From: Sipunculus nudus
Lineage: Eukaryota; Annelida; Sipuncula; Golfingiida; Sipunculidae
NCBI GenBank assembly: GCA_026874595.1
Contig: CM049315.1
Location: 11,718,664-11,782,663, forward strand
Reading direction: 5' to 3'
DNA: 64,000 nucleotides
Shown: piece by piece, positions 1 through 64,000 of the stretch
Layout of the letters: each line of letters starts with the position of its first letter
Position numbering within the stretch: the stretch's first letter is position 1
Position numbers and translations under genes: made by a program
The notes under the pieces: generated by a model
Database searches by the model: none
The model's input: only the letters and a program-made list of their open reading frames with translations
What the model was told of the DNA's origin: nothing

Positions 1-96
1 TATTTAGTAAAAAAAATGATTAACATGCCAGTCTTCTCTATACTTTTGGATCGCTAACCTGACCACTGAGATGTTAAAACATACCTATGTATGCTT

Positions 97-252
97 TGAA
101 TACTAATATATAAGATATAAAATTGCGCGACTCACGAAGAGCGAGGCGCGAGACGCGAAGCGCGACACGCGGAATAATGTTAACAGGCCTAAATACATGA
201 TTCCAATATGAACTAACATGTTTCTAAGGTTACAAAATCCATTAATTAAGAA

Positions 253-294
<42 letters not shown>

Positions 295-1310
295 AATATA
301 AAGATCTATATCAACATTTAAGCAGTTTTATAGTGCGCATTTAACACATTTATATTATTTAGAAGAAACATAGCATGTCAACATTTGTAATAATTCTATT
401 ACTTAATGAAATAAGTACATTAAAGGTAGTGAGATTCGACATTGGAGTGGCTTCCACCATTTACAAAATCCATTAATAAAGGATGTACATATATACATGT
501 AAATATAAAGTTCTATTTAAATATAAAAATCTATTTTAAAAAAATCTGCATCCGCCTCTGACTTGACATGATCAATATAGAAGAACAATTCATATTTTTC
601 TAATTATTTTACACATTTCATTGTTTTGGTAACATTCACTCTGATTTGAAGTATTTTATAGCTAGGTATTAGGGGGCTTATACAGCCTATAAAGTGTTCG
701 CTAGTGCTCCTATATGCTCACACATACACATAAGTTTAATGTTTGTATTCAAATTAGTATTTTTGAAACTAATTTCCTGTAATCTGACGACAGAAATAGC
801 AGTGGTAGAGACGGTTTAATAGCTTGAACAGACAATTAAATAGACCTGGATTTTCAATATGTCGAATTAATATAGATACATTATGCAAGCAACAACTTTG
901 CAGATGAGCTTATTGGATTCCACGTGGAATACTGCTTTGAATACTAAAATATAAGATATGAAATTGATGTTTGGAAGGCTGGCACATACTAAGGAAAAGG
1001 AAAACGCCAAGGCGCGAAGCGCGACACGCGGAATAATATTTACAGGCCTAAATATTTAATTCCAATATGAACTAACATGTTTCTCAGGTTACAAAATCCA
1101 TCAATTAATGATGTACATATATTCATGTAAATGTAAAGATCTATTTCAACATTTAAGCAGTTTCATAGTGCGCATTTAACCCATTTATATTATTTAGAGG
1201 AAACATAGCATGTCAAAATTTGTAATAATTCTACTACTTAATGAAATAAGTACATTAAAGGTAGTGAGATTCGACATTGGAGTGCCTTCAACCAGTATTT
1301 TTAAAATTCC
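97..1310. repeat. AT-rich dispersed repeat, two direct copies with a CpG-rich core
   Basis: Copies at about 97-480 and 935-1310 share GAATACTAA, a GCGAAGCGCGACACGCGGAA core, CCAATATGAACTAACATGTT and GTGAGATTCGACATTGGAGT. A partial third copy with GCGCGAGGCGCGACACG is at about 2570-2720. No gene is visible. Confidence 0.7.
256..292. repeat. (AT)n microsatellite
   Basis: Alternating A/T run inside the first dispersed repeat; the second copy has normal sequence at this place. Confidence 0.9.
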
Positions 1311-3396
1311 AATGTGCGGCTCCGATGTCCAATAAAAATTTCACTGGTATAAAGGACTTAGGTACATCAGAATTATGCATTCAGAGTTGTGTTGCATTCA
1401 GAGATGTGCTTCCATATTTTTAACTGAATATTTGTATATATATTGAGTGCACTGTATAAAATATAATTAATTGATTTTATTTTATTTTATACTTTAGTTC
1501 CAAATTATTTTTTTTATCAAAATTAAAACAGAAATAATAAATTATTAGCGTTCATGTGAGCAAAATAACATTGCAAAACACAGAATAAAATAATGATTCA
1601 TTGAAAAGATAGCACACACTTTTATTGTACGTATTTAAATTGTAATATTTGAAAACATTTTTCGCCAGTCGAGAACTTCTTTCATCCTTGGTAATAGGGA
1701 TAGTTAATGTTTCCAATGTAAATTTTTTCAGGCAAGTGTATACCATTATGAAGAGCTAGGGCCTTGGGGCAAGATGGCCACCAAGAAAGAAAATTATAGA
1801 AAAAAAAGAAGCATACCGGTAATATACAGAGACACAATCCTTTTTGTTCTTACATGAAAATAAAGTAATTTAGGGGTGGATATGGTTGGGGGTGGAGGGT
1901 GAGGTAGGGGTTACCAATTTAAAGCGCCCCCCCCCCCCCCTTCAGCATCTCTTGCACCAGGATCTTCTCAATCTGAATATGCAGTAATTTGAAAATTTCT
2001 GTAGTGACAAAGATTTAGCTGCATCAAAATAATGCATTCGGATGTGAAGCCAAATTTTAAACTTCATTTATTTGCCATCGTTACACCTCAGGTATTATTT
2101 TGGATAGCGTAAATACCCCCTTAGGATGCCTTTCTAATGTAATCCATTATATTTAAATTATGCTTCAGAAGATATACCCTCAAATTCTAAACTAAATATT
2201 CGTTTATTTCAGTTTTTATTTTATAGTTTAAAGGTATTCACATGATGCTAGTAATTCATATTAAAATACACATTTCCTTAGTATAATATTAATTAAAATA
2301 ATTTATTTTATAAAAAATAAAAATATATCTTTGAATAATAGCCTTCTTGAAAACAGAGAAGAAAATAATATATAATATATATAATAAATATAATATATTT
2401 ATTATATATATTTAATTATAATAATATTCATATTTTATATTTGATAACAATTTTAGCCAGACGGATAAAAAAAAACTCTATTTGATGCGTAAGGTTTCAA
2501 AGCTAAAACAGGCATTTGCAGACACTTATATTTATTTTATTTATAAATGAGGAAATTATCTAATATTCTATGCAAGAGACAACTTTACAGATGAGATAAT
2601 TTGATTCTACGGTTATAATACTTTACACATAATAAAGTTATATTTGCAATTGATATTCAGAGGCTAGTACAAAAAAAGATAACGTTAATGCGCGAGGCGC
2701 GACACGAGAATGAGACCTATGGGCCACCATATTATAAAGATATTTACTCAGAACTGCCAGTCAAATGCATTGGCCGAAGAGATTGCAATTTTTGCATCCG
2801 CCAAAGCAGTGCCTGAAAGTTGGTATGTCCATCCACTTTGGATAGCACCCTATTGCCAGATCCCATTTCTACTCGAAACGAACCTCTTTCTTGTAGGCAC
2901 TGTGCGACTGCAGGGAGTACTTTTCTCAACTGTCAAACTAACTTTAAAATCTATTTCATCTCAAGGAAACACCTGTTTACATTTCACATGCGTATGTATA
3001 CAAAATATGATTTATTCCGTGAAGTCCTTTATTATGCAATTTGATTGAAACAATTCTGATCCAACATATTTGAACAAATTACATTAACCTTTTCACAACA
3101 CTTTTGCCTACGCCACTGGGGTATGTAGAAGCAGCGGTGTGTTGTGGTGGGTCAGATTGTGACACTAATAAAAGCATGTCTTTCTCGTATACATGATGGG
3201 TAGCGCTACCTATTCGTAGAATACATCCATGCGATTTTCGAATGGTATCTTGCATACAAGACTGGTGACACCACATACAAATTATTTCACCTGACCTCCA
3301 TCTGTAGTCGATTGTCGACTGCCAATATTCTAGTTTAAAATTCCAGATTAAAGAGTGAGGTAAAATTGTCCTTAAGGTTGAATGCGCACTTAAGCT
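1311..3396. other. No recognisable gene; AT-rich DNA with a poly-C tract
   Basis: Contains a poly-C run (about 1926-1940) and an AT-rich stretch at 2240-2450. Open frames of 60-112 codons occur on both strands at 2710-3276, overlapping one another. None matches a family that I recognise, although the plus-strand phrase LVGTVR is faintly transposase-like. Confidence 0.4.
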
Positions 3397-3494
3397 GCGT
3401 TTACCGGGCGCATGGTATGCGGTATGCGAAAAAGATATTTTCGCTCTAGTTATTTAATCAAAAAGCGTTTACCGGGCCCGCGGTATGCGGCATG
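3397..3494. repeat. Short GC-rich direct repeat
   Basis: GCGTTTACCGGGC followed by GGTATGCGGTATG occurs at 3397-3427 and again with few changes at 3465-3494. Such motifs are common in terminal regions of small DNA transposons, but ends and TSD were not found. Confidence 0.4.
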
Positions 3495-4700
3495 AGTCAC
3501 GCGGTAAAATGAAATTCTTAGGGGAGAATGGGAGCCGCATCCCGCGCGCGGTATAGTATTGCAGCGAAAAATTGGAATGGATTGTATCACACTGTATATT
3601 AAAGTAAGGGACAAGTGTTGCCGCCGTTCTTAGATTCCTTGGTGTCAGTCTTGATCTTTGTCTCAGATCCCTTGGTATCCGTCGGATTCATGGTCTCATA
3701 TTCCTTGAGGTGACTAAAATGATAATATATCTGAGGGTACATTTTAGCCACCATCCACATATGTACCTGGGTGGGATTCTAAGCTTGGTATGATGTGTTT
3801 CTATAAAAGGGAGAAAACTCATCCATATTATGGGTATCTCATATTTTATTAAATAAAATTTTGTTTTGATAAGCTAATTGCATAAGTTTTCAGTATAAAT
3901 ATGTCTACAACCCTCATAAAACCGGACAAATACACAAAGCATTGTTGCCATTAAGTATACATTCTTACTGCTTCTGGCATGGAGGTTATGAGCAGTACGA
4001 CCCGTGTCTTCATAGACCAAAATACGCAATAACTAAAGTAAAATGCACTTACAGTTGCCAATATGTTGCAGTTGTATTGAAAATGAAATACTTTGCCATT
4101 GTGAAAATACTTTTGCCATTGTGAAGAAGTTTTAATGTCACCCCATCCGTAAAACTGATAATAAAACTGCCTTTTCCAGAAAATACGATCGTATCGTGGT
4201 CCAACACCACATCTCTATATATGGGGAGGCGACGAAACAGTCGTCCGTTATCGATGCAAGACGTTTCGTCGCTGCAGGCGGCTACCTTGATATCAGACTG
4301 TGACGCGTAAAAAATATTCCCCACACAAAAGTGCCATTAATACACGTGTGCGATCACGTGTGCGATGCTAATGAATATTGATAGGGCTACCAAGCACTTT
4401 GCTTATTGTTAAGTTTTTGAAATTCATGCACCTCATGAATAGTCAGTAGCTTTCAGTGGAGTCCAGTATAAAGAGGCTCCACTCTTGTGTCCATATCACA
4501 CTTGAACTGAAGCCGCCAATGAGGAGAGATCGCCAGCAGAACAGAAGTATTGGTTTCATATTCCTTGATGTCAGTCTAAGTTTTGGTTTCATATCTCTTC
4601 ATATTAGTCTTGGTCTCATAGCTCTTGATCTTAGTTTCGTTTTCATATCGCTTGATATCAGTTTTGGTTTCATAGCTCTTCATATCAGTCTCGGGTCTCA

Positions 4701-7700
4701 TATTTTTTTCTTTTCTTCTGTGACGCCTCTTTTCTCTTCCCCTCTTCTCCCTGTGGTGCCCCCCTGTTCTTTATGGCGCCCTTTTTTTCCTCCTCTCTTA
4801 TTCATCCTCTCTTATTCAATCTGTGGCGTCCTTTTTTTCCTCCTCTCTTATTCATTCTCTCTTATTCAATCTGTGGCGCCCTTTTTTCCCCCCTCTCTTA
4901 TTCATCCTCTCTTATTCAATCTGTGGCGCCCTTTTTTTCCTCCTCTCTTATTCATCCTCACTTATGTGGCGCCCTTCTTTTTTTCTTCCCCTCCCCTGTT
5001 TTTCTTCCCCACTTCTTCTCCACGTGACGCATTTCTCTTTTCTTTTTTTTTCTTTCCCTCTTCTTCTCCCTGTCTCGCTCTTGTGGCGCCCATCTCTGTA
5101 GCACCCTTTTTTTATTCTCCCTTTTTTCCATCTGTGGCGCCCCCCTCTCTCTGTGGCGCCCCTTTTTTCTTTCCCGCATCTTCTCCCAGTGGCGCCCCTC
5201 TTTGTGGCGCCCCTCTTTTTTTTCTTCCCCACTTCTTTTCTTGGCGCCCCTCTTCTGTTTCTGTCTCCGTGGCGCCCCTCTTTCTTTCTTCCCCTCCCCT
5301 TTTTTTCTTACCTTCCCCTCCCTTAATTTCTTTTGTGTGGCGCCTCTCTTTCTTTCTTCCCTGTGGCGCCCTTCTATTTTCCTGCCCGTCCCCTTTTTTC
5401 TTTTCATTGTTGTGGCGCCCCTTTCCCCCTCCCCTTCCCCGTTTCTTCTTCCAGGTTCGCCCCTTTCCCCCTCCCCTTCCCCGTTTCTTCTTCCAGGTGC
5501 GCCCCTTTTGTGGGGCCCCTCTTTTTTTCTTCTTCCCCTCTTCTTCTCTGTGGCGCCCCTCTTTTTTGCGCCCCCTTTCTTTTTCTTCCCAACTTCTCCT
5601 CCCTGTGGCGCTTCTCTCTTTTACTTCTTCCTCTCTTTTACTTCTTCCTCTCTTTTACTTCTTCCTCTTTTCTTCTCCCTGTTGCGCCCCTCTTTGAGGC
5701 GCCCTCTTCTGTTCTTCTCTGTGACGCTCTCTCTCTCCTCTCTCTGTGGCACCCCTCGAAAATTCTTCCCCTCTCCTTCTCCCTGTGGCGCTCCTCTTTG
5801 TTGCGCCCCTCTTTCTTGCGCCCCCTTTTTTCTTCCCTACTCCTCTCTGTGGCGCCCCTCTTTTTTTGTGCCCCCTTTTTTCTTCCCCTTTTCTTCTCTG
5901 TGGCTCCCTTTTTCTTCTCTCTGTGGCGCCCTCTGTCTCCGTGGCCCCCTCTTTATTTCTTCTTATTCTCCCTGTGGCGCCCCTCTTTGTAGCGTGTTCT
6001 TCTCTGTGGCGTGTTCTTCTCTGAAGCGCCCTCTCTCTCTCCCTGTTGCGCCAATCGATTGTTCTTCCCATCTCCTTCTCCCCGTGGCGCCCCTCTTTTT
6101 TTCCTTCCCCTACCCTTTATTTCCTCACTTCTCCCTTTGGCGCCCCTCTTTTTTGCGCCCCCGTTCTTTTTCTTCCCTTTGGCGCTCCTCTTTTTTGCGC
6201 CCCCGTTCTTTTTCTTCCCAACTTCTCCTCCCTGTGGCGCTTCTCTTTTATTTCTTCCTCTTTCTTCTCCCTGTTGTGCCCCTCTTTGAGGCGCCGTCTT
6301 CTCTGTTCTTCTCTGTGACGCTCTCTCTCCTCTCTCTCTGTGGCGCCCCTCGAAAATTCTTTCCCTCTTCTTCTCCCTGTGGCGCTCCTCTTTGTGGCGC
6401 CCCTCTTTCTTGCGCCCCCCCTTTTTTTCTTCCCTACTCATCTCTGTGGCGCCCCTCTTTTTTGCGCCCCCTTTTTTCTTTCCCCTTTCTTTTCTGTGGC
6501 GCCCGTTTTTTTTCTTCTTCTTCTCTCTTTTTGATTCTGTGGCGCCTCTTTTCTTTCTTCCCCTCTTGGCGCCCCTCTATTTATTTCTTCCCCTCCCCTT
6601 TTTGTTCCCCTTTTCTTCTCTGTGGCGCTCCTCTTTCTCTTTGGCGCCCCTCTTTTTTTCTTGCCCCTCTTTTTTTCTTGCCCTCTTCTTCTCTCTATGG
6701 CACCCCTCTTGGCGGCACTCTTTGTATCGCCCATTTTTGTGGCACCCCTTTTTTTCTTTCTTCACCTTTTCTTCTCTCTGTGGCGCAGCTCTTTCATCTT
6801 TTGCCCTTTTTCTTCTATTTGTGGCGACCACTCTCTCTCTTTGTGTGGCGCCCCCTTTTTTTCTTCCCCCCCGTCTTCTTCTCTCTGTGGAGCCCTTTTT
6901 GGTGCCCCTCCCCTGCTTTTCTTCCCCTTTTTTCCTTCCCCTCCCATGTTTTTCTTCCCCACTTCCCCTCCCCTGTTTTCCTTCCCCATTTCTTCTCCAT
7001 GTGGCTTCTTCTCTCTGTGGCCCCCTTTTTGGCGCCTTTCTTTTTTCTGTTTTCCCCTCTCCTACTCTCTGTGGCTCCCCTCTTTGTTTCTGTGGCTCCC
7101 CTCTTTGTTTGCGCCCCACTTTTTTTTTTCTTCTTTTCTTCTCTCTGTGGCGCCCTCCTCTGTGGCGCCCCTTTTTCTTCTTCCCCTCTTCCCCCCCCCC
7201 TTTAATTGTCTTCCCCTCTTTTTTTTTCTTTTTTTTTTCTCCTTTCCCTCAATTAAATTGTCTTCCCCTCTTTCCCCCCCCCCTCTTTCCCCCCTCTTTT
7301 ATTGTCTTCCCCTCTTTTTTTCCCCTGTCTCGCTCCCCTCTTCTTCCTGTCTCGCTCCCCTCTTCTTCTGGCGCCTCTTTCTGTGGCACCTCTCCCCCCC
7401 CCCCCCCCTTTACTTCTCTGTACCTCTCTGCCCCTCTTTGTGGCGCCTTCTTCTCTAATCTCCTCTGTGGCGCGCTCTCTCTCTCTCTCTGTGGCGGTCC
7501 CCGAAAATTCTTCCCCTCTTCTTCTCCCGGTGGCGCCCTCCTTTTATTTTTTCTTCCCCTCCCCTGTTTTTCTTCCCCACTTCCCCATCCCTGTTTTTCT
7601 TCCCAATTTCTTCTCCATGTGGCTTCTTCTCTCTGTGGCCCCCTTTCGGCGCCTTTTCTTTTTTCTGTTTTCTCCTCTCCTACTCTCTGTGGCGCCCCTC

Positions 7701-9554
7701 TTTGTTTGCGCCCCACTTTTTTCTTCTTTTTCTTCTCTCTGTGGCGCCCCCCTCTCTGCGGCGCCCCTGTTTTTTCTTCTTCCCCTCTTGTTTTTTCTTC
7801 TTCCCCTCTTTTTTTTCTTCTTACCCTCTTTTGTTTTTTTTTCTTCTTACCCTCTTTTTGTCTTCCCCTCTTTTTTCCCCCCTGTCTCGCTCCCCTTTTC
7901 TTCCTGTCTCGCTCCCCTCTTCTCCCTGTGTCGCTCCCCTCTTTGTGTCGCCCATCTCTGTAGCATCCTTTTTGAACACATCTCTGTAGCATCCTTTTTC
8001 TATTTTTCCCCTTTTCTTCCATCTGTGGCGCCCCCTCTCTCTCTGTGGCGCCCCTTTTTTTCTTTCCCGCATCTTCTCCCAGTGGCACCCTTCTTTGTAT
8101 CGAATTACAAACTTGTCGGAATTCCAATATGGCCGCCACAGCCCAATCGCTGATTTTCTTTCGCGCGCGATAACTCAACAACAACAACATACTGCAGCTG
8201 TCCCAAATTCACAGGGATGATTGGTACCTATGATGGCTCGAGACCTATTGAATTACAGACTGGCTCAAAATCAAATATGGCTAACAGATTACATTCGGTG
8301 ATTTGATCCAGTAGGATTTTTTTCCCTCATGCATATGGATAAAAACCTGTTTCTCTTTCTCATATTTTTCAAATTTAACTTAATTTTTCACCCATATGTA
8401 AACTAGTCCAGCACTTACAGAAAAGCGGGGCCCTCTGAGGACCGATGACGGACCACATCTAGTCTTCTCTCTGTGGCGCCCCCTCTCTCTCTTTGTGGCA
8501 ACCCTTTTTTTTTCTCCCCCTCTTCTTCTCTTTGTGGCACCCCTCTTTTTGGCGCCTGTGGCACCCCTCTTTTTGGCGCCTATCTTTGTGGCGCCCTTTT
8601 TCTTCTTCCCCTTTTCTTCTCTCTGTGGCGCCCTTTCTCTCTCACTGTGGCGCCCCTCTTTTTTCGCGCCCCACCCCCTTTTTTTCTTCTTCCCCTTTTC
8701 TTCACTGTGGCGCCATTCTTTATGGTCACTTTTTTTGTGACGCACTTTTTTTTCTTTCTCTCTTCTTCATTCTGTGGCGCACCTTTTTTCTTCCTCTCTT
8801 CTTCTCTCTTAGGCACTTCTCTTGGCGACACTCTTTATGTCGCCCATCTTGGTGGCACCCCTTTTTTCCACTTTACTTCTCTGTGGCGCCCCTCTTTGTG
8901 GCGCCTTCTTCTCTAATCTCCTCTGTTGCGCTCTCTCTCTCTCTCTCTCTGTGGCGGCCCCCGAAAATTCTTCCCCTCCCCTCCCGGTGGCGCCCCTCTT
9001 TTTTCCCCCTCTTCTTCTCTCTGTTGCGTCCCTATTTCTGGCGCCCCTCTTTTTTTTTCTTCCCTTCTTCTGCTCCCTGTGGCACCCCTTTTTCTGGCCC
9101 CCGTTTTTGTGGCGCCTCTGTTTTTCTTGCCCTCTTCTTCTCTCTGTAGCATCCCTCTTTGTGGCACCACACAGAGAGTCCCTCTTTGTGGCACTACAAC
9201 TCGTATAACTCCTTTTCTTCCCCACTTCTCTCTGTTGCGCCCCTTTCTTCTTGCGCCCCTCTTTTTCTCTTCCCATCTCTCCCTGTGGTGCCCCTCTGTT
9301 CGCTTCTCTTTTTCTCTTCCCCTCTTCTTCCTTTGGCGCCCCTTTTTGCGGCGCCCATCTTTGTGGCACCCCTCTTTTTTCTACCCCTTTTCTTCTCTGT
9401 GGCCCACTCTTTGTAGCGACCCTCTTTTTTTATCTTCTCCCCCTTTTCTTCTCTCTGCGGGGCCCTCTCTCTCTCTCTCTCTCCCTCTGTGGCGCCCCTC
9501 CTTTTTTTGCTCCCCATTTTTCTTCCCTTTTTCTTCTCTGTGGCGCCCCTCTTC
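4701..9554 (+). repeat. Polypyrimidine array punctuated by GTGGCGCC (copy A)
   Basis: Almost only C and T on the plus strand, interrupted every 30-60 bases by TGTGGCGCCCCTC. A rarer landmark, GAAAATTCTTCCC, occurs near 5757, 6350, 7503 and 8963 and shows larger duplicated blocks inside the array. Long open frames on both strands result from the lack of stop triplets and are not genes. A non-array insert lies at 8096-8460. Confidence 0.9.
8096..8460. repeat. Non-array insert within the polypyrimidine tract
   Basis: Ordinary mixed-composition DNA containing CCAATATGGCCGCCACAGCC and CAAATATGGCTAACAG, with array sequence on both sides. It is absent from copy B, so it is probably an insertion into copy A; no terminal repeats were recognised. 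Confidence 0.5.
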
Positions 9555-10752
9555 GTTCAAAAACGTATAAATCGATCTAATATCATCGTTTTAATGGACA
9601 ATTACAGTATAATAGCATTATCTCTATTTTAAGACTGCGGTGGTGGCCATCATGGATTCCTTTGGGTCACAGGGTTCATTAAAAAAATATAACCTGCATT
9701 CATTCATCAGCTTAAGTGCAAAGAAAATGAAGGCAAGCACTATCTTATTCAATTCCTCAGATCTTTGTCTCATATCCCTTGGTATCCGTCGGATTCATGG
9801 TCTCATATTCCTTGAGGTGACTGAAATGATAATATGTCTGAGGGTACATTTTAGCCACCATCCACATATGTACTTGGGTGGGATTCTAATCTTAGTATGA
9901 TCTGTTTCTATAAAAAGGAGAAAACCAATCCCTATCTTGGGTATCTCATTTTTTATTAAATAACATTTTGTTTTGATAAGCTAATTGCATAAGTTTTCAG
10001 TTTAAATATGTCTACAACCCTCATAAAACCGGACAGGTACACAAAGCATTGTTGCCATTAAGTATACATTCTTACTGCTTCTGGCATGGAGGTTATGAAC
10101 AGTACGACCCATGTCTTCTTAGACCGAAATACGCAATAACTAAAGTAAAATGCACTTACAGTTGCCAATATGTTGCAGTTGTATTGAAAATGAAATACTT
10201 TTGCCATGGTGAAAATACTTTTGCCATGGTGAAGAAGTTTTAATGTCACCCCATCCGTAAAACTGATAATAAAACTGCCTTTCCCAAAAAATACGATCGT
10301 ATCGTGGACCAACACCACGTCTCTATATATGGGGAGGCGACGAAATAGTCGTCCGTTAACGATGCAAGACGTTTCGTCGCTGCAGGCGGCTACCTTGATA
10401 TCAGAGTGTGAGGCGTAAAAATATTCCCCACACAAAATGCCATTAATACACGTGTGCGATCACTCGCTTGTTTTTACTCAGTGTTCTGGTTGAGCGAGCG
10501 CTCATTGTAATTCGGCACACCGGAATCGATCGCTCGGGTCCGTAAGTTCGTAGGTCACCAGGTCAGAGGTGAAGGGGCACCCGGCCTCTGTAAATGGTTT
10601 AGTAAGCGTGTCGAAGCTAATTAATATTCATAGGGCTACTAAGCACTTTGCTTATTATTAAGTTTTTGTAATTCATGCACCTCATGAATAGTCAGTAGCT
10701 TTCAGTGGAGTCAAGTATAAAGGGGCTCTGTTCTTGTGTCCATATCGCACTT

Positions 10753-11660
10753 TTTGTATAATAAAAAAAAAAGAAAATATACAACATACACACATACATA
10801 AAAACATACAAATACATATTGAACCTTCACAATAATACGATCATTTTCAGCATCCTTTTTAACTAAGTTTGCCTTTTTGATAAGATTAAAACAAATATTT
10901 AGTTACTCTTCGAGTATACACAGTATTGGTGCCCACTTAATATGGTGTTGGTTTAACTTGTCATTTTTTATTGCAATTTCTTTTTCAATATACAATGTGG
11001 CTTTAATAAAATATTGAACCCCCCCTTTCGTTGGCTTTTCATTACCACATCTAGTAATATATAAATACCTTTTTACCATCAATGTTAAAAAGTTCATCCC
11101 GTTATCATCATCGCACCCTAAAATAACATTCTCCACAGACCATCTGTATGTGGAACTGACTGAACCATGTTGCTTTAACTCCAACAATATATCTCTCCAC
11201 AAAAGTTTCGTGAAATCACATTTCCAGAAAAAGTGTAATAATGTTTCTTCACAAGATTTGCAGAAGGAACACTTATTATGATCTATTTTCTTAATCCTGA
11301 ACAAGAAAGGGTTCAGTGTCACTCTGCGGTGCAGGATTCTAAACTGAAAATATTGCAGTTTACTAGATATTGTTAATGAATATTAATTTTCAAATCCTTT
11401 TAATATCTTATTTTCTATTTCACCATTAAATTCTTTGTTCCATTTTAAAATCGTATTGTATGGTTTTCCTGAAATTTTCGTTGATATATCTGCATACACT
11501 TGTTTTGTGCCATCTTTTTTGGTTATAAGTTTATCCACTAAACTAATACTTGGCGATAATGCTGTGAGCCTATCGTGACTTTTTATAATACTTTCCCATG
11601 TTTCTGGAATTGCCCTTAATAGTCCATGGTAGCTAAGGAAATCAATATGTACATTATGTA
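10753..11660 (-). mobile_element. 5'-truncated LINE with 12-bp target-site duplication
   Basis: 908 bp flanked by perfect CATATCGCACTT (10741-10752 and 11661-11672). The sister segment at 4492 has the empty site. Two minus-strand reading frames remain: one with IDFLSYHGLLRAIPETW and one ending in the cysteine/histidine motif CSFCKSCEETLLHFFWKC, followed by a W-rich helix. This is the zf-RVT C-terminal domain of L1/Tx1-type reverse transcriptases. The endonuclease and catalytic domains are absent, so it was dead on arrival. Confidence 0.82.
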
Positions 11661-11707
11661 CATATCGCACTTGAACTGAAGCCGCCAATGAGGAGAGATC
11701 GCCAGCA

Positions 11708-12190
11708 GAACAGAAGTATTGGTTTCGTATTCCTTGATGTCAGTCTTAGTTTTGGTTTCATATCTTTTCATATCAGTCTTGGTCTCATAGCTCTTGATCT
11801 TAGTTTCGGTTTCATATCGCTTGATATCAGTCTTGGTTTCATAGCTCTTGATCTAGTTTTGGTTTCAAATCTCTTGATCTAGTTTTGGTCTCATAGCTCT
11901 TGATCTTAGTGTTGGTCTCATAGCTCTTGATCTTAGTTTCGGTTTCATAGCTCTTGATCTTAGTCTTGGTCTCATAGCTCTTGATCTTAGTTTTGGTTTC
12001 ATATCTCTTTGATCTTAGTTTTGGTTTCATATCTCTTGATCTTAGTCTTGGTCTTTGGTCTCAGATCTCTTGATCTCAGTCTAGAGTCTCAGATCTCTTG
12101 ATCTCAAGCTTAGGGTCTCCGATCTCTTGATCTCAGTCTAGGGTCTCATGATCTCGGTCTCGAGTCTCTTGGTCTCCGGCTTGGGTCTCA
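11708..12190 (+). repeat. 27-bp minisatellite, copy B (short version at 4550-4700)
   Basis: Repeats of GGTTTCATAGCTCTTGATCT plus TAGTTTT, drifting to GGTCTCAGATCTCTTGATCT at the right side. The period is 27 bases, so minus-strand frames show a nine-residue repeat (IKSYETKTK) that is not evidence of a gene. Confidence 0.85.
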
Positions 12191-13910
12191 TATTTTTTTT
12201 TTCTAAGTCTCCGCGGCACCCCTCTTTGTGGCGCTCCTCTTCTCTCTGTGGCGACCCATTTTTTCTTCCCCTTTTCTTCTCTGTGGTGCCCCTCTTTGTT
12301 GCGCTTGTGGCGCCCTTCTTTGTGGCGCTCCTTTTCTCCTCTCTGTGGCGCCCTCTCTTTGTGGCGCCCCATTTTTTTTTCTTCCCCGTTCTCTTCTCTG
12401 TGGTGCCCCTCTTTATTGCGCTTCTTTTTGTGGCGCCCCATTTTTTTTCTTCCTCTCTTTTTCATTCTGTGGCGCCTCTCTTTTCTTCCCATCCCCTCCC
12501 CCCTGTTATTTCTTCCCCACTTCTTCACTTGGCGCCCCCTTTTTTTCTCTCTCCGTGGCGCCCCTCTCCCCCCTCCCCTTCCCCCTTTTTTCTTCTTCCC
12601 CAATTTTCTCTGTTGAGCCCGTTTCTTGTGGCGCCTCTCTTTTTCTCTTCCCCTCTTCTCCCGCCCTCCCCATTCCCCTTTTTTCCTTCCTCAATTCTCT
12701 GTTGAGCCCCTTTCTTGTGGCGCCTCTTTTTTTCTCTTCCCCTCTTCTCCCTCTGGCGCCCCTTTGTTGTGCCCCTCTTTTTTTCTCTCTTTTTTTTTCT
12801 TCCCCTCTTCTCCCATGGGCGCCTCATTTGCGCCCCTCCTCTTCTCTTTGTGGCGCTTTTTTTTTCTTCTTTTCTTCATACTGTGGCGCCCCCCCCCCCC
12901 CGTCCCCTTCTCTCTGTGGCGCCCCTCTTTTATCTTGTTCCCCAGTTTCTTCTTCTCTTCTCCCTGTGGCGCCCCTCTTTTTTTCTTTCCCTCTTCTGCC
13001 TGTGGCGCCCCTTTTTCTCTTCCACTCTTCTCCCTGTGGCGAACCTCTTTTTTTTCTTTCCCTCTTCTTCTCTCTGTGGCGCCCCTCTTTGTGGCGCCCT
13101 CTTCTCTGTTCTTCTTTGTCGCGCTCTCTCTCTTTCTCTGGCGGCCCACGAAAATTCTTCCCCTATTCTTCTCCCTGTGGCGCCCCTCTTTGTGGCCCCC
13201 TTTTTGTGGCGCCTCTTTTTTTTTCTTGCCCTCTTCTTCGCCCTGTGGCGCCCCTTTTTTCCTTCTCCCCATTTCTTCTCTCCGTGGCGCCCTCTCTCTC
13301 TCTGTGGTGCCCCTCTCTTTTACTTCTTCCCCTCTTTTTCTCCCTGTGGCGCCCTCTTCTCTCTGTAGCGGTCCCCGAAATTTCTTCCCTCCCCCTCCCC
13401 TTTTTTCTTCCCTTTTTCTTTTCTCTGTTCTGCTTCCTCTCTCTCTCTCTCTGTGGCGCCCCTTTTTTTTCTCTCTCTCTCTGTGGCGCCCCTCTTTCTC
13501 TCTCTGTAGCGCCCCTCTTTCTTTCTTCCTTTTCTACCCCTTCCCTTTTTTCCTTCCCTTCCCCTCCCCTTTTTATCTTTCCCTCGTTGTGGCGCCCCTT
13601 TCCCCCTCCCGTTCCCCTTTTTTCTTCCCGGCTTATCTCTGTTGCGCCCCTTTTTGTGGCGCCCCTCTTTTTTCTTCCCCTCTTCTCCCTGTGACCCCCC
13701 TCTTCTTCTCTTTGTGGCACCCCTCTGTTTATCCGCCCCACTTTTTTTCTCCCCCTTATCTTCTCTCTATGGCGCCCTCTCTATGGCGCCCTCTCTCTCT
13801 CTTTCTCTTTCTGTTGCGTCCCTCTTTTTTCTTCTTATTCTCCCTGTCGCGCCGCTCTTTGTGGCGTCCTCTTTTCTGTTCTTCTCTTTAGCGTTTTCTT
13901 CTCTGTAGCG

Positions 13911-13955
<45 letters not shown>

Positions 13956-14890
13956 GCGCCCCTCAAAAGTTCTTCCCCTCTTCTTCTCCCGGTGGGGCCC
14001 CTCTTGGAGCCCCTCTTTTTTACCTTCCACTACCCTTTTTTCTTCGTCACTTCTTCTCCCTGTGGCGCCCCTATTTTTTCTTCTTCCCCTCTTCTTCTTT
14101 CTGTGGCGCCCCTCTTTTATTCTTCTTTCTCTCTTCTTCTCCCTGTGGTGCCTCTCTTTGTGGCGCCCTTTGTTCTTCTCTGTGGTGCCCTCTCTCTCTC
14201 TCACTGTGGCGTCCATCGAAAATTCTTCCCCTCTTCTTCTCCCGTTGGCGCCCGTCTTTGTAACGCTCCTCTTGTTCTCTCTGTGGCGCCCCTTTTTTTT
14301 CGCCCCCTTTTTTTCTTACCTTTTTCTTCATTGTGGCGCCCCTCTTTGTGGCGCTTCTTTTTGTGGCGCCTCTTTCTTTCTTCCCCTCTTCTTGGCGCCA
14401 CTCTTTTTTTTTTTTTCTTCTTCACTTCTCCCTGTGGCGCCCCTCTTTGTAGCACCCGTCTTCTTCTCTCGGTGGCGCCCCTCTTTTTTTGCGCCCCTTC
14501 TTTTCTTCCTCTTTCTTTTTCTTTGGCGCCTCCTTTCTTTTTCTGTGACGCCCCCCCCCTCTCTCTCTTTGTAGCACCCCAATTTTTATCCGCCCCCTTA
14601 TTTTTCTTACCCTTTTCTTCTCTCTGTGGCGCCCTCTCTCTCTGTGGCGATCCTCTTATTTCTTCTTATTCTCCCTGTGGCGCCTCTCTTTGTGGCGCCC
14701 TCTTCTGTTCTTCTCTGTAGCGCCCTCCCTCTCTCTCTCTCTCTCTCTCTGTGGCGCCCCTCTTTGTGGCCCCCTCTTTTATCTTCTTCCCCTTTACTTC
14801 TCTCTGCGGCGCCCTCTCTCTCTCTCCCTCTGTGGTGCCCTTCTTTTTTCCCTCTCTTCTTTTCCCTGTGGCGCCCCTCTTTATGGCGCT
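12191..14890 (+). repeat. Polypyrimidine array punctuated by GTGGCGCC (copy B)
   Basis: Same composition and motif as the array in copy A, with GAAAATTCTTCCCC landmarks near 13150 and 14217 and a pure (CT)n run at 13911-13951. Confidence 0.9.
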
Positions 14891-15376
14891 ACATCTCATA
14901 TAACTCATTTTTAGTTGCAATTGACAGAACACATTCAAAAACATTTAAATCGATCCCACTTTATTAGGTTTTCAGGGACAATTACAGAATAATAGCATTA
15001 TCTTTATGTTAAGACTCCTGTGGTGGCTATCTTGGATTACTTGGGGTCACAGGGTTCATAAAAATATATGACCTGCATTCACTCATCAGCTTATTAAGTG
15101 CAAATAAAATGAAAGCAAGCACCATCTTATTCAATTCCTAAGAAAACGTCGTTCTGTTACACGTGCAAGTACACTTTATCCCTAACACAATAATTCCAAT
15201 GGGTGAAGACAGCCATCTTGGATTTTCGGTGTCAGAGGGATCTGAAAATTTCTTACCTTACATTTTCCATTAGTTCATATCCTGTTTATGCTAAATCAGT
15301 CATTTTTGCAATTTGGGCATCAAATTCCTACGGAAATACATCCCCGTTTACACTATAACACCGAAAAATAACCTGA

Positions 15377-16156
15377 AGCAGCTATGTCAAACCACTGCTG
15401 AGATATAAGTGATATTATCCCACAGCAGACAAACAGGCAGACACTGTGCAAAAATGGTTGCAGGTGGCGCCACCAGTTTTGCGTATGATAAAGAGCCATG
15501 TGAGATTTATACACATGCAAAATTTTTTTGCAACATTTTAGTCAAACCACTGCCGAGATATAGGTGATTTTATCCCACGGCAGACAAACAGACGGGCGCT
15601 GTTTTGCGTATGATAAAAGCTGTGCGAGATCTATTCACATGCAAATTTTCAGGAAGATACGTCAAACCAGTCCAGAGATATAAGCATGGATGTCTGCAGC
15701 GTTGACGTGACTGTAGGTGGCGCCACCTGTCATAAAATCAAGAAAGCTATCCAGGATGTATACGCATGTCGAATTTCAGGTGAATTAATCAAACCACTGC
15801 AGAGATATGAGTGATTTTAACCCAAGGCAGACATACAGATGGACACTGTGCAAACATGGTTGCAGGCTGCGCCACCATTTTTGTGTATGTTATAAAGCAA
15901 TCCAAGTGCTACATTTGTGCAAAATATTTTTCCTGATCGGTCAAACGGTTCCCGAGATATGTGGGTTTATGTGTGGAAGCAGATGCACAAATGGACGCTG
16001 GGCAACGTCAATTGGTTAGGCACCAGTTCACATGTGACCCGATAATTGGTGTAAGTTTCGGAAAAATCAGTTGAGTAGTCTCAGAGGAGTTCTACGGAAA
16101 CGAACGCGGTGGCGGCGGCAGCGGAACCCGGTCAAACTTCTTTTTTGCGGATACAA
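15377..16156 (-). mobile_element. Truncated Helentron-like element (H1)
   Basis: Only the 5' part (in element orientation) is present: it begins at 16156 with TTGTATCCGC and breaks off near 15377, without a CTAG end or hairpin. The body matches H2/H6, including GGTGGCGCCACC at about 15464 and 15716. Confidence 0.75.
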
Positions 16157-17554
16157 TTGCATTTGCATATGGAGTAAATTAACGCCTGTGAGTAAAATTC
16201 TACTTAAAGTATAATTACATCGTGTTCACATGTTCATAAATGTTCAGGTATGGAAACTGACATTTAAACACACTTTAAAAGTTAAACAGGGGGCCCAATG
16301 ACCCAGAGCTCACATATGTGATTATTTTCCTCTTTGAAGACACTACAGCTATAGAAACAAGAATTATTCTATGGTGGACGGACGTTTTCGGACAGGACAA
16401 CCCGGAATTGGACAATCCGGAAAAGCACGTTTCATACAAGTCTTTTTTCATGAAAAGGTTATTAGTTTTGAACTGAAAGAATATGAATCCAAGTCTAGGC
16501 AAATCCAATCAACCAATATGTCTGCGAAAGTTGTGTGTAAAATGTGTATCCATTTTTTTAATATCTACAAGATGAAAAGGACATATGTTATGATATAGCC
16601 TACTCTTTCATTTTTTTATTACTTTTAATTACTTTTACCAAGATGTTATAAGACACCACATTGCTAAACATGTACTTTCCAACCGGTCCTTAGCACACAA
16701 AAACGAACATAATACAGGCTAACTAAAACTGTATGTGGCGCCACCACAGTGGCTAGGCTCCTTTGGTCCAACATAAACATTTTTAATATATATTTGCTGT
16801 ATCCGCGGTGCCATTGTTCAGGAAAGGTATTAACAGATAGACAGCGGACGGAAGGATGGACCCCGATACATCACTGTATAGCTCACAGGTCAATTGAACA
16901 TCACTGTGTATTCAACATTAGGAATATGTAATTAAACAAGGATGACCGGGTAAGGGATGTAGCCTGGTTGACCAGTAATTGACTTCCGGGATGAAGATAC
17001 CAGATTCGTTCCCCATCAGGACCTCAAATACAAAATGATAAAAGTTTGTCTTCCCTCTACATCACCATTTCAGAACCATCCCTGAGTCTGTCTTAATACT
17101 GTTTCTGTTTTCCTTAATATTATCTAAACTATTGTTCTTGGATCACTTGATACATATTCTGAAACCTAAGGATATTCCCTCAAACATGACGTATGAAAAC
17201 TTTATGATTTCTCGTAACTGGTTCATTTCTTTTAAATATAAAACAAGGGACCTATGGATCACTGTGCTCAGCTGACGTTAACCTTGAAGGTAAAAATCTA
17301 AAATAATATCAAATGGAGATAAAGTGTAAGAGGTAGAGGTAATAAAGGCCAAGGTTGGTTTATATGATTGGTATGTATTGATGAGCAAGAAATTGTTGCA
17401 AAAAATATTTTGTGACCTGACCATGTGTTTCCTAATGTTGAAACTAAAGCATGTGAGCAGTTTGTGAACAAATGATCTGTACTATTACCATGATCATTAG
17501 TTGGTTTTACGATTAACTGTTGACATTTCAGTAGTTTACACATTTGTTCAATTG
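16157..17554. other. No recognisable gene
   Basis: Mixed AT-rich DNA with only short, unconvincing open frames. A single GGCGCCACC occurs at about 16737. Confidence 0.5.
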
Positions 17555-19119
17555 AATTTTTTTGTATAATATATTTTATTAAATATATGTATTTTTTTAT
17601 GAAATGTATACAGTTGAAATATAGCTAATTAACAACATAAAACAGGGCAAACAAAGCCTGATCTCAAATTCTGCTGAGGCCGGAAAATTATGAACAAATG
17701 TTTTTATTAAATCCTCATTTTTTTATCACATCAATTATTTTCTAATTTAAGTTTATATTTCTATACATTTCCAATTTAACATATATATCTGAATATAAAA
17801 ATTGATTCATAATTCTCAATTGCATCATCATAAATCTCAATCTTGTCAGATAACACTACATCATGCATACAAATGTTTATTTATTTTTTTACCACAAAAA
17901 TATATCTTTTAAATCTGCAAAACAATAAATATCTAAAAATAATACTTGATTTAGATTTCACAATTTTTAAGTGTGTCTTTATTTATCCATAATGTGCTTC
18001 ATATTTTATAATAATTTAAGCATACTGATGGGTTCAATTATATTTGTTAAAATCATTTAAAAGGAAAATTGATTTCTTTAAAAATGCTACATTACACAAC
18101 ATTGCATCTTCTGGATTACACCTTGAATTATATTTTCAAGGAAAGTTTTTGCATATCGGAGTGGAAACAGCATTAAAATTAAGGAGATACAGTGAAAACA
18201 ATAACAATTACTGCAGAACACTTGGTGGGTTGGGTTTGCGGGGGGGGGGGGGGTGATTGGGGTGGTGATATGAGAATAACTGTACACCTGTCACAGCAGG
18301 GGATCTCCCCCAGTGACTGTAACAAATCAGAATCCCTGGCATAGCTGACTTCCAGTGACCTGGAGTGGGACCCTGCATCTGTAATCAAAGCAAGTGACTA
18401 CAGGAAAAAAAATCAATAACTAGCTTAATTTTCAAGCTTTTATTTTCAAATTTCAGATTTAGACAAACTAAATATTTATGTTTACATGCTGTGAAAATTA
18501 AATCAATGGTGCTTACAGGAAAAAAACGTGCCATAGTCAAATTTTGGCAAAATTTAAGGTACTGATTTTTTTTTTATGCTAATTACTTTAAAAATTTACA
18601 AAATTCAGATCTAATTTTGGGTAAACAATTGAATCTTAATTAAACATAGTTATATACTTGAGAAAATAGACTCTAGTTTCAAAATTTTTCATGTTAAGTG
18701 AGTTATTATTTTTCCAGATTTTTTACAAAGTCCATTATGTTTGGGCCCATAACTTAAAGAATTTATACTTTACAGAATTAATTTCTGGCTTGTACATAGG
18801 AACTATATAGAGGAATATTTATGGTTAATATGAGGAAAAACAGACGAGTGGTTTTGATATTAGGCAGTCCTGAAGTGTGAAAATAGGATTTTAATAAAAA
18901 ATTGAGGTTTTTCCTTAATTTCTCAAAGGAACAAAGTCGCAAAGACCCAGTTTTTGGCTTGGTAGGAGATCTTGGGGACATCTAACATTATGCTGAATTT
19001 TGGATTCCTAGGTCTTACGGTTTCAAAACGTGCCACATCTACGGACGGACAGACGGACGGACGACGGACAATGGACCGCGACTATAGATCAGATGACTTA
19101 TAGTCAGCTGAGCTAAAAA
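17555..19119 (+). repeat. Dispersed repeat ending CTGAGCTAAAAA (copy 1, uninterrupted)
   Basis: An AT-rich non-coding repeat of about 1.56 kb. It contains a poly-G run at 18240, a GACGGACGG microsatellite-like stretch near 19043 and a 3' palindromic end (TAGATCAGATGACTTATAGT then CAGCTGAGCTA). It supplies the empty-site reference for the two insertions in copy 2. Confidence 0.72.
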
Positions 19120-20567
19120 TTGGTTTAATATATTTACCTTTATATCGATATTTCTCAAACATTTATGGCTCAAAATATTAAATTTTCAACATATTGAGTT
19201 GTAAAAATATGCACTAAAATATTCAAATGGATCCAATCTTTAACAGGAAGACGTTAAAAGGAGAAAATCTGAAAAAAAAATCATGCACTTTCAAACGCCA
19301 ATGTCCTATAAAATCGTAATTTTGAAAGTAAGCACCCCAATTAAATATATGTAAATATGTCTTATAGTTTACCCATATTTTAACATGATGCATCATGCAT
19401 TTATAACTTTTCATAATTTTTTGCACATTTGTGTTGAAATAAATGATTTTTAGTCGAATACTTAAAATATTTAAAATCAATATCAAATCAACCCAAAGTT
19501 TTCATACGTAGAGTGCATCCTTAACTCAATAACCAATGTTTTGATTAAAATTTGACCATGAAGTATGAATCTTGACCTAGATGAGGGACAGAGCTGCTGG
19601 TTTAAATTAAAAAAAATATGTAATCATAAGCCAATTTGTAATATAAAAAAGGTCAGTTTGCTTATACATGTCAATAGGTTATATGTTCACATGACACAAT
19701 TTAATTAGTAAAGTTACTTGCATGCAAATATACTTTTGCATCATCTCCTGGGGACGTGCAAATATACTTTTACTCATGTCAGTTTACTCCAAGAGTAATT
19801 TGGCGGATTCAGTGTTCGCTTGGCTACTTTCAATATTCTAGATACAACATGCTATTCATCTGACCTGTGTGCAAAATGAAAGAAGTAAAGACCCTTACGT
19901 CTTTGTCTGGAACTAAATATACTGATTAAAATACAGATCGGGAAGAAACTGGTTTTGCCCTGCTCGATCTTCTGTAACATACTTTTTTTCTCCCATTTAC
20001 ATGTGCAAATCAAGATACACATGCGCAAATGTTTATCATTCTATCATCTTGGTATATGCATGAGAAATTCCACCGTCCTTTGAATATTGTTTTACTTTTT
20101 TCCCCATGTCGTCCAATTAGACATTTTTTCAAGAAGACCTGACGTTCAACTGAAGTATGCATGTACATACATGTATACGGAGTCTGTAAACATGATGGGA
20201 ATACTTTAATTGTAAATTTTGCCCGTGAGTATGTCTTAAACAAGGCAAATTTCCTTTAATGTTACAAACGAAAGGGAGGAAAACCAAGTTGCAGTAATAG
20301 ACGAAAAGGGACTCGCAGGACTGAGCACACATATTGACGTTTAACTGTTGGCATTTCTACAAGTGTAATGTTGATGATTGGTGCTACTTTTGGCACACAC
20401 TGAACACCAAAAAACCCCACAAGAAACAACACCTGCCATATAGTTAATATAATTACAACATGTTTATTAAAAACATAAATACAAGCGTGTACTGTGGCAA
20501 GTTTTATCCCATATGTAATGATCGCTCTCAAACAAGCTGCAGCGTGAGACATATTGATCTGTTGAAT

Positions 20568-20647
<80 letters not shown>

Positions 20648-21599
20648 ACAGGTTGGTTCTGTGGGGATGACATAAACATCCATTCCTGCAGAAATACATG
20701 AATAAATCAACCATTATAACCATTATATTAGATATCAGGATAAGCAAGAATGAATGGGTTGACCCTTCCCATAAACCTGCCTGACTATTCCTTACAAGTA
20801 TATCTTCAATTAACAAGATCCTATTGTACAGAATATGCGTCAAGATGTCAATGTTGCCCGCATCTCCAGTTATGGTTCAATGGTTAAGTGTGGTAAATAT
20901 TTATCATCAGGCATTCCGGTGAGCAATAATTTTTATATTTCTTTGTGATCAGATTTTAAAGTCAGATTAAAAATAAATAAATATGTCAAAAATGTATTAA
21001 TACAAGATACACTGGTAAAGTCTGTGTTTGAAATTTTAGCACAAGGCCTTTAAGCAAAAAAAATATATACCCTTGCATTTTTCTAAAAATAATTCACTTG
21101 CATAGTAGCACATGTATACTGCAACATTAAAGTCCACACCACGTATAAAGCACTTCATGTTACTACTGAAGTGTACATGTTTTGCACACAGGAAGTATTA
21201 TAATTAATGCCCTTCCACTGATAAACAAGTTTGCCCAACGGCACACACTGATAACCACTTGACTCAAATATTCATCATCAATTATGGAAATTATTTCCAG
21301 GAAATTCGGATACACCTATGTGTATGTCACAAATTAAAGGTGTAATGATATTGTAACCGTTACATGTTTAAACCTGCTAACATAAGTGTGTATAAAACTA
21401 CTCCATAATCTGATGAAGGTAATAATAAGACCACTCCATATGTTATGGGAAGCCATCACCCAGCAAGTAGCTGTCCTTTAGCAATCCACATCAGATCTAA
21501 TGTTACTGTTGTGTGAAGAGGTATGGACTTTATAGTCTAGATGGATAAAAATGCAAGTTTCTTCTGTAGATACCCAGTACAGAGATATGTTGATACCAA
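19120..21599. other. No recognisable gene; contains an (AT)n microsatellite at 20565-20645
   Basis: AT-rich DNA. The only structured element is an 80-base alternating AT run; the overlapping frames reading YIYIYI are its by-product. Confidence 0.6.
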
Positions 21600-23460
21600 C
21601 CAGTATTTACTGAAGGTACCCACAGTGGTATTTGCTGTAGATAACCCACAGTGTTTTTTTTTTAGATAACCCAGTGGTATTTGCCATAGATAACACAGTG
21701 GTATTTGCTGTAGATAACCAACAGTGGTAACTGCTGTAGATAACCCACAGTGGTAACTGCTGTAGATAACCCAGTGGTAACTGCTGTAGATAACCCACAG
21801 TGGTAACTGCTGCAGATAACCCAAAGTGGTAACTGCTGTAGATAACCCACAGTGGTAACTGCTGTAGATAACCCACAGTGGTAACTGCTGCTGATAACCC
21901 ACAGTGGTAACTGCTGTAGATAACCCACAGTGGTAACTGCTGCTGATAACCCACAGTGGTAACTGCTGCTGATAACCCACAGTGGTAACTGCTGTAGATA
22001 ACCCACAGTGGTAACTGCTGCAGATAACCCACAGTGGTAACTGCTGTAGATTACCCACAGTGGTAACTGCTGTAGATTACCCACAGTGGTAACTGCTGTA
22101 GATAACCCAGTGGTAACTGCTGCAGATAACCCACAGTGGTAACTGCTGCAGATAACCCACAGTGGTAACTGCTGCTGATAACCCACAGTGGTAACTGCTG
22201 CTGATAACCCACAGTGGTAACTGCTGTAGATAACCCACAGTGGTAACTGCTGCTGATAACCCACAGTGGTAACTGCTGTAGATAACCCACAGTGGTAACT
22301 GCTGTAGATTACCCACAGTGGTAACTGCTGTAGATAACCCACAGTGGTAACTGCTGTAGATTACCCACAGTGGTAACTGCTGTAGATAACCCACAGTGGT
22401 AACTGCTGTAGATTACCCACAGTGGTAACTGCTGTAGATAACCCAGTGGTAACTGCTGCAGATAACCCACAGTGGTAACTGCTGCAGATAACCCACAGTG
22501 GTAACTGCTGTAGATAACCCACAGTGGTAACTGCTGTAGATAACCCACAGTGGTAACTGCTGCTGATAACCCACAGTGGTAACTGCTGCTGATAACCCAC
22601 AGTGGTAACTGCTGTAGATAACCCACAGTGGTAACTGCTGCTGATAACCCACAGTGGTAACTGCTGTAGATAACCCACAGTGGTAACTGCTGTAGATTAC
22701 CCACAGTGGTAACTGCTGTAGATAACCCACAGTGGTAACTGCTGTAGATTACCCACAGTGGTAACTGCTGTAGATAACCCACAGTGGTAACTGCTGTAGA
22801 TTACCCACAGTGGTAACTGCTGTAGATAACCCACAGTGGTAACTGCTGCAGATAACCCAGTGGTAACTGCTGTAGATAACCCAGTGGTAACTGCTGTAGA
22901 TAACCCACAGTGGTAACTGCTGTAGATTACCCACAGTGGTAACTGCTGTAGATAACCCAGTGGTAACTGCTGTAGATAACCCAGTGGTAACTGCTGTAGA
23001 TAACCCACAGTGGTAACTGCTGTAGATTACCCACAGTGGTAACTGCTGCTGATAACCCACAGTGGTAACTGCTGTAGATAACCCACAGTGGTATTTGCTG
23101 TAGATAACCTACAATGGTATTTGCTGAAGATAACCTACAATGGTATTTTCTGTAGATAACCCACAGGGGTTTTGCGGCAGATAACCATCAGTGGTATTTG
23201 TGTAGATATCCTACAAGGGTATTTGCTGTAGATAACCCACAGTGGTATTTGTTGTAGATAACCCACAGTGGTATTTGCAGTAGATAACCTACAATGGTAT
23301 TTGCTGTAGATAACCCAGAGTGGTATTTGCTTAGATAACCCACAGTGGTATTCATTATAGAAAACCCAAAGTGGTATTTGCTGTAGATAACCATAGTGGT
23401 AATTGCTGAAGGTGACACACATTGGTATTTGCTGCAGATAACCAGTGAAATTTGCTGTAA
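21600..23460. repeat. 26-bp satellite array with higher-order structure
   Basis: About 70 copies of GATAACCCACAGTGGTAACT plus GCTGTA. Edge copies read GGTATTTGCTG and are diverged, while central copies are nearly identical. A 24-bp monomer lacking CA starts at 21765, 22101 and 22437, exactly 336 bases apart (12 x 26 + 24), and again at 22851. All three minus-strand frames are open with a 26-residue period, an artefact of the repeat. Confidence 0.93.
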
Positions 23461-26400
23461 ATACCATTTAGTCAGTTTTTATCAGCACACAAACCTGCAT
23501 TCATTGAGATACCTCAATAAACAAACCAAGCTTCACCAGTGGCAATCTAGACATACAAATTATCACAGGCAGCAGTACTGAATAGAATTATATATATAAT
23601 AACTTGTTTTATTACTATAATCAACAAATGAACACTTGTCTTATTTTTGTCCCCATCTTATGCGTGCAACAACAATGCCAACTTATTGCTCTGGGTACCA
23701 AGATCTTGATATAAAGATATCAAGTTGCTAAAACTAAAACTGCAAATTTCTAAACCTTATGTACAACACCTTGGCATTTACATACTCATTTAACATAACA
23801 TACAGGTGATAAAATTATAACAACCAAACAAAAATTGCTTTTCTTAAACTAAATAATAATCACTGCAATTATTCACACACAGATTGTTCAAGGCCCACAT
23901 TAAACAATGTATGCTTCTCCCAACATCAGCCTCTTCAGTACCAGTATTTGATATATTGTTCTAGCATTGGAGAGGTGGTTATAAATACACGTCATGAGAT
24001 AGCTCTTATGAATATTCATGTTTTGATGTGATAAGTACTGATTATTAAATCAAAGCAAAACACTCCAGATTATATCAGTATATAGGATATAATTTCTCAG
24101 GAGTACCAGTAAATTATGTTTCCATAATATTGCACCCCAAAATTAAAAAAAAATGTGACTAAAATCAAGGAAACAGAAGACTAAATACAGTTATACCAAG
24201 CATTTGTGACATCACATAGGATGTCATTTGTAAACATTAAGCAACAAGATAAAAAAATATTAATATTCCATGTTGCTTGCCTCACTGAGCAATATTATTT
24301 ACATCTCATAAATATTTACAAGGAGAGATCCCACATCTAGCCTTCCAGTGCCCAATATAGACCATTCTGTAATCAATATGTATGAATGGTCATCTGTGCA
24401 ATGAGGTCAGAGGTCAGGTGTATTGTAACAGCAGGGAACAATTTATCCAATAAGCTAGTATGAGTTAGCACATTATAATCACAGGCGGCCTGCAAAATAT
24501 TCAGTTATACAATTTATAATTTTATCCAAACATCAGAAACACAGATACACTTGGTTTATTCATTTATTCAGTTTTATGACATGAACACACACATACATGT
24601 GTGTTTATTTTATTGTCTTTTTTATTCATGTATATTAAAAAAAAATTTACTTTTCAAAGAATCAGAATAAAGCTGCAAAATATCTATTTCTATCTTCAGA
24701 AGAAAGGGTTGTCTTTTTAACTTTTTAACAGAAGTCTGTTTATTCAACTGTATTATCAATCTTCATATATCCAACTGGACATCCGACCCTCTGAAAATAC
24801 TTTTGGGGAAAAGTATTCTAATGAAAATACTTTTGGGGAAAAGTATTCTAATGATGTTAATGTCTCTTCTAGATATATGTGACACTGAAGATTTACAGAT
24901 GTTTAAGACCAAGAAAAGTATTTGTTGAGGAGTTTCAGTTATAAAGATTAACAAAAACCCAACCCTACCAATAAATAACACATGGCATTTCAATTACAAG
25001 GTTAATTACACCAAAGCACTGATAACTTGTCTTGAATATAAGGCAAACTTAATATAAACATTGGTACCCTGAACACAACAGTCATAGAACAGATCTTATG
25101 GTGAACGATGCCAGAATAAAACATCTCTGTACGTCGCTGCAAATAACAACTATGAATTTCATAAAAACTTCATTTACTTATGTTATTGATTTTTACTAAT
25201 ATAAATAACATTGGTTGGGAGGGGGCAGATCTTACATTTATAAGCATACTTCATTCCTTGAGCTAAATCACACAAAAACTTAGTTTTGCAAATCTACCGA
25301 ACAACAGAAAGTTTTCAGTGTAATAACGCAAGTGCTCCACAGCACAGTTCTCCAGGTAGCCTAAAGAAAAAACTGCTCCGTGTTCTACAACAACAAAAAA
25401 AGAAGAAAACTGTGCATGTAAAAAGATTCATCTTCATGTTTCTAAGATGAAGAAAACAAAACTATGCAGAAACAAAGTAATAACTACCATATTTTCCTTT
25501 TTTTAATCGCCACAGCCATAAAATGAAACCCGCTCAGTCAAACTCTTAGTTGATGAACGGTCAATCAGTACTCAGTGTTTCACAGCATCAGCTGTCATAA
25601 TTATACAGAAGCAAGAGATACTCTTATTTCATTGTAAACAACAACACACTCAGAGTGCCATGAACATTTACTGACTATGGACTGAAGCATAACAGGAGAA
25701 CATATACAAGGACAGGATAACACGACCTGAGTGAGTATCAAGTCCATCCTAAGGTTACAGGTCTGGATATTGATCAAATACAAAATCTGGTCCCTTTCAT
25801 GAAAAAATACTCTTATATAACAACAATTTTGAGAACACCAATGTTTACATCACATAGCTTGTGCTATTTACTATGAATGCTAATTTCTTCATCATAACAT
25901 ACATAACACTGAAAAATAACCTGAAGCCCATTGATATTAACAGTAACAAAATCCAGAACACACAGCCACACAGACATTTCATTTATGGCCAGGACATACT
26001 CTTAAGAGAGTAACTTGGTAATAAAACATATATATGAGATACATATCACAACATTATGTTTGGACAGTTAAACTATCGCATTTCATGAAGTATTTTAGAT
26101 ATTTCATAATAAATTATAAGGGAAAGGCAACATGTATTCACAATTCTGGACTTGTTCATTCACTACTGAGATTACAGGTGTGGTTGAATTTGCCATAATT
26201 ACTAAAGAATCAGAAATAAAGAATCAACTTTATATAGGATCATATACCCACCCTGCAAGGTGGCTGAAATTTCAGAAAAATGTAAAAGAACATGTTAAAA
26301 TTACCCTGCATGTAATAAGCTCATGCCTACCTGGTTCACCACAGTATAACACTTACATCATGATATTTGTTCATTTATTTAAGAGTTGCTTTATGAAGTA

Positions 26401-27603
26401 GACCAATAATTCTCTTTTGGTTTTGAAGGTAAGTTTTAAAGTAATAACTGGTAGAATATCATAGAATATACTGTGTACTGATGATTCATATGAACCTTGT
26501 GGCCCAGTGGGTCTTTAACCATTAAATATACTTCTTTTACTTTTGAAACTACATGCCCTGGGCCTCTGGGCCCCTTAAAATTTCAAACTCTTATGCTTAA
26601 GACACTGATTAAATGCATTAAACATATATGCATATTTGTGCATGTGTCATAATAATTATTGGTAAATTCACAATCAATTAAAATAAAAAATTCCTCTTAA
26701 TTCCATAATGGCCATAACAGACACAGACTGTAGTATCAGGCAAACTATTTTATACCACAGAACAACACCTCTGTGTCACTGAGTTTCAAGTTGCAGAGAA
26801 ATCAAGAGTAGGGCCTTGTCAGTGAAATAACATGGTGTGAACCTACCACGTAGCCATCCAATAACTGCAACTCACTCTTTACAAGAAAGCTACCATCTGC
26901 AGTATTCACATAACAACTCTCAAATGTGATAGACTGTTACCTGTCACTGATTTTCAATATTCAAATTTTCAAATAATAGCTTTTACCATAGTATCTTGGG
27001 CCACAATATATTATATTTAAGAAATGCTTTAACACTATTTAGGAATTCCTTCAGTGCCAACTGGAAAATTATTATATTTTAATCTTTTTTTAATAATCAA
27101 ACCTTAGGTTTACTTAAACATAATACTTGATTTAGAAAACTGGAAATAAAACAGAGACATTTGGTGATGTATATTCTTTGGTGTCTTCAGATTATTAACA
27201 ATAATTTATATGTTTAAAATATGTTTGGACATCATATTACCAGATCAAGCATAGTTTGTGCTTTAAACACAGCTTAAGTAATGACTTGGTTAAAAAAATA
27301 ACTTTTTTCATTTATTATCTTAATGTCAGCTAAGGGAATCATTTAACCTGTCAAAAAAACCTATCATCTTTGTTTCTTTTTCTATAATTGTGACGGTGCT
27401 GATATGGCCCCTGCAAGGGGATCATATTAAACATGGACTATCACTTTCTTAAATATACACACATTATTTCATTGGTCTACATGCCATGTTAAACATGCTT
27501 ATTTAAACTTCACATATACTTATTACATATGAAAATAATATGCCTAGAATAAAAAGATTTTTGTGTTTCAAAACATTAATGATTTCTTTTTAAGTAATAT
27601 CTA
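23461..27603. other. 3' flank or long 3' UTR of the NIPA-like gene; no coding signal
   Basis: AT-rich throughout. A 30-base direct duplication (TGAAAATACTTTTGGGGAAA onward) lies at 24792-24851. It could include an extended 3' UTR of the transporter, which cannot be decided from sequence. Confidence 0.45.
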
Positions 27604-27609
27604 TTTATT
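27604..27609 (-). terminator. Possible polyadenylation signal of the NIPA-like gene
   Basis: AATAAA on the minus strand lies about 85 bases beyond the second stop codon. It is the first canonical hexamer noticed there; the region is AT-rich, so chance matches are common and longer 3' UTRs are equally possible. Confidence 0.25.
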
Positions 27610-27692
27610 CTCTGTATATAATTTATCATAACATCTCATGCCTTGTAACTATCACCAATATCAGTTATGATATTTAGGATGTTAATAAAATG

Positions 27693-27917
27693 CTAGTTCT
27701 GAGACAACATGTTGTCCCATGAGGACTGGCGATAGTGTTTGGAATTACCACGGCCATTGGAGCTACTCCTAGAGTCCTGCTCAGTTTGAAACCCACCCCA
27801 CGATTCCTTTCTGCTGTGAGAACGCCCCGGTGCTGGCCCATTAGGTTGTGATAGAGTGCGCTTGTGCCTAGGTTGGAACGATGCTACGTTACCGTTCGTC
27901 CTAGGGGGCTCCTCTAG
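27693..27917 (-). other. Candidate stop-codon readthrough extension of the NIPA-like protein (74 codons)
   Basis: Directly after the TGA the same frame stays open for 74 codons and ends at TAG (27693-27695). The stop context is GAA TGA CTA GAG, exactly the TGA-CTAG readthrough motif known from metazoan and viral genes. The predicted tail is hydrophilic, Ser/Arg/Asn-rich and basic. It contains phosphosite-like RTLSQP, RKESW and RQSSW and finishes SSWDNMLSQN. The stretch is clearly more GC-rich than the AT-rich DNA beyond it. No intron of plausible size could remove the TGA. Readthrough is inferred; a recently gained stop, an assembly base error or ordinary 3' UTR remain possible. Confidence 0.6.
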
Positions 27918-28558
27918 TCATTCGTGGCCAACCTTAGAGAATGTTACATCGGTGTTAAGCTCAGAATCACCTCGACCATTTTCAATATTATCCAGCAATG
28001 CTGCCATATCTGAATTTTCACTATACGAGCTCACACTACCATTTCCACCACTTGTGAGATCTTTCCTATGTAATTTTGGTAAATTTTTCAAAGAAATATC
28101 CATATCTTTAAAGGCTTGCAGTACAAAAATACCACACACTATTGTTAAAAATCCACATATATTACCCACAATATCTTCAGGGCCTAGTTTACCCCATTCT
28201 TTAAACAAAATAGCTGATGCTAAAATTACAAACGTTGTAAATATAACATAAAGTATTGGTGTGACCACCGAGGTGTTGAAGACATCCAAGGCTTTGTTCA
28301 GGTAGTTCATCTGTACTGTAATACACGAAGCTATGGACAGGAGAATCACCCATGTCAGCCAGTTTGTCAACTGGTTGTCTCCAGCAAAAGTCTGTTTTAA
28401 GGCCACACCGAGGCCTTTACACCCCATGACGGACAGCGAGCCGATCGTCCCGGTGATGGTGATGTATACTAATGGATTACTAAGGCCGTAACGAGGGCTG
28501 TAGTAAAAGATGAGAATAATGGCTCCCGACACAATTGTTATCACGTAAATGATGAACA
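27918..28558 (-). CDS. NIPA2-like: NIPA-like gene, exon 6 to the annotated TGA stop
   Basis: The last coding exon has 212 sense codons and starts after CCTTTTTCAG. It carries the last five or so membrane segments: [64 protein letters not shown] and [18 protein letters not shown] hydrophilic cytosolic tail of about 60 residues follows (LPKLHRKDL, a Ser/Asn-rich stretch, an acidic patch) and ends [29 protein letters not shown] and SAILFKEW are diagnostic. The stop codon context is unusual; see the adjoining extension. Confidence 0.94.
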
Positions 28559-31500
28559 CTGAAAAAGGAAAAACAGAAAATTGTACAAATGTGAACTACC
28601 AGAATAAAATTATTAAGAAAAAAATAAGATTAAATATAACAGTGAAAATATGATACATTGTTAATGAGTAAAAACCTAAAAGGGTGTCAAATAAAAGCAC
28701 TAACTGCTGTCAAGTTATAAAACTTCATTTCCCTAAAAATTAATTTCTGAATGTAACAAATTCAACAAAACAATGCAGACAGCACTTGTGATAAAAAGAA
28801 AGTGATACAGGTATCATAAGATGTCAATATATCAATAAACTGTCAATATCTGATGATCCTAGATACAGCATGTAAGTCAAACTGTCATTGGTCTCAATGA
28901 TTTGAAAAGTATCTGTTATTATCTAGAGATAAATTTCCTTTTTTTTTTAATCTTTAATATAAATTTTTAATAAAATAAATTTTATAACCTGGATGGCAGG
29001 ACATTTGTTTGTCTTTCTACAAACAAAGAAGACCATTAGCATGAAATCTACAATAAAATCAAATATACCTGAACATATCGCTGTATGTTTTGATCATGAG
29101 ATGGTATACTGTTACTACCCTAACTGAGACAGAATTATGCATGGTCTCACTCTGTTTGTTCTGAGGATGATGTATATTATTTTACCTGGGTCACAGAGTA
29201 GTAGTAATACATCTGTCTCTGGTTTGACTGAACATGATATAAATAACATACTATGGTTCAGATAATGGGCTCACGTTACTCACTTGGGTCAATGAGTTTG
29301 GAGGCCAGTTCATCCATAGACTTGAGCTCCTGCTCTTTAGGAGAGTGGATGACGACAACAGTGGAGCCAAGAATACACACTAGGCAGCCGATTTTACCCA
29401 GGATGTTGAGTCTCTCATTCAGCATGCGGGAGGCTAATACAGCACTGTAATATTAGAGTTAAGTTAAAATATGGGCAACTTAAAGTAATCAGTTTAACGA
29501 GGTATCATGGCTTGACAGATTTAACACTTAAATACGTAGGCCAGAATATCTACATACTCTGTTGTAACAATGTTTACTGATAAAACAAGAGATCATCATA
29601 CATCTAATGATAAATCAATGGCAGGTCTTTTATTCAATCTTAAATATGCTTCCACAACAGAGAGTTTAACATATTGATTATACAAGTAATAAAAGGTTAA
29701 AAAAGGCAATTTCTCAAGTTAACTATCTGTGACAAAAGTCAGTCCGTCTTTTACAGTTCTAATATCTAGTTTGCTTTCTAATTTTCTCAACTTCTGCCAA
29801 GAGAGTACCAAAATTTAGCAGCCTCTGCAGGCAAAAGATAGCCTTTCCAATTGGCCAGCGTATGGTGGTTAAGATCTTGGAAAAGAGTCTTTGGACAACA
29901 GATCAGTTTGTACAAAATATGAATTTACAACCTTACAAAACAAAACCCACAATTATAATATCCCCACAAGCCTGCATTGACACACTTAGTTACAGAAACT
30001 GAAAGTTCTTCCAAGTCCATAATATATTCAATACTGTAAAAAAACACCCACCTGACCAGCACGCTGAGGGCCCCTAGAGGAGTGACCAAGGTGGCCGGAG
30101 CAAAGGCGTATGCCGTAAAGTTGGCAATCTCACCAACAGCCACTGTTTGAAGAAAGCAGATATATCCAGTATTTAGCCATGTCTATTGTAAGTTCATAGT
30201 TGACATTCTTTTACTTTCTCGTGGCCAGTTCCTTAGCCTATTTTAACAACAAGCAACATATTTTACAAAATTACACAGAACAGCTTACAATACATATATG
30301 ACTCACACTGACTATGCATTTTAAACTAGAATACCGGTAGTCCACAAGCGACTATGTGTATCTACCAAAATTAGAGGGGAACGGGTGAAGTGAGGCATGG
30401 ATTGAGTAGCCAGGGGAAATAGAGTGAGGTGTGTTGCATATTAGCATGGATGTCTGCAGCCGAAACGTGTATGTAGGTTGTGCCACCTACCACAAATCCA
30501 GAAAGCTGTCCAAGTTGTATACATATGCAAAATTTTAGGCAGAAAAGTCAAACCACTACAGAAATATGAGTGATTTAAGCCCACAGCAGACAAACAGACA
30601 GACGCTGTGCAAAAATGGTTGCAGGATGCCCCTCAAGTTTTGTGTATAATAAAGAGCCATGTAGGATCTATACACATGCAAAATCTTGGCCCAATCAGTC
30701 ATACGGTTCCCGAGATATAAGCTTTGATGTCTGCAGCGTAAACTAGAATGTAGGTAGCGTCACCTGTCATAAAATCAAGAAAGCTGTCCAGGATGTAAAA
30801 ACCTGCAAAATTTTAGGCAGTTATGTCAAACCACTACAGAGATATGAGTGATTTTAGCCCATGGCAGACACATAGACTGACGCTGTGATAAAATGGTTGC
30901 AGGTGCCCCCCCCCCCCAGTTTTGTATATGATTAAGAGCTATGTGAGATCTATACACATGCAAACTTTTGGCCCAATCGGTCAAACGGTTCCCGAGATAT
31001 GAGCTGGGATGTCTGCAGGGTAAACTAGAATGTAGGTGGCGCCACCTGTCATAAAAACAAGAACGCTGTCCAGGACGTATAAAACTGCAAAATTTTAGGC
31101 AGCTATGTCAAACCACTGCTGAGATATAAGTGATATTATCCCACAGCAGACAAACAGGCAGACACTGTGCAAAAATGGTTGCAGGTGGCGCCACCAGTTT
31201 TGCGTATGATAAAGAGCTATGTGAGATTTATACACATGCAAAATTTTGGCCCAATTGGTCAAAGGTTCCCGAGATATAAGCTTGGATGTCTGTAGCATGA
31301 ATGTGAATGTAGGTGGCGCCACCTTTCATAAAATCAAGAAAGCTATCCAGGATGTATACTTGTGCCGAATTTCAGGTGAATTAGTCAAACCACTGCAGAG
31401 ATATGAGTGATTTTTACCCAAGGTAGATGAACAGATGGACACTGTGCAAACATGGTTGCAGGTGGCGCCACCATTTTTTGTGTATGTTATAAAGCCATCA

Positions 31501-33578
31501 AAGGGCTACATTTGTAGACAATTTTTTTCCTGATCGGTCAAACGGTTTCCGAGATATGTGGGTTTATGCATGGAAACAGATGCACAAATGGACGCTGGGC
31601 AGAGAGGAAAGATCAGAGGTCAATGCAAATTGGTAAGGCACCAGTTCACATGTGACCCGATAATTGGTGCAAGTTTCGGAAAAATCCATCTAGTAGTCTC
31701 AGAGGAGTCCTCTGGAAATGAACGCAGCGGGGGCGGCAGAACCCGATCAAAAACATAGTATCCACAAAACTTTGTTTTGGCGGATACAATAAATCTGTAT
31801 ATATATACTGGTCCATTGTTTTTTACTATTTTTTAGAATAGTAGGAAAAACTATGAATTTTTTTTCATGGATTAAATTAATTATAAGATTTATTCTTAGG
31901 CTTATTGAGATAAATTTTTTACTAATTTTCATAGTTTAGTTCATGAGCTGTTTACTTGTTTATAAATCTACACAATTTCAGTTGCACATAACTTAACAGG
32001 GTGTGATTAATCTCTTGCAAACAACTTGCACCCTTGTGAAAATTTTCTGCACAATAAAAACACTTACTGAGTAACATGCCGGCCCACCACAGCCATTCCT
32101 TGAGGTAACCGTAACCTCCCTGACCTGTCAAGATGGGAAGAACATGTATGAATATACAGATAATGATGTATTCATAAGCTGCCTCACAACATCTTCATCA
32201 GTATTGTTAACAATATATTGCACTTAAAGAAATACATAATACAGTAATGAAATACCTCTCAGCTGTGCTGTACTGCAATTAAACTAACAGTAAATCTGCT
32301 ACCTACATGTGCTCCATTACCTCTAATATTATTATTAATGTCTATCAATTGTAGCTATATCTCCTGCATACCTGAAATGACCTGTACACATACATGCTTA
32401 CAATGTCCAGAGAACTGCTTACAACAGGACTCTCCGGTAAAGATATGTGACATTTTCGATTGTGAAGGTAATAGAACTGAAGCCTTGGAATGCAAGGACT
32501 TTTCTGGGCCCTCAAGAATTTGAAATATATTTTCAAACCTGCAGACCTGCATTATGGTCAATATGGTGCCAATATATGATAAGATAGCATATAAGAGAAG
32601 ATATCATTTATTGCCAATGAAGAATTTTGGTTTAAAACAACTGACATATGGCATAATTAAGAAAAATAATTCTGTATTAATGAATTAGCATATGGTTAAT
32701 GACTAGAAAATACATTAAAACATTACATCTTATTCTTGAACAAATGCACTGCACTTGGCATGAATGCACTGGTTTTGCAAATAATTGACTGTATCTATAT
32801 TCCAGATTTTTGCCATCCCTTTGCTTCAGTTAACATATATTGACTTCTCATGAAGATTTTAAACTTTTAAACAGGACTTATTTGAATATATACAGAATTT
32901 TGGTAGTGGATTTTTATTGTATAACATACTTTCTGTTTTCCAATTAATGAACCTTTTTGGTGTTTTGCAATGTACCAGTGCTATATGTAGATATACTGAG
33001 ATTAATAAAAGTATAATACTTAAAAAAAAAAGGTTTTAAACTTGAGACTGGTTAGGGAATAAAATGATCAGAGCCTCAAGATAACTGTAAACACATCTAC
33101 AGCCAGAACAAGCACATGTGTGTACTTGAATGCTGAACAAACAAAATCATAATTACTTTTGTTATTGTGTTATGCTAATCTTGAACTTGACATTACTTAC
33201 CTGCTCTATGTTGAAGCTTCAAGAGGCCCTTCTTTTTAAATATAAAACTGGTTCCAATAAAAGCACTGGAACTCATGGCCAGGAACAAGCCAACGTAAAA
33301 GTCGAGGCCCAGTTTTTCTTCCTCCATACCTGTCATATTTGATGGACTTCCAGTGGTGAAATTAGTCTGGTTTGTGAAGTTTAATGCAAACACTGGCTGC
33401 AAAAAGATTGTGTAAGAAGACCATTAACATTAGAAAGTATGTAGTGCCATGCATAACCTGTTGAAAAGAAACTAAACAGACTGGTTCCCAGTATAGTTTA
33501 ACATTCCTTTACCATAAACAGACGGAGTTCCTGCCTCACTTAGTACCTCATTTTTGTAGTATATACAGATGTGCACAC

Positions 33579-33669
<91 letters not shown>

Positions 33670-36600
33670 TCTTACCTATACTGAAACACAGAAATGACAT
33701 TAAATTTGGTTAAAACAATCAGAAGTAAACATCCAACAGAAAACAGAACCTGACACAAACATGACATAAAGAACAAAATTCTGATCATCTTAAAACATGG
33801 AATTTAATTTAACTTTAATTGTAACATCCAAAATACTAAATTCAGTGTGGTCCTCTACTGTTTTAAAATTGATAGCACCAAGTTATAACTAACACATTAC
33901 TCGAGGAAGCATGTAAATACTTCATGCAAGTTGGGTTAATTTTGATAACATCTGTGTATTTGTCAACTGTTACCAACTCTAGCTTAATTTATCAACTTTA
34001 TAGTATGTTAACTTTATAAACTTTATAGTATATTAATTTTATAAACTTAACAGTGTATATTCACTTTCATATATCTGTAGTAGGTCAAATATAACAAGAT
34101 ATTGTGATGCTAACAATATTCATATTTTGCTATAAGATCTAGCCCCACTATATGCCAATGAATTCATTGAATGAGAAAAATACATAAAACTGATCATTGT
34201 ATTTAACATTTGTAACACAGTACTATATATTCTACTTGTATAAATTTTTGAAGCAAAATATCGGATTCAGATATGTTTTATGTATTAAAAAAAAAAAACT
34301 GTTCACCATATGCATCACAGCTCAGAGCAAAATTACAGGGGCCTTGAGAATTTACTGTCAAAGCTAAATGCTTGGGAGCACAATTCATGCCTCAAGTGAT
34401 CTTGAATATACCAAGACAAGGATGTGTTTTAAAGCAGTGTATGCAGGTGACAAGCATACCTGATGGGAAAATTTGTAATTCAATAAGTGTATTTTAATGC
34501 TACATGGGTGTTCATCTGGAATTCAGGTATACAGAGGAAAGAGGGTGCATGTCCAACAAAATAAGTCGCTTACTGAATGTCTCTGATTTTATAATTTCTC
34601 ACAGCATTATTGAGTGTCCAAATTTAGTTTGAGCAAATTTAAAGGTTATGACAACATAATCATTGATCACAGTGGTTACACTCTGAACACTGTGATGTCA
34701 TATAATCACTGTGATGTCAGAGATTCACTGTGATGTCACAGAATCACTGCGATGTCATAGGTTCACTGTTTGTCATAGAATTACTGTGATGTCATAGATT
34801 CACTGTGATGTCATAGAATCACTGTGATGTCACAGAATCACTGTGATCAGATGTCATAGATTCACTGTGATGTCATAGGCCCCACCAGAAAATACATGAC
34901 TGGTTCTGGTTCCAGGAAACCATCCATTTTATAATCAGCGAACCAAACTGGTTTTGGCCAAACTGTGAAACCATCACCGGAGTAGATTTTGGTTTTGCCT
35001 AAACTGTCCTCTCGATAACTATTCTGCCATGATGGTAAAATTGGGCTAAATTGGTGCAATTCTGTTAATTAGTTTTTTAATTGATCCTGTTGATGCTATT
35101 TAGAGTTTAATAGGCAATAATTGAGGTATAAACAGTCATTTGGAAGTGTCTTGAATTCAATATACCCTCTTTTAGCGCTGTACAGCTAAAGATGAGACAC
35201 TATGTTATGTCCATATTATTTGACATCTGGATGTGTGGTAGCTAGGACACAGGGATAGTCTATTTTCATCAAAATTGCAATATTAATTGGCCAGTCACAA
35301 CCGATAATGCTCTCACTAAACATGGCCAGACATGGATCTCTAAATTATGATAACATTTTCATCATTATTTGATTAAATTTATTGATTAATTTCCAATATT
35401 ATTATAATCTTATCTATTAAAACCAAAACCATCCACTTATTAATACAAGGCAAACCATACAGAACTGGTTTTCTTGGAATCAAATCTGGTTTCGTATATT
35501 CAAGCAGGGCCACAGAATCAGTGATGCCACAGAATCACTGTGATGTCACAGTCTTACTCTGAATTAATTTTAATCACTGGGATATCACAGGCTTGTTCAG
35601 TGCAATATTACATCGAACATTATGGGGTTGATGACTGGAATATTTTGTTATCCAAAGTATAAAATATATTACATTTGTACACAAACAAGATAGGATAAGG
35701 CTAAATGCTGAATAAACATTTTCAGGATGAGCACTCACTAACCTTTGGTTTCAGATGTGTAGATGGATACAAGTGAGTTCAAACTGCACATACATTATAT
35801 GTATAAATAATCAAAGTTCATGTTAGGGCATGCTCTTTAATTTGAGCAGGTGGTGACATGTGCTGTGTTTTAATTAGTCAAATAAGCCCCATGTGGTGTT
35901 TTGATAATTAGTCAAATCAGCCCCCCCCCCCAACCTTTTGGTAACGGCTGCATGATCAACAACCACCACTCAGACTCAAGTCTGCCCTTTTCTGTTATGT
36001 GAGCATTCTCCTTTAAAGTGTTGAAATACTGTAAACATGCTTAAAATTATGTTACACATCTATGGAATAATTATATGAACTGTTTTTATTGGGATACATG
36101 TACATGTATATACAATTTGTATCAATAATTAATAGATACAGCTCATTAATCTTCTAACCCTTCCTATGGTAGTCTAATCTTGATTGATTTTCATATCTGG
36201 GAATGGGTTAAAGCTTTTTTTTTTTTTGCTGGTAGAAGGTCATGCTGGTGCAGGTCGTGCATGTACACTGGTTAATGTAATGATATGATTATAGGACAAG
36301 GGTCAGGTTTGCATATTGAGGTGGAAGAATTATGGAGGGAGGAACTAAGTTGGTATTTATCTATGGGGAGAGAGATAAAGGGGGCCTTAATATATACCGT
36401 CCTGACGAAGTTCACCTTAATGGTCTGCAACATGCTGAATAAAATAAAAAGTCCACAATGTTTATAATGGCCAATCTGGGGCACTAACAACTTACTAACA
36501 TAACACATTAATTTTCATCTTGTGGTGTGTCAGTTGGATTTATTTCTTGTTCAAACTGAGCACAAAACAAATGCATTAAAGCTTCAATTTCATGTAACCC

Positions 36601-39600
36601 AACTTAGAATAATATTTTGTCATTTATCTCATCAAGTTCAGCTGCATTTTTGTTTATCTAAAGTGACCAACAAACTGAATGTACTCTGAACTGTTTAGGT
36701 TATGAAGGCTCTTGTGTATAAGTGTATCCTCAAAAGACCTCAATACAGCTATCTTGTGTTTAAACAGTGGCATTAATTTATCTTCAAGGGTGGGGGATGA
36801 ATCCCAGACACATGCACACATACACACAAACACAGACACACACATATATATATGCATTTTTAGCATCTGTATGACACATTTCAAATATATACTAAATCAC
36901 ATTTCAAATATATTACAATTAAGTATAAGGTTTTAGAAAATAAGGTATTATGCTTCCAGAATAAGTTAATTCTAAACTAAATTTGGATATATTTCATAGT
37001 AAACTCATAAATGGAACCGAAGTCTATATACAGTTATTTTTTTTTTATATACATTTGATTTGCAACATATTAATATTATTCTCTGAATAGTGGGGGGATG
37101 ATTAAATTGACCATCCCCCTTTGCCAAAAGGTGTGTGTGGGGGGGATATATACCCCCCTCCCCTATATTGACACCCCTGTGTTTAAATATGGCACCCATG
37201 GGCCAGGATGCTCCCTTGGTGACTGTGAATTAATAATCTTTGAATCAAGTACTAAAACTTAAGGATAGAGGTAACCTTTCAAGTAGTCAACTTTGTTGAA
37301 GTAAATTCAGATTTTTATAAATATTTTTCCTGCATGACATTTATTTTTAGATTTAGCTACATTTACAAAAAAATTATTTTGAGTGTTTATCATTGGCATT
37401 TCATCAGCTGTATCACTTATTCAGTGGGTGAAAGCAAAAAAAAAAATACGGCAAGTTTATAATTAACATATACATGTACATACATACACTTCCCTATGTT
37501 ATCAGGCTCATGATTAACAATGGTGCCATTTATGAACTAACTTCCTTTATTTGCCATGTGAAAAGTGACCAGACAAAGACACACACCAACATAAACATCC
37601 CCAAACTAGAATACGGGTAGTCAACAAGCGACTACTTGTATCCATCGAAACCAGAGTGGGACGGGTGAAGTGAGGCATGGATTGAGTGGCAAGGGGAAAC
37701 AGAGATGTGTGTTGCATATTAGCATTGATGTCTGTAGATGAAATGTGTATGTAGGTGGCGCCACCTGCCACAAAATCTGGAAATTTATCCAAGTTGTATA
37801 CAATGGTTACGCATGATTGACAGGTCGGAAAGGTCCATTATAACATTTTAGGCAGATAAGTCAAACCACTGCCGAGATATGAGTGATTTTATCCCACAGC
37901 AGACAAACAGATGGATGCTGTGCAAAAATTTCGGGAGTATACGTCAAACCAGTCCTGAGATATATAAGCCTGGATGTCTGCAGACTGAACGTGAAAGTAG
38001 GTGGCGCCACCTGCTACATAATCAAGAAAGCTATCCAAGATGTATATACATGCAAAATTTTAGGCAGATATGTCAAACCACTGCCAAGATATGAGTGATT
38101 TTATCCCACAGCAGACAACCAGACAGATGCTGTGCAGGAATGTTTACAGGTGGCGCCACCAGTTTTGTGTATGGTAAAGAGCTATGCAAGATCTATACAC
38201 ATTCAAAATTTCAGGAGTATATGTCAAACCAGTCCTGAGATATACGCTTGGATGTCTGCAGCCTGAAAGTGAAAGTAGGATGCCCCATCTGCTACAAAAT
38301 CCACTAAGCTATCCAGGATGTATATACATGCAAAATTTTAGGTAGATAAGTCAACAGCTGCCGAGATATGAGTGATTTTATCCCACAGCAAAAAAACAGA
38401 CGGACGCAGTGCAGAAATGGTTGCAGGTGGCGCCAACAGTTCTGCGTATGATAAAGATCTATGTGAAATCTTAACACATGCAAAATTTCAGGAGGATATG
38501 TTAAACCAGACCTGAGATATGAACTTGGATGTCTGCAGCCTGAACGGGAAAGTAGGTGGCGGCACCTGCCACAAAATCAAGAAACCTATCCACGATGAAT
38601 ACACATGCAAAATTTCACATGGATAAGTCCATTCATTTCAGAGTTATGAGTGATTTTATCCCAAGTCAGATGAACAGATGGACACTGCAAAAATGGTTGC
38701 AGGTGGTGCCATCATTTTTTAAGTCAGTTATAAAGCTACCCAAGTGCTATATTTGTGCAAAATTTTTTTCCTTGTTAAACGAGTCCGAAGATATGTGAGT
38801 TAATGTGCAAGAACAGAAGAACAGATGGAAGCACTGGAGAAAGGAAAGGTCACAGGTCAATGCAAAATATTTTGACACCAGTTCACATGTGACCCGATAA
38901 TCATGTAAAGTTTCGGAAAAACTGTCCAGTAGTGTCAGAGTTCTATTCCTGAAAAGAATGCGGCGGCGGTGGTGGAACCCGGTCAAAAACATAGTATCCG
39001 CAAAACTTTGTTTTGGCAGATACAATGATAGATATTTATATCTGATATATACAGAATACCACATTATATATGTACTGCAAAAATACTTACTCCTGAATAC
39101 TGGAGTATTTCTAATGCATATTTGTAAAATAAAGGCACTCTTTATAATTACTTATACCAGTAAACTGCATGTTTCATAAAGGAAAGTGACATTCTATACA
39201 TAAACAAATGCATAAAGATAAACATCTGTATAAATACCACACAATATCACATGCTTATAAAGGCTGTACTATTGGTAAAGGTGTCATTTAGCTGATATTT
39301 TGCTGAGGCTTTTCTCATAGTCATGTAACCATATTGTGAATAATATAATTTTTCTATATTATAGAGGAGGTGGTGTATCAATATAGAAAAATAGGGTTTG
39401 TACATGGAACATATGTAACTAGATGCTCAAATGTCTTATTCCGTGCAAGATCTGCTCACCAGCTATCATGCTACTCATGGCATCGCTGACGTCACTGTGA
39501 AAACAATGTCCCGACTGAGAATTGTATATCAAAATTTTATGCTCTTATATTAGTTATAGATATGACATTATTCCATGAACAACCCTTATTTTTAAGCATA

Positions 39601-42600
39601 AAACCATCCTTGTCAAACAAAACACATATAATGTCTGAAAGGTAAGTACATGTGAATGGAAAAAAGCCCCTTTTGTTTCTAAACTACACCTTTACAAATA
39701 TTGCTAAACATAAAAGACAGCAGTTAGTACAGATTATATAGATACAGTACTATCATACAGCTTATCATTAGTATGACCACTATGTTAATGTTCACAGTTA
39801 GCCAAAGAGGGAGATTCCAGGATACAGAGATCCCATAAACCACCTGTAACACTCAAGACACTAGTACATAACATGTATTAATAGAGAAAGCAGCTCATGC
39901 ATTATAAGATGGAATGGTTAGATATCAGTCAGTAACATCATACCATAAAAAAACTTCTAGGTCAAACTCTTAATTTACTGATCCATTTTTTTCAAGTTTT
40001 TAATGGTAAAATTATATGTAGAGCAATGATACAACTTGGAATTCACAGGTTTTAAATTATTATGAATCTAATGACAAAAGAGTCCAAATGAAAAATGTAC
40101 ACAAAAAACATGGCACAGTTTCCCTTTTAGCTCAGGTACTGCGTTTGAGTCCAAAATGGTCTCCTGGCAGCGACATGTCTAATTGTCACACATCAAACTG
40201 GTCACACCGGCCTGACGTAACCCACCTCCAGAATGTTCCATAGTGATGGACTGATGATCAGTTATAATCTATGATCTGGGGTTGATCCAAATGATCCAAT
40301 GACTGATCTTGCAGTGCCCTGATGGATCGCAAGTTTTTCCACTTAACTTAGACTCTGTGATGAGGAAACGTGTGCTTCTATATGCATTATGCAAGAAACT
40401 AGAGAAACGTCTGCATTGACTTAAAAAAATTTATTCCTAAGTTACTATATAGACATGTAGTCTATCCAATAATGACATTATTAGCCTGAATGTAGCCAAA
40501 GCCTTTAGATATATAAGTTGAGATGATGTACCATTCTATATATGGTCAGAAAGTTCACACTTCTAAGCAACCAATTACTTCTGATTATCAGTCAACAGAG
40601 GTCAACCAATTTTTACTGATGAAGGATCATGAAATCACAACTGATTCCCAGCAATAATGTACCACAATTACACCAGTATGAAGCAGAATGGCTAAGCAGA
40701 CTTAAATGTATCTTTCAGAATTAAAAATAAATTGTCCATGAAGTAAAGCTGCAAAGAATAATTTGTTCATAGCATTTTCTTTATAATCACTCATACCCAT
40801 ACCAAGACATTGTTTAGTTTGAAAGGGAGGAAATACATGTCAAATACTGACCCATATTAAGGCTTAATATATATATCTACTACATCAGAGAAGACCATCA
40901 TGGTTGTTATCATAGGGCAACAATATTTAAATATCAGTGTACAATACAAAACCATGTATGAAATTAAACAGCATGGTGATTTGTCAAAGTGTTCAATAAC
41001 ATATATCTGGAAATGATACAGTAGAACTGCCAGTATATATATATTACGCCTTGGTTGGGGTCAGAAAATACAAGGGCATGTGCCCAATCCCACAGTCCAT
41101 TATTCACATACACTGATATATAACACATACATTAGTCTGAAATAAGAAGATAAAGTGAGTTAAAGTGTACACTTGGGGGCCACAGAGACAGTACAGAAGC
41201 AATATGGTGACAAAATAATACTCCTACCCCAACACGAGAGTGATGTTGATTAGTGGGTCAACATTTTTCCATTATTTATTTTCTGATTATTGCAAAAGAG
41301 GAATTTTATTATGGAAATCAATAACCATAAGCATGGATTTAGTTCATGCACATTTTACATGTTTAAAATTCCACAGGTAATTTCAGGCATTCTATGGACT
41401 CCAAAAAGTGAAACCAAATCAGTTATCAGGACTGTGTCAAGAAAATCACTGCTGTAATGCAGAATTTGTAAAAAAACTTGATATAATTTTGCTTTTAACA
41501 ATTATAAACTGCAGGCATGGAATTGTTGTGAATCCAAGCTCATGCTAATATTCACTGTTATTACATGCAGCAAACAAAGATACCACATTGCTGTACCGAG
41601 CACATGGGTAGCAATTTAGCATACCATATTTCTAAAAACATCCCATTGTCACCCATGTTTGTTACATGTACTCTGTAACCCCTGCAGGTCAGTAAGTGCA
41701 GTCAGCAGCAGATGTGAAAGGCATGCCATGCAAAGACAGCAAGAGACCACGTGGACATATCAACACATCTCTGTACCTAGAACTGATCAGACCCTGGCAT
41801 GAGCTGCTGTCACGCCGCCGAGCAGAGACTGTTGTTGTCCGGCAAGCTCTATCTGAAGCCCTGGAAAAACAAACATCCCATGGAATGAATCACATTTCAT
41901 GAAACTTAGCAGGGTAGTATATACACACAAGCAGCACTGCTGAAAACCTTAAGTTGCCATTTAGGCTCAGAACAGTGCAGACTCCTTTATATATCAAGAG
42001 CAAGCAAAACATGGCTTAAGTACTCACAAAACGGCTAAATAACCAGTTAACTCTAGCTACAAGTTATTAACTTGAACAGTCAACAGGGATCAAACAGTGA
42101 ATACAGCATGTCTCCTTATCAGCTAGAGTGAGATATACTCCAGGGCATAAACATTCCTTATATCATATTGCCATGGTAAATATCTGGCCGAGTTAATAAT
42201 ACACATTAAAATGACAGCACATCAAAGTATTAAATTAACTTGAAAGCAATCTACCATCTGGTATAAGACATGATAACTCATTTAATTAAAATCTCAGAAA
42301 TGAGATAATCATTAACCTGAAAGAGGAGGTCAACATCTACTATATCTACAAAATCAGTGTTATGGGTCCATTTAAAACTTGAGCAGGACCTGACACTTAT
42401 TCTCCTGTTTTGATGTTGGAGATTTTGTTATATAATCACACAGGCTATTAAAGTCACTGATCAGTAACAGTTGCTTAAAACCCTGTGGTCACATGGATAT
42501 CTATAAATAACTGAGCGTTAAAGGAAACTCAGGAAGTCTTGTGATTTTCTATGAAATATATCCCGTTCAAACCTGGCACAAACTAAGCTGTTGCATGCAG

Positions 42601-45600
42601 ACAAATTCGACAGTAGCAGTTTTGCTGAACACTTATATAATTAACTCCATTTATTACCAGTGTCCCTGATGATTTCAAGGACCTGTGTTCACAGCTATAG
42701 AACATATAAGGCAATAATGAAACTGCAACTGTACCAGTCAGTGTCAGTCACAGATGTAAAAAGAAAAGACACATATTTGTTTACATTGTCTAATACTACA
42801 ATCATCTGTGTAAAAGTATACCATCAAAATACACCCATCCTCTACCAGCTGATTTTTTTATATCTATTCTTTTGTGCCATCTTGTAAATGGCAAAACCTG
42901 AGTGAGAACATAATTACATTTGTCTGAACTTCTGACCATTAAGGATACACATAATAAAGATGGGAGTTACAACACCTCTAGACCTCTGTATATATTTTCT
43001 TTCTTTTAATTGAACAGTGCTTACAGGAAAACAGTTTATTCATAATTATTAAATATTTAAAAATAGACAGAGAGATGGAAAAACAAAGCAAATCACTTTG
43101 ATTCCGATTCTACTGAGGCATGAAAATAATGAACAAATGTTTGCATTAAATCTTCATTTTTTTCTTATTTCATCAATTTTTTTTCAAATTTATTAAGTTC
43201 AATATACATTTACGGTATAACATATATATCTGAATATTTGTTTATTCACCATTCTAAACTGCATCAGCAATCATAGCTAATTTGGTCGGGTAACATGCAC
43301 ACAGATACATTTATTTTTTTTTTATAAAATATAGTTTTTAAAATTTACAGACAATAAATATCTGAAAATAACACTCAATTCAGAATTGCACCTTTATTTA
43401 TCCATGAATTGGCCCATATTATATTATCAAATTAGGCTTACTGATGGATTTAATTACATGTTCATTCACTTAAATCATTTAAAAGGAAATAAATTTCTTT
43501 AAAAATGCTACCACAACATGGCATCTTCTGGATTACTCTTTGAATTACAATTTCAAGAAAAGTTTCGTACACTGGAGTGGAAACAGCTTTACAATTAAAG
43601 AATTATAGTTCAAGCAATAACAACTAGACTCACAATTAACAGGCGTCTTCCTCTACTGGCAGGGGAACTGTATGTTCAAGATGAAATTTCTGAGATGAAA
43701 TGTTTGGCTGAAAATGCATCCACATCTTTTTAAAGATGTGTCCTGTGACCTTGACCTTTGACCTCATGATCCCAAAATCAATTTGGGTCTTCCTTTTCCA
43801 ATGGGACATATACAAGTCAAGTTTGAAATCCATACATCAATAAAAGCAGGAATCATCATTCAGAAACTAATTTTTGGACAGATGGCTCCTGTGACCTTCA
43901 CCTTTGACCTTGTGACCTCAAAATTGATAGGGGTCTTCCTCTATTGGCAGATGAACTATATGTGCAAGATGAAAGGTCTGAGATGAAATGTTTGGCTGAA
44001 AATGCATCCGAAATCAAAACATCAATTAAAGCAGGAATTATCATCCAGAAACTAATTTTTGACAGATATCTCCTGTGGCCTTGACCTTTGACCCCAAAAT
44101 TGATATGGATCATCCACTATTGGCAAGTGAGCTATATATTCAAGATTGAAGACCTGGGATGAAAGTTTGGCTTAAAATGCATCCACAGTATCTTTTAAGA
44201 TGCAAGTCCAGTGATCTTGACCTTTGACCTCATGACCCTAGAACCTATAGGGTTCTTACTTTAGTGGTGGGCCATACATAAGTCACATTTAAAATCCATA
44301 TGGCTATCACCACTGGAGATATCATAAGAGGTGTGTGATTTTCACCAAATATGGACACATTTAAGGTCAAGGCCACTCTCATGGTAAAGGTCATGACCCA
44401 AATGTAAATATACCTCATCCCATAACCCTTCTCTCTACATGTGCATAATATGAAAGAAATCTGTCCATTAGTTTTTGACTTATAATGCTTACAGTACTGT
44501 CAAGTGGCAATTATGGGGGTATTAAAAGGCGTAAAAACAAGAAAAGGATAATAGGTGGCGCCACCAGTTTCTGGAATATCACAAGGCTATCCAAGATCTT
44601 CGGTCAGCTAGATTTTTGGACAAGTCCATGCAAGCTTACTTGAGATATTTAAGAGTATGTGTTATTTTCAGCAAAAATGGACCTATTCAAGGTCAAGGTC
44701 ACTCTCCTAGCATAGGTCATGACCCCATTTTAAATAGGCTTCGTCCACTAATCTATATCTATACAAATGTAAAGTTTGAAAAAGATCAGTGAAATATTTT
44801 TTGAGTTATCCCACTCTCAAGGTTTTTCTGCGGAGGCAGGACCGCCGTGAAACCATAGTATCCCGACTTTGTCTGGGGATACAATTATTGCAATACACTT
44901 GGGGGGGGGGGGGGGGGATGTGACATGAGAATCACTGAACACCTGTGATAGCAGGGGTCCTGACCAGTATTGCATCACTAATAAGGTTACCTAGGCAGGG
45001 CTGCAGTGACCACAAGTGGGCAGCCAGGATCTTGACAATGCAAATGAATACAACAGAGCCTCTGAAGAAAGCTCCAATAACTAGCCTATTTTTTTAGCTT
45101 TTATTTTCAAAAATCAGAATTTAACAGATTAAATCCTTATGTGCACCTGCTGTGAAAATTAAATCAAATGTACTTGCAGGAAAAAAGTGCCAAGGGCAAA
45201 GTTGGTCAACATTTAAGGTACTGATTTTATATTTTACTAATAACTTAGTTTGGGCCCATAACTTTTACAAATAATGTAATAGTGAACTTAATTTTGGCAT
45301 GTACACAGGATCTATATATGGGAATATTTATGGTAAACATGAAGAAATACAGATGTGTAGTTTTGATATTAGGCAGTCCTGAAGTGTGATAATAGGATTT
45401 TAATAGGAAATTGAGGTTTTTCCTTAAGGGGCCTTTACACAGAATGGCGACCTTTATTGCGACCATGTGCGACCACACAGGTTCACAAAATTTACCAGGT
45501 CCTCGCTGGAGGCTCAAAGAAGGCAGAATGGTTGCCTAGGTCTTTCAAAGGTGGTACACAGGAGATTCAGACTTCCCCATGGACACCATGAATTTTTTAA

Positions 45601-47292
45601 CATGTTCAAAACAGTCACACAAAGGTTGCCTAGGGTGTTCAAAGGTGGCACAAAGGAAGTTCAAAGGAGGCACAAGTATCGCTGGAGCAATTACACAGAA
45701 ACAGGATTTTCTGTATTTAGGCAACCATTGAGTGTCCTGAACATTTTTCGGTTGCTCAAAGGTGGTACAAAGGTCGCAGCCCTGTGTAAAGGGGCTTTTA
45801 ATTTCTTGAGGGAAGAAGTCGCAGTGACCCAGTTTTGGGTTTGGTTAGAGATCTTGGGGACATCTAAAAGTATGACAAATTTTGGATTTGTAGGTCGAAT
45901 GGTTTCAAAATGTGCCAGTCTAATGGACAGACGGATGGACGACAGACAGTGGACCATAACTATAGCTCAGATGACTTATAGTCAGCTGAGCTAAAAATGA
46001 TATCACAAAAAGGATTCTTTTCTGGTTTGTTAAGCAAGTATAAACATGCATTAACTAACTGCATGTGTAAATTCATAAGGGCAGGTTAAGCTTCTAATGC
46101 TATAGCTGCATGATGGGTGAAAGTATGTAGAAGCTGGCTGTAGCGGCAGTATAGATCTCGATCTTTTTGGGATGATCGACTTGAATGGGAGTGGTTTAAG
46201 GGTTAAAGTAAAGCAAGTCTGTAGCCTTCAAAAGCCATTAATAAACTTGTGGAAAGGTCAATTGGTTTATTTCACTGGTATCAGACTTCAACCTATTTGA
46301 AATTATTAAATGTCTCTGTTGATCAAGGTATTCAATGCAGGCAATGATGATCTTGTTTAATACAATCACAAAGATATAATATTAACTTAAGTTATAAATT
46401 CAAAATTAACTATTTTATTAAGTAGGTGACTTAATTCACTGGAGAGTTCTTTTCAAGTTAGCAGTTGTAAGATGTAGGCCTATCAGCTGATTATATAAGA
46501 GATAAAGCTGATACATTAATATAATAGTTATCAATTCTGCACCAGTCAGTGCTTAAAACGACATGGACAGATGAAGGAAAGTATATATATATCATTTGTT
46601 TTTATATAAATGTTTTCTTTTTTTTACAAACTAATAAAATTTATCTGTAGATTTAATAAGGATTACAGAATAGCCAAATAATATCACATTACTGTGTTAT
46701 CTATTTTTAAACATTTAAATCTTAACTTCTTCCAATTCCCTTGCCTTAAGTTTTTTGCATAACTGCAAGTGTTTGGTGGTTTACTGTAGAAGTGCATCTT
46801 TTGTTAGTGAGGTTTTAATTTTTTGCACTTTAAGCGGGAGCTAGAGTTGCCCAAAATTAAGAACACGCGTACGTTATTTCATACAACCTATAGACAACTT
46901 AAGAACCTCTTTCCAATGACTTTGAAGCAAGACGGAGAGTCAGCCACGATTGTTGTCAGCTCTGTTTCTTGTTCAAACATAGGGGGCTGCTTTTAGTCAG
47001 TGATCACAGTTGTTATGTTTCAAAAATTTAATACAAAATAAATTACATGCACATGCTGATTTGAGCGAAAATTCAAACAGTGCTAATGCTGTAAAATGAA
47101 AAAAGCAGGAAAATTCAGACATGTCAAATTAACCACTTCCACAGTATTATTCCTAATTCAAGAGACTTGGCTGAAGACCTGTCATTATGAGAGGATTATG
47201 GTTTACCCATTTTGGTCTGAATAATTCCATATAAACCATATTTATAAGCCTACCTGAAGAGGGGTCATCTGTGAGAAGAGTCTGACAATCAT
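27918..47292 (-). CDS. NIPA2-like: NIPA-family magnesium transporter, whole gene (six coding exons)
   Basis: Six exons join with GT-AG junctions and consistent phases into a protein of about 394 residues: 47254-47292, 33201-33396, 32068-32124, 30052-30142, 29284-29444 and 27918-28558. The NIPA family are nine-pass membrane proteins that move Mg2+ across the plasma membrane and endosomes. Family hallmarks are visible: FKKKGLL after the first membrane segment, [43 protein letters not shown], and [16 protein letters not shown] followed by SAILFKEW. Length fits NIPA/NIPAL proteins (roughly 330-470 residues). The N-terminal 45 residues carry four N-glycosylation sequons, as expected of an extracellular tail. 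Resemblance from memory is to NIPA2 and NIPAL members with NIPA1-like patches, so the exact orthologue is uncertain. Intron 1 is about 13.9 kb and intron 3 holds a complete Helentron-like element. A readthrough extension may follow the stop. Confidence 0.93.
29284..29444 (-). CDS. NIPA2-like: NIPA-like gene, exon 5
   Basis: A 161-bp exon between AATATTACAG and the donor CCCAA|GTGAGT. It encodes [20 protein letters not shown], then a membrane segment ([16 protein letters not shown]) and an acidic loop ending in KLIDP. LNERLN.LGKIGC and GSTV.VIH.PKE match NIPA1/2. The final A joins TG of exon 6 to make ATG (methionine). Confidence 0.92.
30052..30142 (-). CDS. NIPA2-like: NIPA-like gene, exon 4
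   Basis: A 91-bp exon encodes [19 protein letters not shown] and then [10 protein letters not shown]. The acceptor is TTCAAACAG and the donor GTCAG|GTGGGT. The [19 protein letters not shown] stretch is the most recognisable signature of the NIPA family and forms membrane segment 3 and the following loop. Both edges fall inside codons (phase 1 in, phase 2 out) and agree with exons 3 and 5. Confidence 0.93.
30326..31789 (-). mobile_element. Complete Helentron-like element (H2) in NIPA-like intron 3
   Basis: 1464 bp, opposite in orientation to H6. On the minus strand it starts TTGTATCCGCC and ends GGTATTCTAG before T. The subterminal inverted copy is slightly diverged (TTTTGGTAGATACA) and the hairpin arms are TAGTCG and a partial partner. 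The body contains GGTGGCGCCACC repeats and the recurring phrase GAGATATGAGTGATTTTA. Confidence 0.82.
32068..32124 (-). CDS. NIPA2-like: NIPA-like gene, exon 3
   Basis: A 57-bp exon between ATCTTGACAG and the donor CTCA|GTAAGT. It encodes [19 protein letters not shown], with the first glycine and the following methionine split across junctions. [10 protein letters not shown] is near-identical to vertebrate NIPA2 as remembered. It is too short to appear as a standalone reading frame and was found by reading between the neighbouring exons. Confidence 0.9.
33201..33396 (-). CDS. NIPA2-like: NIPA-like gene, exon 2 (extracellular tail and first membrane segment)
   Basis: The acceptor is TTTTTGCAG|CCA and the donor GCAG|GTAAGT, the exon ending in phase 1. 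It encodes the sequons NFT, NQT, NFT and NMT (about residues 19, 22, 25 and 33), then [20 protein letters not shown], the first membrane segment, and the basic family motif FKKKGLLKL. Methionines at MTG and MEEEKLG are alternative starts if exon 1 is not used. Confidence 0.9.
33583..33669. repeat. (TA)n microsatellite in NIPA-like intron 1
   Basis: About 87 bases of alternating T/A with a few TG interruptions, 180 bases upstream of exon 2. Confidence 0.9.
34681..34880. repeat. Minisatellite of about 19-20 bp containing TGATGTCA
   Basis: The unit TCACTGTGATGTCATAGAA is repeated with drift; TGATGTCA occurs seven times in 200 bases. Two further units appear at about 35509-35552. Confidence 0.75.
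34881..37605. other. NIPA-like intron 1, no gene recognised
   Basis: AT-rich intronic DNA with short poly-C and CA/TA tracts (for example 36810-36850). Open frames are short and unconvincing. Confidence 0.5.
37606..39025 (-). mobile_element. Complete Helentron-like element (H3) in NIPA-like intron 1
   Basis: About 1420 bp. On the minus strand the ends are TTGTATCTGCC and CCGTATTCTAG before T. The right-end hairpin (TAGTCGCTTGTTGACTA) is nearly perfect and is preceded by a diverged inverted copy of the left terminus. The internal array is of the same type as in H2 and H6, with several decayed GGTGGCGCCACC copies. Confidence 0.8.
39026..42999. other. NIPA-like intron 1, no established gene; one GC-richer island near 41690-41880
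   Basis: Mostly AT-rich. At 41696-41902 a plus-strand frame of 68 codons ([20 protein letters not shown] and on) lies in locally GC-richer DNA with a CTGCAG|GTCAGTAAG context before it. It is not recognised; see findings. Confidence 0.4.
43624..44884 (-). mobile_element. Helentron-like element of a second subfamily (H4) with nuclear-receptor-like half sites
   Basis: 1261 bp. On the minus strand it begins TTGTATCCCCAGACAAAGTC with a terminal hairpin like the others and ends GAGTCTAG before T. The inverted copy and hairpin near the right end are not recognisable, so termination is less certain than for H2/H3/H6. The body consists of about 150-bp repeats containing TGACCTTGACCTTTGACCTC, plus one GGTGGCGCCACC near 44551. 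It interrupts another dispersed repeat at 43000-45995. Confidence 0.7.
45428..45797. mobile_element. TTAA-flanked MITE (piggyBac-like)
   Basis: A 370-bp element with inverted ends GGGGCCTTTACACAG and CTGTGTAAAGGGGCTT, flanked on both sides by TTAA (45424-45427 and 45798-45801). Paralogous copies of the host repeat show the uninterrupted site TTTCCTTAATTTC (about 18913) with a single TTAA. TTAA duplication is the piggyBac signature. No transposase is encoded. Confidence 0.75.
47254..47292 (-). CDS. NIPA2-like: NIPA-like gene, predicted first coding exon
   Basis: Thirteen codons, [13 protein letters not shown], end at a good donor (CTTCAG|GTAGGC) in phase 0, which matches the phase-0 acceptor of the next exon at 33396. 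The reading frame is open upstream as far as an in-frame TAG, and the first in-frame ATG after it is at 47292; a second ATG at 47268 gives a start eight codons shorter. The exon is inferred from splice signals and phase only, because the N-terminus of this family is not conserved. Translation could instead begin at a methionine inside the next exon ([10 protein letters not shown]). Confidence 0.5.
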
Positions 47293-47382
47293 TTCAGATA
47301 TATCACCTCTGACCCGGTCTAGCCGTTGGACAGGATTCAATGCCAACTACACGTTCGTCACTGATTCTAACGTTATCGATAG

Positions 47383-47398
47383 TGATAAGCCACGCCCC
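47383..47398 (-). promoter_or_regulatory. GATA plus KLF/Sp-like sites upstream of the NIPA-like gene
   Basis: The plus strand reads GTGATAAGC immediately followed by CACGCCCC, a GATA-type site abutting a CACGCCC (KLF/Sp) site, about 100 bases upstream of the predicted start codon. No TATA box was picked out. This is a motif match only. Confidence 0.22.
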
Positions 47399-48827
47399 TA
47401 CACTCACACTGGCCGGCCAGGTTAAATACTTCTGCTAGGACTCAATGGTCACAGTTTGGATGTGTTCATACTAGTGACCCACACACTGCGATATAACGGA
47501 ACTCTGACTCATACATCCACATGCCACCTGGTGCCGTCACCTGGTATCTAGGTGACTAATTAATCAACGATGGACTGTATCGCCAAATTGTGATAACCAT
47601 GCATCCACACATGACTCGCACATTCACTCACACGGGTCATAACCTGCAAGATGGATCGTCATACACAGATGTAATCAGCCATTTATATGTACCTGAAACA
47701 AACATGTGTCCTTTTTATATAATCGTTTATAACTGATTAGCGATCTATGAGTAAGGGCTCAAAGGTAGAACGATATGTATACATTGATTGCGATGGTCAG
47801 ACGGTGATACATACCATTGTGACGGGACCGCATAACTACTTAGCAATCACTTGCATCCGCAGGGTCTAGTGCAGTAATAAATATGATTTTACATATAAAT
47901 CTCAAGATATGTACCACATGATTTAAAGTTAACATTTTATAGATCTGAGGTAAATTTAACGTACAATAATTTATTTAATATGGCATAATACTATAGGATA
48001 GTCATTCACGTGACGTCAAAGGTCGATTGTAGAGAGTGTAGGATGGTCGGCATTAGATAGAGTACGGCTACTGTAGTCATGAATTAATAAGACCTTAAAT
48101 GACATCAGGTAGCCCATAGCGTAGTCTACGCGCAATAATATTAGAACAGTCGGGTAAACTTGTACTTCCGGGTAAAAGTTCATTGCAAGTAGTGTTTCGT
48201 ACTGGACACAAACCGTATAAAATCATAACAGAGCACGTCTGCAAATCTACGTTCTGAACGTTTTATCTTCTAAAATATATACAAAGGAACTGATCTTTTA
48301 AGTTTAACACATTTATCAAATAAAACTCACCTGAACCTTGTCTTCTGTATTTTATATATTTTATTTCGACATGATTCTTCGATCCGTACCACCTGTGAAT
48401 TGATCCCTTATATATTTATTTATTTATTATTATTAAGGTGCAACATGTAATATTCGTAATCAAAATAACACACATATGAGAAATTCACATCCAGCCTCAG
48501 AGGGCTTATGGAGCACCACTCACAGTTGACAATGTAAGCAACAATATAATATAATCAGCGAATTTGAGAGAAATTAAGTCATTAACGGTTGTCGTATGCA
48601 CACACAGCAAATAGTGCAGTTTCATTAACAATATCTGGACTACTTAGCAGATATCGTAGTTTTTCATTTGTTGTTATTGTATCAAAAATTTCCTCATAGT
48701 TTAATATTGCAATATCATACAGATGGGATCGCAGCATCGAGTGTTTTCACACTTTAAGAGAAAATGTGTGCTGCCCTATATAATTAAGGGCCTGCCGAAA
48801 GATTCCTGAAACTGAAGGCTATAATAA

Positions 48828-48865
48828 ATGTTATCTTATCTTATCTTATCTTATCTTATCTTATG
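48828..48865. repeat. (TTATC)n microsatellite
   Basis: About seven TTATC units following AATAAATG. The position after a non-coding block (48420-48830) suggests the tail of a retroposon, but the body was not recognised. Confidence 0.7.
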
Positions 48866-49230
48866 TAGATGCAAATGTCTTTAGAAATCGTGGGTTAAAG
48901 AATAAGTGTAGGGCAGTGATACTTATCACTGCTCGATCACATTTACTACACTTTACATTTCTGATTGATTAAAATTAATAATGATCGATAGTTTATTCAG
49001 CCTTCAGAAGAAGAGTACATAAAATTAACATGATGAAAGACAATATAATAAAAGCAATAAATGTTTTTATGTAATATTACTGCAACTATAATTTTGGTAA
49101 AATAATTATAAATACATTTATTAGATAACTGGGCATTTTAGTTTCGTAAGATATTTGAAAAGTGCACAATCTGAATTTTATCTAGTCTGATCAACTTAAC
49201 TGACAATACTTAACCGCAAACTTAAAGGAC

Positions 49231-49302
49231 TGGACTTTAATCTTCTTTGTCGCTTATTTTACTCATTGGACTTTAATCTTCTTTGTCGCTTATTTTACTC
49301 AT
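49231..49302. repeat. 36-bp tandem duplication
   Basis: TGGACTTTAATCTTCTTTGT plus CGCTTATTTTACTCAT occurs twice in perfect succession, suggesting a recent event. Confidence 0.85.
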
Positions 49303-50654
49303 TGGAATACATTACCAATTTATATATCATTTACTTGTGTGAATAAAATAGTCTCCAGCCAGCTAAAGATATCAGATGGTGGCATATAGCAATGTCTGCA
49401 TGTCAGGAAACATGCTGATCCTGAGGATACGTTCGAGTAACCACGCACATAAAAAACAAGTCCACCGAGTGCATCAATCTCTGTTAATATATACACACCC
49501 ACTGAATGAATAAATAAGCAAAGTACATACATATTCTATTTTACATGTTATATATAGACCTTAAGAAATTATAACGCAGTTATATTACATGTTAATTTCG
49601 ACCAAGTTTAATTGATCCAGCCCGTATGGACATGAGATGAAACAATTTACTAGGGAAAAAAATAGACTCGGAAAGTTACAATCAGTTACACATTTGAAAA
49701 AAAAAATAATCATAAACGTTTGCGTGCTTTTACTCTAAACAATGTATTTAAAAAATTGAAAATTAAGGGTGTAGGGCCTATTTATTTTCAAGTTCCTCTT
49801 ACATTCTGCAGCCTTCATTAAATAATTTATAATTAAATCAAATTAAACGTAAGAAATTAAATATATACCAATCAAGAAATAAATATATTCTACAAATTAT
49901 AAAATATGGCAGTAAATGTGGAATTTATATATTAACTTTGCAGTAATTTTGTTTAAAAATGTCTAGGGTCCACCATGTATTTTACAGTGTATATCGGTAC
50001 ACATTACGTGAAATATGCCACATGATATTATCGTGCTGATTCTAATTACCAGACCGAATGCTCGAGAATATATTCATTGAACAGTAAATGTTTGTTTCCA
50101 GGTCATATGAGTTTAACGAATTTTGCCAAGTTCAAAGCGTCTAACATTGAAAGTACGGTTACACTATTCCACGGATAGCGACGGTTTATTAGACTGATTC
50201 CTGCATCATACATCACCATCATATAAGGGAAAGGGCACCAGCTTACATTGCAGGAGATCTTTCTAAAAGCGAATACGCTCGCGGATCCATAACTATCCTC
50301 ACGTTACCCATGCAACGTGCGGATTACCAATAAATATGTTTACCCAAAAGTTTCAGCCTGCCTTGTTCTTTGTCTTGTCATTATATGTCGCCTTTCTAAG
50401 TTGATGATTACTGTATTATCATTTATTGTCATTTACTATCATTAATGGACCGGGAGCTATACCTTGGTCTGATAACCCCGGCTTCGTTATTTCAAGCTTA
50501 AGTACCTAGTTAATTAATTGTTAATGAATGTATTATTAATAACCTTTTCCAAGTTCCATGATATTTTTCTTGTAGCATCTTATCTGTGACTGCGTTACGC
50601 ATTGGCCCGCTTTATAATTATAAATGTTGACCGAACGCTTTGTGGGCCAATATA

Positions 50655-51081
50655 CTGTGGTTGGCTTCATATTCGCGAGGTTGAAATTTCGCGATTTTAA
50701 CCTTTTCACTGTTGCGCGAGGGTTCAATTTTCGCGATCTCATCACCCAATAGCCAACACAGAGTAAATCCATCATTTTATGAATTAAATATACGAAGTAA
50801 TATGTTCCCAAAATCGAGAAAAAAATGGACAGGGACCCGAGTGAATATGGAATAAGAAGACACCGATGTTTTTTGTTGGCAGTTAAAAACTATTATTTAT
50901 GATAACTATATATCTTAGGTTAAGGGTAACATGTATAGGATCAATTATTATTTGTAATATCAATCTTGAATTTCTTTTTGATGAGAGGGCTTCTAATTAA
51001 CGAAGGTTTTATTTTTGCGATAAATTCCCTTTCACGAACATCGCAAATTCGAAACCCTCGCGAACAAAAAGGCAACCACAG
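50655..51081. mobile_element. TA-flanked MITE with 28-bp inverted repeats
   Basis: Inverted ends CTGTGGTTGGCTTCATATTC and, at the right, GGCAACCACAG preceded by CCTCGCGAACAAAAA, flanked by TA on both sides. The arms extend about 28 bases with few mismatches. TA target duplication suggests a Tc1/mariner-type mobiliser. The interior contains phrases around TTCGCGAT and has no credible gene. Confidence 0.7.
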
Positions 51082-51766
51082 TATGCCTGCTGCCAGATAA
51101 CAATTTATGCTCATATATAAGTACAGTCAGGTGAAATTTGATTAAATTATCTTTTGCGTGCTTATTAAATAGTCTAATTGATTCCTTGTCGTTTGGGTTT
51201 CTACAAATAAGCCTGGAAAATGCTACATGACATTTCTGTATTTTTTTTTGTCTGTGTCTTGGAAACAAACGTATTAATAAAAGGAGTCGCAGCTTAATGT
51301 TCATTGTGAATGTGTTTATACTGAATGCATCATTGCATGCACTTTATCTTCACATACACATTTCGTGAGAATGTTATTTTGAATGTGTTTAAATGTGTTT
51401 ATACTGTACTATGTCTTCACAAGCAACGTAAATGTAAATATTTGTGATAAGTTGTCGTGTCCAAAAGTAATGAACATAACACATAATTTAACACCATATA
51501 ACAATGGCTGATGTGATATAACACATTATAACAATGCGCTGATGTAATATAACAATGACTGATGTAATATAACACAATATAACAAGACTGATATAAACTA
51601 TACAATATAACAAAAGGGGGAAAATTAAAGGAAAATCCTATGAAAATCGTGACAGTACATGGTTTTGATAATACTGAACTATAGTGTTAAGGTCGAGAGT
51701 TTTTACACGTGTCTAAATTATAACTTATTAACTACTCACATTTTGAGCAGGTTCTAAGAAGATCGT

Positions 51767-51849
51767 CCAATGGCTACTGCTTTTCTCCGTTATCCAATAA
51801 CAGTTTCAAGGTCCATTGAGTAATACTACCGACATCAAGCTCTGATTGG
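51767..51849 (+). promoter_or_regulatory. Cluster of CCAAT boxes upstream of TAF7
   Basis: CCAAT at 51767 and 51793 and its inverse ATTGG at 51845, within 85 bases and about 0.95 kb before the TAF7 start codon. Such clusters are typical of NF-Y-driven housekeeping promoters, but the transcription start is not known. Confidence 0.3.
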
Positions 51850-52801
51850 ATTACGTTATTTGGTGGGATAGTCTTTTTAAGTTCCGAATGAGGTGGCACG
51901 GTGATATAATGTTCCCTATAGTAATGCCAAACTCAGGGGTGGTTGTTGGCTTTGTGTCTCAATTGTGCAATGTTTCAAAGGTTTAGAAGAAAAACTATTT
52001 TTACAGTTTCGATGTTTGTATATACGAAATTGGTCCCCTAAGAAATAATTATGGCATATGATATATAAAAAGTGATTGCGAGTCAGTATTACTTAATCTT
52101 CAATTCCAGTAGAAAAATAATGCATTGGATCCGATTTATTAATTAAAAGCAGCTAGTTTCTGAATGATCAAGTGACGTTGTAAGTTAAATGTGACTCTAC
52201 AAGATATTTAAATGTTTAGAGAAAATCATACCCTAGAACTCTTTATCCCATGCATAAGGGTAAAATTAATTAATTACCATCATATTATTTGATATAACAT
52301 TCAGCACCTGGGGGACTGCATGTGTATGTGTATACCTGCAATTTCTTGGGCACACGCTTATTTCTACATTATGTATAGTACGGTGATACCGAATTTATGT
52401 ATGTATGAGTCGCCTGATGATCTATAACAGGGATTTTTCAGGAGCTGAATAACAAGTTCGTTGTGACCGTTCATTTGTCTTTTTAGGAGTATAACGTATT
52501 AGGTTTATTGTTTAATTTGTCATACAATTATTTGTTGTTTTCATGTACCGTGGAGTGTATATGATTACTTCTAAAGGTCGACAAGGGGAGTGTGGATCAA
52601 AAATTTGTTTTGAACTTCCTATACAAAGTCTATAAGCTGTCGTGGCCTTAATCTGCAGTCCAGAGACCAGACACAGGGATGGTCATGGGCTTTGCGGACT
52701 CGTGCGGAACCGCGTTTTGGATAAATAAGAGCGAGCCATCTGAGCTAGCTTTCACACTGCGACTTTTACTTTTCACAAACGTACTTCTGCAAACCTCCAA
52801 C

Positions 52802-52885
52802 ATGAGCAATCGGCCCACTGCAGGGAAGAAAAAAGAAGATGTTCCGTTCGACCTGGAGCAACAATTTATCGTTAGAATGCCACCG
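52802..52885 (+). CDS. TAF7: TAF7 exon 1 (coding part)
   Basis: Twenty-eight codons from MSNRPTAGKKKEDVPFDLEQ to IVRMPP, ending at the donor ATGCCACCG|GTGGGT in phase 0. The frame is open further upstream to an ATG at 52679. That extension contains a hydrophobic stretch (FTLRLLLFTNVLL) that does not belong to TAF7 and is probably 5' UTR. Confidence 0.88.
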
Positions 52886-55800
52886 GTGGGTCATTTGTTC
52901 ACCGATCTGTGTCATAAGCTGTGACATATAGCGATAATAAGTGAAATTAACGTTTAGGTACTCGTATTAAATAGGCCGCCCTTATTGACACTACAACGTC
53001 TGGTGACATTAAAACCATTTCTTCATAGACTGAATGTAAAAGATTTTCCTACTTGTACTTTTTGTAAATAAGAAAGAGAAACTTTATCACATATTTTTGG
53101 AATTGTTCTTTTGTCGCTAACTTCTGGTTAAAAATACAAGAGGTTTTGAATAGTTCGCCATTAAACTCCTCTGTTAATAGTTTTCAGTATCTGAAGTTCT
53201 GTTGGGTTAAAGCGAACATAGATGGTTAAATATGCTATCACTAATTGTATAAAAGTATGTTTATAATAGCAGATGTCTCAAAATGTTACCAAACTATCAT
53301 GAATGTATAAGCTATGTTAAGCAGATTTATTCAACAGAAGATGTAATCGCTAAGAAAGGAGGTAAATTAACTCAACATTATTCAAAATGGGAAAACCTTA
53401 CCTACCTGCTCTCCTCTACATGAATAATCTTCACGATTCAAAGTAAATTGTTATTGAAATATTAATTTCTATATGTATGTTTGTATGTATGTACTGTTCC
53501 GTTATGCATGTACTACGTTTGTGTAATAAAAAAAAAAGAAAGAAAATCCAAACAATTCATCATGCTATATAAAATATACACAATTAATATACACAATATA
53601 AACATGTTAAGATACGGACACAAACATGCATACACATTTTTATAATATACAAAATATACCGTACATAAATATTCAAGCAAGTTCCATGTAAAATTAAATA
53701 TTCCAAAACAGTCTTCTTCAGTATCATCCTTCTCGACCTCTGAACAGTGTTTCCTAATCGTCTGCATGCCCTGCCATGCCAGGGGCCCTGGATGAGGTAA
53801 ATATGCAACTAGAGAATTTTTAAAGGTTTGTTTCATTTATTAAGAATAACTACCATATTTGATATGTAAAGACTAAATATGCTAAAATTAGTCAAATATA
53901 GCTTGTACAATGCAATGCAACGTTTTCTTAGCGACTTTATCAATATCAACGTCATGCATAACGTTATGGTGGTAGATCAAAGTTTGAGCCGATAAATTTG
54001 ACTTAGGATATACACGACTCTCAAACAACACCACCATTCATAAAAATGTTTATTTTTTTGTAAAATTATACATCTCCTGTATATTACAGAATATTACTTT
54101 TGTTTATAATTTGCGTTAAAGATAGAAAATAGGCTACTGAAAAAAAAAATTAAATACACAATTACCCTGGAAAACCCCTGTTACAATAAGGCAAAAGAAA
54201 TGTCTTTGCAATGATAAAAAAACACCATATTTCATGACGCCCAATTTCCCTGGTAGCCTTTGAAGTCACCTGGCCCTTTGATCTAGGACACCAGTGATCA
54301 AAGTGATTAATTGGGGCAACGGTGCGAAAGCTTAATTGCGGTACGCTTGACTGACCACTGGTTACACACGGTAACCGAGACTCCCAATTCTCAGTACCCC
54401 AGACTGCAAAACACGGTAACCGAGACTTCCAAATCGAGGTAACCGAGACTTTCCGACTGTGTGTCAATAAGCACTCCGTATTAAATAATACGGCAGAACT
54501 ATAGAAACCGGGCTTCAGCCTACCGCCGGTAAAACGGGTGTCGCATAATAAATTGTTTCCTGGAAAAGGCCGATACATATCATTTTCCTCTGAATTCCCG
54601 TATTTAATTTTGCTCATAGCTGGAGTTTATTATATTAGAGGAGGAGGGGTCCGGGGAACCTGGGTTCCCCGTCTGAACGGGGGTGTGGGGGCGGAGCCCC
54701 CACCTTAAGCTTAATTTTCCTGTTAAAATAGTAAATGGTTTCCCATTTTCGCAATAGATGCCTCTTCAATCACAGATATAAATGAACAAAACTTGCTCCT
54801 GCTGGTATCTCGTCTTCACAGCTCACTTAGTAGCGTGTAGGGCTCCTAGTCCAGAGATCGTAGGTTCGATTTCCGATTCAGGCGACTTCTGATGCTTAGT
54901 AGTTGTTTATGTTAGAAGAATTGAGTGTAGGGACATCTACAGGGAAAAGTAGGAGTTAAAATAGGGAATGAGAGGTGACAATTTTATTTATATGTTCCTC
55001 AATACAAGCGAAGCCCGCATTCTATAGTGGCTCCAATAAAACAATAGGTCGAATTTTACCCCCACTTTATTCCCGCTCCATCGTACTGCAGAACTATAGA
55101 AACCGGGCTTCAGCCTACCGTTGGTACCTTATGCACAACGGGTGTCGCATAATAAATTGTTTCCTGAAAAAGGCCGATACATATTATTTTCCTGAGAATT
55201 CCCATATTTAATTTTGCTCATAACTGGAGTTTATTGTATTAGAGGAGGAGGGTCCGGGGAACCTGGGTTTCCCGTCTGAACATGGGTGTAGGGGCATGTC
55301 CCCCACCTGAAGCTAATTTTTCCTGTTAAAATAGTTAATGGTTTCCCATTTTCGCGACAGATGGCGCTTCAATCGCAGATATAAATGAACAAAACTTGCT
55401 CCTGCTGGTTTCTCGTCTTCACAGCTCACGTAGTAGCGTGTAGGGGTCCTAGTCTAGAGATCTTAGATTTGATTCCCGATTTAGGCAACTTCTGATGTTT
55501 AATAGTTTATGTTAGAAGAGTTGAGTGTAGGGACATCTACAGGGAAAAGTATGAGTTAAAATAGGGAATGAGTGGAGACAGTTTTATTTACATTTTCCTC
55601 AATAGAAGCGAAGCCCACGTTCTATAGTGGCTCCCATCGTATTCTTATGTCATTAAGACTATTTGGCCCGAGTATAGAATCCGGTCTACATTTCCAAGGT
55701 TGGTCTAAACTGACTGGATCGTCTAATATAAGTAGTAATCAACATAAGCCGTGACATGCCTGATGATATGACGTCGACATGCCTCTTACTTCTCCGTCAC

Positions 55801-58800
55801 ATGAATCCTAAACATCATGTCTGTCCATATACACCCATAACCTCGTCCATGTAGACTGGATTCTATTCTTGCTCTGACTAATTTACCATAGCCATGTATG
55901 CATACGTTTTCAGAAATACGCATACCAACCTAGCCCGATTAAATCAGACTCAGTATTATAGCCATACAGTGTTTCTACAATATAAGCCACGGAGGATGCA
56001 ATGGATCAGTTGCATCTTCTTTGACTGCCTGTTAACTGCCAAACAACAAGACACAGGATTATACCATTTTAACTGAATAAGTATGTGTTTCATGGTTTTG
56101 ATAACAACTAAAATTAAACTTGGATCATCATTTTTAAACATTTACTGACCTTTTTCCAGAGGCATGTCAGTAAGTTTAGTAGGGACAGAGAAGAACAGTT
56201 GAACAAGCGCACTTGATGATCTCACTGATAGCCTTGCTGACTCGAGTAATTGACAGCTAAAATTTTGTTACATTTTCTCTAAACGGGCCCAGCTCTGAAG
56301 AGTGACTGCTGGCACAGGGTAATAAACACCTGTTGACACTGGTTACAAGGACATTGGGCAGTGTGTAGTCTGAGGTTTATATTGTAGAAACTCTCACTGT
56401 ATAGCTATCAGACTCAATATTTGGCAGGTCCTAATAATATTGAGTTTGATTAAATCGGGCTAAAACTAGCCCAGCGAGGAGAGTCCAGAACAAATTTTGT
56501 TACATTTGATTTGATTGTCAGCTGACCAGTTGCTAACCAGCCCGTAATTGCACTATTATGGAAACTTATCCAGGGGGTAGACCCAGATGTGGCTCTGTTG
56601 TAAACACAGAGGCCCCTGCCTTCATTTATCTAGCAGACGGGAACGCATGCATCTTCTGACGATGCACTCAGTTTAAATACATCTTATCTTGAAATGGTGA
56701 ACCTGGGGTGATTGTTTCGGCCAGTGGTGTGCAATGCATGTGTTACATCATCACTGCTGTGAATGTCCTTGTAACTGGACCACTGGCTACACAACACCAC
56801 CAGGGTTACACACTGGATTGTTTCAGCTGGCCAGGTGCATGTGGCACACTTCATCTGGGTGGGTCAAAAAGCTAGCAGTGATGATGTACTGCACACCGTT
56901 GGCTGAAACAATCACCCAAACTCACCATCGTCTAACAATGCATGCGTTCCCATCTGCTAGATAAATGAAAGCAGCAACCAGGGCAGACATGTTGGTACTC
57001 TAATCAAATCACAAGTATGGCTTGACTTAATCCAGGCTACATTTTAACCAAGGCCTTGTCAGGGTCAAACTGAATGATTCTTTTTTTTAGCTCAGTTGAC
57101 TATAAGTCATCTGAGCTATAGTCGTCATCCATTGTCCATCGTCCGTCCATCTGTCTGGATGTCCGTCCGCAAGACTGGCACGTTTCGACACCATTGGACC
57201 TACAAATCTGAAATTAGGCATACAGTTAGATGTCCCCAAAATATCATACCATGCCGTAAATTGGGTCAATAGGACTTCGTTCCTCCGAGATATTAAGGAA
57301 AAACCTCAATTTTTTATTAGAAATCTATTTTCACACTTTAGGACTGCCTAATATCAAAAACCACTCATCTGGTTTTCTTCAAATTTACCATAAATATTCC
57401 TCTATATAGTTCCTATGTACTTGCCAGAAATTAAGTCAGTATTATTCAATTTAAAAAAAATTATGGGCCCAAACATAATGGACATTGTAAAAAAAATCAG
57501 GAAAGATATTTGGTCACTTAAGACCAAAAGTGTTAAAGCTAAGGACTTTTTTCCAGTAATATAACTTTAATTAATCAAAATTAAATTTTATACCCAAAAT
57601 TAGATCAAAATCTTTTAAATTTAATTAAAATATTAGCAAAAATATAAATTGGTACCTTAAATTTTGCCCAACTTTGGCCACGGCATGTTTTTTTCCTATA
57701 AGTACTATGGATTTAATTTTCACAGCATGTTTTTGTTATCATTTTGTCTGTTAACACCAAAAATTTGAAACCAGTTGATCAAAAACTGTAGATTTTATTC
57801 AAGTTTTCAAGCACCATGTCACATCAAGTTTACATCAAGCTAGTGTTATGCAGTTTGCTAGCCCTCAGCTCCCCAGCTTCAGCTCTAAGTTCCTTAAATT
57901 TAGCATACAGTTAGATGTCTCCAAAATCCCCTACCATGCCAAGAATTTTATCACTAGGACTTAATTCCTTCGAAATATTAATGAAAAACTTCATTTTTCC
58001 ATTAAAAACCCATTGTTCCACTGTAAGACTGCCTAATATCAAAACCACTGATCTGACTTTGATCATAGATAATATACATATTTTTCTATACATTCGCTAT
58101 GCACATGCCAGAAATTATGTCAGTATTGCGTAATTGTTTTAAGTTATGGGCCCAAACATAATGCACTTTTTAAAAAATCAAGAAATATATTTACTCCCTC
58201 AACAAGAGGATTGCTGAAGCTAGAGATTTTTTGTCAGGGATGTAACATTATTTAATCAAGATTCAATTGAATACCAAAAATTAGTTCTGAATTTTTCAAA
58301 TTTTATAAGTTATTAGTATAAATATAAAATTATTACCTTAAATTTTGCCCAACTTTGACCATGGCACGTTTGTTTCCTGAGAGCACTGTTGATATAATTT
58401 TCATATCATGCACACATAAGGATTTCATCTTTGTAGTTTAGAAAGCTGAAAGAAAATGGCCAAATATTGTAGCTTTTATTAATGTTTATATGTCAGACCC
58501 AGGCTTAATCCAGCCCCTGTTCAGTCACCTGTATGTTGACCTTTCATCGGATTATGCATGCTTGAGCGAAGCATACACTGGGGCAGCCAGGCAGCTAATG
58601 CCCAGCCACAGTTGATCCAGGTGTCCAACCCATCTCATCTAGTAGTTGTTTTGAAAAACAACATAACAATAAACAATAAATTAATAATTTTGTATTGGTT
58701 TTTTATAACAAATTAAAGAAAAATTAATAGAAAAGGAATTTGTCAGTTGATGAGTAACAGAAAATAAACTTGAAGTTACTGATGATGTAAGAATCTTGTA

Positions 58801-61074
58801 TGGATGGATAGAATGTCAATGTCAATGTTATTCCAAATAACACCATGCAGTCACCTATGGTATTTTTCAGTGAAATTTTAATGATAAAAAAATAAATCAT
58901 ATTATTCATTACTAATCATTAGGGATCATATGAAGGAAATTAATGATAGACAAAGATGCAGTTGATAATATTAATTTAGATTCCTACTGTGTCTAGTGTG
59001 TAGATTGATGTGAAAGTAGTCCAAAGTGAATATATTACATTTATTTTTTTTATTAATATAAATAAAAGCCATAAAACCAGGTACTTACAATCATTATTTA
59101 AATTTGTGAATTTTGTATATTCTGGATTCTCAACATCTTTGTTTGGCTTAAACTGAATAAATACTAGACATGGTGCGAATGCTTTGCAAATGTATTTGAA
59201 TACAAATATGAATATGTCATGCATTAAAAAATTTTATTGCATAAGAATGGGAATTCAGGTAAAAATGAAAGTATTTGAATACTAGTGCAGATACTTTCAA
59301 AATGTATTCATGAATGCATTCATGAATATATTCTATAATATTATTTCAATAATCATTTCAGTTATATTTTATTAAAAAAAATCATATGATTTTCTTCTTA
59401 TTATTTTTTTAATTAAAATTATATTGGCACAGTATGTTATTAAATTTTAATAAATAGTTAAACTCTTTTATAATATGTGCTGCTTATAAGTTATATGGCC
59501 AAGTCAAAATCTGTGTGACAATAGCACTCCATTTGTTAATAAAATAAATGAAATCAATCCTCTTCCCTGTCTCCAAAGATACTATCAAAATCATACATAA
59601 GCTAAACACCAACAACTCATAATAAAGCTTATATTTATTACCACCCAAAACAAACATGTGCCTCTTTCCCAAATCATATTTTTTATCATATATAACAGCT
59701 GAGCGCCGTGACCCATGGGTTCCTTGTTTGTGTATGTTATAAAGCTATCCAAGGGCTACATTTATATTGATACAAAATTTTTGTCTGATCGGTCAAACTG
59801 TTCCCATGATATATGGGTTTTTGTATGGAAACAGACACACAAATGGACACTGGGCAGAGAGGAAAGGTCAGAGGTCAAAACAAAATCGGGGCGCAGCAGT
59901 TCCCATGTGACCCGAACTTAATCCGGGGTTTCGTAAAATTCTGCCCAGCGGTTACAGAGGAGTTCTCCGGACACCTACGCCGTGGTGGCGGCGGTCGACT
60001 GAAAAAATAGTATTCGCAAAATTCTGTTTTGGCGGATACAATAAGAATATATCCCACAATGCCTCACTCATTTCTGTTACAGTCATTAAACTATGTACTG
60101 TGTCACAGTCAATATGTCCCCAGTGATTACTGCAGGTTTTACAATAATTAATGCACATGTGTACTGGCTGGTTTCGATACCATGATCATACTACTTTACT
60201 GATTATCAAACCATGTTTTCAGAGACCTTATAACCTGTTTCTGTAGAAGCATCATCCCCTGTTAATCTTAGTTGATAAGGTGCCTTATTCCTGAGGATTT
60301 TCTATTTGCAATGATTCCCCGTTTGTGAATATATTGTGAATTTAAAGCCCAATTGAACAAAAAGGTTATAACAGTATTTATATTTTTGCAGGGTCCAGCC
60401 ATGGCACTTCGGCATGATGTGGAGACTGGTGCGATGAACCTGAAGGACAAGCTATTTATAGAAATATCACATGACATGAGACATGGTACTGTACGCTACG
60501 GGGACCAGGTATTCTCTGCTAAGGTATTGCATCAGTTTTATTTGTAAAACAAAACTAAAATGTTCATGTTTGTGCAGGTATTGTTCTCCATCAACAGTTC
60601 TTCAGAAGGGGTTGTTGTTGGAAGGAGTGAGTTTGTAGACAGTGTTAAAATTGTGTAGTTGATCTGTATATTTAAGAAAAATAAAAAATTATAAAACAAA
60701 TGATGTAGAACTGTTGAATTAGGATATGTAAACAGGGTTAACAAAATTGTATTTGACTTTTTTGAACATGTATGAATTGAAGACAGGCAAAATAAATGTA
60801 ACCTTCACTGTAAAACTTAAGATTCTTTACTTTAGCTTCTCCGTATTAATAAATTATTGAATCATATATTAAAAGACAAGTGGCATTTCAAAACTGAGTA
60901 ATTGCTTTATCACCAGTATGAATTAATACATTATGAAAGAACAGCTGATTACAATGTTTGTGTCCAGCGTCTGTAAATTCTATGTGCTTCCAGCTGCTTG
61001 ATCTTCCCTGTATCATGGAATCTCTGAAGACAACGGACAGTAAAACCCTGTACAAAACAGCAGATATTGCTCAG
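52802..61074 (+). CDS. TAF7: TAF7, TFIID subunit 7 (N-terminal exons; gene continues beyond the window)
   Basis: Three phase-0 exons (52802-52885, 60392-60523, 60994-61074) join to 99 residues. They read as the start of the TAFII55 N-terminal domain: FDLEQQFIVRMPP, then the VETGAMNLKDKLFIEI region with RHGTVRYGDQVFSAK, then LLDLPCIMESLKT..SKTLYKTADIAQ. Human TAF7, as remembered, has ELESQFILRLPP, VNLKDRL, LPCVMESLKTID and FYKTADICQ at the same places. TAF7 binds TAF1 in TFIID and restrains its acetyltransferase activity during Pol II initiation. The start MSNRPT was chosen because it matches the family's length before the conserved block; an in-frame ATG at 52679 would add 41 residues unlike the family. 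Downstream exons are not seen before the window ends. Intron 1 is 7.5 kb and rich in repeats. Confidence 0.93.
52960..53537 (+). mobile_element. LINE 3' fragment in TAF7 intron 1
   Basis: Translation in pieces gives CTFCK, then ERETLSH, then a frame-shifted FWNCSFVANFWLKIQEVLNS, again the zf-RVT domain of an L1/Tx1-type LINE, ending with an A-rich tail at 53527. One stop codon and at least one frameshift interrupt the domain. It starts about 75 bases after the TAF7 exon 1 donor. Confidence 0.7.
54491..55638 (+). repeat. 597-bp tandem duplication, each copy holding a tRNA-derived SINE
   Basis: GCAGAACTATAGAAACCGGG starts at 54491 and 55088 and the following 550 bases match closely. Each copy contains GCTCACTTAGTAGCG or a near variant (A-box like). 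At the matching distance lies a B-box-like sequence, GGTTCGATTTCC in the first copy (about 54862) and a decayed version in the second. Confidence 0.7.
54815..54890 (+). mobile_element. tRNA-derived SINE head
   Basis: CAGCTCAC.TAGTAGCG and GTAGGTTCGATTTCC are spaced as the internal Pol III promoter of a tRNA, with an anticodon-loop-like GGCTCCTAGTCC between them. The acceptor stem does not pair, so it is not a functional tRNA. Confidence 0.55.
55931..56462. repeat. Inverted repeat pair enclosing about 390 bp
   Basis: TAGCCCGATTAAATCAGACT at the left reappears inverted at the right (AGTTTGATTAAATCGGGCTA, 56443-56462). The adjoining CATACAGTGTTTCTACAATA is inverted at about 56376-56400. The right arm has about 30 extra bases. 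It could be the ends of an unrecognised DNA transposon. Confidence 0.45.
56620..56971. mobile_element. Foldback element (long inverted repeat)
   Basis: The outer arms CTTCATTTATCTAGCAGACG and its complement are at the two edges. A second inner pair (GGGTGATTGTTTC.GCCA and TGGCTGAAACAATCACCC) lies further in, so most of the 352 bp can form one stem around a loop of roughly 130 bp. No TSD was identified. Confidence 0.65.
57081..58480 (-). repeat. Dispersed repeat ending CTGAGCTAAAAA (copy 3, internally duplicated)
   Basis: Minus-strand copy in TAF7 intron 1. Its interior is present twice: the stretch around CATACAGTTAGATGTC occurs near 57220 and again near 57907, followed each time by similar sequence ending at GGGCCCAAACATAATG. 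Confidence 0.7.
58481..59727. other. TAF7 intron 1, no gene recognised
   Basis: AT-rich intronic DNA. No coherent frame or repeat end was identified. Confidence 0.5.
59728..60041 (-). mobile_element. Short 5' fragment of a Helentron-like element (H5)
   Basis: About 310 bases ending at the GGCGGATACAA terminus, matching the first fifth of H2 and H6 (minus orientation). The tandem array and the CTAG end are missing. It lies 350 bases upstream of TAF7 exon 2. Confidence 0.72.
60392..60523 (+). CDS. TAF7: TAF7 exon 2
   Basis: Forty-four codons between TATTTTTGCAG and the donor GCTAAG|GTATTG. The exon encodes GPAMALRHDVETGAMNLKDK, then LFIEISHDMRHGTVRYGDQV and FSAK. MNLKDKL.IE followed by R.G.VR is the conserved core of the TAFII55 domain. 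Confidence 0.93.
60994..61074 (+). CDS. TAF7: TAF7 exon 3
   Basis: Twenty-seven codons between GTGCTTCCAG and the donor GCTCAG|GTAATA, encoding LLDLPCIMESLKTTDSKTLY and KTADIAQ. This is the most conserved block of TAF7 (LPC.MESLKT.D....YKTADI.Q). Its 3' half is repeated downstream as non-coding copies. Confidence 0.93.
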
Positions 61075-61110
61075 GTAATAAATAGTTTTGTTATCATCTG
61101 TGTGCTTTAG

Positions 61111-61150
61111 GTACAGTAAAGCTCTGTACAAAACAGCAGATATTGCTCAG
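61111..61150 (+). pseudogene. Decoy copy of the TAF7 exon 3 end
   Basis: Forty bases flanked by TGTGCTTTAG and a GTAATT donor copy the codons for SKALYKTADIAQ. Spliced after exon 3 in phase 0 they would read GTA CAG TAA, an immediate stop, so inclusion would act as a poison exon rather than lengthen the protein. Confidence 0.7.
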
Positions 61151-61154
61151 GTAA

Positions 61155-62617
61155 TTGTATCCGCCAAAACGAAGTTTTGCGGATACTATGTTTTTGACCG
61201 GGTTCCGCCGCCGCCGCCGCCGCATTCGTTTCCTGAGAACTCCTCTGAGACTACTGGACAGATTTTTCCGAAACTTACACAAATTATTAGGTCACATGTG
61301 AACTGGTGCCTAACCAAGTGGCCTTGACCTCTGACCTTTCCTCTCTGTCCAGCGTCCGTTTTTGCGTCTGTTTCCATACATAAACCCACATATCTCGGGA
61401 ACCGTTTGACCGATCAGGAAAATTTTTTTACACAAATGTAGCCCTTGGATAGCTTTATAACATACACAAAAGGTGGCGCCACCTGCAACCATGTTTGCAC
61501 AGTGTCCATCTGTTCATCTGCCTTGGGTTAAAATCACTCATATCTCTGCAGTGGTTTGACTAATTCACCTAAAATTGGGCATGCGTATACATCCTAGATA
61601 GCTTTCTTGATTTTATGACAGGTGGCGCCACCTACATTCACGTTAACGCTGCAGACATTCAAGCTCATATCTCAGGAACCATTTGACCAATCAGGAAAAA
61701 AATTTTACACAAATGTACCCTTGGATAGCTGTATAAAATATACAAAAATGGTGGCGCCACCTGCAGCCATTTTTGCACAGGGTCCATCTGTTTGTCTTAC
61801 TTGGGTTAAAATCACTCATATCTCTGCAGTGGTTTGACCAAATTACCTGAAATTCGGCATGCATTCATCCCACATAGCTTTCTTGATTTTAGGACAGGTG
61901 GCACCACCTACATTCACGTTCATGCTGTAGACATCCATGCTTATATCTCCGGACTCGTTCGACCAATCAGGAAAAAAATTTTACACAAATGTAGCCCTTG
62001 GATAGCTTTATAACATACACAAAAATGGTGGCGCCACCTGCAGCCATTTTTGCACAGCATCCATCTATTTGTCTGCCTTGGGTTAAAATCACTCATATCT
62101 CTGCAGTGGTTTGACCAAATTACCTGTCATTCAGCATGCGTATACATCCACGATAGCTTTCTTGATTTTATGACAGGTGGCGCCAGCTTCATTCTCGTTC
62201 AGGCTGCAGACATTGATGCTTATATCTCCGGACTCGTTTGACCAATCAGGAAAAAAAACTTACACAAATGTAGCCCTTGGATAGCTTTATAACATACACA
62301 AAAATGGTGGGGCCACCTGCAGCAATTTTTGCACAGCATCCATCTGTTTGTCTGCTGTGGGATGAAATCACTCATATCTCTGCAGTGGTTTGACTTTTCC
62401 ACCTGAAATTTTGCATGTGTATACATCTTGGATAGTTTCTCGTTCAAATAACAGGTGGCGCCACCTACTATCATAATGTCATGTGGCAGAGATCCATTCT
62501 AATATGTAACACATGTAACTCTATTTCCCCTTGCTACTCAATCCATGCCTCACTTCACCCGTCCTACTCTGATTTTGGCGGATACATGTAGTCGCTTGTC
62601 GACTATCCGTATTCTAG
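61155..62617 (+). mobile_element. Complete Helentron-like non-autonomous element (H6)
   Basis: The element is 1463 bp. It starts TTGTATCCGCCAAAAC, ends ...ATTCTAG, and lies between host A and host T. TGTATCCGCC at the left terminus recurs inverted (TTTTGGCGGATACA) about 30 bases inside the right end. That copy is followed by a hairpin (TAGTCG-CTTGT-CGACTA), 8 bases and CTAG. Asymmetric inverted repeats, a 3' hairpin and CTRR ending before T are the hallmarks of Helitron2/Helentron elements. The body has four 278-bp dimers carrying the palindrome GGTGGCGCCACC. No coding capacity is visible. It lies in TAF7 intron 3. Confidence 0.85.
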
Positions 62618-62651
62618 TGAATAGTTTTGTTATCATCTGTGTGCTTTATGT

Positions 62652-62689
62652 ACAGTAAAGCCCTGTACAAAACAGCAGATATTGCTCAG
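62652..62689 (+). pseudogene. Second decoy copy of the TAF7 exon 3 end
   Basis: ACAGTAAAGCCCTGTACAAA and the following bases through CTCAG match exon 3, followed by a GTAATG donor. The upstream acceptor AG present in the first decoy is changed here (TTTATGTA), so it is less likely to be used as an exon. Confidence 0.65.
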
Positions 62690-63207
62690 GTAATGTAATA
62701 TTTTTGTTATCATCTGTGTGCTCTAGGTACAATAAAATCTCAAAATTATGACCACCATTGGGACTTTTATAAAGTGGTTGCATGTGCAAGTTAGTTATGT
62801 AAGGCCAAAAAAATAAAAGGTATGGTTCTCAGGCACAGCCCGCATCAGTTTCAACCCCTGGAATCAAACATTTTTATTTTGGTTTTCATCCAACAAGAAG
62901 ATATTATAATACAATTTCGTTACAATTTCCTTTGTTACGTAGTGTTTTTACCTGTTTACTAGAAAAAAAACTGTTACTTTCATGCTTTTTACTGATCATA
63001 TGACATTTTTCTAGAAATATACAAAAAGGGTAAAAAAAAAATACTGCCCGCCCGCATTGATTTCTGAAATAAGTGCCTGAGAACCATACTTTTTTTATTT
63101 TTTGGCCTAAGTGAGATCTTATATGAACAGCGAAAAAAAATATGAACCCTGAAAAAGTGCTTGTTATTTTGAGCTGATTGCTAAACTCAGATGGCAATGA
63201 AATGAGG

Positions 63208-64000
63208 TTTTTAGCTCAGCTTACTTTAAGTCAACTGAGGTATAGGAATGGCACTTTGTCCGTTTTTCCGGCCGTCCGTTAGCAGGGCACAAATCATAAC
63301 TGCTGGTCCTAGAAACTTCTAAGTTAAAATCCAAGTAGGTCAAATAAAAATCTCCTTGGAAACCTGAAATTAGGTCACTGTGACCTATATCCTCGGAGCT
63401 ATGGGGCTTGAAAGTACCCCCCAGAATAATCAAAAATATAATACAAAACCTCCAATATCTTGATAATTAATGAATGGATTGTCATGAATCTTGCCTTGAA
63501 TATTGACCATGACTAGTTTGGTCAGTTCCTAAAAAGTGGTTGCGCCATCTGTATTTTTTTTTGTCATTTTATGATTTAAACGAATATTTTTCTGTTTTTT
63601 TACTATAAAATGACAACAATCATGTCAGTTTCTCAGCTGTAATTACATCTAGTGTCCCAAATGCTGGTGTGTTTATTGATCATGTGATTTTGGGGTCACG
63701 AGGTCAAAGGTCAAGGTCACAGGACTCACTTATTTAAAAAGATTATGGCTGCATTTTAGCCAAGCTTTTCATCCCAAACTTTCCATTTTGCACATTTAGC
63801 TGATTTGCCAGTATGGGGAGAGCATAAATGAATTTGGGGTCACATGGTCAAAGGTCAAGGTCACAGGGGCCATCTGTTCACAAATTAGTTTCCAGATGAT
63901 AACTCCAGTTTAGTTTGACATATTGGTTTCAAATGTAACTTATATATGACTCGCCACTAAAGTAAGAACCTTGTCGATTTTGGGGTTCAACAGTCAAAGG
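63208..64000 (-). repeat. Repeat with CTGAGCTAAAAA terminus but an H4-like body (runs off the window)
   Basis: The terminus at 63208 (TTTTTAGCTCAGCTTAC) belongs to the family at 17555 and 57081. The body toward 64000 carries AGGTCAAAGGTCAAGGTCA twice and resembles the interior of H4. It appears to be a mosaic of the two families. Confidence 0.6.

Follow-up and report, generated by a model that had tools for sequence, protein, structure and literature searches.

A UGA-CUAG stop in a NIPA2-like gene and a candidate readthrough extension with putative LATS/NDR sites

The question raised by this locus is whether all ribosomes that translate a NIPA2-like gene stop at its UGA codon, or whether some of them continue into the open stretch that lies directly behind it. 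The gene lies on the minus strand of the window, which is the whole 64-kb stretch of DNA analysed here, and was proposed in a preliminary description to encode a NIPA-like transporter. A Pfam search assigns its last exon to the NIPA family (PF05653, E 4.1e-54), and the full NIPA domain is accounted for, with PF05653 matched by four exons. Joining five exons, a lower bound on the exon count (at least five), gives a protein of 361 amino acids counted from the ATG at 33336, which is the first ATG used; a further 5′ exon is possible. The joined protein matches human NIPA2 with an E-value of 2.5e-124 (residues 11-354), and the proposed identity holds. On these alignments the gene at 33336-27918 (minus strand) is a NIPA2-type Mg2+ transporter, with its transport function predicted from sequence. 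The features of the locus are collected in Table 1.

Table 1. Features of the NIPA2-like gene and of the DNA 3′ of its stop codon, in coordinates of the window.
Feature	Position	Strand	Basis
NIPA2-like exon, first ATG used	33201..33336	-	Joined model; PF05653 match of the open reading frame
NIPA2-like exon	32068..32124	-	GT/AG borders; human NIPA2 alignment
NIPA2-like exon	30052..30142	-	PF05653 search, joined model, human NIPA2 alignment
NIPA2-like exon	29284..29444	-	PF05653 search, joined model, human NIPA2 alignment
Last NIPA2-like exon, TGA included	27918..28558	-	PF05653 E 4.1e-54; aligned stop in nearest listed relatives
TGA-CTAG stop context after GAA	27914..27920	-	Sequence; matches context of readthrough genes in the available part of PMC4132726
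In-frame extension, 74 sense codons	27696..27917	-	Translation; composition and motif tests
Predicted stem-loop, core starting 12 nt after stop	27867..27905	-	Folding and shuffles
First motif, HKRTLSQP (HxRxxSxP)	27843..27866	-	Motif search
Second motif, HSRKES	27801..27818	-	Motif search
Third motif, HYRQSS	27720..27737	-	Motif search
Second stop, TAG	27693..27695	-	Sequence; best GC edge one base beyond, 27692
Candidate poly(A) signal, first AATAAA 3′ of gene	27604..27609	-	Motif scan alone

The last exon, read on the minus strand, ends with SKVGHE and then TGA (27920-27918), which CTAG (27917-27914) follows directly; the frame past the TGA holds 74 sense codons (27917-27696) before TAG (27695-27693), just as the preliminary description had stated. 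Relatives were sought with the last exon, and the best 120 of 661 matches were compared. P0001 and P0022, the nearest among the matches listed (75% and 73% identity over the aligned part), both terminate at the residue aligned with the NIPA2-like stop, with the ends NTDVTFTKPGME and NTDVTFTKPGRE; in longer form, P0001 ends INTDVTFTKPGME and P0022 ends INTDVTFTKPGRE. Other listed relatives have C-termini of the pattern [TP]FS[KQ]xG, namely ATFSKSG in P0009, ATFSQNG in P0018, ATFSQTG in P0021 and APFSQSG in P0019. By alignment, the NIPA2-like TGA is an ordinary protein end, and the gene model and the aligned stop in listed relatives show that UGA-CUAG terminates a genuine coding sequence. If the TGA were instead a sense codon misread in sequencing, or one that had only recently mutated to a stop, the actual or recent ancestral protein would continue into the extension, and long unbroken tails with HxRxxS do occur in the relatives P0025, P0028 and P0086. 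However, the stop position shared by P0001 and P0022 makes both a wrong base and a recent nonsense change very unlikely; P0009, P0018, P0019 and P0021 likewise stop after their similar ends, and when the end of the last exon was read through the stop and used as a query, no relative with a similar continuation was found (seven candidates, none significant).

The sequence around the stop was described from the outset as a known readthrough context, and it does match both the genes studied by Loughran and colleagues (PMC4132726) and the CUA of the type II viral signal (PMC3542737), as far as the available parts of these papers describe them. Among 23 human UGA-CUAG stops, four have positive PhyloCSF and gave reporter readthrough of about 7-31%, according to the available part of PMC4132726. 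The context alone proves little, because the other 19 of the 23 are without positive PhyloCSF in the same account, a point that also favours a chance origin of the arrangement seen here. Two adenosines 5′ of a stop are stimulatory in yeast, according to a review (PMC3542737), and two adenosines directly precede the NIPA2-like UGA, with CUA directly 3′. TGACTAG occurs three times in 64 kb, against 2373 TGA triplets, and the other two copies have 46 and 31 open codons behind them.

The open frame itself had been given about a 3 percent chance in the preliminary description. This figure stands for uniform codons, but locally the evidence is weaker: the extension DNA is open in 1104 of 20,000 dinucleotide shuffles (5.5%), and at least 74 open codons follow 61 of the 2373 TGA triplets on both strands of the 64-kb window. 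Forward frame 1 over the extension stretch is stop-free beyond its codon 11. The 74-codon open frame alone is weak evidence and unremarkable, and the TGA-CTAG context is rarer than an open frame of such length. These figures favour the main rival explanation, which is chance: an ordinary TGA, a fortuitous CTAG and GC-rich untranslated DNA with one frame free of stops, frame 1 being nearly as open. With three TGACTAG copies for 2373 TGAs, several such stops would be expected to arise fortuitously in a large genome.

Chance must, however, also account for the polar composition of the extension, the GC edge at its end, the stem-loop behind the stop and, above all, three HxRxxS motifs. Polar or charged residues, glycine and proline make up 62 of the 74 residues, a proportion found in none of 3000 open shuffles, so that the extension is strongly hydrophilic as had been claimed. 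It is not basic, however, as the same description had it: its 11 lysine and arginine residues are close to the average of 10.5 for open shuffles. T stands at codon position 2 in seven extension codons, and 10 of 3000 open shuffles were as low. The maximum-likelihood edge of the GC-rich segment falls at 27692, one base beyond the second stop; edges from 27676 to 27749 are within 3 log units, an uncertainty of some tens of bases. The extension does differ in composition from the DNA that follows it. The RxxS-type motifs noted earlier are also real: there are six, a number matched in none of 3000 open shuffles and in 6 of 20,000 peptide shuffles. Three of the six belong to the more specific HxRxxS type.

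While composition and motifs favour a coding extension, three-base periodicity, codon score and amino-acid score do not. The periodicity falls short of significance (405 of 3000). With the NIPA2-like gene alone as the coding set for both scores, the synonymous-codon score of the extension frame (8.2) is below that of frame 1 (9.1), and antisense frames reach 14.8; the amino-acid coding score is −5.8, unlike an average protein. The extension has no Pfam match up to E 1, a protein search with the extension alone found no homologue, and no relatives were found in the scanned genome and viral contigs. The lack of a codon-level signal and of a homologue in these searches both favour chance. Missing homologues are to be expected if relatives also hide an extension behind a stop, since such a segment, with no early ATG, would escape gene calling; they are equally expected under chance. 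A separate downstream open reading frame was rejected, as the only in-frame ATG is at codon 70 of 74.

Additional evidence for readthrough came from RNA folding. A 41-nt stretch that contains the predicted stem-loop folds with −15.5 kcal/mol, a value matched by 1 of 1000 shuffles, and among 91 overlapping segments covering the last exon and its 3′ flank, the only one with z of −3 or below is that at the stop. Shuffles that preserve the protein and the codon set matched the stem-loop in 6 of 1000 cases after correction over eight lengths. For single fold lengths, the numbers of matching shuffles out of 1000 were 20 (60 nt), 1 (70 nt), 2 (78 nt) and 32 (90 nt), and the signal is lost in longer folds (z of −0.37 at 120 nt, 0.17 at 141 nt and 0.18 at 150 nt). 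Equally stable folding is found in 37 of 867 stretches of the window with similar GC. The type II viral signal, as outlined in the available part of the review (PMC3542737), consists of UGA-CUA or UGA-CGG with a 3′ stem-loop, and UGA-CUA usually has its stem-loop about 8 nt 3′. The NIPA2-like stop resembles it in having UGA-CUA and a predicted stem-loop shortly 3′, and differs in belonging to a cellular gene and in a predicted core stem that starts 12 nt after the stop rather than around 8. The predicted stem-loop at 27905-27867 would count as supporting evidence for readthrough, not as proof.

The strongest burden on chance comes from the HxRxxS motifs, which take up all three histidines of the extension. 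At least three HxRxx[ST] matches occurred in 3 of 200,000 peptide shuffles and in none of 40,000 dinucleotide DNA shuffles; since HxRxxS was sought after the tails of relatives had been viewed, these figures are somewhat optimistic, although it is a single well-known consensus. The six-frame open reading frames of at least 40 amino acids (47,093 residues) hold 16 HxRxx[ST] matches, and the extension is the sole frame with more than one, while the 361-residue main protein contains no HxRxxS. The first motif, HxRxxSxP, resembles the Ser127 site of YAP, which has the same proline. HxRxxS/T was established on YAP and TAZ as the consensus of LATS/NDR kinases (PMC3849777, in its available part). The extension matches this consensus at three putative sites for a LATS/NDR substrate, as judged by motif. 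In its clustered HxRxxS it is like the LATS/NDR substrates YAP, TAZ and Kif23/CHO1, and in Kif23 one HxRxxS site is confined to the longer isoform (PMC4320110 and PMC3849777, available parts). YAP, TAZ and Kif23/CHO1, however, are not ion transporters and their sites do not lie behind a stop codon, whereas those of the extension are putative.

The same consensus is found in the ordinary tails of some related transporters. Tails were taken from the last FKD, FKE, FRD or FRE, or as the last 60 residues, and some include part of the last membrane segment. In the tails of the best 120 of 661 relatives there are 26 HxRxx[ST] motifs in 13 proteins, against 2.08 expected by shuffling, a count in which related proteins are counted more than once; the 20,747 residues that precede these tails contain none. 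The 13 motif-bearing listed relatives include two named spiders and the hemichordate Saccoglossus. It may be, to judge from these tails, that NIPA2 is more widely a LATS/NDR target. Among varied animals, the ordinary tails of P0003, P0006, P0056, P0066, P0087, P0059, P0050, P0079, P0120 and P0104 carry HxRxx[ST]; two spider tails contain HSRQNS, the hemichordate tail contains HSRSNS, and YHNRTSS[IY]S forms the C-terminus of five related proteins. HxRxx[ST] is absent from the tails of P0001 and P0022, and the readthrough hypothesis therefore predicts a hidden extension in these relatives too.

The closest parallels to the extension are the long uninterrupted tails of P0025, P0028 and P0086, with 6, 5 and 3 HxRxx[ST] motifs; they belong to the same transporter family and, unlike the extension, have no stop before their motifs. 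In a tree built from the NIPA2-like gene and 52 proteins hand-picked from the 120 listed, the three form one group (99/90), which the tree does not place firmly relative to the NIPA2-like gene. Single BLASTP comparisons of the extension with P0025, P0028 and P0086 gave E-values of 0.05, 9e-5 and 0.14, and the similarity was matched by 35, 17 and 34 of 2000 shuffles, respectively (26 of 500 for the best of the 120 tails). Overall similarity to these tails is thus marginal against shuffles, and suggestive at most. The motif order HxRTLS - PGR[ST] - HxRxxS[YW] is common to P0025, P0028 and the extension, and occurred in none of 200,000 shuffles, a post hoc figure as the pattern was written from the alignment. 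These shared motifs would represent family-typical tail content, and common descent of the segment is possible.

Three other routes might lead into the extension without leaky termination: splicing that bypasses the stop, conversion of UGA to UGG by A-to-I editing, and incorporation of selenocysteine. One predicted fold has the UGA paired within a stem, as an editing substrate requires, but the editable A is preceded by G, a neighbour that ADARs disfavour. Splicing around the stop was rejected by a simple consensus scan, which found no suitable acceptor (9 of 12 pyrimidines plus AG) in 27920-27693 and one weak donor-like site at 27970. A selenoprotein was likewise rejected, as no SECIS element was among the five matches up to E 5 in 25500-34000. 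Taken together, these routes are improbable.

The locus is best explained by readthrough at UGA-CUAG that yields an isoform extended at its C-terminus, and such readthrough probably takes place. In its favour are the stop position shared with the nearest listed relatives, the context together with the stem-loop, the GC edge and the HxRxxS cluster. The extended isoform of the preliminary description gains from the aligned stop, the predicted stem-loop and the motif cluster, but is without a codon-level coding signature. Chance is the less likely explanation on the joint evidence, and on balance unlikely, although the open frame by itself (5.5% of shuffles) would be insufficient against it.

Most ribosomes would terminate at the UGA and produce the ordinary NIPA2-type Mg2+ transporter. 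A minority would decode the UGA by a near-cognate tRNA, aided by the AA and CUAG that flank the stop on either side and possibly by the 3′ stem-loop; should the gene behave like the mammalian UGA-CUAG genes tested, the rate would lie between a few percent and some tens of percent. The readthrough product would gain one residue and a polar tail of 74 amino acids. The NIPA2 C-terminus is cytosolic, and LATS/NDR kinases would phosphorylate the three HxRxxS sites of the tail; 14-3-3 could then bind the phosphorylated tail, and trafficking or activity would be altered in the extended form alone. The full chain, in which the UGA-CUAG-hairpin gates a LATS/NDR (Hippo-type) input and only the readthrough isoform is phosphorylated and re-routed, is a tentative proposal and somewhat doubtful. 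It includes the equally tentative idea that a kinase/14-3-3 docking tail is constitutive in NIPA2 of some animal lineages and is here kept behind a leaky stop. The grades given to readthrough and to this chain are judgements, not computed values.

This model has parallels in mammalian OPRL1, OPRK1, MAPK10 and AQP4 (and also MDH1), which have UGA-CUAG, a purine before the stop and an in-frame extension (PMC4132726, available part). Three of the first four encode multipass membrane proteins, with extensions predicted to be cytoplasmic, in the same account. The NIPA2-like case differs in its gene family, in its invertebrate source and in the length of its extension (74 residues, against 13 in MAPK10; PMC4132726, available part). 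The available part of that paper also reports no conserved RNA structure for the confirmed mammalian genes, whereas a stem-loop is predicted here, and it describes readthrough measured in reporters, whereas the NIPA2-like case is known from its sequence. UGA-CUAG readthrough is a known phenomenon, and the NIPA2-like gene would be a new family for it. In the open-licence literature, searched by titles and abstract starts with molluscs and bivalves included, no report was found of readthrough in NIPA, NIPA2 or magnesium transporters. Among the matches listed from the same kind of search (open-licence literature, titles and abstract starts), there was likewise no report linking LATS or HxRxxS with readthrough, or of NIPA2 C-terminal tail phosphorylation. 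Two aspects may be new: the combination of UGA-CUAG with a predicted 3′ stem-loop in an animal gene, and an extension that would bear a kinase-site array constitutive in the same transporter of other animals.

If the proposal is true, stop-codon readthrough would act as a switch for the signalling tail of an ion transporter, and the tails of NIPA2 would become candidate LATS/NDR targets in several animal groups. The candidate extension would then carry a specific signal, namely three sites of a consensus found in the normal tails of some related NIPA2 proteins.

Ten other open reading frames of the 64-kb window have no Pfam family at E 0.01. A 143-codon open frame on the plus strand (27820-28251), running antisense to the final part of the NIPA2-like gene and to part of the extension, is probably a by-product of composition. 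A CT-rich repeat region at about 4450-14924, with a recurring TGTGGCGCCCCTCTT unit, has mechanical open frames of up to 725 codons on the plus strand, and a tandem array at 21618-23443 consists of about 71 copies of a 26-bp unit. A satellite-like repeat of about 277-282 bp with a GGTGGCGCCACC palindrome occurs in both orientations at about 15378-16087, 30438-31737, 37716-38921, 59774-59939 and 61186-62618, and one of these blocks sits in an intron of the NIPA2-like gene.
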